From the NCBI RefSeq assembly GCF_048771995.1, contig NC_133028.1, positions 73,701,001 through 73,765,000 of the forward strand: 64,000 bases of DNA, written 5' to 3'. Below the pieces are notes generated by a model. The model saw only the letters and a list, made by a program, of their open reading frames with translations. It made no database searches and was not told where the DNA came from. Below are positions 1 to 64,000 of the stretch, in pieces (position 1 is the first letter of the stretch; every line of letters starts with the position of its first letter). The stretch is from Taeniopygia guttata (taxonomy: Eukaryota; Chordata; Aves; Passeriformes; Estrildidae). The position numbers were made by a program, and so were the translations under genes.

Positions 1-870
1 TCCACTGAACTCACAGAAATGCCATGTAACTTTGCCTCTCTAAACCAGGTGCCACTCATAATAACAGCCAAACCTTAGACTAGGGATGGAACTGGAGACT
101 TGAGCACCCAGGCACACTCAGGAGAGGATAAGTATCTGACTTGCAGGGATTTGGCCCACATAACACTAAAGGCATCCATTTATTTTCCTGTTCTTTCTTC
201 TATCTGACTAAGAGGCTAACAGGAGATCCCCTCCGAGGCAGACTCATTTCAGGTACAACATGTATTCGCATTTCCACTCATACAAAAGACAAGTCAGGGC
301 TGCGGCCTGGGGATGGGAGTAGTGGCCCCCTTCTGCACCCGATGGGGATTTGAATCCCCAGATAGGTGCAAGATAAGTCAAGAGCTACAACCCACAGAGG
401 GGATGGAAGCGAGGTGCAAGGTTGAGACTCCCAAGGAGGGGTTTTTGAGTTCGTTTTAGAGATGAGGATGTCCAAGAAGTGTCTACTTAGGCCAGCTAAA
501 GGAAAAGTGTCTGTTTTGATCACAGTGCTGAGGTGCGCAGGGCAGAGCAGTTCTGGTGTGTGTCCTGTCACTTGTCTCTGGTGCACTCTCTGTTCTTTGG
601 GTCTCTCAGTCCTTTCTTCTCATCAAAATCTCTCCCTGGCCTGTCCCCTTGTTTTTCATGTCCTGTCCTGTGTCACAGGTGTCTGCACATATTTGTCCTA
701 GAGCTGCTCTGCCCTGCTGCTTAGCGTGTAATAGCACAAGTCCTGGGGACTTGAAATTGGTAATGCAGGGTGTAGTTGTGCTCTAGATTGTGTTAGGAGA
801 TTGACATAACATGTTTGGTGGTGTTAAGTTTTCTTGCACCTGTTTGATACTAGTCCTAACTTCCTTTCAG
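1..870 (+). repeat. Leader of the proximal locus copy (truncated by window edge)
   Basis: Bases 1-870 align almost continuously with 48014-48873, the leader of the second array, sharing the opening tccactgaactcacagaa and the cacaagtcctggggac block. The window therefore opens inside the proximal copy; the promoter and first exons seen at 47.4-47.85 kb in the distal copy would lie just upstream. The stretch looks like a diverged exon-6-to-exon-A part of the array unit preceded by unique sequence. No reading frame here can be supported. Confidence 0.75.
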
Positions 871-3800
871 ATGCAGACATTTCAAATCTGTGGCAGAGGG
901 CTCCAATCCTGAGTGAGGAACTTCCCATGAGCAGGTCAGCCATTGTTTGCATTTACAGGGGAATTCTAAATGGTGACTCTGTTACAGTCCTGTTCTTTGC
1001 CTTTATTCTTAGGAGGTCCAGACAGATAGCGGCAGTCAAGGCCCAGTGTGCCAGGTGAGCAGTGGACAGAAGCAGTTTTTCTCACTCAGGTTTCAGTTTT
1101 TGTTGCAGCTGTAAGCATCCATTCTTGTTTTTGTGCTTTAGGGAATACACTGGGAGTATGCCAAGCCCCTGTCACCAGCTGGCTGATGGACTGGGTTTCC
1201 TGCACTTATGAGCCCTCTGGAAGTATTACAGGACCCTGTGATGAAGCTTTCTGATTTTACATTTCAAGGTCCCATCCTGGTAGGCCAGAGCAGTGGCCAA
1301 GGAGTTGTGGTGAGTTGGGGAGGTAGGGAGGAGGAGTGAGAGTCCTCTTGAGTTTTAGCATTGTCTCCCCTTAGCCTAGGTGTAGCCTGCAATGATGGCG
1401 TCAGAATCCAACCACACCTGCAGCGTGCAGGCCAAGAACCCGGGCATTCTGAGGAGGATGGAGAGTAGCAAAATTATCAGGTTTTGGGCAATATGCTGTT
1501 AAGGCTGTGCACCGATGTTTGGTTTTCTTTCTCTTGGCAGGCCAAGAGGTGACAGCTGGAACTTACCAGACAGGCAGACAACCTTCTTCTGCAGCCAACA
1601 GGGCTTTGCATCCCCAGATATGTGCAAGATAAGTCAAGGGCTATAACCCACAGAGGGGATGGAAGAGAGGTGCCAGGTTGGGACTCCCCAGGAGGGGGTT
1701 TTGAGTCAGTTTTGGAGATGGGGATGTTGAAGACTTTCCTAAGCCCACCTAAATGCAAAGTGTCTGTTTTGGTCTCAGTGCTGAGGTGCGTAGGGCAGAG
1801 CAGTTCTGGTGTGTGTTCTGTCACTTGTCTCTGGTGCACTCTGTGTTCTTTGGGGCTCTCGGTCCTTTCTTCTCATCAAAAGCTCTCTCCCCCTGTTCTA
1901 TCTCCTGATTTGTCATGTCCTGTCTTGTGTCACGGGAGTCTGCACATGTTTGTCCGGAGCGTCTCTGCCCTGCTGCCTAGCCTGTAATAGCACAAGTCCT
2001 GGGGACGTGAAATTGGTAATGCAGAGTGTAGTTGGGATCTGGATTGTGTAAGGAGATGGCCATAACATGTTCAGTGGTGTTAAGTTGTCCTGCAGGTGTT
2101 TGACACTAGTTCTAACTTCCTTTCAGATGCAGACAGTTCAAATCTGTGGCAGAGAGCGCCAGTCCTGGGTGCGGATCTTCCCGTGAGCAGGTCGGTCATT
2201 GTTTGCATTTACAGGGGAATTCTAAATGGTGACTATGTTACAGCGGTGTTTTTGTCTTTATTTTTAGGAGGTCCAGGCAGATAGCAGCAGTCAAGGCCCA
2301 TTGTGCTAGGTGAGCAGTGGAGAGAAGCTGTTGTTGTTGCTCAGGTTTCAGTTTTAGGTGCGACTGTAAGCATCCGTTCTTGTTTGTGTACTTTAGGGAA
2401 TCCCTTCGGAGTATGCATAGCACCTGTCGCCAGCTGGCCAATGGACTGGGTTTCCTGTGCTTTATGAGACCTCTGGAAGTATAGCGGGACCCTGTGATGA
2501 AGCCTTCACATTTTGTATGTCAGGGTCCCACCGTGGTAGCCCAGAGGAGTGGACAAGGAATTGCGGTGAGTCTGGGATGTAGGGAGGAGGAGTGTGGGTA
2601 CACTCAAGTTTCAGCAATGCCACGTCAGCCCCTCTCCACTTAACCGTGCTGTACCCATAGGTGATGCTGTCGGCCTCCAAGCACGCCTGAAGTGTGTGGC
2701 CTGGGCACTCTGAGGAGGATGGTGAGTAGCAGATTTACCAGGTTTTGGCCGATGTGCTGTTAAGACTGTGCACTGATGTTTGGTTTTCTTTCTGTGGGCA
2801 GACCAAGAGGGGACAGGTGGAACTTAGCAGGCGGGCAGACGGCCTTCTTCTGCAGCCAGCAGGGATTGACATCCCCAGATATGTGCAAGATAAGTGGAGT
2901 GTTACGACCTACAGAGGGGATGGAAGCGGGGTGCTGGCTCGGGCCTTTCTAGAAGGGTTTTTTTTTGTCTGTTTTGGGGATGGGGATGTCCAAGAAGCGT
3001 TTCCTTAGGCCACCTAAAGGGAAAGTGTCTGTTTTGGTCTCAGTGCTGAGGTTCACAGGGCAGAGCAGTTCCGGTGTGTGTCCTGTCACTTGTCTCTGGT
3101 GCACTCTGTGTTGTTTGGGTCTCTCGGTCCTTTCTTCTCCTCGAGAGCTCTCTCTCCCTGTCACGTCCTGTCCTGTGTCACGGGTGTCTGCACATATTTG
3201 TCCCGGCCATGCTCTGCCCTGCTGCATAGCCTGTAATAGCACATGTCCTGGGGACTTGAAATTAGTAATGCAGTGTGTAGTTGGGATCTGGATTGTGTAA
3301 GGAGATGGCCATAACATGTTCAGTGGTGTTAAGTTGTCCTGCAGCTGTTTGATACTAGTTCTAACTTCCTTTCAGATGCTGACAGTTCAAATCTGTGGCG
3401 GAGAGCGCCAGTCCTGGGTGAGGATCTTCCCATGAGCAGGTCGGTCATTGTTTGCATTTACAGGGGAATTCTAAATGGTGACTATGTTACAGCGGTGTTT
3501 TTGTCTTTATTTTTAGGAGATCCTGGCAGATAGCAGCAGTCAAGGCCCATTGTGCTAGGTGAGCAGTGGAGAGAAGCTGTTCTTTTTGCTCAGGTTTCGG
3601 TTTTTGGTGCGACCGTAAGCATCCGTTCTTGTTTGTGTACTTTAGGGAATCCCTTCGGAGTACGCATAGCACCTGTCACCAGCTGGCCAATGGACTGGGT
3701 TTCCTGTCATTTATGAGACCTCTGGAAGTATAGCGGGACCCTGTGATGAAGCCTTCACATTTTGTATGTCAGGGTCCCACCCTGGTAGCCCAGAGGAGTG

Positions 3801-6800
3801 GACAAGGAATTGCGGTGAGTCTGGGATGTAGGGAGGAGGAGTGTGGGTACACTCAAGTTTCAGCAATGCCACGTCAGCCCCTCTCCACTTAACCGTGCTG
3901 TACCCATAGGTGATGCTGTCGGCCTCCAAGCACGCCTGAAGTGTGTGGCCTGGGCACTCTGAGGAGGATGGTGAGTAGCAGATTTACCAGGTTTTGGCCG
4001 ATGTGCTGTTAAGACTGTCCGCTGATGTTTGGTTTTCTTTCTGTGGGCAGACCAAGAGGGGACAGCTGGAACTTAGCAGGCGGGCAGACGGCCTTCTTCT
4101 GCAGCCAGCAGGGATTGACATCCCCAGATATGTGCAAGATAAGTGGAGTGTTACGACCTACAGAGGGGATGGAAGCGGGGTGCTGGCTTGGGCCTTTCTA
4201 GAAGGGTTTTTTTTGGTCTGTTTTGGGGATGGGGATGTCCAAGAAGCGTTTCCTTAGGCCACCTAAAGGGAAAGTGTCTGTTTTGGTCTCAGTGCTGAGG
4301 TTCACAGGGCAGAGCAGTTCCGGTGTGTGTCCTGTCACTTGTCTCTGGTGCACTCTGTGTTGTTTGGGTCTCTCGGTCCTTTCTTCTCCTCGAGAGCTCT
4401 CTCTCCCTGTCACGTCCCCTCGTTTGTCACGTCCTGTCCTGTGTCACGGGTGTCTGCACATATTTGTCCCGGCCATGCTCTGCCCTGCTGCATAGCCTGT
4501 AATAGCACAAGTCCTGGGGACTTGAAATTGGTAATGCAGTGTGTAGTTGGGATCTGGATTGTGTAAGGAGATGGCCATAACATGTTCAGTGGTGTTAAGT
4601 TGTCCTGCAGCTGTTTGATACTAGTTCTAACTTCCTTTCAGATGCTGACAGTTCAAATCTGTGGCGGAGAGCGCCAGTCCTGGGTGAGGATCTTCCCATG
4701 AGCAGGTCGGTCATTGTTTGCATTTACAGGGGAATTCTAAATGGTGACTCTGTTACAGCGGTGTTTTTGTCTTTATTTTTAGGAGATCCTGGCAGATAGC
4801 AGCAGTCAAGGCCCATTGTGCTAGGTGAGCAGTGGAGAGAAGCTGTTGTTTTTGCTCAGGTTTCGGTTTTTGGTGCGACCGTAAGCATCCGTTCTTGTTT
4901 GTGTACTTTAGGGAATCCCTTCGGAGTACGCATAGCACCTGTCACCTGCTGGCCAATGGACTGGGTTTCCTGTGCTTTATGAGACCTCTGGAAGTATAGC
5001 GGGACCCTGTGATGAAGCCTTCACATTTTGTTTGTCAGGGTCCCACCCTGGTAGCCCAGAGGAGTGGACAAGGAATTGCGGTGAGTCTGGGATGTAGGGA
5101 GGAGGAGTGTGGGTACACTCAAGTTTCAGCAATGCCACGTCAGCCCCTCTCCACTTAACCGTGCTGTACCCATAGGTGATGCTGTCGGCCTCCAAGCACG
5201 CCTGAAGTGTGTGGCCTGGGCACTCTGAGGAGGATGGTGAGTAGCAGATTTACCAGGTTTTGGCCGATGTGCTGTTAAGACTGTGCACTGATGTTTGGTT
5301 TTCTTTCTGTGGGCAGACCAAGAGGTGACAGGTGGAACTTAGCAGGCGGGCAGACGGCCTTCTTCTGCAGCCAGCAGGGATTGACATCCCCAGATATGTG
5401 CAAGATAAGTGGAGTGTTACGACCTACAGAGGGGATGGAAGCGGGGTGCTGGCTTGGGCCTTTCTAGAAGGGTTTTTTTTTGTCTGTTTTGGGGATGGGG
5501 ATGTCCAAGAAGCGTTTCCTTAGGCCACCTAAAGGGAAAGTGTCTGTTTTGGTCTCAGTGCTGAGGTTCACAGGGCAGAGAGGTTCCAGTGTGTGTCCTG
5601 TCACTTGTCTCTGGTGCACTCTGTGTTGTTTGGGTCTCTCGGTCCTTTCTTCTCCTCGAGAGCTCTCTCTCCCTGTCACGTCCTGTCCTGTGTCACGGGT
5701 GTCTGCACATATTTGTCCCGGCCATGCTCTGCCCTGCTGCATAGCCTGTAATAGCACAAGTCCTGGGGACTTGAAATTGGTAATGCAGTGTGTAGTTGGG
5801 ATCTGGATTGTGTAAGGAGATGGCCATAACATGTTCAGTGGTGTTAAGTTGTCCTGCAGCTGTTTGATACTAGTTCTAACTTCCTTTCAGATGCTGACAG
5901 TTCAAATCTGTGGCGGAGAGCGCCAGTCCTGGGTGAGCATCTTCCCATGAGCAGGTCGGTCATTGTTTGCATTTACAGGGGAATTCTAAATGGTGACTAT
6001 GTTACAGCGGTGTTTTTGTCTTTATTTTTAGGAGATCCTGGCAGATAGCAGCAGTCAAGGCCCATTGTGCTAGGTGAGCAGTGGAGAGAAGCTGTTGTTT
6101 TTGCTCAGGTTTCGGTTTTTGGTGCGACCGTAAGCATCCGTTCTTGTTTGTGTACTTTAGGGAATCCCTTCGGAGTACGCATAGCACCTGTCACCAGCTG
6201 GCCAATGGACTGGGTTTCCTGTCATTTATGAGAACTCTGGAAGTATAGCGGGACCCTGTGATGAAGCCTAAACATTTTGTATGTCAGGGTCTCATCCTGG
6301 TAGCCCAGAGGAGTGGACAAGGAATTGCGGTGAGTCTGGGATGTAGGGAGGAGGAGCGTGGGTACACTCAAGTTTCAGCAATGCCATGTCAGCCCCTCTC
6401 CACTTAACCGTGCTGTACCCATAGGTGATGCTGTCGGCCTCCAAGCACGCCTGAAGTGTGTGGCCTGGGCACTCTGAGGAGGATGGTGAGTAGCAGATTT
6501 ACCAGGTTTTGGCCGATGTGCTGTTAAGACTGTGCACTGATGTTTGGTTTTCTTTCTGTGGGCAGACCAAGAGGTGACAGCTGGAACTTAGCAGGCGGGC
6601 AGACGGCCTTCTTCTGCAGCCAGCAGGGATTGACATTCCCAGATATGTGCAAGATAAGTGGAGTGTTACGACCTACAGAGGGGATGGAAGCGGGGTGCTG
6701 GCTTTGGCCTTTCTAGAAGGGTTTTTATTATCTGTTTTGGGAATGGGGATGCCCAAGAAGTGTTTCCTTAGGCCACCTAAAGGGAAAGTGTCTGTTTTGG

Positions 6801-8387
6801 TCTCAGTGCTGAGGTTCACAGGGCAGAGCAGTTCCGGTGTGTGTCCTGTCACTTGTCTCTGGTGCACTCTGTGTTGTTTGGGTCTCTCGGTCCTTTCTTC
6901 TCCTCGAGAGCTCTCTCTCCCTGTCACGTCCTGTCCTGTGTCACGGGTGTCTGCACATATTTGTCCCGGCCATGCTCTGCCCTGCTGCATAGCCTGTAAT
7001 AGCACATGTCCTGGGGACTTGAAATTAGTAATGCAGTGTGTAGTTGGGATCTGGATTGTGTAAGGAGATGGCCATAACATGTTCAGTGGTGTTAAGTTGT
7101 CCTGCAGCTGTTTGATACTAGTTCTAACTTCCTTTCAGATGCTGACAGTTCAAATCTGTGGCGGAGAGCGCCAGTCCTGGGTGAGGATCTTCCCATGAGC
7201 AGGTCGGTCATTGTTTGCATTTACAGGGGAATTCTAAATGGTGACTCTGTTACAGCGGTGTTTTTGTCTTTATTTTTAGGAGATCCTGGCAGATAGCAGC
7301 AGTCAAGGCCCATTGTGCTAGGTGAGCAGTGGAGAGAAGCTGTTGTTTTTGCTCAGGTTTCGGTTTTTGGTGCGACCGTAAGCATCCGTTCTTGTTTGTG
7401 TACTTTAGGGAATCCCTTCGGAGTACGCATAGCACCTGTCACCAGCTGGCCAATGGACTGGGTTTCCTGTGCTTTATGAGACCTCTGGAAGTATAGCGGG
7501 ACCCTGTGATGAAGCCTTCACATTTTGTATGTCAGGGTCCCACCCTGGTAGCCCAGAGGAGTGGACAAGGAATTGCGGTGAGTCTGGGATGTAGGGAGGA
7601 GGAGCGTGGGTACACTCAAGTTTCAGCAATGCCACGTCAGCCCCTCTCCACTTAACCGTGCTGTACCCATAGGTGATGCTGTCGGCCTTCAAGCACGCCT
7701 GAAGTGTGTGGCCTGGGCACTCTGAGGAGGATGGTGAGTAGCAGATTTACCAGGTTTAGGCCGATGTGCTGTTAAGACTGTGCACTGATGTTTGGTTTTC
7801 TTTCTGTGGGCAGACCAAGAGGTGACAGCTAGAACTTAGCAGGCGGGCAGACGGCCTTCTTCTGCAGCCAGCAGGGATTGACATCCCCAGATATGTGCAA
7901 GATAAGTGGAGTGTTACGACCTACAGAGGGGATGGAAGCGGGGTGCTGGCTTGGGCCTTTCTAGAAGGGTTTTTTTTTGTCTGTTTTGGGGATGGGGATG
8001 TCCAAGAAGCGTTTCCTTAGGCCACCTAAAGGGAAAGTGTCTGTTTTGGTCTCAGTGCTGAGGTTCACAGGGCAGAGCAGTTCCGGTGTGTGTCCTGTCA
8101 CTTGTCTCTGGTGCACTCTGTGTTGTTTGGGTCTCTCGGTCCTTTCTTCTCCTCGAGAGCTCTCTCTCCCTGTCACGTCCTGTCCTGTGTCACGGGTGTC
8201 TGCACATATTTGTCCCGGCCATGCTCTGCCCTGCTGCATAGCCTGTAATAGCACAAGTCCTGGGGACTTGAAATTGGTAATGCAGTGTGTAGTTGGGATC
8301 TGGATTGTGTAAGGAGATGGCCATAACATGTTCAGTGGTGTTAAGTTGTCCTGCAGCTGTTTGATACTAGTTCTAACTTCCTTTCAG

Positions 8388-11300
8388 ATGCTGACAGTTC
8401 AAATCTGTGGCGGAGAGCGCCAGTCCTGGGTGAGGATCTTCCCATGAGCAGGTCGGTCATTGTTTGCATTTACAGGGGAATTCTAAATGGTGACTCTGTT
8501 ACAGCGGTGTTTTTGTCTTTATTTTTAGGAGATCCTGGCAGATAGCAGCAGTCAAGGCCCATTGTGCTAGGTGAGCAGTGGAGAGAAGCTGTTGTTTTTG
8601 CTCAGGTTTCGGTTTTTGGTGCGACTGTAAGCATCCGTTCTTGTTTGTGTACTTTAGGGAATCCCTTCGGAGTACGCATAGCACCTGTCACCAGCTGGCC
8701 AATGGACTGGGTTTCCTGTCCTTTATGAGACCTCTGGAAGTATAGCGGGACCCTGTGATGAAGCCTTCACATTTTGTATGTCAGGGTCCCACCCTGGTAG
8801 CCCAGAGGAGTGGACAAGGAATTGCGGTGAGTCTGGGATGTAGGGAGGAGGAGCGTGGGTACACTCCAGTTTCAGCAATGCCACGTCAGCCCCTCTCCAC
8901 TTAACCGTGCTGTACCCATAGGTGATGCTGTCGGCCTCCAAGCACGCCTGAAGTGTGTGGCCTGGGCACTCTGAGGAGGATGGTGAGTAGCAGATTTACC
9001 AGGTTTTGGCCGATGTGCTGTTAAGACTGTGCACTGATGTTTGGTTTTCTTTCTGTGGGCAGACCAAGAGGTGACAGGTGGAACTTAGCAGGCGGGCAGA
9101 CGGCCTTCTTCTGCAGCCAGCAGGGATTGACATCCCCAGATATGTGCAAGATAAGTGGAGTGTTACGACCTACAGAGGGGATGGAAGCGGGGTGCTGGCT
9201 TGGGCCTTTCTAGAAGGGTTTTTTTTTGTCTGTTTTGGGGATGGGGATGTCCAAGAAGCGTTTCCTTAGGCCACCTAAAGGGAAAGTGTATTTTTGGTCT
9301 CAGTGCTGAGGTTCACAGGGCAGAGCAGTTCCGGTGTGTGTCCTGTCACTTGTCTCTGGTGCACTCTGTGTTGTTTGGGTCTCTCGGTCCTTTCTTCTCC
9401 TCGAGAGCTCTCTCTCCCTGTCACGTCCTGTCCTGTGTCACGGGTGTCTGCACATATTTGTCCCGGCCATGCTCTGCCCTGCTGCATAGCCTGTAATAGC
9501 ACAAGTCCTGGGGACTTGAAATTGGTAATGCAGTGTGTAGTTGGGATCTGGATTGTGTAAGGAGATGGCCATAACATGTTCAGTGGTGTTAAGTTGTCCT
9601 GCAGCTGTTTGATACTAGTTCTAACTTCCTTTCAGATGCTGACAGTTCAAATCTGTGGCGGAGAGCGCCAGTCCTGGGTGAGCATCTTCCCATGAGCAGG
9701 TCAGTCATTGTTTGCATTTACCGGGGAATTCTAAATGGTGACTATGTTACAGCGGTGTTTTTGTCTTTATTTTTAGGAGATCCTGGCAGATAGCAGCAGT
9801 CAAGGCCCATTGTGCTAGGTGAGCAGTGGAGAGAAGCTGTTGTTTTTGCTCAGGTTTCGGTTTTTGGTGCGACCGTAAGCATCCGTTCTTGTTTGTGTAC
9901 TTTAGGGAATCCCTTCGGAGTACGCATAGCACCTGTCACCAGCTGGCCAATGGACTGGGTTTCCTGTGCTTTATGAGACCTCTGGAAGTATAGCGGGACC
10001 CTGTGATGAAGCCTTCACATTTTGTATGTCAGGGTCCCACCCTGGTAGCCCAGAGGAGTGGACAAGGAATTGCGGTGAGTCTGGGATGTAGGGAGGAGGA
10101 GCGTGGGTACACTCCAGTTTCAGCAATGCCACGTCAGCCCCTCTCCACTTAACCGTGCTGTACCCATAGGTGATGCTGTCGGCCTCCAAGCACGCCTGAA
10201 GTGTGTGGCCTGGGCACTCTGAGGAGGATGGTGAGTAGCAGATTTACCAGGTTTAGGCCGATGTGCTGTTAAGACTGTGCACTGATGTTTGGTTTTCTTT
10301 CTGTGGGCAGACCAAGAGGTGACAGGTGGAACTTAGCAGGCGGGCAGACGGCCTTCTTCTGCAGCCAGCAGGGATTGACATCCCCAGATATGTGCAAGAT
10401 AAGTGGAGTGTTACGACCTACAGAGGGGATGGAAGCGGGGTGCTGGCTTGGGCCTTTCTAGAAGGGTTTTTTTTTGTCTGTTTTGGGGATGGGGATGTCC
10501 AAGAAGCGTTTCCTTAGGCCACCTAAAGGGAAAGTGTCTGTTTTGGTCTCAGTGCTGAGGTTCACAGGGCAGAGCAGTTCCGGTGTGTGTCCTGTCACTT
10601 GTCTCTGGTGCACTCTGTGTTGTTTGGGTCTCTCGGTCCTTTCTTCTCCTCGAGAGCTCTCTCTCCCTGTCACGTCCTGTCCTGTGTCACGGGTGTCTGC
10701 ACATATTTGTCCCGGCCATGCTCTGCCCTGCTGCATAGCCTGTAATAGCACAAGTCCTGGGGACTTGAAATTGGTAATGCAGTGTGTAGTTGGGATCTGG
10801 ATTGTGTAAGGAGATGGCCATAACATGTTCAGTGGTGTTAAGTTGTCCTGCAGCTGTTTGATACTAGTTCTAACTTCCTTTCAGATGCTGACAGTTCAAA
10901 TCTGTGGCGGAGAGCGCCAGTCCTGGGTGAGCATCTTCCCATGAGCAGGTCGGTCATTGTTTGCATTTACAGGGGAATTCTAAATGGTGACTATGTTACA
11001 GCGGTGTTTTTGTCTTTATTTTTAGGAGATCCTGGCAGATAGCAGCAGTCAAAGCCCCCTGTGCTAGGTGAACAGTGGAGAGAAGCTGTTGTTTTTGCTC
11101 AGGTTTCGGTTTTTGGTGCGACCGTAAGCATCCGTTCTTGTTTGTGTACTTTAGGGAATCCCTTCGGAGTACGCATAGCACCTGTCACCAGCTGGCCAAT
11201 GGACTGGGTTTCCTGTGCTTTATGAGACCTCTGGAAGTATAGTGGGACCCTGTGATGAAGCCTTCACATTTTGTATGTCAGGGTCCCACCCTGGTAGCCC

Positions 11301-14300
11301 AGAGGAGTGGACAAGGAAATGCGGTGAGTCTGGGATGTAGGGAGGAGGAGCGTGGGTACACTCAAGTTTCAGCAATGCCACGTCAGCCCCTCTCCACTTA
11401 ACCGTGCTGTACCCATAGGTGATGCTGTCGGCCTCCAAGCACGCCTGAAGTGTGTGGCCTGGGCACTCTGAGGAGGATGGTGAGTAGCAGATTTACCAGG
11501 TTTAGGCCGATGTGCTGTTAAGACTGTGCACTGATGTTTGGTTTTCTTTCTGTGGGCAGACCAAGAGGTGACAGCTGGAACTTAGCAGGCGGGCAGACGG
11601 CCTTCTTCTGCAGCCAGCAGGGGTTGACATCCCCAGATATGTGCAAGATAAGTGGAGTGTTACGACCTACAGAGGGGATGGAAGCGGGGTGCTGGCTTGG
11701 GCCTTTCTAGAAGGGTTTTTTTTGTCTGTTTTGGGGATGGGGATGTCCAAGAAGCGTTTCCTTAGGCCACCTAAAGGGAAAGTGTCTGTTTTGGTCTCAG
11801 TGCTGAGGTTCACAGGGCAGAGCAGTTCCGGTGTGTGTCCTGTCACTTGTCTCTGGTGCACTCTGTGTTGTTTGGGTCTCTCGGTCCTTTCTTCTCCTCG
11901 AGAGCTCTCTCTCCCTGTCACGTCCCCTCGTTTGTCACGTCCTGTCCTGTGTCACGGGTGTCTGCACATATTTGTCCCGGCCATGCTCTGCCCTGCTGCA
12001 TAGCCTGTAATAGCACAAGTCCTGGGGACTTGAAATTGGTAATGCAGTGTGTAGTTGGGATCTGGATTGTGTAAGGAGATGGCCATAACATGTTCAGTGG
12101 TGTTAAGTTGTCCTGCAGCTGTTTGATACTAGTTCTAACTTCCTTTCAGATGCTGACAGTTCAAATCTGTGGCGGAGAGCGCCAGTCCTGGGTGAGCATC
12201 TTCCCATGAGCAGGTCGGTCATTGTTTGCATTTACAGGGGAATTCTAAATGGTGACTATGTTACAGCGGTGTTTTTGTCTTTATTTTTAGGAGATCCTGG
12301 CAGATAGCAGCAGTCAAGGCCCCCTGTGCTAGGTGAGCAGTGGAGAGAAGCTGTTGTTTTTGCTCAGGTTTCGGTTTTTGGTGCGACCGTAAGCATCCGT
12401 TCTTGTTTGTGTACTTTAGGGAATCCTTACGGAGTACGCATAGCACCTGTCACCAGCTGGCCAATGGACTGGGTTTCCTGTCCTTTATGAGACCTCTGGA
12501 AGTATAGCGGGATCCTGTGATGAAGCCTTCACATTTTGTTTGTCAGGGTCCTACCCTGGTAGCCCAGAGGAGTGGACAAGGAATTGCGGTGAGTCTGGGA
12601 TGTAGGGAGGAGGAGCGTGGGTACACTCAAGTTTCAGCAATGCCACGTCAGCCCCTCTCCACTTAACCGTGCTGTACCCATAGGTGATGCTGTCGGCCTC
12701 CAAGCACGCCTGAAGTGTGTGGCCTGGGCACTCTGAGGAGGATGGTGAGTAGCAGATTTACCAGGTTTAGGCCGATGTGCTGTTAAGACTGTGCACTGAT
12801 GTTTGGTTTTCTTTCTGTGGGCAGACCAAGAGGTGACAGGTGGAACTTAGCAGGCGGGCAGACGGCCTTCTTCTGCAGCCAGCAGGGATTGACATCCCCA
12901 GATATGTGCAAGATAAGTGGAGTGTTACGACCTACAGAGGGGATGGAAGCGGGGTGCTGGCTTGGGCCTTTCTAGAAGGGGTTTTTTTGTCTGTTTTGGG
13001 GATGGGGATGTCCAAGAAGCGTTTCCTTAGGCCACCTAAAGGGAAAGTGTCTGTTTTGGTCTCAGTGCTGAGGTTCACAGGGCAGAGCAGTTCCGGTGTG
13101 TGTCCTGTCACTTGTCTCTGGTGCACTCTGTGTTGTTTGGGTCTCTCGGTCCTTTCTTCTCCTCGAGAGCTCTCTCTCCCTGTCACGTCCTGTCCTGTGT
13201 CACGGGTGTCTGCACATATTTGTCCCGGCCATGCTCTGCCCTGCTGCATAGCCTGTAATAGCACAAGTCCTGGGGACTTGAAATTGGTAATGCAGTGTGT
13301 AGTTGGGATCTGGATTGTGTAAGGAGATGGCCATAACATGTTCAGTGGTGTTAAGTTGTCCTGCAGCTGTTTGATACTAGTTCTAACTTCCTTTCAGATG
13401 CTGACAGTTCAAATCTGTGGCGGAGAGCGCCAGTCCTGGGTGAGCATCTTCCCATGAGCAGGTCGGTCATTGTTTGCATTTACAGGGGAGTTCTAAATGG
13501 TGACTATGTTACAGCGGTGTTTTTGTCTTTATTTTTAGGAGATCCTGGCAGATAGCAGCAGTCAAGGCCCATTGTGCTAGGTGAGCAGTGGAGAGAAGCT
13601 GTTGTTTTTGCTCAGGTTTCGGTTTTTGGTGCGACCGTAAGCATCCGTTCTTGTTTGTGTACTTTAGGGAATCCCTTCGGAGTACGCATAGCACCTGTCA
13701 CCAGCTGGCCAATGGACTGGGTTTCCTGTGCTTTATGAGACCTCTGGAAGTATAGCGGGACCCTGTGATGAAGCCTAAACATTTTGTATGTCAGGGTCTC
13801 ATCCTGGTAGCCCAGAGGAGTGGACAAGGAATTGCGGTGAGTCTGGGATGTAGGGAGGAGGAGCGTGGGTACACTCAAGTTTCAGCAATGCCACGTCAGC
13901 CCCTCTCCACTTAACCGTGCTGTACCCATAGGTGATGCTGTCGGCCTCCAAGCACGCCTGAAGTGTGTGGCCTGGGCACTCTGAGGAGGATGGTGAGTAG
14001 CAGATTTACCAGGTTTTGGCCGATGTGCTGTTAAGACTGTGCACTGATGTTTGGTTTTCTTTCTGTGGGCAGACCAAGAGGTGACAGGTGGAACTTAGCA
14101 GGCGGGCAGACGGCCTTCTTCTGCAGCCAGCAGGGATTGACATCCCCAGATATGTGCAAGATAAGTGGAGTGTTACGACCTACAGAGGGGATGGAAGCGG
14201 GGTGCTGGCTTGGGCCTTTCTAGAAGGGTTTTTTTTTCTCTGTTTTGGGGATGGGGATGTCCAAGAAGCGTTTCCTTAGGCCACCTAAAGGGAAAGTGTC

Positions 14301-17300
14301 TGTTTTGGTCTCAGTGCTGAGGTTCACAGGGCAGAGCAGTTCCGGTGTGTGTCCTGTCACTTGTCTCTGGTGCACTCTGTGTTGTTTGGGTCTCTCGGTC
14401 CTTTCTTCTCCTCGAGAGCTCTCTCTCCCTGTCACGTCCTGTCCTGTGTCACGGGTGTCTGCACATATTTGTCCCGGCCATGCTCTGCCCTGCTGCATAG
14501 CCTGTAATAGCACATGTCCTGGGGACTTGAAATTGGTAATGCAGTGTGTAGTTGGGATCTGGATTGTGTAAGGAGATGGCCATAACATGTTCAGTGGTGT
14601 TAAGTTGTCCTGCAGCTGTTTGATACTAGTTCTAACTTCCTTTCAGATGCTGACAGTTCAAATCTGTGGCGGAGAGCGCCAGTCCTGGGTGAGGATCTTC
14701 CCATGAGCAGGTCGGTCATTGTTTGCATTTACAGGGGAATTCTAAATGGTGACTCTGTTACAGCGGTGTTTTTGTCTTTATTTTTAGGAGATCCTGGCAG
14801 ATAGCAGCAGTCAAGGCCCATTGTGCTAGGTGAGCAGTGGAGAGAAGCTGTTGTTTTTGCTCAGGTTTCGGTTTTTGGTGCGACCGTAAGCATCCGTTCT
14901 TGTTTGTGTACTTTAGGGAATCCCTTCGGAGTACGCATAGCACCTGTCACCAGCTGGCCAATGGACTGGGTTTCCTGTGCTTTATGAGACCTCTGGAAGT
15001 ATAGCGGGACCCTGTGATGAAGCCTAAACATTTTGTATGTCAGGGTCTCATCCTGGTAGCCCAGAGGAGTGGACAAGGAATTGCGGTGAGTCTGGGATGT
15101 AGGGAGGAGGAGCGTGGGTACACTCCAGTTTCAGCAATGCCACGTCAGCCCCTCTCCACTTAACCGTGCTGTACCCATAGGTGATGCTGTCGGCCTCCAA
15201 GCACGCCTGAAGTGTGTGGCCTGGGCACTCTGAGGAGGATGGTGAGTAGCAGATTTACCAGGTTTAGGCCGATGTGCTGTTAAGACTGTGCACTGATGTT
15301 TGGTTTTCTTTCTGTGGGCAGACCAAGAGGTGACAGGTGGAACTTAGCAGGCGGGCAGACGGCCTTCTTCTGCAGCCAGCAGGGATTGACATCCCCAGAT
15401 ATGTGCAAGATAAGTGGAGTGTTACGACCTACAGAGGGGATGGAAGCGGGGTGCTGGCTTGGGCCTTTCTAGAAGGGTTTTTTTTGTCTGTTTTGGGGAT
15501 GGGGATGTCCAAGAAGCGTTTCCTTAGGCCACCTAAAGGGAAAGTGTCTGTTTTGGTCTCAGTGCTGAGGTTCACAGGGCAGAGCAGTTCCGGTGTGTGT
15601 CCTGTCACTTGTCTCTGGTGCACTCTGTGTTGTTTGGGTCTCTCGGTCCTTTCTTCTCCTCGAGAGCTCTCTCTCCCTGTCACGTCCCCTCGTTTGTCAC
15701 GTCCTGTCCTGTGTCACGGGTGTCTGCACATATTTGTCCCGGCCATGCTCTGCCCTGCTGCATAGCCTGTAATAGCACAAGTCCTGGGGACTTGAAATTG
15801 GTAATGCAGTGTGTAGTTGGGATCTGGATTGTGTAAGGAGATGGCCATAACATGTTCAGTGGTGTTAAGTTGTCCTGCAGCTGTTTGATACTAGTTCTAA
15901 CTTCCTTTCAGATGCTGACAGTTCAAATCTGTGGCGGAGAGCGCCAGTCCTGGGTGAGCATCTTCCCATGAGCAGGTCAGTCATTGTTTGCATTTACCGG
16001 GGAATTCTAAATGGTGACTATGTTACAGCGGTGTTTTTGTCTTTATTTTTAGGAGATCCTGGCAGATAGCAGCAGTCAAGGCCCATTGTGCTAGGTGAGC
16101 AGTGGAGAGAAGCTGTTGTTTTTGCTCAGGTTTCGGTTTTTGGTGCGACCGTAAGCATCCGTTCTTGTTTGTGTACTTTAGGGAATCCCTTCGGAGTACG
16201 CATAGCACCTGTCACCAGCTGGCCAATGGACTGGGTTTCCTGTCCTTTATGAGACCTCTGGAAGTATAGCGGGACCCTGTGATGAAGCCTTCACATTTTG
16301 TATGTCAGGGTCCCACCCTGGTAGCCCAGAGGAGTGGACAAGGAATTGCGGTGAGTCTGGGATGTAGGGAGGAGGAGCGTGGGTACACTCCAGTTTCAGC
16401 AATGCCACGTCAGCCCCTCTCCACTTAACCGTGCTGTACCCATAGGTGATGCTGTCGGCCTCCAAGCACGCCTGAAGTGTGTGGCCTGGGCACTCTGAGG
16501 AGGATGGTGAGTAGCAGATTTACCAGGTTTAGGCCGATGTGCTGTTAAGACTGTGCACTGATGTTTGGTTTTCTTTCTGTGGGCAGACCAAGAGGTGACA
16601 GGTGGAACTTAGCAGGCGGGCAGACGGCCTTCTTCTGCAGCCAGCAGGGATTGACATCCCCAGATATGTGCAAGATAAGTGGAGTGTTACGACCTACAGA
16701 GGGGATGGAAGCGGGGTGCTGGCTTGGGCCTTTCTAGAAGGGTTTTTTTTTGTCTGTTTTGGGGATGGGGATGTCCAAGAAGCGTTTCCTTAGGCCACCT
16801 AAAGGGAAAGTGTCTGTTTTGGTCTCAGTGCTGAGGTTCACAGGGCAGAGCAGTTCCGGTGTGTGTCCTGTCACTTGTCTCTGGTGCACTCTGTGTTGTT
16901 TGGGTCTCTCGGTCCTTTCTTCTCCTCGAGAGCTCTCTCTCCCTGTCACGTCCCCTCGTTTGTCACGTCCTGTCCTGTGTCACGGGTGTCTGCACATATT
17001 TGTCCCGGCCATGCTCTGCCCTGCTGCATAGCCTGTAATAGCACAAGTCCTGGGGACTTGAAATTGGTAATGCAGTGTGTAGTTGGGATCTGGATTGTGT
17101 AAGGAGATGGCCATAACATGTTCAGTGGTGTTAAGTTGTCCTGCAGCTGTTTGATACTAGTTCTAACTTCCTTTCAGATGCTGACAGTTCAAATCTGTGG
17201 CGGAGAGCGCCAGTCCTGGGTGAGCATCTTCCCATGAGCAGGTCAGTCATTGTTTGCATTTACCGGGGAATTCTAAATGGTGACTATGTTACAGCGGTGT

Positions 17301-18426
17301 TTTTGTCTTTATTTTTAGGAGATCCTGGCAGATAGCAGCAGTCAAGGCCCATTGTGCTAGGTGAGCAGTGGAGAGAAGCTGTTGTTTTTGCTCAGGTTTC
17401 GGTTTTTGGTGCGACCGTAAGCATCCGTTCTTGTTTGTGTACTTTAGGGAATCCCTTCGGAGTACGCATAGCACCTGTCACCAGCTGGCCAATGGACTGG
17501 GTTTCCTGTCCTTTATGAGACCTCTGGAAGTATAGCGGGACCCTGTGATGAAGCCTTCACATTTTGTATGTCAGGGTCCCACCCTGGTAGCCCAGAGGAG
17601 TGGACAAGGAATTGCGGTGAGTCTGGGATGTAGGGAGGAGGAGCGTGGGTACACTCCAGTTTCAGCAATGCCACGTCAGCCCCTCTCCACTTAACCGTGC
17701 TGTACCCATAGGTGATGCTGTCGGCCTCCAAGCACGCCTGAAGTGTGTGGCCTGGGCACTCTGAGGAGGATGGTGAGTAGCAGATTTACCAGGTTTAGGC
17801 CGATGTGCTGTTAAGACTGTGCACTGATGTTTGGTTTTCTTTCTGTGGGCAGACCAAGAGGTGACAGGTGGAACTTAGCAGGCGGGCAGACGGCCTTCTT
17901 CTGCAGCCAGCAGGGATTGACATCCCCAGATATGTGCAAGATAAGTGGAGTGTTACGACCTACAGAGGGGATGGAAGCGGGGTGCTGGCTTGGGCCTTTC
18001 TAGAAGGGTTTTTTTTTGTCTGTTTTGGGGATGGGGATGTCCAAGAAGCGTTTCCTTAGGCCACCTAAAGGGAAAGTGTCTGTTTTGGTCTCAGTGCTGA
18101 GGTTCACAGGGCAGAGCAGTTCCGGTGTGTGTCCTGTCACTTGTCTCTGGTGCACTCTGTGTTGTTTGGGTCTCTCGGTCCTTTCTTCTCCTCGAGAGCT
18201 CTCTCTCCCTGTCACGTCCTGTCCTGTGTCACGGGTGTCTGCACATATTTGTCCCGGCCATGCTCTGCCCTGCTGCATAGCCTGTAATAGCACAAGTCCT
18301 GGGGACTTGAAATTGGTAATGCAGTGTGTAGTTGGGATCTGGATTGTGTAAGGAGATGGCCATAACATGTTCAGTGGTGTTAAGTTGTCCTGCAGCTGTT
18401 TGATACTAGTTCTAACTTCCTTTCAG
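8388..18426 (+). repeat. Higher-order block A of array 1 (8 units, ~10.04 kb)
   Basis: Diagnostic variants recur 10,039-10,055 bp later in the same order: a C-to-T change (gcgactgtaag) near 8624 and 18662, the gtgtatttttggtc deletion near 9287 and 19326, the gaatccttacgg variant near 12421 and 22480, the aggggtttttttg tract near 12977 and 23034, and ttttttctctg near 14230 and 24287. This is the signature of block duplication of eight units rather than unit-by-unit amplification. Confidence 0.8.
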
Positions 18427-21400
18427 ATGCTGACAGTTCAAATCTGTGGCGGAGAGCGCCAGTCCTGGGTGAGGATCTTCCCATGAGCAGGTCGGTCATT
18501 GTTTGCATTTACAGGGGAATTCTAAATGGTGACTCTGTTACAGCGGTGTTTTTGTCTTTATTTTTAGGAGATCCTGGCAGATAGCAGCAGTCAAGGCCCA
18601 TTGTGCTAGGTGAGCAGTGGAGAGAAGCTGTTGTTTTTGCTCAGGTTTCGGTTTTTGGTGCGACTGTAAGCATCCGTTCTTGTTTGTGTACTTTAGGGAA
18701 TCCCTTCGGAGTACGCATAGCACCTGTCACCAGCTGGCCAATGGACTGGGTTTCCTGTCCTTTATGAGACCTCTGGAAGTATAGCGGGACCCTGTGATGA
18801 AGCCTTCACATTTTGTATGTCAGGGTCCCACCCTGGTAGCCCAGAGGAGTGGACAAGGAATTGCGGTGAGTCTGGGATGTAGGGAGGAGGAGCGTGGGTA
18901 CACTCCAGTTTCAGCAATGCCACGTCAGCCCCTCTCCACTTAACCGTGCTGTACCCATAGGTGATGCTGTCGGCCTCCAAGCACGCCTGAAGTGTGTGGC
19001 CTGGGCACTCTGAGGAGGATGGTGAGTAGCAGATTTACCAGGTTTTGGCCGATGTGCTGTTAAGACTGTGCACTGATGTTTGGTTTTCTTTCTGTGGGCA
19101 GACCAAGAGGTGACAGGTGGAACTTAGCAGGCGGGCAGACGGCCTTCTTCTGCAGCCAGCAGGGATTGACATCCCCAGATATGTGCAAGATAAGTGGAGT
19201 GTTACGACCTACAGAGGGGATGGAAGCGGGGTGCTGGCTTGGGCCTTTCTAGAAGGGTTTTTTTTTGTCTGTTTTGGGGATGGGGATGTCCAAGAAGCGT
19301 TTCCTTAGGCCACCTAAAGGGAAAGTGTATTTTTGGTCTCAGTGCTGAGGTTCACAGGGCAGAGCAGTTCCGGTGTGTGTCCTGTCACTTGTCTCTGGTG
19401 CACTCTGTGTTGTTTGGGTCTCTCGGTCCTTTCTTCTCCTCGAGAGCTCTCTCTCCCTGTCACGTCCTGTCCTGTGTCACGGGTGTCTGCACATATTTGT
19501 CCCGGCCATGCTCTGCCCTGCTGCATAGCCTGTAATAGCACAAGTCCTGGGGACTTGAAATTGGTAATGCAGTGTGTAGTTGGGATCTGGATTGTGTAAG
19601 GAGATGGCCATAACATGTTCAGTGGTGTTAAGTTGTCCTGCAGCTGTTTGATACTAGTTCTAACTTCCTTTCAGATGCTGACAGTTCAAATCTGTGGCGG
19701 AGAGCGCCAGTCCTGGGTGAGCATCTTCCCATGAGCAGGTCGGTCATTGTTTGCATTTACAGGGGAATTCTAAATGGTGACTATGTTACAGCGGTGTTTT
19801 TGTCTTTATTTTTAGGAGATCCTGGCAGATAGCAGCAGTCAAGGCCCCCTGTGCTAGGTGAACAGTGGAGAGAAGCTGTTGTTTTTGCTCAGGTTTCGGT
19901 TTTTGGTGCGACCGTAAGCATCCGTTCTTGTTTGTGTACTTTAGGGAATCCCTTCGGAGTACGCATAGCACCTGTCACCAGCTGGCCAATGGACTGGGTT
20001 TCCTGTGCTTTATGAGACCTCTGGAAGTATAGTGGGACCCTGTGATGAAGCCTTCACATTTTGTATGTCAGGGTCCCACCCTGGTAGCCCAGAGGAGTGG
20101 ACAAGGAAATGCGGTGAGTCTGGGATGTAGGGAGGAGGAGCGTGGGTACACTCAAGTTTCAGCAATGCCACGTCACCCCCTCTCCACTTAACCGTGCTGT
20201 ACCCATAGGTGATGCTGTCGGCCTCCAAGCACGCCTGAAGTGTGTGGCCTGGGCACTCTGAGGAGGATGGTGAGTAGCAGATTTACCAGGTTTAGGCCGA
20301 TGTGCTGTTAAGACTGTGCACTGATGTTTGGTTTTCTTTCTGTGGGCAGACCAAGAGGTGACAGCTGGAACTTAGCAGGCGGGCAGACGGCCTTCTTCTG
20401 CAGCCAGCAGGGGTTGACATCCCCAGATATGTGCAAGATAAGTGGAGTGTTACGACCTACAGAGGGGATGGAAGCGGGGTGCTGGCTTGGGCCTTTCTAG
20501 AAGGGTTTTTTTTGTCTGTTTTGGGGATGGGGATGTCCAAGAAGCGTTTCCTTAGGCCACCTAAAGGGAAAGTGTCTGTTTTGGTCTCAGTGCTGAGGTT
20601 CACAGGGCAGAGCAGTTCCGGTGTGTGTCCTGTCACTTGTCTCTGGTGCACTCTGTGTTGTTTGGGTCTCTCGGTCCTTTCTTCTCCTCGAGAGCTCTCT
20701 CTCCCTGTCACGTCCCCTCGTTTGTCACGTCCTGTCCTGTGTCACGGGTGTCTGCACATATTTGTCCCGGCCATGCTCTGCCCTGCTGCATAGCCTGTAA
20801 TAGCACAAGTCCTGGGGACTTGAAATTGGTAATGCAGTGTGTAGTTGGGATCTGGATTGTGTAAGGAGATGGCCATAACATGTTCAGTGGTGTTAAGTTG
20901 TCCTGCAGCTGTTTGATACTAGTTCTAACTTCCTTTCAGATGCTGACAGTTCAAATCTGTGGCGGAGAGCGCCAGTCCTGGGTGAGCATCTTCCCATGAG
21001 CAGGTCGGTCATTGTTTGCATTTACAGGGGAATTCTAAATGGTGACTATGTTACAGCGGTGTTTTTGTCTTTATTTTTAGGAGATCCTGGCAGATAGCAG
21101 CAGTCAAGGCCCCCTGTGCTAGGTGAACAGTGGAGAGAAGCTGTTGTTTTTGCTCAGGTTTCGGTTTTTGGTGCGACCGTAAGCATCCGTTCTTGTTTGT
21201 GTACTTTAGGGAATCCCTTCGGAGTACGCATAGCACCTGTCACCAGCTGGCCAATGGACTGGGTTTCCTGTGCTTTATGAGACCTCTGGAAGTATAGTGG
21301 GACCCTGTGATGAAGCCTTCACATTTTGTATGTCAGGGTCCCACCCTGGTAGCCCAGAGGAGTGGACAAGGAAATGCGGTGAGTCTGGGATGTAGGGAGG

Positions 21401-24400
21401 AGGAGCGTGGGTACACTCAAGTTTCAGCAATGCCACGTCACCCCCTCTCCACTTAACCGTGCTGTACCCATAGGTGATGCTGTCGGCCTCCAAGCACGCC
21501 TGAAGTGTGTGGCCTGGGCACTCTGAGGAGGATGGTGAGTAGCAGATTTACCAGGTTTAGGCCGATGTGCTGTTAAGACTGTGCACTGATGTTTGGTTTT
21601 CTTTCTGTGGGCAGACCAAGAGGTGACAGCTGGAACTTAGCAGGCGGGCAGACGGCCTTCTTCTGCAGCCAGCAGGGGTTGACATCCCCAGATATGTGCA
21701 AGATAAGTGGAGTGTTACGACCTACAGAGGGGATGGAAGCGGGGTGCTGGCTTGGGCCTTTCTAGAAGGGTTTTTTTTGTCTGTTTTGGGGATGGGGATG
21801 TCCAAGAAGCGTTTCCTTAGGCCACCTAAAGGGAAAGTGTCTGTTTTGGTCTCAGTGCTGAGGTTCACAGGGCAGAGCAGTTCCGGTGTGTGTCCTGTCA
21901 CTTGTCTCTGGTGCACTCTGTGTTGTTTGGGTCTCTCGGTCCTTTCTTCTCCTCGAGAGCTCTCTCTCCCTGTCACGTCCCCTCGTTTGTCACGTCCTGT
22001 CCTGTGTCACGGGTGTCTGCACATATTTGTCCCGGCCATGCTCTGCCCTGCTGCATAGCCTGTAATAGCACAAGTCCTGGGGACTTGAAATTGGTAATGC
22101 AGTGTGTAGTTGGGATCTGGATTGTGTAAGGAGATGGCCATAACATGTTCAGTGGTGTTAAGTTGTCCTGCAGCTGTTTGATACTAGTTCTAACTTCCTT
22201 TCAGATGCTGACAGTTCAAATCTGTGGCGGAGAGCGCCAGTCCTGGGTGAGCATCTTCCCATGAGCAGGTCGGTCATTGTTTGCATTTACAGGGGAATTC
22301 TAAATGGTGACTATGTTACAGCGGTGTTTTTGTCTTTATTTTTAGGAGATCCTGGCAGATAGCAGCAGTCAAGGCCCATTGTGCTAGGTGAGCAGTGGAG
22401 AGAAGCTGTTCTTTTTGCTCAGGTTTCGGTTTTTGGTGCGACCGTAAGCATCCGTTCTTGTTTGTGTACTTTAGGGAATCCTTACGGAGTACGCATAGCA
22501 CCTGTCACCAGCTGGCCAATGGACTGGGTTTCCTGTCCTTTATGAGACCTCTGGAAGTATAGCGGGATCCTGTGATGAAGCCTTCACATTTTGTTTGTCA
22601 GGGTCCTACCCTGGTAGCCCAGAGGAGTGGACAAGGAATTGCGGTGAGTCTGGGATGTAGGGAGGAGGAGCGTGGGTACACTCCAGTTTCAGCAATGCCA
22701 CGTCAGCCCCTCTCCACTTAACCGTGCTGTACCCATAGGTGATGCTGTCGGCCTCCAAGCACGCCTGAAGTGTGTGGCCTGGGCACTCTGAGGAGGATGG
22801 TGAGTAGCAGATTTACCAGGTTTAGGCCGATGTGCTGTTAAGACTGTGCACTGATGTTTGGTTTTCTTTCTGTGGGCAGACCAAGAGGTGACAGGTGGAA
22901 CTTAGCAGGCGGGCAGACGGCCTTCTTCTGCAGCCAGCAGGGATTGACATCCCCAGATATGTGCAAGATAAGTGGAGTGTTACGACCTACAGAGGGGATG
23001 GAAGCGGGGTGCTGGCTTGGGCCTTTCTAGAAGGGGTTTTTTTGTCTGTTTTGGGGATGGGGATGTCCAAGAAGCGTTTCCTTAGGCCACCTAAAGGGAA
23101 AGTGTCTGTTTTGGTCTCAGTGCTGAGGTTCACAGGGCAGAGCAGTTCCGGTGTGTGTCCTGTCACTTGTCTCTGGTGCACTCTGTGTTGTTTGGGTCTC
23201 TCGGTCCTTTCTTCTCCTCGAGAGCTCTCTCTCCCTGTCACGTCCTGTCCTGTGTCACGGGTGTCTGCACATATTTGTCCCGGCCATGCTCTGCCCTGCT
23301 GCATAGCCTGTAATAGCACAAGTCCTGGGGACTTGAAATTGGTAATGCAGTGTGTAGTTGGGATCTGGATTGTGTAAGGAGATGGCCATAACATGTTCAG
23401 TGGTGTTAAGTTGTCCTGCAGCTGTTTGATACTAGTTCTAACTTCCTTTCAGATGCTGACAGTTCAAATCTGTGGCGGAGAGCGCCAGTCCTGGGTGAGC
23501 ATCTTCCCATGAGCAGGTCGGTCATTGTTTGCATTTACAGGGGAGTTCTAAATGGTGACTATGTTACAGCGGTGTTTTTGTCTTTATTTTTAGGAGATCC
23601 TGGCAGATAGCAGCAGTCAATGCCCATTGTGCTAGGTGAGCAGTGGAGAGAAGCTGTTGTTTTTGCTCAGGTTTCGGTTTTTGGTGCGACCGTAAGCATC
23701 CGTTCTTGTTTGTGTACTTTAGGGAATCCCTTCGGAGTACGCATAGCACCTGTCACCAGCTGGCCAATGGACTGGGTTTCCTGTGCTTTATGAGACCTCT
23801 GGAAGTATAGCGGGACCCTGTGATGAAGCCTAAACATTTTGTATGTCAGGGTCTCATCCTGGTAGCCCAGAGGAGTGGACAAGGAATTGCGGTGAGTCTG
23901 GGATGTAGGGAGGAGGAGCGTGGGTACACTCAAGTTTCAGCAATGCCACGTCAGCCCCTCTCCACTTAACCGTGCTGTACCCATAGGTGATGCTGTCGGC
24001 CTCCAAGCACGCCTGAAGTGTGTGGCCTGGGCACTCTGAGGAGGATGGTGAGTAGCAGATTTACCAGGTTTTGGCCGATGTGCTGTTAAGACTGTGCACT
24101 GATGTTTGGTTTTCTTTCTGTGGGCAGACCAAGAGGTGACAGGTGGAACTTAGCAGGCGGGCAGACGGCCTTCTTCTGCAGCCAGCAGGGATTGACATCC
24201 CCAGATATGTGCAAGATAAGTGGAGTGTTACGACCTACAGAGGGGATGGAAGCGGGGTGCTGGCTTGGGCCTTTCTAGAAGGGTTTTTTTTTCTCTGTTT
24301 TGGGGATGGGGATGTCCAAGAAGCGTTTCCTTAGGCCACCTAAAGGGAAAGTGTCTGTTTTGGTCTCAGTGCTGAGGTTCACAGGGCAGAGCAGTTCCGG

Positions 24401-27400
24401 TGTGTGTCCTGTCACTTGTCTCTGGTGCACTCTGTGTTGTTTGGGTCTCTCGGTCCTTTCTTCTCCTCGAGAGCTCTCTCTCCCTGTCACGTCCTGTCCT
24501 GTGTCACGGGTGTCTGCACATATTTGTCCCGGCCATGCTCTGCCCTGCTGCATAGCCTGTAATAGCACATGTCCTGGGGACTTGAAATTGGTAATGCAGT
24601 GTGTAGTTGGGATCTGGATTGTGTAAGGAGATGGCCATAACATGTTCAGTGGTGTTAAGTTGTCCTGCAGCTGTTTGATACTAGTTCTAACTTCCTTTCA
24701 GATGCTGACAGTTCAAATCTGTGGCGGAGAGCGCCAGTCCTGGGTGAGGATCTTCCCATGAGCAGGTCGGTCATTGTTTGCATTTACAGGGGAATTCTAA
24801 ATGGTGACTCTGTTACAGCGGTGTTTTTGTCTTTATTTTTAGGAGATCCTGGCAGATAGCAGCAGTCAAGGCCCATTGTGCTAGGTGAGCAGTGGAGAGA
24901 AGCTGTTGTTTTTGCTCAGGTTTCGGTTTTTGGTGCGACCGTAAGCATCCGTTCTTGTTTGTGTACTTTAGGGAATCCCTTCGGAGTACGCATAGCACCT
25001 GTCACCAGCTGGCCAATGGACTGGGTTTCCTGTGCTTTATGAGACCTCTGGAAGTATAGCGGGACCCTGTGATGAAGCCTAAACATTTTGTATGTCAGGG
25101 TCTCATCCTGGTAGCCCAGAGGAGTGGACAAGGAATTGCGGTGAGTCTGGGATGTAGGGAGGAGGAGCGTGGGTACACTCAAGTTTCAGCAATGCCACGT
25201 CAGCCCCTCTCCACTTAACCGTGCTGTACCCATAGGTGATGCTGTCGGCCTCCAAGCACGCCTGAAGTGTGTGGCCTGGGCACTCTGAGGAGGATGGTGA
25301 GTAGCAGATTTACCAGGTTTTGGCCGATGTGCTGTTAAGACTGTGCACTGATGTTTGGTTTTCTTTCTGTGGGCAGACCAAGAGGTGACAGGTGGAACTT
25401 AGCAGGCGGGCAGACGGCCTTCTTCTGCAGCCAGCAGGGATTGACATCCCCAGATATGTGCAAGATAAGTGGAGTGTTACGACCTACAGAGGGGATGGAA
25501 GCGGGGTGCTGGCTTGGGCCTTTCTAGAAGGGTTTTTTTTTCTCTGTTTTGGGGATGGGGATGTCCAAGAAGCGTTTCCTTAGGCCACCTAAAGGGAAAG
25601 TGTCTGTTTTGGTCTCAGTGCTGAGGTTCACAGGGCAGAGCAGTTCCGGTGTGTGTCCTGTCACTTGTCTCTGGTGCACTCTGTGTTGTTTGGGTCTCTC
25701 GGTCCTTTCTTCTCCTCGAGAGCTCTCTCTCCCTGTCACGTCCTGTCCTGTGTCACGGGTGTCTGCACATATTTGTCCCGGCCATGCTCTGCCCTGCTGC
25801 ATAGCCTGTAATAGCACATGTCCTGGGGACTTGAAATTGGTAATGCAGTGTGTAGTTGGGATCTGGATTGTGTAAGGAGATGGCCATAACATGTTCAGTG
25901 GTGTTAAGTTGTCCTGCAGCTGTTTGATACTAGTTCTAACTTCCTTTCAGATGCTGACAGTTCAAATCTGTGGCGGAGAGCGCCAGTCCTGGGTGAGGAT
26001 CTTCCCATGAGCAGGTCGGTCATTGTTTGCATTTACAGGGGAATTCTAAATGGTGACTCTGTTACAGCGGTGTTTTTGTCTTTATTTTTAGGAGATCCTG
26101 GCAGATAGCAGCAGTCAAGGCCCATTGTGCTAGGTGAGCAGTGGAGAGAAGCTGTTGTTTTTGCTCAGGTTTCGGTTTTTGGTGCGACCGTAAGCATCCG
26201 TTCTTGTTTGTGTACTTTAGGGAATCCCTTCGGAGTACGCATAGCACCTGTCACCAGCTGGCCAATGGACTGGGTTTCCTGTGCTTTATGAGACCTCTGG
26301 AAGTATAGCGGGACCCTGTGATGAAGCCTAAACATTTTGTATGTCAGGGTCTCATCCTGGTAGCCCAGAGGAGTGGACAAGGAATTGCGGTGAGTCTGGG
26401 ATGTAGGGAGGAGGAGCGTGGGTACACTCCAGTTTCAGCAATGCCACGTCAGCCCCTCTCCACTTAACCGTGCTGTACCCATAGGTGATGCTGTCGGCCT
26501 CCAAGCACGCCTGAAGTGTGTGGCCTGGGCACTCTGAGGAGGATGGTGAGTAGCAGATTTACCAGGTTTAGGCCGATGTGCTGTTAAGACTGTGCACTGA
26601 TGTTTGGTTTTCTTTCTGTGGGCAGACCAAGAGGTGACAGGTGGAACTTAGCAGGCGGGCAGACGGCCTTCTTCTGCAGCCAGCAGGGATTGACATCCCC
26701 AGATATGTGCAAGATAAGTGGAGTGTTACGACCTACAGAGGGGATGGAAGCGGGGTGCTGGCTTGGGCCTTTCTAGAAGGGTTTTTTTTGTCTGTTTTGG
26801 GGATGGGGATGTCCAAGAAGCGTTTCCTTAGGCCACCTAAAGGGAAAGTGTCTGTTTTGGTCTCAGTGCTGAGGTTCACAGGGCAGAGCAGTTCCGGTGT
26901 GTGTCCTGTCACTTGTCTCTGGTGCACTCTGTGTTGTTTGGGTCTCTCGGTCCTTTCTTCTCCTCGAGAGCTCTCTCTCCCTGTCACGTCCCCTCGTTTG
27001 TCACGTCCTGTCCTGTGTCACGGGTGTCTGCACATATTTGTCCCGGCCATGCTCTGCCCTGCTGCATAGCCTGTAATAGCACAAGTCCTGGGGACTTGAA
27101 ATTGGTAATGCAGTGTGTAGTTGGGATCTGGATTGTGTAAGGAGATGGCCATAACATGTTCAGTGGTGTTAAGTTGTCCTGCAGCTGTTTGATACTAGTT
27201 CTAACTTCCTTTCAGATGCTGACAGTTCAAATCTGTGGCGGAGAGCGCCAGTCCTGGGTGAGCATCTTCCCATGAGCAGGTCAGTCATTGTTTGCATTTA
27301 CCGGGGAATTCTAAATGGTGACTATGTTACAGCGGTGTTTTTGTCTTTATTTTTAGGAGATCCTGGCAGATAGCAGCAGTCAAGGCCCATTGTGCTAGGT

Positions 27401-28464
27401 GAGCAGTGGAGAGAAGCTGTTGTTTTTGCTCAGGTTTCGGTTTTTGGTGCGACCGTAAGCATCCGTTCTTGTTTGTGTACTTTAGGGAATCCCTTCGGAG
27501 TACGCATAGCACCTGTCACCAGCTGGCCAATGGACTGGGTTTCCTGTCCTTTATGAGACCTCTGGAAGTATAGCGGGACCCTGTGATGAAGCCTTCACAT
27601 TTTGTATGTCAGGGTCCCACCCTGGTAGCCCAGAGGAGTGGACAAGGAATTGCGGTGAGTCTGGGATGTAGGGAGGAGGAGCGTGGGTACACTCCAGTTT
27701 CAGCAATGCCACGTCAGCCCCTCTCCACTTAACCGTGCTGTACCCATAGGTGATGCTGTCGGCCTCCAAGCACGCCTGAAGTGTGTGGCCTGGGCACTCT
27801 GAGGAGGATGGTGAGTAGCAGATTTACCAGGTTTAGGCCGATGTGCTGTTAAGACTGTGCACTGATGTTTGGTTTTCTTTCTGTGGGCAGACCAAGAGGT
27901 GACAGGTGGAACTTAGCAGGCGGGCAGACGGCCTTCTTCTGCAGCCAGCAGGGATTGACATCCCCAGATATGTGCAAGATAAGTGGAGTGTTACGACCTA
28001 CAGAGGGGATGGAAGCGGGGTGCTGGCTTGGGCCTTTCTAGAAGGGTTTTTTTTTGTCTGTTTTGGGGATGGGGATGTCCAAGAAGCGTTTCCTTAGGCC
28101 ACCTAAAGGGAAAGTGTCTGTTTTGGTCTCAGTGCTGAGGTTCACAGGGCAGAGCAGTTCCGGTGTGTGTCCTGTCACTTGTCTCTGGTGCACTCTGTGT
28201 TGTTTGGGTCTCTCGGTCCTTTCTTCTCCTCGAGAGCTCTCTCTCCCTGTCACGTCCTGTCCTGTGTCACGGGTGTCTGCACATATTTGTCCCGGCCATG
28301 CTCTGCCCTGCTGCATAGCCTGTAATAGCACAAGTCCTGGGGACTTGAAATTGGTAATGCAGTGTGTAGTTGGGATCTGGATTGTGTAAGGAGATGGCCA
28401 TAACATGTTCAGTGGTGTTAAGTTGTCCTGCAGCTGTTTGATACTAGTTCTAACTTCCTTTCAG
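18427..28464 (+). repeat. Higher-order block B of array 1 (duplicate of block A with one extra unit)
   Basis: It repeats the variant order of block A, but the ttttttctctg unit is present twice (24.28 kb and 25.54 kb), which moves the offset from 10,055 to 11,304 bp for the following units. The aacagtggag / gtgggaccc / caccccctc variant unit is also present twice at its left (19.85 and 21.12 kb). A third, partial pass of the same order appears at 31.07-33.6 kb, offset about 10,022 bp from block B. Confidence 0.7.
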
Positions 28465-31400
28465 ATGCTGACAGTTCAAATCTGTGGCGGAGAGCGCCAG
28501 TCCTGGGTGAGGATCTTCCCATGAGCAGGTCAGTCATTGTTTGCATTTACCGGGGAATTCTAAATGGTGACTATGTTACAGCGGTGTTTTTGTCTTTATT
28601 TTTAGGAGATCCTGGCAGATAGCAGCAGTCAAGGCCCATTGTGCTAGGTGAGCAGTGGAGAGAAGCTGTTGTTTTTGCTCAGGTTTCGGTTTTTGGTGCG
28701 ACCGTAAGCATCCGTTCTTGTTTGTGTACTTTAGGGAATCCCTTCGGAGTACGCATAGCACCTGTCACCAGCTGGCCAATGGACTGGGTTTCCTGTCCTT
28801 TATGAGACCTCTGGAAGTATAGCGGGACCCTGTGATGAAGCCTTCACATTTTGTATGTCAGGGTCCCACCCTGGTAGCCCAGAGGAGTGGACAAGGAATT
28901 GCGGTGAGTCTGGGATGTAGGGAGGAGGAGCGTGGGTACACTCCAGTTTCAGCAATGCCACGTCAGCCCCTCTCCACTTAACCGTGCTGTACCCATAGGT
29001 GATGCTGTCGGCCTCCAAGCACGCCTGAAGTGTGTGGCCTGGGCACTCTGAGGAGGATGGTGAGTAGCAGATTTACCAGGTTTAGGCCGATGTGCTGTTA
29101 AGACTGTGCACTGATGTTTGGTTTTCTTTCTGTGGGCAGACCAAGAGGTGACAGGTGGAACTTAGCAGGCGGGCAGACGGCCTTCTTCTGCAGCCAGCAG
29201 GGATTGACATCCCCAGATATGTGCAAGATAAGTGGAGTGTTACGACCTACAGAGGGGATGGAAGCGGGGTGCTGGCTTGGGCCTTTCTAGAAGGGTTTTT
29301 TTTTGTCTGTTTTGGGGATGGGGATGTCCAAGAAGCGTTTCCTTAGGCCACCTAAAGGGAAAGTGTCTGTTTTGGTCTCAGTGCTGAGGTTCACAGGGCA
29401 GAGCAGTTCCGGTGTGTGTCCTGTCACTTGTCTCTGGTGCACTCTGTGTTGTTTGGGTCTCTCGGTCCTTTCTTCTCCTCGAGAGCTCTCTCTCCCTGTC
29501 ACGTCCTGTCCTGTGTCACGGGTGTCTGCACATATTTGTCCCGGCCATGCTCTGCCCTGCTGCATAGCCTGTAATAGCACAAGTCCTGGGGACTTGAAAT
29601 TGGTAATGCAGTGTGTAGTTGGGATCTGGATTGTGTAAGGAGATGGCCATAACATGTTCAGTGGTGTTAAGTTGTCCTGCAGCTGTTTGATACTAGTTCT
29701 AACTTCCTTTCAGATGCTGACAGTTCAAATCTGTGGCGGAGAGCGCCAGTCCTGGGTGAGGATCTTCCCATGAGCAGGTCGGTCATTGTTTGCATTTACA
29801 GGGGAATTCTAAATGGTGACTCTGTTACAGCGGTGTTTTTGTCTTTATTTTTAGGAGATCCTGGCAGATAGCAGCAGTCAAGGCCCATTGTGCTAGGTGA
29901 GCAGTGGAGAGAAGCTGTTGTTTTTGCTCAGGTTTCGGTTTTTGGTGCGACCGTAAGCATCCGTTCTTGTTTGTGTACTTTAGGGAATCCCTTCGGAGTA
30001 CGCATAGCACCTGTCACCAGCTGGCCAATGGACTGGGTTTCCTGTGCTTTATGAGACCTCTGGAAGTATAGCGGGACCCTGTGATGAAGCCTTCACATTT
30101 TGTTTGTCAGGGTCCCACCCTGGTAGCCCAGAGGAGTGGACAAGGAATTGCGGTGAGTCTGGGATGTAGGGAGGAGGAGCGTGGGTACACTCAAGTTTCA
30201 GCAATGCCACGTCAGCCCCTCTCCACTTAACCGTGCTGTACCCATAGGTGATGCTGTCGGCCTCCAAGCACGCCTGAAGTGTGTGGCCTGGGCACTCTGA
30301 GGAGGATGGTGAGTAGCAGATTTACCAGGTTTTGGCCGATGTGCTGTTAAGACTGTGCACTGATGTTTGGTTTTCTTTCTGTGGGCAGACCAAGAGGTGA
30401 CAGCTGGAACTTAGCAGGCGGTCAGACGGCCTTCTTCTGCAGCCAGCAGGGGTTGACATCCCCAGATATGTGCAAGATAAGTGGAGTGTTACGACCTACA
30501 GAGGGGATGGAAGCGGGGTGCTGGCTTGGGCCTTTCTAGAAGGGGTTTTTTTGTCTGTTTTGGGGATGGGGATGTCCAAGAAGCGTTTCCTTAGGCCACC
30601 TAAAGGGAAAGTGTCTGTTTTGGTCTCAGTGCTGAGGTTCACAGGGCAGAGCAGTTCCGGTGTGTGTCCTGTCACTTGTCTCTGGTGCACTCTGTGTTGT
30701 TTGGGTCTCTCGGTCCTTTCTTCTCCTCGAGAGCTCTCTCTCCCTGTCACGTCCTGTCCTGTGTCACGGGTGTCTGCACATATTTGTCCCGGCCATGCTC
30801 TGCCCTGCTGCATAGCCTGTAATAGCACATGTCCTGGGGACTTGAAATTAGTAATGCAGTGTGTAGTTGGGATCTGGATTGTGTAAGGAGATGGCCATAA
30901 CATGTTCAGTGGTGTTAAGTTGTCCTGCAGCTGTTTGATACTAGTTCTAACTTCCTTTCAGATGCTGACAGTTCAAATCTGTGGCGGAGAGCGCCAGTCC
31001 TGGGTGAGCATCTTCCCATGAGCAGGTCGGTCATTGTTTGCATTTACAGGGGAATTCTAAATGGTGACTATGTTACAGCGGTGTTTTTGTCTTTATTTTT
31101 AGGAGATCCTGGCAGATAGCAGCAGTCAAGGCCCCCTGTGCTAGGTGAACAGTGGAGAGAAGCTGTTGTTTTTGCTCAGGTTTCGGTTTTTGGTGCGACC
31201 GTAAGCATCCGTTCTTGTTTGTGTACTTTAGGGAATCCCTTCGGAGTACGCATAGCACCTGTCACCAGCTGGCCAATGGACTGGGTTTCCTGTGCTTTAT
31301 GAGACCTCTGGAAGTATAGTGGGACCCTGTGATGAAGCCTTCACATTTTGTATGTCAGGGTCCCACCCTGGTAGCCCAGAGGAGTGGACAAGGAAATGCG

Positions 31401-34400
31401 GTGAGTCTGGGATGTAGGGAGGAGGAGCGTGGGTACACTCAAGTTTCAGCAATGCCACGTCACCCCCTCTCCACTTAACCGTGCTGTACCCATAGGTGAT
31501 GCTGTCGGCCTCCAAGCACGCCTGAAGTGTGTGGCCTGGGCACTCTGAGGAGGATGGTGAGTAGCAGATTTACCAGGTTTAGGCCGATGTGCTGTTAAGA
31601 CTGTGCACTGATGTTTGGTTTTCTTTCTGTGGGCAGACCAAGAGGTGACAGCTGGAACTTAGCAGGCGGGCAGACGGCCTTCTTCTGCAGCCAGCAGGGG
31701 TTGACATCCCCAGATATGTGCAAGATAAGTGGAGTGTTACGACCTACAGAGGGGATGGAAGCGGGGTGCTGGCTTGGGCCTTTCTAGAAGGGTTTTTTTT
31801 GTCTGTTTTGGGGATGGGGATGTCCAAGAAGCGTTTCCTTAGGCCACCTAAAGGGAAAGTGTCTGTTTTGGTCTCAGTGCTGAGGTTCACAGGGCAGAGC
31901 AGTTCCGGTGTGTGTCCTGTCACTTGTCTCTGGTGCACTCTGTGTTGTTTGGGTCTCTCGGTCCTTTCTTCTCCTCGAGAGCTCTCTCTCCCTGTCACGT
32001 CCCCTCGTTTGTCACGTCCTGTCCTGTGTCACGGGTGTCTGCACATATTTGTCCCGGCCATGCTCTGCCCTGCTGCATAGCCTGTAATAGCACAAGTCCT
32101 GGGGACTTGAAATTGGTAATGCAGTGTGTAGTTGGGATCTGGATTGTGTAAGGAGATGGCCATAACATGTTCAGTGGTGTTAAGTTGTCCTGCAGCTGTT
32201 TGATACTAGTTCTAACTTCCTTTCAGATGCTGACAGTTCAAATCTGTGGCGGAGAGCGCCAGTCCTGGGTGAGCATCTTCCCATGAGCAGGTCGGTCATT
32301 GTTTGCATTTACAGGGGAATTCTAAATGGTGACTATGTTACAGCGGTGTTTTTGTCTTTATTTTTAGGAGATCCTGGCAGATAGCAGCAGTCAAGGCCCA
32401 TTGTGCTAGGTGAGCAGTGGAGAGAAGCTGTTGTTTTTGCTCAGGTTTCGGTTTTTGGTGCGACCGTAAGCATCCGTTCTTGTTTGTGTACTTTAGGGAA
32501 TCCTTACGGAGTACGCATAGCACCTGTCACCAGCTGGCCAATGGACTGGGTTTCCTGTCCTTTATGAGACCTCTGGAAGTATAGCGGGACCCTGTGATGA
32601 AGCCTTCACATTTTGTATGTCAGGGTCCCACCCTGGTAGCCCAGAGGAGTGGACAAGGAATTGCGGTGAGTCTGGGATGTAGGGAGGAGGAGCGTGGGTA
32701 CACTCCAGTTTCAGCAATGCCACGTCAGCCCCTCTCCACTTAACCGTGCTGTACCCATAGGTGATGCTGTCGGCCTCCAAGCACGCCTGAAGTGTGTGGC
32801 CTGGGCACTCTGAGGAGGATGGTGAGTAGCAGATTTACCAGGTTTAGGCCGATGTGCTGTTAAGACTGTGCACTGATGTTTGGTTTTCTTTCTGTGGGCA
32901 GACCAAGAGGTGACAGGTGGAACTTAGCAGGCGGGCAGACGGCCTTCTTCTGCAGCCAGCAGGGATTGACATCCCCAGATATGTGCAAGATAAGTGGAGT
33001 GTTACGACCTACAGAGGGGATGGAAGCGGGGTGCTGGCTTGGGCCTTTCTAGAAGGGTTTTTTTTGTCTGTTTTGGGGATGGGGATGTCCAAGAAGCGTT
33101 TCCTTAGGCCACCTAAAGGGAAAGTGTCTGTTTTGGTCTCAGTGCTGAGGTTCACAGGGCAGAGCAGTTCCGGTGTGTGTCCTGTCACTTGTCTCTGGTG
33201 CACTCTGTGTTGTTTGGGTCTCTCGGTCCTTTCTTCTCCTCGAGAGCTCTCTCTCCCTGTCACGTCCCCTCGTTTGTCACGTCCTGTCCTGTGTCACGGG
33301 TGTCTGCACATATTTGTCCCGGCCATGCTCTGCCCTGCTGCATAGCCTGTAATAGCACAAGTCCTGGGGACTTGAAATTGGTAATGCAGTGTGTAGTTGG
33401 GATCTGGATTGTGTAAGGAGATGGCCATAACATGTTCAGTGGTGTTAAGTTGTCCTGCAGCTGTTTGATACTAGTTCTAACTTCCTTTCAGATGCTGACA
33501 GTTCAAATCTGTGGCGGAGAGCGCCAGTCCTGGGTGAGCATCTTCCCATGAGCAGGTCGGTCATTGTTTGCATTTACAGGGGAATTCTAAATGGTGACTA
33601 TGTTACAGCGGTGTTTTTGTCTTTATTTTTAGGAGATCCTGGCAGATAGCAGCAGTCAAGGCCCATTGTGCTAGGTGAGCAGTGGAGAGAAGCTGTTGTT
33701 TTTGCTCAGGTTTCGGTTTTTGGTGGGACCGTAAGCATCCGTTCTTGTTTGTGTACTTTAGGGAATCCCTTCGGAGTACGCATAGCACCTGTCACCAGCT
33801 GGCCAATGGACTGGGTTTCCTGTCCTTTATGAGACCTCTGGAAGTATAGCGGGACCCTGTGATGAAGCCTTCACATTTTGTATGTCAGGGTCCCACCCTG
33901 GTAGCCCAGAGGAGTGGACAAGGAATTGCGGTGAGTCTGGGATGTAGGGAGGAGGAGCGTGGGTACACTCCAGTTTCAGCAATGCCACGTCAGCCCCTCT
34001 CCACTTAACCGTGCTGTACCCATAGGTGATGCTGTCGGCCTCCAAGCACGCCTGAAGTGTGTGGCCTGGGCACTCTGAGGAGGATGGTGAGTAGCAGATT
34101 TACCAGGTTTAGGCCGATGTGCTGTTAAGACTGTGCACTGATGTTTGGTTTTCTTTCTGTGGGCAGACCAAGAGGTGACAGGTGGAACTTAGCAGGCGGG
34201 CAGACGGCCTTCTTCTGCAGCCAGCAGGGATTGACATCCCCAGATATGTGCAAGATAAGTGGAGTGTTACGACCTACAGAGGGGATGGAAGCGGGGTGCT
34301 GGCTTGGGCCTTTCTAGAAGGGTTTTTTTTTGTCTGTTTTGGGGATGGGGATGTCCAAGAAGCGTTTCCTTAGGCCACCTAAAGGGAAAGTGTCTGTTTT

Positions 34401-36008
34401 GGTCTCAGTGCTGAGGTTCACAGGGCAGAGCAGTTCCGGTGTGTGTCCTGTCACTTGTCTCTGGTGCACTCTGTGTTGTTTGGGTCTCTCGGTCCTTTCT
34501 TCTCCTCGAGAGCTCTCTCTCCCTGTCACGTCCTGTCCTGTGTCACGGGTGTCTGCACATATTTGTCCCGGCCATGCTCTGCCCTGCTGCATAGCCTGTA
34601 ATAGCACAAGTCCTGGGGACTTGAAATTGGTAATGCAGTGTGTAGTTGGGATCTGGATTGTGTAAGGAGATGGCCATAACATGTTCAGTGGTGTTAAGTT
34701 GTCCTGCAGCTGTTTGATACTAGTTCTAACTTCCTTTCAGATGCTGACAGTTCAAATATGTGGCGGAGGGCGCCAGTCCTGGGTGAGCATCTTCCCATGA
34801 GCAGGTCGGTCATTGTTTGCATTTACAGGGGAATTCTAAATGGTGACTATGTTACAGCGGTGTTTTTGTCTTTATTTTTAGGAGATCCTGGCAGATAGCA
34901 GCAGTCAAGGCACATTGTGCTAGGTGAGCAGTGGAGAGAAGCTGTTGTTTTTGCTCAGGTTTCGGTTTTTGGTGCGACCGTAAGCATCCGTTCTTGTTTG
35001 TGTACTTTAGGGAATCCCTTCGGAGTACGCATAGCACCTGTCACCAGCTGGCCAATGGACTGGGTTTCCTGTGCTTTATGAGACCTCTGGAAGTATAGCG
35101 AGACCCTGTGATGAAGCCTAAAAATTTTGTATGTCAGGGTCCCACCCTGGTAGCCCAGAGGAGTGGACAAGGAATTGCGGTGAGTCTGGGATGTAGGGAG
35201 GAGGAGCGTGGGTACACTCAAGTTTCAGCAATGCCACGTCACCCCCTCTCCACTTAACCGTGCTGTACCCATAGGTGATGCTGTCGGCCTCCAAGCACGC
35301 CTGAAGTGTGTGGCCTGGGCACTCTGAGGAGGATGGTGAGTAGCAGATTTACCAGGTTTTGGCCGATGTGCTGTTAAGACTGTGCACTGATGTTTGGTTT
35401 TCTTTCTGTGGGCAGACCAAGAGGTGACAGGTGGAACTTAGCAGGCGGGCAGACGGCCTTCTTCTGCAGCCAGCAGGGATTGACATCCCCAGATATGTGC
35501 AAGATAAGTGGAGTGTTACGACCTACAGAGGGGATGGAAGCGGGGTGCTGGCTTGGGCATTTCTAGAAGGGTTTTTTTTGTCTGTTTTGGGGATGGGGAT
35601 GTCCAAGAAGCGTTTCCTTAGGCCACCTAAAGGGAAAGTGTCTGTTTTGGTCTCAGTGCTGAGGTTCACAGGGCAGAGCAGTTCCGGTGTGTGTCCTGTC
35701 ACTTGTCTCTGGTGCACTCTGTGTTGTTTGGACTACTCGGTCCTTTCTTCTCCTCTAGAGCTTTCTCTCCCTGTCACGTCCCCTCGTTTGTCACGTCCTG
35801 TCCTGTGTCACGGGTGTCTGCACGTATTTGTCCTTGCGCTGCTCTGCCATGCTGCATAGGCTGGTGTACTTGCACCAGTCCCGGGGATTTGCAATTTGGC
35901 ATGGGGCATGTAGTTGCGTTCTAAGTTGTATTCCCAGTGTCACACCAGATATTTGGACCTGTTAAGTTATCCTACAGCTGTTTGAATTTTGTCCCAACTT
36001 TGTTTCAG

Positions 36009-36720
36009 ATGCATTAACTCTTTGGCAGAGTACCCCTTGTGGTCAGGGGGTTTCTGTGAGATGGTCAGTCATTGTTTGTGTTTGCAGGGGAAGCCTCAAT
36101 GGTCACTCTCTGTTACAGCATTTTTCTTTGTCTTTAGTTTTAGGATGTCCAGGTTGCTAGGAGCAGTCAAGGCCCAGTGTGCCAGGTGAGCAGTGGACAG
36201 AAGCTGTTGTTCTGGCTCTTGTCTCAATTTCTGTTGCAATTCTAAGCATCTACTCTGGGTTACTTTGTTTTATTGTAGGCAGTCCTCTTGGAAGATGTGT
36301 CTGGTCCGGATGTCTGAAGCCAGGTGGGTGCAAGCTTATGGTCTGGGCGGGTGTACTTTTCGAGTCAGGTGGGTGCTGTTTTCGCGGTATCTCAGTGTGG
36401 GTTTGGTTTTTTTGCTTTGTTTTTTTGCAGGCGCTGTCGCTGCCCTAGGTGTGTGAAGGAACAGAGGCGAGCGGGTGAGTTGGCATTTAGGCATGGTCAC
36501 TCATAGGTGACCGTTATGCAGCAGCATGCTAAGCGTGTACCTTTTCATTTTGCAGGTTTCCTCCAGGCAGCCTGTGGAGTCAAATCGAGTTTTCTGGTGA
36601 GCTGGGGCAGCGGTGTGTCGGAGTTCTGGGGATTCCTCTTTTGGTGGGCACTAATTGCATTTTCTGTTTTGTCTTAGGTACCCCGAGGAGGTGCATAGCT
36701 TAAGTTTGGAACTGGCAGCA
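36009..36720 (+). pseudogene. Proximal terminal exon block, decayed
   Basis: Exon-like segments with AG/GT borders at 36009-36063, 36144-36185, 36279-36323, 36431-36474, 36556-36596 and from 36678 match the distal set at 56552-57336. The first four keep compatible phases; the fourth encodes RRCRCPRCVKEQRRAG with its split codons. The fifth is 41 nt rather than 36 nt, so the frame shifts, and the last exon meets a stop in either entering phase (GCATAG or GCTTAA). The distal counterpart is open throughout. I infer a pseudogenised 3' end of the same gene. It could still be transcribed as non-coding RNA. Confidence 0.6.
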
Positions 36721-36868
36721 CTGAAGCGGATGTAGGGAACATCTCACCGTCCACATCCAACTGACATTGAATTCTGTCTGGTTGTCTTTCAAAAGCTAAG
36801 TGCTGGGACCAGTTGGTGCGAGATGGGGGAAAAACCTTTACTATCACAGGAGGCAATTTGATGTTCGC

Positions 36869-37291
36869 TTAGAGGAGAGGCCCATAGTGGAACGGGCCCC
36901 TCGGGAGCAAAGGGAGAGGGTTTCTCCTCAGCCTCACCAGAGTCTTTGCCGGCCAGGGCAGTTCCGATCCGTCTCCGCATTCTCGTGAGGTTTGCATCAG
37001 CGGCCTTCTACGACTCTTGATGTCATCGTGGATATTTTCACTCGAGGAGCCCGCCTGCATGTCTGGAGCTATAGCCATGGTCACCCCGTAGTCATTGCTT
37101 CCTTCTCCGGACTTACTGAGCTTCTTAGGCTTCCTCTTAAGTGCTTTGGCACTAACATCTTGAGAGGAGTTATCTTTCATCATCATGTGGTATTGCCCTA
37201 GTTCTTTCTGTCCTTTGGCATCATCAGCCCATGGCTCATCCTGGGCTAGGAATCTCGGGTCCATAAGGTGGAACTGCCAGGCAGTTTCCAC
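36869..37291 (-). other. Conserved antisense reading frame of unknown status (proximal)
   Basis: A 140-codon minus-strand frame with a non-repetitive, hydrophilic, Lys/Arg-rich translation (contains SAKALKRKPKKLSKSG). Its counterpart is open over 57405-57722, with many amino acid replacements but no frame change in the shared 105 codons. Just upstream, both copies have an ATG reading MADTAQN (minus strand; ATG at 57912-57910 in the distal copy), followed by a frameshift before the conserved frame. I do not recognise the protein. It may be an old processed gene fragment or chance openness of CpG-rich DNA. Confidence 0.3.
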
Positions 37292-37672
37292 TTGTGTCCG
37301 GTGTCATGTTTTCTGTGTCCACTGATTTGTGTCGTAGGCCTTTGTTACGTCTCCATCCTTTAGCAGCATCATTCTGTGCTGTATCGGCCATATTTTACTC
37401 ACGTACCTTCCTGGATATCTCTTATTCTGGCATCTTTACATTTTCACTTTTTGGGACAGGCAGATGTACATGAGATGTTCTCATCCATCTTTCTTCTCAC
37501 CTTTGGTAGCGCCTTCTTTACCTATGTCATTCTCTTGGACTTCTATACGGAGCATATTAGACGCTCATCACGTGACCGCAGTCATTCTGTAGATTCCGCC
37601 TTCTCAAAGGGTATAGGGTCAAGAATTAATCTTCTGGAGAGTTATTTCAAGTCCTCACTTATATTGTATCTC

Positions 37673-37890
37673 TGTTAGCTTATATTATATGTGCTTATGT
37701 TGTGCCTACCTATGTTGGCTTATCATGTATGTATAAGCCAATATACCTTTATTGTATGTACTTATGTTGTATGTACCTCTGTCGGTTTATATTCTATGTA
37801 CCTATACTTTATGTACCTATGTTGGCTTATATTGTGTGCACTCATATTGTATGTACCTACCTTGCCTTATGTTGTATGAGCCTCTGTTGT
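37673..37890 (+). repeat. Degenerate 40-bp minisatellite (about 5 copies)
   Basis: Repeats of the type tatgtacctatgttggctta followed by tattgtatgtgct. The distal copy of the same array (58161-58735) is expanded to about 14 units and is much more uniform. Confidence 0.7.
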
Positions 37891-38071
37891 GCCAATTACA
37901 ATCGGAGCTGCCCTGCCCCGGCACGTAGTGATGCTTAGGTAGAGCAGTTGTAAAACTTTGCAGTTCATCTGTCTTCTATGGGGTTTTGAGTACAACACTG
38001 ACGGGCCCAGAGTAGGAATAGCTCCTAGCTCTCAGATAGTCAGTCATTGATTGCCTCCCATTGTCTTGTAG

Positions 38072-38172
38072 GTCCCCGGGTCCCTACAGAATTTCCTGGA
38101 ATCTACCATTTGACGTCAAGGAGCAGCAGTCAGAAGATGTGTCGAAGCATATTCTTCAGCGTAGTGTTTCAC
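38072..38172 (+). other. Exon-like segment with lost donor (proximal tail)
   Basis: Preceded by ccattgtcttgtag. It is homologous to the distal exon 58908-59008, but the donor there is cac|gtaagt while here the same position reads cac|ataagg, so a canonical donor has been lost. Stops exist in the frames, so if it is an exon it is non-coding. Confidence 0.4.
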
Positions 38173-38282
38173 ATAAGGGTGGCATTCAGCGTGTCAGCTG
38201 AAGAGAGTGTGAGTGTGATTGTCCGTATCTGTTTGTGAGAAGTTTGTGTGTGCTCCTGTCTGCAGGTCTGAGCGTATGCTGA

Positions 38283-38560
38283 CCGGTGTTAACCCTGTGT
38301 GTATGGCCTTTGCCTTTTAGGTTTTTCAACTCATTTTTGAATTTAGAATAAAAAAATCTGCAGCTGGGGTTTTTTTCCCCCCCACCCCCTGGCTGGGTTT
38401 TTTTCCTCTGTCCTGGCCAGTCCATAAGGTGACGTTCGTCACTAAGGTTTGGCCACAGACCATCCCCAGGCCAGGGTTTTTTTCAAGGAGGATTTTTTGG
38501 AAGCTCCCGGGAGCCACGTTCCCGAGGAACAATAATTTCTGGGGTGTAACGGAGCAGTTG
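38283..38560 (+). repeat. Single copy of the G/C hairpin module
   Basis: Runs from the cctttgccttttag acceptor-like site through agaataaaaaaa, a decayed C/G stem around a T run, and gtctcccggga-type sequence. It matches the 361-364-bp module that is tandemly triplicated at 59103-60115. Here the perfect hairpin has decayed and CpG sites are reduced. Confidence 0.65.
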
Positions 38561-38660
38561 AGATGAGAGCGATGGTGAGTTTGTGTGTAACATGAAGGAG
38601 GTGCTCATGCTAGATGAGTGTTGTTTTGTGTGTGTAATCTTTCTTTTGTGTTTCCTCTAA

Positions 38661-38864
38661 CAATAAAACAAAATGTAATTAAACTAGAAAAAAGGATCAT
38701 ATTGTGTTGATATGTGTTTGGTTTCTGTTGCCCTGTGTTGTTCTGTATTTGCATTTGCTGCTGCATTTCCATGTATTGCTTTGTATCTATGCATGTCTAT
38801 GGATTGTATCTGTACTTGCATTTGTATCTGTTGTTTCCATGTGTTTTGCTGAAGTTTAAATAAA
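38661..38864 (+). terminator. Possible polyadenylation signals of the proximal transcript
   Basis: AATAAAA near 38663 and AATAAA at 38859-38864. The second aligns with AATAAA at 60450-60455 in the distal copy, so this may be the conserved 3' end of a plus-strand transcript. Signals of this kind are common by chance in AT-rich DNA. Confidence 0.35.
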
Positions 38865-38949
38865 ACAATTCATTCAGTGAAGTTGAATCAACCCTAGTAA
38901 TGATGCCCCTGCTCCCTCACCTTCCAGCTTTGGCTCCTGTCTTTCTTTG

Positions 38950-39400
38950 GGGTGGTTTAGTAATTTTTTTTCACTGTATTTCTTCCTTTGCTTCTCATCT
39001 TACTTTTCTATTTCTGACTTCATTTCTGTCTGTCCCTAACTCTGTGTTTCTATTTCTCACTGTTTCTAACTCTGTCTCTCTGCTTCTCTATTTCCCGCTA
39101 TTTCTTTTTTTTTCTTTCTTTCTCTGTTTCCAACTATTTCTTTTTCTCTCTATACTTTACTCTTTCTTTTTCTCTCTAGCTTTAACTCTTTTTTCCTCTT
39201 TTTTACTCTCACTCTTTCTTTTTCACTCTAACCCTGCTCATTTTTCACTCTTTTTGTTTTCACTGTTTGCCACTGTTTTCATAGTTCTTTTTTTTCTGTC
39301 TCTCTTTTTCTCTCCAACTTCAACTTTCTTTAACCCTTTGTTTCTCTCTATTTCTACCTTTATTTCTAACTCTGCTTTCCTTTCTAGCTTTAAAAAAGAA
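38950..39400 (+). repeat. Polypyrimidine tract (proximal)
   Basis: Almost only C and T on the plus strand, with ttctttttctctct motifs. It corresponds to 60540-61950 in the distal copy, where it is longer and partly in ordered ~28-bp repeats. Frames through it are low complexity and were not called as genes. Confidence 0.8.
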
Positions 39401-39401
39401 C

Positions 39402-39570
39402 AGCAGTAAAAACTTTCAGACTGCCTGGGAGTAAGAAAAAAAACAAAACAAAAACAAAAACAAACAAACAAAAAAAAAACCCCAAACAACCCAACCTTTA
39501 AATAATTATTTAAAGAAAATTATTTAATCCCTGGGAGCCTGAAATTTTCTACTGCTGCACCAGACATACA
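39402..39570. repeat. Decayed inverted repeat closing the proximal copy
   Basis: Left arm cagcagtaaaaactttcag with gcctgggagtaa; right arm ccctgggagcctgaaatttt with ctactgctg. The arms are reverse complements with mismatches and flank an A-rich loop. In the distal copy (61959-62060) the same structure is nearly perfect. Confidence 0.65.
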
Positions 39571-39705
39571 GCTTTTCTTCTTTTTTCTAATAGATATAGG
39601 GCTCCTAATTAGCGATCCAGCTGGCAGGTAGCAGTAGCAATATGCAGAAACCAGTATTCCCATCAAGCCCACCAGATGAATAATGATACGACCAAGAGTT
39701 CGTCA

Positions 39706-40340
39706 TGTTGAAACATAAATTTTAAGGGATTTAGAGATTTTAGAGCAGCCAAGATTTTAGTTAAAGACAAGCCTTACTAGAGTTAATTAAAATAAATGAG
39801 TAGGCCTTGATAAAGTTAAGAGTGAGTAGTTAACTAGTAATTGATTGTCTGTCAGCACAATGTTTAGTTAGCTGGGTTAATAATGAAGAATATAGAAACT
39901 GATAAATAGCTTTTAAGAGCATAAGACAATTGTGGGCCTCCTCTGTTCTGAAATCAAATGAAGACAAGGAATGGAAGTTCTACCAAGAGTTCATTTGTCA
40001 TATTTGCATTGAAACGGTAGAAAGGCCAGAACAAGGAAGACTTCATTTAATTCCACATTTTGGGACTCATCCCCATGAAAGGGACCACTGACCCATTTCA
40101 GGGAACAAACTTCATGCTTAATAGCTTTTGAAATGATTAGCATATGAAGCAAGGAATGGGATGTACCAAAATTAATAGGTATTTGTATTTTTGGTATTCA
40201 GTACTTGTATGGACAAAACGGCTCTTTAATCACTTGGAAAGTGCGGTGTGTATTTGGGAACTATCCCACATGCTGCTGGGTGTCGACTAAACATACACTT
40301 TCTAACTTTAAACTGTTAGAGAGTTTTTTTTTTTGTCACA
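39706..40340 (+). mobile_element. Probable solo LTR of an endogenous retrovirus, ERVL-like
   Basis: An AT-rich, non-repetitive segment starting tgttgaaacataaatttt and ending near gttttttttttttgtcaca, with a degenerate polyadenylation-type motif (gactaaacatac) close to the end. The order and wording recall avian ERVL solo LTRs from memory. There is no internal coding region next to it. I could not define a clean target-site duplication; cgtca precedes the proposed start and gtca occurs at the proposed end. The proximal locus copy ends about 130 bp to its left. Confidence 0.5.
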
Positions 40341-40429
40341 GCTGGATATCGGTACTAGATCAATATCCATATTTTTATTTTAATAAATCCACACACAAGG
40401 ATAGAATTGCACAAACAGGCGCTCTGCCC

Positions 40430-41035
40430 CCACAGCCGCCAGCCGGCAGCGCGCCCACCCCTCGGTCTCGCAGCGCCACCTGCCGGTGCAATTCGCGCAC
40501 TGCACCCACGCCTCCCTCTGGCCCGCCCCTGCGCCGCGTCACCGCATGACGTCACTGCGTCGGTACCCCGACCCCTCCCCTCGCACCGCCCCCAGCGCCT
40601 CAGAAAAGACCCCAAGCATTAGTCGCCCCGACAGCCGCCTGTCCGAAATTCCGACACCAATCCCGCACTCCAAAAACAATCCCGTGTGGCGTCCTCCGGT
40701 GCGGGTGCACCGGAACAACACCACGGCACGCAGGGCGTGCAGAGGGCACACAAAAAAACGCCAAAACCCGCCAAAATCGACCCCGTCCCGAAAGCCGCCA
40801 TATTTTCCCCATCACGTGATTTTCTCGGCGCGGCCATTTTCGAATCAGTCACGTGACTCAATGGGCGCCGCCATTTAACTCCTCATTACATGACTAACTG
40901 GGCGCCGCCATCTTTGTCTCATCACGTGATGTAGTACGCACCGCCATATTTGCTTCCATCACGTGATGCACAGGCGCCGCCATATTTTCCTCCATCACGT
41001 GATGCCGTGGGCGCCGCCATTTTCTAGGGTTACTG
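40430..41035. promoter_or_regulatory. CpG island with ~37-bp E-box / YY1-like units
   Basis: GC-rich and CpG-dense sequence between AT-rich flanks. From about 40794 to 41022 a ~37-bp unit recurs: CACGTG at 40813, 40850, 40923, 40960 and 40996 (a sixth position near 40888 reads catg), alternating with GCCGCCAT or close variants at about 40794, 40832, 40868, 40905, 40940, 40978 and 41014. CACGTG is the USF/MYC/MITF E-box and GCCGCCAT is the reverse complement of the YY1 core ATGGC. A promoter, possibly bidirectional, is a reasonable inference. A degenerate telomeric tract starts about 60 bp to the right. Confidence 0.65.
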
Positions 41036-41091
41036 TTGTTTTTAAGTTTAATTTTAGAGGTATTATTAATATTAGATTTATTTGAGGTTAG

Positions 41092-41155
41092 GGTTAGGTT
41101 AGGATTAGGGTTAGGGTTTGTTTTTCAGTTAGGATTTAGGGTTCAGTTTAGGGTA
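41092..41155 (+). repeat. Short degenerate interstitial telomeric tract
   Basis: Contains gaggttagggttaggttagg followed by attagggttaggg and looser ttaggatttaggg steps, in the same orientation as the terminal telomere. It lies directly distal to the CpG island, as a former chromosome end or break-healing point would. Confidence 0.7.
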
Positions 41156-41164
41156 AGGCTTTGA

Positions 41165-41345
41165 GGCAGGGGCAGCTTGGGTCTGGGACACATCCTTTGC
41201 CATTTGGATTTTTTGCAGGCAGCTGCCACCTCAGGGTCACAGGCCCCTGAGCACAAACAGCGGCCCTTTTCCCTGGGTTCCTTATGTCTGTTTGCAGCAG
41301 GTATTTGGCATTGCCTCAGCAAGCAGAATTTTATTCTGCTGCAGC
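41165..41345 (+). repeat. Isolated copy of the ~190-bp dispersed repeat
   Basis: The ggcagcttgggtctgggac to cccttttccctggg stretch matches copies at about 44231, 44889 and 45079, including the following tttgcagcaggtatttggc, which recurs at about 43976 as tttgcaacaggtattcggc. Confidence 0.65.
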
Positions 41346-41640
41346 TTTTGTCTGTCAGATATGTGGTGCCCCTCCTACCCTCACCTTCTCCCCTCACCCC
41401 TATTCTTCTCTGTCCCTGTCTCCCCCCCTCACCCCTATCTGTACTTCCAGCCCCCCCATCCTACTCTCTCTTCACCTGCCCCTGCCCCATCCCGCACTCC
41501 CCCCACCGCCCACCTGTGACTCCCAGCAGCACCACATGGGAGCCCAAACTTGTGGCGATAGTGCAGCCCTCACAGCAGGACAACACTTAAATAAAACAGG
41601 CAGGGATGACATCTGTGGGCTGCACGGTGTCACAAAGGGA
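41346..41640. other. C-rich low-complexity spacer
   Basis: The plus strand is dominated by ccccctcacccctat-type sequence, followed by about 120 bp of mixed sequence ending acaggcagggatgacatc. That last motif recurs at about 42396 and 43541, marking the start of three related modules. No gene is supported. Confidence 0.5.
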
Positions 41641-42060
41641 CCTGGGGCTGAGGGCAGGGGGCTGGAGGGTGGCACAGAGGGTGGGGGCAGCTGAGAGGCA
41701 GAAGGTGTCTGTAGGAGTAAAAAGGGGGGCACAGAGATGCTGAGAGGCTGCGGTGGGGGGCTGGAGGGTGGCACAGAGGGTGGGGGCAGCTGAGAGGCAC
41801 AGGGGGGCACAGAGATGCTGACAGACTGCGGTGGGGATCTGGAAGGTGACACAAGGAGGCTGAGGGGCAGAAGGGGTCTGTAGGAGTAAAAAGGGGGGCT
41901 CCAGGGTGGCACAGAGACACTGAGAGGTTGCAGTGGGGGAATGGAGGGTGACACAAGGAGGTTGAGAGGCAGGGGGTGCCTTGAGGACAAAGTGGGGGGT
42001 ACCTGAGGGTGACAGGTGAACCAGCCCTCACACCACCCTTAACCTCACCCTAAAAACCAC
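41641..42060 (+). repeat. G-rich degenerate minisatellite, ~50/98-bp steps
   Basis: Repeats of ggctggagggtggcacagag, gaggctgcggtggggg and gtctgtaggagtaaaaag; the fullest repetition is 98 bp (41659 to 41757). It ends in accacccttaacctcaccct, a C-strand telomere-like step. The antisense proline/serine-rich frames are low complexity and were not called. Confidence 0.65.
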
Positions 42061-42450
42061 CCCTCCCTGGGTGGGGAGTGCACGGTGGAGGTTAGGGGGC
42101 CAAGGGACAGTGTCGGGGGCTTGGGGTGGCACACAGACATTGCGGGCTGAGGGGCAAATAGGGGGGACTTGACAAGTGGAGAGCTGACACTGAGGGTTAG
42201 GGGTACAAAGGACAGGACATAGGGTACCAGGAAGGCTTAGGGTACAGCAGCAGCCCTCACCCCAGCCCTAAGCTCACCCCAATCAGCATCCCTAGAACAC
42301 CAGTTTTCCCCAACAGCAGCTACAGGCAGTGACCCTAATGCTGGGACAGCCCCGGAACCCCCCCAGCAGCTGCAGGTAGTGACTTTAATTAAAAGGTAGG
42401 GATGATGTTTGCTGGCTAGAGAGCGACTGGTAGAGCCTGGGGACTGAGAA
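42061..42450 (+). other. Spacer with telomere-like steps and a module boundary
   Basis: Mixed G-rich sequence containing cctcaccccagccctaagct (about 42256), which resembles 43370-43400, then aaaaggtagggatgatg at about 42391, homologous to 43537. No gene is seen. Confidence 0.45.
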
Positions 42451-43050
42451 CTTTTTTTAGTGGTTTTTGTTTGTTTGTTTGTTTGTTTGTTTGTTTGTTT
42501 TAGTGTTTTTAAAGGATATTTGAGGGTTTTCTCACAGGAGCTTTTTAGGAACTTTCTGGGAACATTTAGGATACCTTTAGGACTTTTTCAGGGCTTTAAA
42601 AAGATTTTTTTAAGGTATTTTAAGGGCTTTCTTAGTACTAATTAGAATTTTAAGTGGTTTTGGGGGGGGGGCTGTTCTTGGGGTTTTTTTAGGACTATTT
42701 ATAATTGTTTAGGGCTTTTTTAGGACTATTGGGGGTATGTGGAGGACTCCTAGGACTTGGGTATTTTTAAGTTTCTTGAGGGAAGTTTAATGGATTTTAA
42801 GGTCTTATCAGTGTGTTTTAAGGATTTTGGGGCTGTTTTTAGAGCTCTTTTAAGAATATTTAGCCTTTTTTTAAAGGTTCTTTGGGGATTTTTAGGGGTG
42901 TTTTTAGGGTTTTTTTTAAGTAGGGTATTTTTATTGTATTTTAAAGGTATTCTGAGGCTATTTTTATGTTTTTGTGGGGGTTTTAAGACATTTTGAAGAT
43001 GAGGTTTTTTTAGGGTGTTTTTATGGGGTTTTAGGGTTTTTTCATGGCAT
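42450..43050 (+). repeat. T/G-rich degenerate tract with TTTTAGGA/G steps
   Basis: Opens with a (gttt)n microsatellite (about 42467-42500), then about 550 bp of tttttagga- and tttttaggg-like steps. It resumes briefly at 43610-43745. It looks like degenerate telomere-related or strand-asymmetric low-complexity DNA. Frames on both strands are repetitive and were rejected as genes. Confidence 0.55.
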
Positions 43051-43400
43051 AGAGGCTGAAGGGCAGCTTGAGGGGCACTGTGTGGGCTTGAGGGTGACAG
43101 AGGCTGGGAGCTGAGGGAGGAACAGGGGGAGGGGACAGTGGGTGACACAGAGAGATGCTGAGGGGGGCAGCGGCAGCTGGATGGTGACACAGAAGCTGGG
43201 GGATGAGGGGCAAAGGAGAGGGATTCAGGGTGGCACACAGAGCCTGAGGGCTGGGGGGCAGAGGGAGGGGTTGAGGAGCAAAGGGAGAGGGTTTGAGGGC
43301 TGGACAGTCTAGTGGAGATCAGGGCTACAGGGTACAGCTTAGGAGGCAAGTTAGGGTACAGGTGCATCACTCCTCACCCCAGCCCTAACCTCACCCTAAG
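43051..43400 (+). repeat. Second G-rich minisatellite module
   Basis: Repeats of gggtgacacagag, gatgctgagggggg and gctgggggatgagggg, as in the 41.64-42.0 kb module, followed by cccagccctaacctcaccct. Together with the neighbouring aaaaggtaggga motif it repeats the earlier module about 1.15 kb downstream. Confidence 0.6.
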
Positions 43401-43965
43401 CAGCCTTTTCCCTTTTCACCCCTAACAACAGCAGCGCAACACAGCAAGCCTCACAGCAAGACCACACCGGAACACGGCAGCAACCCTCGCACAAGGACAA
43501 CGCCAGAACCCTCAGAGGACAACAGGACCCACTGCAAAAAGGTAGGGACGACAACTGTGGGGCAGAGAGCAACAGGAAGGGGCTTGGAGGCTGAGCAGGC
43601 TTCCTTGAGTGGTTTTTTTGCAGGACTATTAGGAATATTTAGGGGATATTTGAAGGCTTTTTAGGACTTTTCTGGTGTCTTTTAGAGTATTGTTACACCT
43701 TCCTAATGGCTATTTTAGAATTCCTTGGTGCATTTTTAGGGTCAGGATGTGGGTCAAATGGGATGCCCGCTGAAAATGCCGAGTACTACTGGAATGCAGT
43801 GGAATGCTTTGGGAAGGTGCCGGTGGAGGGCCAGCGGGTCAGGTGTCATGCTGCTGGTCTGAAGGTTGTGAATTCTGAGCAAAGCAAAATGGTTGTGGTT
43901 AGGGTTATATGGTGGCAGATTTCTCAAGGAGAAATCCAGACAGAAAAAATCAAGCCCCCAGCTTT
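43401..43965. other. Spacer without a recognised gene
   Basis: Contains the third module boundary (aaaaggtagggacgac, about 43537), a short T-rich tract to 43745, and about 220 bp of ordinary mixed sequence. One 109-codon frame (43706-44035) runs through it into the repeat family and shows nothing recognisable. Confidence 0.4.
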
Positions 43966-45400
43966 GTACTGTCAGTTTGCAACAGGTATTCGGCATGAAA
44001 AAAACCCCCCGAGTACTTTGGGGTGGGAGATTTGAACTGGGAGTAATCCTGCACCGTTTTGACATTGAGGAGGCAAAAGGAAACTTGGGACCTGACAACC
44101 CAGGGGGGTCACAGGGCCCTGGGAACGAATGAGGGATATCTACATTGCGAAAGCAAATTCAGCAGCCCAGGTTCCTGGTGTCAGTTTGCAGGGCTCCCTT
44201 GGGACTGTCAGGGCAGCACAAGTTTGAGGCGGTGGCAGCTCAGGTCCGGGACACATCCTTCGATGTTCAGATTTTCTGCATTCAGCCGCCCACTCAGGGC
44301 CACAGGGCCCTGAGCACAAACTCCAGCCCTTTTCCCTGGGAAAGAAAACTCACCAGTCCAGGTTCCTGATGTCATTTTGCGAGTTGTGCTTGGGATTTTC
44401 AAGGCAACCCCTGGTCAACATGTTAGCGTTCAGGAACACACATAATTACGGGATATGATTATATGCAGGTGCTTTTATTGAGAGCTCTGAGAATCAGGGA
44501 TACAGACCCACATCTGACTCCAACATGGCTTTCGAGCTGAATGTATTTTATATTCTATCATTATATAACTTGCATATTAATTATTAAACTCATATTGTTC
44601 TATTGTATACATTGACATGAGTTTCTCGTGATCTTTCTTAGGTCCCTGACCACAGTTTCTCATGATTATTTTTACGACTAAACAATAATTATATTTAATT
44701 ACTAAACAATCATCACCTCTAACAACTATATCATTTATCATGTACTAGATACACAGGTGAAGTTCTAGTAAGGTACGAAATCTTCCTGTACTTAGGGTGT
44801 TTATTTTCTTTTCAGGGCCTACTAAGCTTAATTTACTTTTTAACCCTACATCCCCATGATTTTAAACCCTTTTACTATCAGACGTGGGGGCAGCTTGGGT
44901 CCAGGACAAATCCTTCTCCATTCAGATTTTCATGGGGCGGCCCTTGTTTCATGGCCTCTGGCTCGTGGACTCTATCACAGGCCCTTTTCTCTGTGAAACA
45001 TAGCTCACCCTTCCCGGTTCCTGATGTCAGTTTGGAGGAGGTGCTTCTTCCTTCCAGGGCAGGCAGAATTCTTGCCGGCAGCAGTTTTGCTCCAGGATAA
45101 ATCCCGTGCCATTCGGAACGAAACATAGAAAATCACTCGGGGCCACAGGCCTCGTGACCCGACCTCTGCCATTTTTCCCTGTAAAACCAACTTCACCCTC
45201 CCCGCGTGCCGATGTCTGTTCACTGGAGGCCTGCTGCTCCCCAAGGGCAGCGAGAGTTCCTGGTGTCGGCAGATGCGGTCTCTGAGAAATCGTTCACCGT
45301 TTGCAATTTCGGAAGCACAATTCCTGTTTGGCCAGGGGCACACATAGAGGAAAGACTGTTAATTATCTTGGAAATGAAAGTCTGGCACCCCATCATTTAG
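43966..45400 (+). repeat. ~190-bp repeat family, about five diverged copies, interrupted by an LTR
   Basis: Anchors gttcctggtgtcagtttg (44171), gttcctgatgtcattttg (44363) and gttcctgatgtcagtttg (45018), each followed by ggcagc..ggtcc..ggacac and ctttt.cctggg-like blocks. Spacing is about 190 bp once the LTR at 44421-44880 is removed. The homologous sequence reads gggcagcacaagtttgagg in the uninterrupted copy near 44212, which shows the insertion point. Function unknown. Confidence 0.6.
44421..44880 (-). mobile_element. Solo LTR of an endogenous retrovirus, minus strand
   Basis: The segment starts tgttag and ends ctatca on the plus strand, giving TG...CA ends with near-perfect short inverted termini (tgttag against tgatag). 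It is AT-rich compared with its neighbours. On the minus strand it carries caataaaagcacctgc, a polyadenylation signal placed about 85 bp from the 3' end, as in an LTR R region. It splits a ~190-bp repeat copy. No flanking target-site duplication is evident (caaca against gacgt), so recombination or small boundary errors are possible. No retroviral coding sequence adjoins. Confidence 0.6.
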
Positions 45401-45800
45401 GGTTAGACAAAGGGCTGCATAGGGGAGGGAACACCCCGCAGGACCTTTCTTCACCTCATCCCCCACTCCTAGGTGTAGCAGCTCCCCACGTGACCAGCTG
45501 CTTTAAGTGCAGCTACATGGGCAGGGAGCTGCTAATCCAGAGGGGCTAACAGGGGTATCCCAAGTGTCCCTCCAGGAACTACGGTTGGAACATCCAGCTG
45601 GGACCAGGGAGCAGCCCGACCCACCTGAGCACGGAGCATCCCTTTGAGAAAATGCCGAGGGAAGAGACCTCTTGCCAAAGGGCAGCACCTGAGCAGGCCG
45701 GGCAGCACGTGGGGTTCCACGGGAGAGCTTTCAACTTTCCCCTTTTATTGGGTCAGTCCCTCCCTAGAACTCCCAGACCTTCCACAGCCCTCCCAGAAAA
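45401..45800. other. Unassigned spacer
   Basis: Ordinary mixed sequence with one CACGTG (near 45487) and moderate GC content. Short overlapping frames on both strands show no recognisable domain. I see nothing I can name here. Confidence 0.4.
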
Positions 45801-46380
45801 GACAGGGGTTATGAAGAGAGAAGGGGTTTAACTTATGGGAAAAAGCTTCCTTTTCCATTATTTCTTGTGTTCAAATTGTGAGGGAATGCACTTCCCCTGC
45901 AATTTTAATGGTCTCAGTTGAAAGAATCCCTGCCTTTTCTATGCTGTTAGGGGTGTTAAATGACAGGGAATCCCCATTTTCCATTATTTTCCAGTTTAAA
46001 TAGAAGGGGAAAACCTTGACAAGGTTTTTCATGGGTTTGAATTAAGGGTAACCCTTTTTGTTGTCCTAAGGCTTAAATTGAGGGGTAAGCCCAGCTATTC
46101 CTTTTTCTTAAAGGTTTGGATTCAGGGGAAGATCCCTCTGTCTTCATTATTGGAGAGACTTAAAGAGAGAAAAACTGTTTTCCCAATATTCTAGGGGATT
46201 AAATTAAAGGGTAGAAGCCATTTATTTGCCATTGTATCCATTTTAGTGGAGGTAACTTCCCCATTTCCTCATTTTAAAGGATTCACTTGAAGGAGCCTCT
46301 TCTAAAATGCTTTTTCAGCATTTTAAGGGTTTAAAACTACCTTTCAGGGCACTTCTTTCTGTGCCCTAGGACTAAATATC
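45801..46380 (+). repeat. Degenerate ~60-bp AT-rich repeat
   Basis: A loose pattern of ttccattatttt, gtttaaat and agggg-aa blocks recurs roughly every 55-65 bp across the stretch. Copies are too diverged to give a firm period by eye. Confidence 0.4.
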
Positions 46381-46529
46381 TCAGGGAAAGGCAAGCCTAG
46401 CATGTACTTAACCTTTATACTGCCCAGGAGCCTATAATTTTTTTTTCTTATTTTTATTTATAATGTAGTTAGCCCTAATTAGTAGCCCCAAGGAGGCTTA
46501 GACCATTCATATAATTAGTACTCTTCTCT

Positions 46530-47090
46530 ACTGTTGTTATCGCGCTGCCACGGTAGTGTGGAGGAAGGGATTTAGAAAGGCCTTAGGAATTGGAAACTGA
46601 GGAAAAGATACATTTAGGTATGAGGAAAAGATACATTTATGTATGCCCCATGTTTCGGGAAAGTTTAGCTTCAGCACCTTTCTGTAAACCCCTTTCTCCC
46701 CACCCCTGAGCAGTTCCCATTGGACCTGACCCACGGGGTGGTTCTGATGAGCCCATGCTGGACACTGTCTCTATTGTTTAGACCTTATCTCTTAATTTTG
46801 CTGTATAAAACTGTATCTGGGAAGTAGCCCAGGGTCTTTTGTCCCTGCAACCATTCAGGCAATACAATCTCTCTCGACCGCAAACAATTGACCTCTCTTC
46901 GTCTCTTTATCTCGACTCCTTGCGGCGACCGAGGCGCCGTAGCAGCTCGGACCGTGCTAACCCAGCCGCTGCCCGGTAAGCCCAGCGGAGCGGGACCGCG
47001 GCAAACCCCGGTCCCCAAAGGAGCCAGCTAGCCCGAGGGGTCCCGGGGGGTGGGGGAGGGACAGGGGACGGCCGTAAGTGGCCCCCGAAA
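46530..47090 (+). mobile_element. Possible LTR-like promoter and leader fragment
   Basis: Contains a TATA box (tgctgtataaaactg, about 46799), then about 60-110 bp later ggcaatacaatctctctc and ctctttatctcgactcc, followed by a GC-rich leader with cagcccgagg-like steps. This order resembles the U3-R-U5 part of a retroviral LTR with the start of an untranslated leader. A 22-23-bp direct duplication (gaggaaaagatacattta) lies at 46599-46640. No coding region and no matching second LTR were seen. It could also be a host CpG-rich promoter. Confidence 0.35.
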
Positions 47091-47426
47091 GCCACACTCT
47101 ACCCTTTGTCTCATGTTGACTACCACTTAGTAGTCACTGAGAAATAATTATAGAAGTTAATACCAAATTACCCCACTTATCTAGATATGCTGCCAAAAAA
47201 CAAAGTTTTATTTCTTACCAGTTTTCTTGCCCTTTTGCTCCAAGTAGATGTAGCAAAAAAGAAAGCGCTGTCATTTCCTGGAAGAGTTTTCTTCTATATC
47301 CAGCCCTTTATTCCCCTTGAATTCAAATCAGAGGAGCCAAACAGCCAGACCTGCTCTGAAGGCTTTTATAGCCGGTGGGGATTGCCCCCTCCCTTTTCCT
47401 GGGTGTCATGGGAATGAGAGGCGGGC

Positions 47427-47493
47427 CCAATCAGGGGTATATTAACCCCAGGCTTTGCCAAGGGGCTTCATTCCCTCCCTGGGATCAGCTGGG
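47427..47493 (+). promoter_or_regulatory. Candidate promoter and short first exon of the distal locus
   Basis: CCAAT at 47427-47431 and TATATTA at 47438-47444, followed by a good donor ctggg|gtaagag at 47494. The next acceptor is the T-tract AG at 47726-47727. This lies directly upstream of the leader homologous to window base 1, so it would be the promoter of the array-bearing gene. Inferred from motif order only. Confidence 0.4.
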
Positions 47494-47692
47494 GTAAGAG
47501 CTCTCCTCTCATTTTGGTGAAGAGGCTCTTTTAGCTCAGATTGCTCTCTGCAGGTGCTTTTGGGCTTCTAATGCAACAGAGACTTTGAAGATACTGTGAA
47601 GAAAACTGCGCTGAACACAGGGAGTATTTAATTTCACTATTTGGGGTTGTGTTTTTGGGGATGGTGAAGTGCTTTTGTGATCTCTGATTTGG

Positions 47693-47693
<1 letters not shown>

Positions 47694-47727
<34 letters not shown>
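47694..47727 (+). promoter_or_regulatory. 32-T polypyrimidine tract and acceptor AG
   Basis: Thirty-two consecutive T are followed directly by AG, then an exon-like segment ending at a gtgag donor (47849). This would be an unusually pure polypyrimidine tract. It may equally be a retroposon tail in antisense. Confidence 0.4.
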
Positions 47728-47848
47728 GAGGAGTGCAACTTCCTGTAGTTCCAGGTTGTGTCAAGTACAACATTTTTACAGCAGATTCATCATGTCACAG
47801 AAGGGATCTGCCCTGTGTCAAAGATGCGGTCTAAGATTGAGGTTTCAG
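47728..47848 (+). CDS. Candidate first coding exon (19 codons, CxxC motif)
   Basis: ATG at 47792 opens MSQKGSALCQRCGLRLRFQ, which runs exactly to a consensus donor (ttt cag|gtgagt at 47849), leaving phase 0. The CQRC pair is the kind of knuckle found in small zinc ribbons, but a second pair was not placed. The next coding exon is unresolved: exon A of the array units needs a phase-1 donor. It may therefore belong to a different transcript from the one proposed for the units. No homology was recognised. Confidence 0.3.
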
Positions 47849-48013
47849 GTGAGTTGAGGATTGTGACTAGGAGTGGGAGAGTGAGCAGGGTACCCAGTTA
47901 AGAGTTATCATGGTGGGGGTTTGCAGGCAGTAGGGTGAGAAATGGTGTCTATTTGCAAGGCTTTTCACAAGCGTAGCAGAGGCATTCATGTGTCACACAG
48001 CACACAAGCTCAT

Positions 48014-48873
48014 CCACTGAACTCACAGAAATGCCATGTAACTTTGCCTCTCTAAACCAGGTGCTACTCATAATAACAGCCAAACCTTAGAGTAGGGATG
48101 GAGCTGGAGACTTGAGCACCCAAGCACACTCAGGAGACAATAAGTATCTGACCTGCTGGGATTTGGCCCACATAACACTAAACTCAACCATTTGTTTTCC
48201 TGTACTTTATTCTAGCTGACTAAGAGGCTAACAGGTGATCCCCTCTGAGGCAGACTTATTTCAGGTCCAACCGGGATTTGCATTTCCAGTCATCCAAAAG
48301 ATAGGTCAGGGCCATGGCCTGAGGATGGGAGCAGTGGCCTCCTTCTGCACCAATGGGGATTTGCATCCCCAGATATGTGCAAGATGAGTCAAGGGCTACA
48401 ATCCACAGAGGGGAAGGAAGAGAGGTACCAGGTTGGGGCTCCCCCGGAGGGGATTTTGAATCAGGTTTGGAGATGGGGATGTCCAAAAAGCGTCCCCTTA
48501 GGCCACCTAAAGGGAAAGTGTCTGTTTTGATCTCAGTGCTGAGGTGCGCAGGGAAGAGCAGTTCTGGTGTGTGTCCTGTCGCTTGTTTCTGGTGCACTCT
48601 TTAGTGTTTGGGTCTCTCGGTCCTTTCTTCTTGTTGAAAGCTCTCTCTCCCTGTCCTGTCACGTCCTATTCTGTGTCACGGGTGTCTGCAGATATTTCTC
48701 CCAGAGCTGCTCTGCCCTGCTGCATAGCCTGTAATAGCACAAGTCCCGGGGACTTGAAATTGGTAATGCAGGGTGTAGTTGCGCTCTAGATTGTTTTAGG
48801 AGCTTGACATAACATGTTTGGTGCTGTTAAGTTGTCCTGCAGCTGTTTGACACTAGTCCTAACTTCCTTTCAG
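48014..48873 (+). repeat. Leader of the distal locus copy, paralogous to 1-870
   Basis: Near-continuous alignment with the window start. The second half (about 48340-48870) is itself a diverged exon-6-to-exon-A part of the array unit: gcaccaatggggatttgcat, the ctaaagggaaagtgtctgtt block and the cctggggacttgaaattgg block. Confidence 0.75.
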
Positions 48874-48928
48874 ATGCAGACAGTTCAAATCAGTGGCAGA
48901 GGGCCCCAACCCTGGGGCGGTTGTTGCC

Positions 48929-49701
48929 ATGAGCAGGTCATTGTTTGTATTTGCAGGCAGAGCTGAAATGGTGACTGTGTTACAGCAGTGTTCTTTGCCT
49001 TTAATTTTAGGAGGTCCAGGCAGATAGCAGCAGTCAAGGCCAAGTGTCCTAGGTGAGCAGTGGACAGAAGCAGTTGGTTTTACTCAGCTTTCAGTTTTGG
49101 TGCAACTGTAAGCATCCATCCTCATTTTTGTGCTTTAGGGAATCGGCTCGGAGTACGCATACCTCTGTCACCAACTGGCTGATGGACCAGGTTTCATGCA
49201 CTTGTGATCTCGCTGGAAGTATTACAGGACCCTGTGACGGAGCCTTCCGATTTTGCATTTCAAGGTCTCATCTGGGTAGTCCCGAGGAATGGCCGAGGAA
49301 TTGCAGTGAGTCGGGGAGGTAGGGAGGGGGAGTGAGAGTCCACTTGAGTTTCAGCAATGCCATGTCGCCTTGTCTCCATTTAACCTAGGTGTACCCTGCA
49401 ATGATGGCATCAGAATCCAAGCAGACCTGAAGCGTGCAGGTCAAGAACCAGGGCATTCTGAGGAGAATGGTGAGTAGCAGAGCTATCATGTTTTGTCCGA
49501 TGTGCTGTTAAGACTGTGCACTTATGTTTGGTTTTCTTCCTGTTGGCAGACCAAGAGGTGACAGCTCGAACTTACCAGACAGGCAGACGGCATCCTTCTG
49601 CAGCCAACAAGGATTTGCGTCCCCAGAATGCATGCAAGATAAGTCGAGGGTTACGACCCACAGAGGGGATGGAAGCGGGGTGGTGGGTTGGGACTTTCTA
49701 G
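48929..49701 (+). CDS. Array-2 unit 1: candidate five-exon gene, 149 codons
   Basis: Proposed exons 48929-48936, 49011-49052, 49139-49305, 49389-49469 and 49550-49701 (TAG). They add up to 450 nt, all introns are GT-AG, and the split codons match (phase 2, 2, 1, 1). The ATG has G at -3 (gccatgagc). The second exon encodes RSRQIAAVKAKCPR across its borders; the third is cysteine-bearing (SCTC, GPC, RFC); the fourth holds VPCNDG; the last is basic and ends EAGWWVGTF. Not recognised. Donor 1 (cag|gtcatt) is weak. Unit 1 differs from the others in the last exon (TARTYQ, ANKDLRPQ) and has one G fewer before the ATG, which would break a frame entering from exon A upstream. No signal peptide or membrane segment is obvious. 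Confidence 0.4.
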
Positions 49702-50205
49702 AAGGGGTTTTTGTGTCTGTTTTAGAGATGGGGATGTCCAAGAAGCGTCTCCTATAGTCCACCTAAAGGGAAAGTGTTTCTTTTGATCTCAGTGCTGAGG
49801 TGCACAGGGCAGAGCAGTTCCGGTGTGTGTCCTGTCACTTGTGTCTGGTGCACTCTTGGTTGTTTGGGTCTCTTGGTCTTTGCAGACCTTCTTCTTGTGC
49901 AAACCTCTCTCTCCCTCTCCTGTCCTGTCGTTTGTCACGTCCTGTCCTGCATCACGGGTGCCTGCACGTATTTCTCCCGGAGCTGCTCTGCCCTGCTGCA
50001 TAGCCTGTAATAGCCCAATTCCTGGGGACTTGAAATTTGTAATGCAGGGTGTAGTTGCGCTCTAGATTGTTTTAGGAGCTTGACATAACATGTTTGGTGC
50101 TGTTAAGTTGTCCTGCAGCCATGTGACACTAATCCTAACTTCCTTTCAGATGCAGACAGTTCAAATCAGTGGCAGAGGGCCCCAACCCTGGGGGCGGTTG
50201 TTGCC

Positions 50206-50978
50206 ATGAGCAGGTCATTGTTTGTATTTGCAGGCAGAGCTGAAATGGTGACTGTGTTACAGCAGTGTTCTTTGCCTTTATTTTTAGGAGGTCCAGGCAG
50301 ATAGCAGCAGTCAAGGCCAAGTGTCCAAGGTGAGCAGTGGACAGAAGCAGTTGGTTTTACTCGGCTTTCAGTTTTGGTGCGCCTGTAAGCATCCATCCTC
50401 ATTTTTGTGCTTTAGGGAATCGGCTCGGAGTACGCATACCTCTGTCAACAACTGGCTGATGGACCAGGTCTCATGCACTTGTGATCTCGCTGGAAGTATT
50501 ACAGGACCCTGTGACGGAGCCTTCCGATTTTGCATTTCAAGGTCTCATCTGGGTAGTCCGGAGGAATGGCCGAGGAATTGCAGTGAGTCGGGGAGGTAGG
50601 GAGGGGGAGTGAGAGTCCACTTGAGTTTCAGCAATGTCATGTCGCCTTGTCTCCATTTAACCTAGGTGTACCCTGCAATGATGGCATCAGAATCCAAGCA
50701 GACCTGAAGCGTGCAGGTCAAGAACCAGGGCATTCTGAGGAGAATGGTGAGTAGCAGAGCTATCATGTTTTGTCCGATGTGCTGTTAAGACTGTGCACTT
50801 ATGTTTGGTTTTCTTCCTGTTGGCAGACCAAGAGGTGACAGCTGGAACTTACCAGACCGGCAGACGGCATCCTTCTGCAGCCAACAGGGATTTGCATCCC
50901 CAGAATGCATGCAAGATAAGTCGAGGGTTACGACCCACAGAGGGGATGGAAGCGGGGTGGTGGGTTGGGACTTTCTAG
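50206..50978 (+). CDS. Array-2 unit 2: candidate five-exon gene, 149 codons (N type)
   Basis: Exons 50206-50213, 50288-50329, 50416-50582, 50666-50746 and 50827-50978 give 450 nt with matching phases and stop TAG. Here the frame is also open upstream through the rest of exon A (from 50150, entering in phase 1, DADSSNQWQRAP onward), so the protein could be longer if an upstream exon is joined. Exon D carries TSVNNW. The last exon reads QEVTAGTYQTGRRHPSAANR and aligns loosely with the distal terminal exon (57215), which suggests each unit is a duplicate of the whole 3' half of a gene. Function unknown; expression not shown. Confidence 0.4.
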
Positions 50979-51482
50979 AAGGGGTTTTTGTGTCTGTTTT
51001 AGAGATGGGGATGTCCAAGAAGCGTCTCCTATAGTCCACCTAAAGGGAAAGTGTTTCTTTTGATCTCAGTGCTGAGGTGCACAGGGCAGAGCAGTTCCGG
51101 TGTGTGTCCTGTCACTTGTGTCTGGTGCACTCTTGGTTGTTTGGGTCTCTTGGTCTTTGCAGACCTTCTTCTTGTGCAAACCTCTCTCTCCCTCTCCTGT
51201 CCTGTCGTTTGTCACGTCCTGTCCTGCATCACGGGTGCCTGCACGTATTTCTCCCGGAGCTGCTCTGCCCTGCTGCATAGCCTGTAATAGCCCAATTCCT
51301 GGGGACTTGAAATTTGTAATGCAGGGTGTAGTTGCGCTCTAGATTGTTTTAGGAGCTTGACATAACATGTTTGGTGCTGTTAAGTTGTCCTGCAGCCATG
51401 TGACACTAATCCTAACTTCCTTTCAGATGCAGACAGTTCAAATCAGTGGCAGAGGGCCCCAACCCTGGGGGCGGTTGTTGCC

Positions 51483-52255
51483 ATGAGCAGGTCATTGTTT
51501 GTATTTGCAGGCAGAGCTGAAATGGTGACTGTGTTACAGCAGTGTTCTTTGCCTTTATTTTTAGGAGGTCCAGGCAGATAGCAGCAGTCAAGGCCAAGTG
51601 TCCAAGGTGAGCAGTGGACAGAAGCAGTTGGTTTTACTCGGCTTTCAGTTTTGGTGCGCCTGTAAGCATCCATCCTCATTTTTGTGCTTTAGGGAATCGG
51701 CTCGGAGTACGCATACCTCTGTCACCAACTGGCTGATGGACCAGGTTTCATGCACTTGTGATCTCGCTGGAAGTATTACAGGACCCTGTGACGGAGCCTT
51801 CCGATTTTGCATTTCAAGGTCTCATCTGGGTAGTCCGGAGGAATGGCCGAGGAATTGCAGTGAGTCGGGGAGGTAGGGAGGGGGAGTGAGAGTCCACTTG
51901 AGTTTCAGCAATGTCATGTCGCCTTGTCTCCATTTAACCTAGGTGTACCCTGCAATGATGGCATCAGAATCCAAGCAGACCTGAAGCGTGCAGGTCAAGA
52001 ACCAGGGCATTCTGAGGAGAATGGTGAGTAGCAGAGCTATCATGTTTTGTCCGATGTGCTGTTAAGACTGTGCACTTATGTTTGGTTTTCTTCCTGTTGG
52101 CAGACCAAGAGGTGACAGCTGGAACTTACCAGACCGGCAGACGGCATCCTTCTGCAGCCAACAGGGATTTGCATCCCCAGAATGCATGCAAGATAAGTCG
52201 AGGGTTACGACCCACAGAGGGGATGGAAGCGGGGTGGTGGGTTGGGACTTTCTAG
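51483..52255 (+). CDS. Array-2 unit 3: candidate five-exon gene, 149 codons (T type)
   Basis: Same exon plan shifted by 1277 bp (51483-51490, 51565-51606, 51693-51859, 51943-52023, 52104-52255). It differs from unit 2 in exon D, where TSVTNW replaces TSVNNW, together with a silent GTC-to-GTT change in the next valine codon. The exon order, borders and stop are the same. The near-identity means recent homogenisation, so openness here is not independent evidence of selection. Confidence 0.4.
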
Positions 52256-52759
52256 AAGGGGTTTTTGTGTCTGTTTTAGAGATGGGGATGTCCAAGAAGC
52301 GTCTCCTATAGTCCACCTAAAGGGAAAGTGTTTCTTTTGATCTCAGTGCTGAGGTGCACAGGGCAGAGCAGTTCCGGTGTGTGTCCTGTCACTTGTGTCT
52401 GGTGCACTCTTGGTTGTTTGGGTCTCTTGGTCTTTGCAGACCTTCTTCTTGTGCAAACCTCTCTCTCCCTCTCCTGTCCTGTCGTTTGTCACGTCCTGTC
52501 CTGCATCACGGGTGCCTGCACGTATTTCTCCCGGAGCTGCTCTGCCCTGCTGCATAGCCTGTAATAGCCCAATTCCTGGGGACTTGAAATTTGTAATGCA
52601 GGGTGTAGTTGCGCTCTAGATTGTTTTAGGAGCTTGACATAACATGTTTGGTGCTGTTAAGTTGTCCTGCAGCCATGTGACACTAATCCTAACTTCCTTT
52701 CAGATGCAGACAGTTCAAATCAGTGGCAGAGGGCCCCAACCCTGGGGGCGGTTGTTGCC

Positions 52760-53532
52760 ATGAGCAGGTCATTGTTTGTATTTGCAGGCAGAGCTGAAAT
52801 GGTGACTGTGTTACAGCAGTGTTCTTTGCCTTTATTTTTAGGAGGTCCAGGCAGATAGCAGCAGTCAAGGCCAAGTGTCCAAGGTGAGCAGTGGACAGAA
52901 GCAGTTGGTTTTACTCGGCTTTCAGTTTTGGTGCGCCTGTAAGCATCCATCCTCATTTTTGTGCTTTAGGGAATCGGCTCGGAGTACGCATACCTCTGTC
53001 AACAACTGGCTGATGGACCAGGTCTCATGCACTTGTGATCTCGCTGGAAGTATTACAGGACCCTGTGACGGAGCCTTCCGATTTTGCATTTCAAGGTCTC
53101 ATCTGGGTAGTCCGGAGGAATGGCCGAGGAATTGCAGTGAGTCGGGGAGGTAGGGAGGGGGAGTGAGAGTCCACTTGAGTTTCAGCAATGTCATGTCGCC
53201 TTGTCTCCATTTAACCTAGGTGTACCCTGCAATGATGGCATCAGAATCCAAGCAGACCTGAAGCGTGCAGGTCAAGAACCAGGGCATTCTGAGGAGAATG
53301 GTGAGTAGCAGAGCTATCATGTTTTGTCCGATGTGCTGTTAAGACTGTGCACTTATGTTTGGTTTTCTTCCTGTTGGCAGACCAAGAGGTGACAGCTGGA
53401 ACTTACCAGACCGGCAGACGGCATCCTTCTGCAGCCAACAGGGATTTGCATCCCCAGAATGCATGCAAGATAAGTCGAGGGTTACGACCCACAGAGGGGA
53501 TGGAAGCGGGGTGGTGGGTTGGGACTTTCTAG
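52760..53532 (+). CDS. Array-2 unit 4: candidate five-exon gene, 149 codons (N type)
   Basis: Exons 52760-52767, 52842-52883, 52970-53136, 53220-53300 and 53381-53532, matching phases, stop TAG. Exon D is the N type, as in units 2 and 6. No lesion was seen in any proposed exon or GT-AG border. Confidence 0.4.
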
Positions 53533-54036
53533 AAGGGGTTTTTGTGTCTGTTTTAGAGATGGGGATGTCCAAGAAGCGTCTCCTATAGTCCACCTAAAGG
53601 GAAAGTGTTTCTTTTGATCTCAGTGCTGAGGTGCACAGGGCAGAGCAGTTCCGGTGTGTGTCCTGTCACTTGTGTCTGGTGCACTCTTGGTTGTTTGGGT
53701 CTCTTGGTCTTTGCAGACCTTCTTCTTGTGCAAACCTCTCTCTCCCTCTCCTGTCCTGTCGTTTGTCACGTCCTGTCCTGCATCACGGGTGCCTGCACGT
53801 ATTTCTCCCGGAGCTGCTCTGCCCTGCTGCATAGCCTGTAATAGCCCAATTCCTGGGGACTTGAAATTTGTAATGCAGGGTGTAGTTGCGCTCTAGATTG
53901 TTTTAGGAGCTTGACATAACATGTTTGGTGCTGTTAAGTTGTCCTGCAGCCATGTGACACTAATCCTAACTTCCTTTCAGATGCAGACAGTTCAAATCAG
54001 TGGCAGAGGGCCCCAACCCTGGGGGCGGTTGTTGCC

Positions 54037-54809
54037 ATGAGCAGGTCATTGTTTGTATTTGCAGGCAGAGCTGAAATGGTGACTGTGTTACAGCAGTGTT
54101 CTTTGCCTTTATTTTTAGGAGGTCCAGGCAGATAGCAGCAGTCAAGGCCAAGTGTCCAAGGTGAGCAGTGGACAGAAGCAGTTGGTTTTACTCGGCTTTC
54201 AGTTTTGGTGCGCCTGTAAGCATCCATCCTCATTTTTGTGCTTTAGGGAATCGGCTCGGAGTACGCATACCTCTGTCACCAACTGGCTGATGGACCAGGT
54301 TTCATGCACTTGTGATCTCGCTGGAAGTATTACAGGACCCTGTGACGGAGCCTTCCGATTTTGCATTTCAAGGTCTCATCTGGGTAGTCCGGAGGAATGG
54401 CCGAGGAATTGCAGTGAGTCGGGGAGGTAGGGAGGGGGAGTGAGAGTCCACTTGAGTTTCAGCAATGTCATGTCGCCTTGTCTCCATTTAACCTAGGTGT
54501 ACCCTGCAATGATGGCATCAGAATCCAAGCAGACCTGAAGCGTGCAGGTCAAGAACCAGGGCATTCTGAGGAGAATGGTGAGTAGCAGAGCTATCATGTT
54601 TTGTCCGATGTGCTGTTAAGACTGTGCACTTATGTTTGGTTTTCTTCCTGTTGGCAGACCAAGAGGTGACAGCTGGAACTTACCAGACCGGCAGACGGCA
54701 TCCTTCTGCAGCCAACAGGGATTTGCATCCCCAGAATGCATGCAAGATAAGTCGAGGGTTACGACCCACAGAGGGGATGGAAGCGGGGTGGTGGGTTGGG
54801 ACTTTCTAG
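54037..54809 (+). CDS. Array-2 unit 5: candidate five-exon gene, 149 codons (T type)
   Basis: Exons 54037-54044, 54119-54160, 54247-54413, 54497-54577 and 54658-54809, matching phases, stop TAG. Exon D is the T type, as in units 1 and 3, so units alternate strictly along the array. Confidence 0.4.
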
Positions 54810-55313
54810 AAGGGGTTTTTGTGTCTGTTTTAGAGATGGGGATGTCCAAGAAGCGTCTCCTATAGTCCACCTAAAGGGAAAGTGTTTCTTTTGATCTCAG
54901 TGCTGAGGTGCACAGGGCAGAGCAGTTCCGGTGTGTGTCCTGTCACTTGTGTCTGGTGCACTCTTGGTTGTTTGGGTCTCTTGGTCTTTGCAGACCTTCT
55001 TCTTGTGCAAACCTCTCTCTCCCTCTCCTGTCCTGTCGTTTGTCACGTCCTGTCCTGCATCACGGGTGCCTGCACGTATTTCTCCCGGAGCTGCTCTGCC
55101 CTGCTGCATAGCCTGTAATAGCCCAATTCCTGGGGACTTGAAATTTGTAATGCAGGGTGTAGTTGCGCTCTAGATTGTTTTAGGAGCTTGACATAACATG
55201 TTTGGTGCTGTTAAGTTGTCCTGCAGCCATGTGACACTAATCCTAACTTCCTTTCAGATGCAGACAGTTCAAATCAGTGGCAGAGGGCCCCAACCCTGGG
55301 GGCGGTTGTTGCC

Positions 55314-56086
55314 ATGAGCAGGTCATTGTTTGTATTTGCAGGCAGAGCTGAAATGGTGACTGTGTTACAGCAGTGTTCTTTGCCTTTATTTTTAGGAGGT
55401 CCAGGCAGATAGCAGCAGTCAAGGCCAAGTGTCCAAGGTGAGCAGTGGACAGAAGCAGTTGGTTTTACTCGGCTTTCAGTTTTGGTGCGCCTGTAAGCAT
55501 CCATCCTCATTTTTGTGCTTTAGGGAATCGGCTCGGAGTACGCATACCTCTGTCAACAACTGGCTGATGGACCAGGTCTCATGCACTTGTGATCTCGCTG
55601 GAAGTATTACAGGACCCTGTGACGGAGCCTTCCGATTTTGCATTTCAAGGTCTCATCTGGGTAGTCCCGAGGAATGGCCGAGGAATTGCAGTGAGTCGGG
55701 GAGGTAGGGAGGGGGAGTGAGAGTCCACTTGAGTTTCAGCAATGTCATGTCGCCTTGTCTCCATTTAACCTAGGTGTACCCTGCAATGATGGCATCAGAA
55801 TCCAAGCAGACCTGAAGCGTGCAGGTCAAGAACCAGGGCATTCTGAGGAGAATGGTGAGTAGCAGAACTATCATGTTTTGTCCGATGTGCTGTTAAGACT
55901 GTGCACTTATGTTTGGTTTTCTTCCTGTTGGCAGACCAAGAGGTGACAGCTGGAACTTACCAGACCGGCAGACGGCATCCTTCTGCAGCCAACAGGGATT
56001 TGCATCCCCAGAATGCATGCAAGATAAGTCGAGGGTTACGACCCACAGAGGGGATGGAAGCGGGGTGGTGGGTTGGGACTTTCTAG
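55314..56086 (+). CDS. Array-2 unit 6: candidate five-exon gene, 149 codons (N type)
   Basis: Exons 55314-55321, 55396-55437, 55524-55690, 55774-55854 and 55935-56086, matching phases, stop TAG. Exon D is N type, but the SPEE codons use CCC GAG as in unit 1 rather than CCG GAG as in units 2-5 (silent). One intronic change (gcagaactatc) is private. The sequence after the stop diverges from about 56385, where the terminal block begins. Confidence 0.4.
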
Positions 56087-56551
56087 AAGGGGTTTTTGTG
56101 TCTGTTTTAGAGATGGGGATGTCCAAGAAGCGTCTCCTATAGTCCACCTAAAGGGAAAGTGTTTCTTTTGATCTCAGTGCTGAGGTGCACAGGGCAGAGC
56201 AGTTCCGGTGTGTGTCCTGTCACTTGTGTCTGGTGCACTCTTGGTTGTTTGGGTCTCTTGGTCTTTGCAGACCTTCTTCTTGTGCAAACCTCTCTCTCCC
56301 TCTCCTGTCCTGTCGTTTGTCACGTCCTGTCCTGCATCACGGGTGCCTGCACGTATTTCTCCCAGAGCTGCTCTGCCCTGCTTCACAGCCTGCTGTAATT
56401 GCACCAGTCCTAGAGATTTGCAGTTTTGCGTAGGGCATGTAGTTGCATTCAAGATAGTATTCCTTAATTTACACTAGATGTTTTGACTTGTTAAGTTATT
56501 AACAGGTTATTAACAAACAGCTGTTTGAATATTCTCCCAACTCTCTTTCAG

Positions 56552-57336
56552 ATGCAGATGGATTAACTCTGTGGCAGTGTGCCCTGCTGTGGTCAGGGGG
56601 TTTCCTGAGAAGGTCAGTCATTGTTTGTGTTGGTAGGGGAAGCCTACCTGGTGACTGTGTTACAGCGCTTGTCTTTGTCTTTAATTTTAGGAATTCCAGG
56701 CAGCTAGGAGCAGTCAAGGCCCAGTGTGCCAGGTGAGCAGTGAACAGAAGCTGTTGTTCTGGCTCTTGTCTCAATTTCTGCTGCAATTCTAAGCATCCAC
56801 TCTTGGTTACTTTGTTTTATTGTAGGCACTCATCTTGCAAGATGGCTCTGGTCCAGATATCCGAGGCCAGGTGGGTGTAATTGTCAGGTCCGCGTGGGTG
56901 TACTTTTTGGTTCAGGGGGATGGTGTTTTCACAGTATCTCAGTGTGGGTTTTTTTGCTTTGTTTTTTTGCAGGTGCTGTCACTGCCCTAGGTGTGTGAAG
57001 GAACAGAGGCGAGCGGGTGAGTTGGCATTTAGGCACGGTGACTCATAGGTGTCCATTACGCAGCAGCATGTTAAGCGTGTACTTTTTCATTTTGCAGGTA
57101 TCCTCCAGGCAGCCTGCGGAGTCAAGATTTCAGGTGAGCCGGAGCAGCGGTGTGTAAGAGTTCCGGGGATTCCTCTTTTGGTGGGCACTAGTTCAATTTT
57201 CTGTTTTATCTTAGGTACTGTGAAGAGGCACGTAGCTGAAGTTTGGAAACGGCAGCACCAAAGCGGACGTAGAGACCGTGTCGCCGCCCGCATCCGACTG
57301 ACATCGGATTCCATCCGGTCGTCTTGCAAAAGCTAA
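56552..57336 (+). CDS. Distal terminal exon block: six in-phase exons ending in a stop
   Basis: Exons 56552-56612, 56691-56732, 56826-56870, 56973-57016, 57098-57133 and 57215-57336 (TAA at 57334-57336). Every junction is GT-AG and every split codon matches (entering phase 1, then 2, 2, 2, 1, 1). Translation features: NSRQLGAVKAQCAR, homologous to the unit exon; CCHCPRCVKEQRRAG, a dense cysteine/histidine cluster that could bind zinc; and a final Arg/Lys-rich segment (KRQHQSGRRDRVAARIRL) that suggests nucleic-acid or nuclear binding. The first in-frame ATG inside the block is at 56842, which would give 76 residues; otherwise the block is the 3' end of a longer protein continuing from array exons. 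Not recognised. The proximal copy (36009-36.7k) is frameshifted, so this copy looks like the functional or younger one. Confidence 0.5.
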
Positions 57337-58160
57337 GTGCTGGGGCCAGTAGGTGGGAGAAGGGGCAAAACTTTTACTATCACAGGAGACAATTTGGTGT
57401 TAGCTTAGAGGAGAGGCCCATAGTGGGACGGGTCCCTCGGAAGCAAAGGGAGAGGGTTTTTCCTCAGCCTCACCAGGGTCTTTGCCAGGCAGGGCAGTTC
57501 CGATCGGTCTCCGCGTTCTCGCGAGGCTCGCGTCGGCAGCCTTCTTCGACTCTCGACGTCATCGTGGATCTTTTCACTCGCGGAGCCCGCCTTCACGTCC
57601 GGAACTGGCGCCACGGTCACCCCATAGTCATCGCTTCCTTCTCTAGGCCTACTGATCTTCTTAGGCTTCCTCTTAAGTGCTTTGGCACTAACATCTTGAG
57701 AGGAGTTACATTTCATCATCATGTGCTAGTGCTGTAGGGCTTTCTTTCCTTTGGCATCATCAGCCCATGGCTCATCTCGGGCTAGGAATCTCGGGTCCAT
57801 AAGGTGAAACTGCCAGGCAGTTTGCACTTCTGTCTGTTTCTCGTCGTCCGCGTCATAGGTCTTTGCCGCATTGCCGCGCTTTAGCGGCCTCATTCTGCGC
57901 CGTATCGGCCATAGTTTTCTCACGTACCTTCCCGGATATCGCTTATTCCGGCATCTTTACATATTTACTTTCTGGGACGAGAAGATATACACAAGATGTT
58001 CTCATCCATCGTCCTTGTCACATTTGGTAGCCATTCTCTGGGACTTCTATATGGAATGTATTAGATCCTCATCATGTGACCACAGTAGTTCTGTAGCTTC
58101 TGCTTTTTCAAAGGATATAGGGCTCAAAAATTAATATTCTTGAGATTTATGTCAAGTCCT
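57337..58160 (+). promoter_or_regulatory. CpG-rich distal tail, paralogous to 36.8-37.6 kb
   Basis: Many CpG sites (for example gttctcgcgaggctcgcg near 57527 and cttcgactctcgacgtcatc near 57544) that are TpG/CpA in the proximal copy. A ggccat...ctcacgtac arrangement near 57907-57930 resembles the YY1/E-box unit of the 40.8-kb island. It may be an unmethylated regulatory region or 3'-UTR. A minus-strand frame overlaps (57405-57722). Confidence 0.45.
57405..57722 (-). other. Conserved antisense reading frame of unknown status (distal)
   Basis: A 105-codon frame aligned without gaps to the proximal minus-strand frame (SAKALKRKPKK shared). A second frame at 57726-57923 carries the upstream homologous part (TAWQFHLMDPRFLA), separated by a stop (CAC TAG). 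The frame is therefore broken here while the proximal copy reads through that point. Probably a remnant. Confidence 0.3.
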
Positions 58161-58735
58161 CAGTTATATCGTATCTCTGTCGGCTTATTTTGTATGTGCT
58201 TATGTTGCGCCTGCCTATGTCGGCTTATATTGTATGTGCTTATGTTGCGCCTCCCTCTGTCGGCTTATATTGTATGTGCTTATGTTGCGCCTGCCTATGT
58301 TGGCTTGTATTGTATGTGCTTATGTTGCGCCTGCCTATGTCGGCTTATATTGTATGTGATTATGTTGCGCCTGCCTATGTCGGTTTGTATTGTATGTGCT
58401 TATGTTGCGCCTGCCTATGTCATCTTATATTGTATGTGCTTATGTTGCGCCTGCCTATGTCGGCTTATATTGTATGTGCTTATGTTGCGCCTGCCTATGT
58501 CATCTTATATTGTATGTGATTATGTTGCGCCTGCCTATGCCATCTTGTATTGTATGTGCTTATGTTGCGCCTGCCTATGTCGGCTTATATTGTATGTGCT
58601 TATGTTGCGCCTGCCTATGTCGGCTTATATTGTATGTGCTTATGTTGTATGTACCTCTATTGGCTTATGTTGTGAGTACTCATATTGTATGTACCTACAT
58701 TGGCTTATGTTGTGCGCGCCTCTGTTGTGCAATTA
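58161..58735 (+). repeat. 40-bp minisatellite, about 14 copies
   Basis: Unit tatgttgcgcctgcctatgt plus cggcttatattgtatgtgct. Eleven copies at 58201-58640 are regular, with cggc/catc and gtgct/gtgat variants; the flanking copies are diverged. Because 40 is not a multiple of 3, all three frames read as the same cysteine-rich repeat, an artefact and not a gene. Confidence 0.9.
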
Positions 58736-58907
58736 CGATCGGAGCTGCCCTGCTTGGGCACACAGTCAGGCTTAGGTAGAGTAGTTGTAAAACTTTGCAG
58801 TTCATCTGTCTTCTGTGGGGTTTTGGGTACAATACTGATGGGCCCAGAGTGGGTATAGCTCCTGGCTGTCAGATAGTCAGTCATTGACCGCCTCCATTGT
58901 CTTGCAG

Positions 58908-59008
58908 GTTCCTGGGTCCCTACAGAATTTCCTGGAATCTACCAATTGACATCGAGGAGCCGCGGTCATAAGATGCGTCGAAGCATATCTTTCGGCGTAG
59001 TGTTTCAC
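58908..59008 (+). ncRNA. Candidate non-coding exon with strong splice sites
   Basis: Acceptor ccattgtcttgcag at its left and donor cac|gtaagt at its right; 101 nt; homologous to 38072-38172, where the donor is lost. It would lie downstream of the stop at 57336, so it may belong to a non-coding or alternative 3' transcript. Confidence 0.4.
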
Positions 59009-59102
59009 GTAAGTGTCAGTAGAAGAGAGTGTGATTGTCTGTGTCTGTCTGTGAGAGTTTGCGTGAGCTTGCATCTGCAGGCGTGTCTGTGTGTCTGTGT
59101 GT

Positions 59103-60115
59103 GTTGAGTGGTTCTAACCTTGTGTGTATGGCCTTTGCCTTTCAGGTGTTTCAACTCATTTTTAAATTTAGAATAAAAAATCCCCAGCCGGGGGGTTTTT
59201 TTTTTTTTCCCCCCGGCTGGGTTTTTTTTTCCTCGGTCCCGGCCGGTCAGCGAGGCGACGTTCATCGCCAAAGTTAGGGCGCGGACCGTCCCGGGACCGG
59301 GGTTTTCGTCAGGCAGGATGATTTTTTTGGTAGTCTCCCGGGAACCACGTTCCCGAGGAGCGTCGCGAGTGCGTGTTGTCGGCCAGGTCTTAGCCGAGCG
59401 GTTGAGATGAGAGCGGGGGTGGGTTTGTGTGTAAGCTGAAGGAGGGCTGTGTGTGTGTGTGTGTGTGTTGAGTGGTTCTAACCTTGTGTGTATGGCCTTT
59501 GCCTTTCAGGTTTTTCAACTCATTTTTAAACTTAGAATAAAAAATCCCCAGCCGGGGGTTTTTTTTTTTTTCCCCCCGGCTGGGTTTTTTTTTCCTCGGT
59601 CCCGGCCGGTCAGCGAGGCGACGTTCATCGCCAAAGTTAGGGTGCGGACCGTCCCGGGACCGGGGTTTTTGTCAGGCAGGAGGATTTTTTTGGGAGTCTC
59701 CCGGGAACCACGTTCCCGAGGAGCGTCGCGAGTGCGTGTCGTCTGCCAGGTCTTAGCCGAGCGGTTTAGATGAGAGTGGGGGTGGGTTTGTGTGTAAGCT
59801 GAAGGAGGGCTGTGTGTGTGTTTGTGTGTTGAGTGGTTCTAACCTTGTGTGTATGGCCTTTGCCTTTCAGGTTTTTCAACTCATTTTTAAACTTAGAATA
59901 AAAAATCCCCAGCCGGGGGGTTTTTTTTTTTTCCCCCCGGCTGGGTTTTTTTTTCCTCGGTCCCGGCCGGTCAGCGAGGCGACGTTCATCGCCAAAGTTA
60001 GGGTGCGGACCGTCCCGGGACCGGGGTTTTTGTCAGGCAGGAGGATTTTTCGGGAGTCTCCCGGGAACCACGTTCCCGAGGAGGGACGATGACTCGGGTA
60101 TCACAAAGCAGTTCC
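59103..60115 (+). repeat. Tandem triplication of the hairpin module (364, 361 and ~288 bp)
   Basis: Starts of gttgagtggttctaacc at 59103, 59467 and 59828. Each copy holds an acceptor-like tttgcctttcag, AATAAA, a C/G hairpin around a T12-13 loop, a GC-rich CpG segment, and the CGGGAAC-CAC-GTTCCCG inverted repeat. The proximal locus has one decayed copy (38283-38560). Confidence 0.85.
59183..59221 (+). other. Perfect 13-bp stem with a T13 loop (three copies)
   Basis: CCCAGCCGGGGGG, then T13, then CCCCCCGGCTGGG, followed by another T run. Repeated at about 59547-59583 (one G fewer) and 59907-59945 (T12). Placed a few bases after an AATAAA, it would form a very stable RNA hairpin. The role is unknown. 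Confidence 0.7.
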
Positions 60116-60449
60116 TGTGAGTGTGAAGGTGAGTTTGTGTGTAACCTGAAGGGGGCGTGCAAGTTGCATGAGCGTTGCGAGCAGTTTTCGTTCCGGGTGC
60201 GTGTAACAGTAAAAGCGTAACGGACTTTTCCGCAGCAGAGACACGGTTATATTGCGTCATTATGTATTTGGCTTGTAGTACATTGTATTGTTCTGTGTTT
60301 GAAGTTGTTCATGTCTTTTGATGTATTCTGCTGTATGTAAATTAGACTTGTACTTGTGTGCTTAGTTATGATGTATTGTTAGTTGTATTTGTGTCTGTAC
60401 TAACATTTGTATACATTGTTTCCCTGTAATTGAAATTAAAAATTAAATT

Positions 60450-60455
60450 AATAAA
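60450..60455 (+). terminator. Candidate polyadenylation signal of the distal transcript
   Basis: AATAAA aligned with 38859-38864, followed by the same gatgaatca..cctaataatgatac sequence in both copies, so the site is conserved between paralogues. Confidence 0.4.
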
Positions 60456-60539
60456 GATGAATCAGCCCTAATAATGATACCCCTTACCCCTCCGCCCTGC
60501 CCTCCATTTGTCTCCTGTCTTTATTTGGTGTGGTTGTGT

Positions 60540-61950
60540 CATATCATTTTCACCCTATTTCTCCCTTTGCCTCTTACTTTCCTCTTCAGTCTATTCTTCA
60601 CTTTGTACTTTCACATCTAACTGTTTCTCTTTGTCTCTGGCTCTGTTTTCCTTTGTTCCTGTTTCTAACACCATCTCTGCATTTCTCTAATCCTATTTCC
60701 CTCTAACCTTGTCTTTTTCTCCCATTCTTCTATGTGTATTTCCTCCTGTCCATTTATCTGTCTCTTTCAATATAGCTTTCACTTTGTTTTCTTCTTTTTT
60801 TTTTCTTCTTTAAGTTTGTCAGCCTTTGTCTTTGTAACCCTTGCTATCATTTCCCTTGTTTCTGACTTTCACCCTTCTTCCTGTTTTGTCCAACTTTAAC
60901 TATTTTGTCTTTTTAAGTCTCTTTCTATTTTTCTCTCTTGAACCCTATCTTTCATTCTGTCTCTGTATTTCTTTTTTTCCTGTAGGCTTTTACCTCTATG
61001 TCTTCTTTGTCATGTCTCTCCATTTCCTTTTCTCTTTCACTTCAAGTGTTTCATTTTCTCTTTGTCTTTCACTCTGTTTTTCTCCTTACTCCCCTTTCCT
61101 TCTCCCTTTCTCCTCCTTTCTCTTTCCAATCTAACTTTTTTGGTTTCTCTTTCTCTCTAAGTTTTCTTTTTCTCGCTGTGTTTTCTTCTTTTTACTCTTC
61201 TTCCTGTTATTTGTCTCTCTCTTTCTTCCCACTCTCTCCTGTTCTTCTCACACTCTCCTCTTTTTCTTCTTCTCACTTTGTTTTCTTCTACTTACTCTCT
61301 CCTCTTCTTTTGCTTCTTCTTCTCCCTGTCTCCTCTTGTTCTTGTTCTTCTCCCTGTCTCCTCTTCTTCTTGTCTCCTCTTCTCCCTCTCTCCTCTTGTT
61401 CTTGTTCTTCTCCCTCTCTCCTCTTGTTCTTGTTCTTCTCCCTCTCTCCTCTTCTTCTTCTCTCCTCTTCTCCCTCTCTCCTCTTGTTCTTGTTCTTCTC
61501 CCTCTCTCCTCTTCTTCTTGTCTCCTCTTCTCCCTCTCTCCTCTTCTTCTTGTCTCCTCTTCTCCCTCTCTCCTCTTGTTCTTGTTCTTCTCCCTCTCTC
61601 CTCTTCTTCTTGTCTCCTCTTCTCCCTCTCTCCTCTTCTTCTTGTTCTTCTCCCTCTCTCCTCTTGTTCTTGTTCTTCTCCCTCTCTCCTCTTCTTCTTG
61701 TCTCCTCTTCTCCCTCTCTCCTCTTGTTCTTGTTCTTCTCCCTCTCTCCTCTTGTTCTTGTTCTTCTCCCTCTCTCCTCTTCTTCTTCTCCCTCTCTCCT
61801 CTTCTTTTTGTCTCTTGTTGTTCTTCTTCTCCCTCTCTCCTTTTCTTCTTTGTCTTCTCTTATTCTTCTTTTCCTCTCTCCTCTTCTTCTTCTTCTCACT
61901 CTCTCCTCCTCTCTCTTCCTCTCTTTTTCTCTTCCTTTCTACTTTTAGAA
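60540..61950 (+). repeat. Long polypyrimidine tract with ordered ~28-bp repeats
   Basis: The plus strand is almost purely C/T. From 61320 to 61800 it is organised as ctctctcctcttgttcttg / ttcttctcc and cttcttcttgtctcctct blocks. Several long frames cross it on both strands (Ser/Leu/Phe-rich or Arg/Glu-rich); all are low complexity and not genes. Such tracts can form triplex DNA. Confidence 0.85.
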
Positions 61951-61958
61951 TAGAAAAG

Positions 61959-62060
61959 CAGCAGTAGAAAATCCATGCTCCCAGGGAGTAAATAAAAAAA
62001 AAAAAAACTTTAAAAAGAAAACTATTTACTCCCTGGGAGCATCAAATTTTCTACTGCTGC
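61959..62060. repeat. Near-perfect ~37-bp inverted repeat closing the distal copy
   Basis: Left arm gcagcagtagaaaat...atgctcccagggagtaaata (61959-61995) and right arm (62023-62060), its reverse complement with a short mismatch, around an A-rich loop. The paralogous structure at 39402-39570 is decayed. Confidence 0.8.
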
Positions 62061-62099
62061 ACCGGACATTATATTTTTTCTTCTTTTTTATATATAGGG

Positions 62100-62200
62100 G
62101 GTCTAGGGGAGGGGTCTACTAGGTAGTCCCACCCCCTCACATCACCCTGACACCTGCCCACACACCACCCCCTCACCTGACCCCTCCCCTAACCCAGTCA
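62100..62200. other. C-rich spacer entering the minisatellite
   Basis: Short C-rich sequence (ccaccccctcacctgacccc) without genes; a degenerate start of the next repeat. Confidence 0.5.
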
Positions 62201-62715
62201 CCACCCCCAAACCCCTCCCCCAACCCTAACCCCTCCCCCTGGCCACTCCCCCAACCCTAACCCCGCCCCCCGGCCACTCCCCCAACCCTAACCCCTCCCC
62301 CCGGCCACTCCCCCAACCCTAACCCCGCCCCCCGGCCACTCCCCCAACCCTAACCCCTCCCCCTGGCCACTCCCCCAACCCTAACCCCGCCCCCCGGCCA
62401 CTCCCCCAACCCTAACCCCTCCCCCCGGCCACTCCCCCAACCCTAACCCCTCCCCCCGGCCACTCCCCCAACCCTAACCCCTCCCCCCAGCCACTCCCCC
62501 AACCCTAACCCCTCCCCCCGGCCACTCCCCCAACCCTAACCCCTCCCCCCGGCCACTCCCCCAACCCTAACCCCTCCCCCCGGCCACTCCCCCAACCCTA
62601 ACCCCTCCCCCCGGCCACTCCCCCAACCCTAACCCCTCCCCCCGGCCACTCCCCCAACCCTAACCCCTCCCCCCGGCCACTCCCCCAACCCTAACCCCGC
62701 CCCCCGGCCACTCCC
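62201..62715 (+). repeat. 31-bp C-rich minisatellite with an embedded CCCTAA step
   Basis: Unit ccactcccccaaccctaacc plus cctccccccgg, about 16-17 copies. Variant t/g in ccctcccc/cccgcccc and ctgg/ccgg gives an ordered pattern in the first seven copies. The CCCTAA steps have the opposite orientation to the terminal telomere. Confidence 0.9.
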
Positions 62716-62856
62716 TTCCCCGAGGCCCCGCCCCCCGGCTCCAACCCCGGCCCCTCCCCCTCTCCTGACCCCGCCCCTAACCCCGCCCCTAGTTAGGATT
62801 ACCTAGTTACCAGGTTAGGGTAACCAGGTTAGCTGGTTAGGGTTAGCTGGTTAGCG
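62716..62856. other. Strand-composition switch point
   Basis: C-rich sequence ends near 62790 (cccgcccctagtt). It is followed by ttaggattacc and ggttagctggttagggttag steps, after which the plus strand is G-rich to the end. Confidence 0.6.
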
Positions 62857-63222
62857 GGTCAGGGGTCAAAGGTCAGGGGTCAAGGGTCAGGGGTCAGGGG
62901 TCAAAGGTCAAGGGTCAGGGGTCAAGGGTCAAAGGTCAGGGGTCAAAGGTCAGGGGTCAAAGGTCAGGGGTCAAGGGTCAAGGGTCAGGGGTCAGGGGGT
63001 CAAGGGTCAAAGGTCAGAGGTCAAAGGTCAGGGGTCAAGGGGCAGGGGTCAAAGGTCAGGGGTCAAGGGTCAGGGGTCAAGGGTCAGGGGTCAAGGGTCA
63101 GAGGTCAAGGGTCAAGGGTCAAGGGTCAGGGGTCAGAGGTCAAAGGTCAAGGGTCAAGGGTCAGAGGTCAAAGGTCAGGGGTCAATGGTCAGGGGTCAAA
63201 GGTCAAGGGTCAAGGGTCAGAG
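62857..63222 (+). repeat. 7-bp array of GGGTCA/AGGTCA half-sites (~52 copies)
   Basis: Heptamers GGGTCAA, GGGTCAG, AGGTCAA and AGGTCAG follow each other almost without interruption (one longer step near 62995). AGGTCA with 1-bp spacing is the DR1 nuclear receptor element. The array abuts the telomere directly. Confidence 0.9.
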
Positions 63223-64000
63223 GTTAGGGTTAGGGTTAGGGTTAGGGTTAGGGTTAGGGTTAGGGTTAGGGTTAGGGTTAGGGTTAGGGTTAGGGTTAGG
63301 GTTAGGGTTAGGGTTAGGGTTAGGGTTAGGGTTAGGGTTAGGGTTAGGGTTAGGGTTAGGGTTAGGGTTAGGGTTAGGGTTAGGGTTAGGGTTAGGGTTA
63401 GGGTTAGGGTTAGGGTTAGGGTTAGGGTTAGGGTTAGGGTTAGGGTTAGGGTTAGGGTTAGGGTTAGGGTTAGGGTTAGGGTTAGGGTTAGGGTTAGGGT
63501 TAGGGTTAGGGTTAGGGTTAGGGTTAGGGTTAGGGTTAGGGTTAGGGTTAGGGTTAGGGTTAGGGTTAGGGTTAGGGTTAGGGTTAGGGTTAGGGTTAGG
63601 GTTAGGGTTAGGGTTAGGGTTAGGGTTAGGGTTAGGGTTAGGGTTAGGGTTAGGGTTAGGGTTAGGGTTAGGGTTAGGGTTAGGGTTAGGGTTAGGGTTA
63701 GGGTTAGGGTTAGGGTTAGGGTTAGGGTTAGGGTTAGGGTTAGGGTTAGGGTTAGGGTTAGGGTTAGGGTTAGGGTTAGGGTTAGGGTTAGGGGGTTAGG
63801 GTTAGGGTTAGGGTTAGGGTTAGGGTTAGGGTTAGGGTTAGGGTTAGGGTTAGGGTTAGGGTTAGGGTTAGGGTTAGGGTTAGGGTTAGGGTTAGGGTTA
63901 GGGTTAGGGTTAGGGTTAGGGTTAGGGTTAGGGTTAGGGTTAGGGTTAGGGTTAGGGTTAGGGTTAGGGTTAGGGTTAGGGTTAGGGTTAGGGTTAGGGT
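63223..64000 (+). repeat. Terminal telomere (TTAGGG)n, cut by the window edge
   Basis: About 130 repeats, uninterrupted except for one TTAGGGGG near 63789-63796. Orientation is G-rich toward the right end, as expected for the 3' end of a chromosome. The Gly/Leu frame through it is not a gene. Confidence 0.97.

Follow-up and report, generated by a model that had tools for sequence, protein, structure and literature searches.

A subtelomeric macrosatellite of the zebra finch read as an in-frame exon block of one predicted songbird gene

Background

Human LPA contains an intragenic tandem repeat, KIV-2: its 5.5 kb units have two exons and encode a kringle, its copies are 98-100% alike in exons, and single-copy exons flank the array (PMC4378929). 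PRR20, at human 13q21.1, has one three-exon gene per 6.6-kb macrosatellite monomer, and D4Z4/DUX4 and RS447 are also coding macrosatellites (PMC3018141). In birds, the HINT1W satellite of the chicken W has a 5,648-bp unit with a complete gene, in 52 copies (PMC9974502).

The window is a stretch of 64,000 nucleotides of the Taeniopygia guttata genome, with two related tandem arrays, array 1 and array 2. Like KIV-2, array 2 has copies that carry exons and introns, would add a protein segment and are flanked by single-copy exons; unlike KIV-2, its unit measures 1.28 kb, has four or five exons and lies near a telomere repeat; no known domain was found in it, and it is predicted from sequence. Its monomer carries a multi-exon coding frame, as does that of PRR20, whereas the array 2 unit is devoid of AATAAA/ATTAAA and its frame crosses units. 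Array 2 is subtelomeric, as is D4Z4. HINT1W and array 2 are both genic tandem satellites of birds, differing in gene and chromosomal setting (W). Five NCBI models from finches, all short, have a repeat unit homologous to that of array 2. D4Z4/DUX4 and RS447 have one ORF per monomer and proteins unlike that of array 2; neither is known to have an exon cassette continuing in frame.

On balance, array 2 appears to be an internal, tandemly amplified exon block inside one subtelomeric songbird gene, called gene B hereafter. By analogy, the best reading is an in-frame exon-cassette macrosatellite that would work like LPA KIV-2.

Results

Units of array 2

Array 2 has a unit length of 1277 bp (n=6). 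In all six units (48929-56086), AG/GT-bounded segments of 8, 42, 167, 81 and 152 nt join into 450 nt (149 codons plus TAG), as the original prediction described, and the cysteine motifs it named are found in the spliced frame of each unit. The ORF of each of the six monomers is complete and open from ATG. The 8-nt first exon is the tail of a larger exon, inside which the start codon lies; this exon has 64 nt, except in unit 1 (63 nt, one base short). The five-exon gene is thus probably a fragment, and its ORF would correspond to the frame of one unit, continued beyond the splice point in exon 5 until a stop is reached. The units, all on the forward strand, are:

48874..50149, unit 1; exons 48874-48936, 49011-49052, 49139-49305, 49389-49469, 49550-49582 (or to the stop ending 49701)
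50150..51426, unit 2; exons 50150-50213, 50288-50329, 50416-50582, 50666-50746, 50827-50859 (or to the stop ending 50978)
51427..52703, unit 3; exon layout as unit 2, open
52704..53980, unit 4; exon layout as unit 2, open, sequence equal to unit 2
53981..55257, unit 5; exon layout as unit 2, open
55258..56551, unit 6, the last; exon layout as unit 2, open, unit similarity stopping at 56392

Compared with unit 2, unit 4 has no differing site, units 3 and 5 have 2 each, at the same positions, and unit 6 has 5 (1129 bases compared). Unit 1 shares 98.9% identity with unit 2. As evidence, the six units count almost as a single observation. Array 2 lies beside a telomere repeat, apparently a songbird telomere.

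Flanking exons and in-phase chain

The unit exons sum to 387 nt (129 codons), or 354 nt (118 codons) without exon 5, in five of the six units; the sum for unit 1 is 386. Gene B would span about 47.4-59.2 kb. Outside the units, its predicted features on the forward strand are:

47438..47445, TATATTAA, TATA-like element found by pattern match only; candidate core promoter of gene B
47728..47848, exon E2; ATG at 47792 begins MSQKGSALCQRCGLRLRFQ; acceptor and donor percentiles printed as 100.0 each
48216..48234, exon E3, 19 nt (LTKRLT + G); in-phase handover to unit exon 1; acceptor 91.2 and donor 96.5 percentile
56552..57336, terminal exons Ta-Tf; basic, Cys-containing C-terminal part; TAA at 57334-57336
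56552-56612, Ta; 56691-56732, Tb; 56826-56870, Tc
56973-57016, Td; 57098-57133, Te; 57215-57336, Tf
58908..59008, possible 3' UTR exon; acceptor 98.1 and donor 97.8 percentile
59146..59177, possible 3' exon; AATAAA at 59172

The two upstream exons, units 2-6 and the six downstream exons are in one phase and end at the TAA. This chain is open over 786 aa. So are three variants of it: one without exon 5 (731 aa), one lacking all units (141 aa) and one that begins at the ATG of unit 1 and proceeds to units 2-6 (871 aa). The DNA directly shows the layout, the phases and the open frames. However, when unit 1 is included (E2, E3 and units 1-6) the frame stops at codon 45, because of the 1-nt deletion that shortens a G run and reduces exon 1 of unit 1 to 63 nt; this counts against a single gene. 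The last possible 3' exon recurs with a 363-bp repeat, and AATAAA is also found at 59536 and 59897.

Splice sites were scored with weights approximating the vertebrate consensus. The acceptors and donors of Ta-Te and the acceptor of Tf lie at the 94.9-99.9 percentile. The acceptor of the 64-nt unit exon 1 is at the 96th percentile among window AG sites, thus a first-exon role is unlikely. Two results go against the single-gene reading: (i) GTCATT, the donor of exon 1, has a score of 4.8 bits; (ii) GT is absent from the exon 5 splice point, where 33 of 34 units have GC and one has TC. The scoring penalises GC donors by construction.

A hexamer search found no AATAAA or ATTAAA within array 1 or array 2; the first AATAAA after each array is at 38347 (array 1) and 59172 (array 2). 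By pattern match, which covers TATA-containing promoters only, there is no TATA-like element inside array 2, and the nearest ones, at 46804 and 47438, are both upstream.

As for promoter use, splicing, translation and function, the following course is inferred. RNA synthesis would begin close to the TATA element at 47438. E2 and E3 would be spliced to the units, each unit to the next via exon 5 or from exon 4 directly to the following exon 1, and the last unit to the six terminal exons; the 3' end would be made at the poly(A) signals from 59172 on. With 129 codons (118 without exon 5) per unit in one frame, unequal crossing-over would alter protein length and leave the frame intact.

Gene A

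Array 1 belongs to a related structure:

204..38352, forward strand, gene A; 28 units plus terminal part, from an E3 remnant to the first AATAAA (38347); borders approximate, as the window starts inside it

Its unit exon 1 has 64 nt. The frame is disabled in all 28 units and the E3 splice sites are lost. Gene A is a broken paralogue of gene B.

Protein relatives

Five protein relatives were found, each an uncharacterised NCBI model, in two finches: Lonchura striata (LOC144248667, LOC144248149, LOC144246306) and Taeniopygia guttata (LOC101234119, LOC115495198). Lonchura P0001 aligns with the unit frame over 125 residues without gaps (84% identity) and Lonchura P0002 over 107 residues, also gapless (83%). 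P0001 has the same ATG as the 149-codon ORF and likewise reads beyond the exon 5 splice point. Zebra finch P0003 (95 residues, gapless, 75% identity) covers exons 3-5 of one unit and exon 1 of the next. By eye, the reading of zebra finch P0005 runs from one spacer to the next and resembles unit-level transcription; it also looks like a frameshifted model. P0003 and P0005 are predicted models. It must be noted that P0001, P0002 and P0003 keep the frame, yet such models are selected for openness.

In none of the five models are several whole units joined in one product, and none includes the C-terminal part. The 786-aa product has no homologue among the 7993 candidates scored, those with the most words in common (words taken by default from the first 500 residues), and the 270-aa single-unit product matched only P0005, across 16% of its length; these searches thus gave no relative for the C-terminal part, a point against the single-gene reading. 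P0005 and array 1 share 58-77% identity over most pieces, which contain few gaps, and 34-48% over the long gapped ones; P0005 is 42-52% identical to array 2. The exon pieces of P0003 are 61-71% identical to array 2. Translated spacer, used as a neutral yardstick for P0005 and P0003 against the arrays, gave no clear contrast.

The 149-aa product has no Pfam family at gathering score, in agreement with the absence of a recognised family in the original prediction, and the sole hit of the 270-aa product is below cut-off (E 3.1). Neither product has a match in a PDB sequence search up to E 10. Membership of the LPA/kringle or another Pfam-A family was rejected for lack of a Pfam-A match above cut-off or a PDB sequence match. 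Rfam gave no match at gathering score among 4227 families. A structure prediction for P0001, which drew on three of the other homologues (all but P0005), yielded no fold; pLDDT averages 34.8 and stays below 50 throughout, likewise a point against the single-gene reading. No paper was found on LOC101234119 or LOC115495198. In the finch, subtelomere, macrosatellite and tandem-exon literature, none of the matches listed describes the family in its title or the start of its abstract.

Chance expectation of open frames

With splice sites freely chosen, Markov-1 resampling gives an ORF of 149 codons or more in 79 of 1000 units (9 of 150 in a smaller run). The longest spliced ORF of the real unit is 225 codons, a length reached by 5 of 1000 resamples, on a path that differs from those of the 149-codon ORF and of the gene B model; its reverse strand gives 78 codons. 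A disabled array 1 unit still yields 164 codons, and another one 91. Stop-to-stop ORFs of 113-161 aa are found on both strands of array 1, mostly in spacer. Since resampled and disabled units reach similar lengths, ORF length alone is weak evidence. The frame common to the finch models and its in-phase continuation into flanking exons are stronger evidence.

With the frame fixed (Markov-1), the 809-nt single-unit chain stays open in 12 of 200000 resamples and 387 nt in 1600 of 200000. For the gene-length sequence with free splice-site choice, the longest real path is 425 codons (0 of 200 resamples), with splice sites other than those of the gene B model. Against the single-gene reading, 12 of 200 such resamples reach 270 codons, and the gene A analogue, although disabled, has a path of 278.

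Divergence and selection

Codon tests covered three of the 28 array 1 units and position counts four. Between B2 and the three array 1 units, pN/pS is 0.55-0.65 in the unit frame and 0.79-1.08 in the other two frames, i.e., the unit frame is below both others in all three comparisons. On the contrary, the terminal exons have a pN/pS of 1.06 in the gene B frame (0.78 and 0.79 in the others), i.e., no constraint. Exon divergence exceeds intron divergence in four of five comparisons (three of four without CpG sites). Evidence for selection on the gene B frame is weak.

Discussion

The conclusion that the sequence is not plain satellite, and is multicopy and subtelomeric, holds: there are homologous finch models, six units and an adjoining telomere repeat. 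That an open frame arose by chance in plain satellite is very improbable. Chance does produce such lengths (149 codons in 79 of 1000 resampled units, 164 in a disabled array 1 unit, and like ORFs in spacer), but the frame and its junctions are common to the finch models without gaps, and beyond the array the same frame runs on in phase through non-repeated exons. The data do not support reading each unit as a complete five-exon gene of its own: exon 1 extends to 64 nt, poly(A) hexamers are lacking, the frame crosses units and P0003 spans a junction. This model, in which every unit would be a gene whose short mRNA has ~450 coding nt, like D4Z4, RS447 and PRR20, is unlikely. It would account for the frame open from ATG in 6/6 units, for P0001, which has the same ATG and continues beyond the exon 5 splice point, and for P0005, which seemingly starts and ends in spacer. 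Nevertheless, neither array has AATAAA/ATTAAA, array 2 has no TATA-like match, the strong exon 1 acceptor disfavours a first exon, and the frame continues in phase on both sides, P0003 fitting a unit-to-unit junction. The spacer-to-spacer reading of P0005 and the extension of P0001 run counter to this correction.

Another possibility is a noncoding or dying gene: the array would belong to a spliced transcript, and the frame still open in gene B would, as in gene A, be a remnant from which no protein is now produced. This is doubtful, albeit less so than one gene per unit. Gene A is disabled in 28/28 units with its E3 splice sites lost, exons diverge more than introns (4/5 comparisons, 3/4 without CpG sites), terminal pN/pS is 1.06, unit 1 of gene B is frameshifted, and so, by eye, is zebra finch P0005. 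However, a single frame is kept open by five of the six units of gene B together with all six terminal exons, the unit frame has the lowest pN/pS of the three in 3/3 comparisons, and P0001, P0002 and P0003 retain the frame (models chosen for being open). Stops and frameshifts in related units, named in the original prediction as evidence against a gene, are present in array 1 (28/28) and absent from P0001 and P0002.

If array 2 is an exon block of gene B, a songbird gene next to a telomere could encode a repeat protein that grows by 129 aa with each unit, its length depending on macrosatellite copy number, while the neighbouring paralogue has lost its frame and come to 28 units; this broader picture is tentative. 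Coding constraint may then limit array size, since the array that lost its frame is the one with 28 units. Close to a chromosome end, the locus would then be the avian equivalent of LPA KIV-2, and recombination there could lengthen or shorten the protein without loss of frame. The 28-unit paralogue, whose frame is broken, would serve as a natural control for coding limits on a macrosatellite, and both sides of the idea would be testable within one locus. The five NCBI models partition the family differently, thus such arrays can mislead automatic annotation.

Paired arrays at a probable chromosome end

The locus is best read as an exon cassette that was amplified in frame within a subtelomeric gene of a songbird. 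AGGGTT repeats occupy about 0.8 kb at the end of the window, apparently as at a vertebrate chromosome end. Two related arrays are found within the window: array 1, belonging to gene A (28 unit starts; unit length 1248-1266 bp for the 27 units measured), and array 2, belonging to its paralogue, gene B. Compared between the arrays, single units share about 80-82% identity. The flanks of the two genes are homologous on both sides (88% upstream; 84% over the first 1.7 kb downstream), thus the whole locus was duplicated and not the satellite alone. The main features of gene B are:

48880-56392, array 2, six units, delimited by DNA match
50150-56392, alternating unit types (units 2, 4, 6 vs. 3, 5, at two exon 3 sites)
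57334-57336, TAA ending the proposed chain of exons

The alternation suggests a duplication by two-unit steps.

The unit frame

Each unit had originally been predicted to carry a five-segment gene (8, 42, 167, 81 and 152 nt). These segments do give an open 450 nt in the six units of array 2, which amount to about one independent case since units 2-6 are near-identical. When splice sites are freely chosen, the predicted 149 codons are attained by 79/1000 resampled units. The longest path of the real unit (225 codons, attained by 5/1000) differs from both the original model and the exon-cassette model; the reverse strand gives 78 codons at most, and two array 1 units with a disabled frame still give 164 and 91. 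Unit ORF length by itself is weak evidence. The prediction caught a real feature but probably cut it too short: exon 1 would have 64 nt, not 8, and the frame runs on across units and flanking exons.

A proposed single chain through gene B

The exon layout was worked out from P0003, an uncharacterised zebra finch protein model matching, over 95 ungapped residues (75% identity), exons 3-5 of one unit and, directly after them, exon 1 of the unit downstream. Exon 5 has 33 nt up to its splice point, and the exons of units 2-6 sum to 387 nt (129 codons) per unit. Upstream, exon E2 and the 19-nt exon E3 hand over in phase to the units; downstream, six terminal exons stay in phase up to the TAA. The predicted chain has 786 aa with units 2-6, 731 aa if exon 5 is skipped, 141 aa without units and 871 aa from an ATG in unit 1. 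AATAAA and ATTAAA were searched in both arrays and are absent from them; AATAAA is present downstream of each, at 38347 (array 1) and 59172 (array 2).

In one fixed frame, 12/200000 resampled 809-nt chains stay open. With free splice sites, 270 codons are attained by 12/200 resampled gene-length sequences and the 425 codons of real gene B by 0/200, along a path departing in places from the splice sites of the proposed model; the analogue in gene A reaches 278 codons, and gene B read on its reverse strand 78. These results make the open chain a suggestive finding rather than a decisive one.

Several points stand against the single chain: (i) exon 1 of unit 1 is one base short, so that a message entering from E3 through unit 1 meets a stop at codon 45; (ii) GC comes after the exon 5 splice point in 33/34 units, and TC in 1/34; (iii) the donor of exon 1 scores low, at 4.8 bits. 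A splice joining exon 4 directly to exon 1 of the following unit would keep the frame and bypass the GC donor. P0005, a further zebra finch model from a second protein search, appears on inspection by eye to run through spacer at both ends and to carry a frameshift, a pattern that suits unit-level or aberrant transcripts better.

The first search had given four relatives (three Lonchura striata models and one of Taeniopygia guttata), all labelled uncharacterised; such relatives are automatically generated models, selected for an open frame. Ungapped matches to the originally predicted product cover 125 residues for P0001 (84% identity) and 107 for P0002 (83%). In P0004, 25 residues are inserted, apparently through retention of intron 3.

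As regards the amplified cassette, the array of gene B would work like the KIV-2 repeat of LPA (PMC4378929) rather than like PRR20, an array with one gene per monomer (PMC3018141). The likeness to KIV-2 lies in the mode of working; membership of the LPA family was rejected. The C-terminal part of the predicted gene B product is basic and Cys-containing (23 Lys/Arg and 9 Cys within 116 residues), and protein searches with the predicted product found no relative of this part. Its composition would suit, at a guess, a nuclear protein or one that binds nucleic acids.

Constraint and the disabled copy

In comparisons with three array 1 units, the unit frame has pN/pS values of 0.65, 0.59 and 0.55 (Fisher p = 0.127, 0.017 and 0.007, uncorrected and from non-independent units), vs. 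0.79-1.08 in the two other frames. For the terminal exons, the model frame gives 1.06, above the other frames (0.78 and 0.79). Exons show no greater conservation than introns: differences outside CpG sites are 46/359 vs. 124/823, 62/340 vs. 104/816 and 64/344 vs. 108/825 in the three unit comparisons, and 39/298 vs. 34/405 in the terminal part. For the unit frame, this may mean weak constraint, fast evolution or decay.

In 28/28 units of gene A, exon 3 is 168 or 169 nt long rather than 167, and a stop interrupts the frame formed by joining exons 1-3; the E3 of gene A has lost both the preceding AG and the following GT. The dead copy has 28 units vs. six in the open one, an observation from one locus and not a test.

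Other repeats

37750-37878, 40-bp repeat, 3.2 copies, in gene A
40794-41116, repeats of a 36-bp block that contains the motifs GCCGCCAT and CACGTGA
46540-47085, LTR-like stretch, from an endogenous retroelement as judged by eye, between genes A and B
58178-58647, 40-bp repeat, 11.8 copies, in the 3' part of gene B
59084-60083, 363-bp tandem repeat, 2.8 copies, repeating a putative AATAAA-bearing poly(A) exon

The motifs of the 36-bp block are presumably YY1-like and E-box. The surroundings of this block are CpG-rich (o/e 1.17 over 40400-41050), and a short interstitial telomeric repeat follows it shortly.
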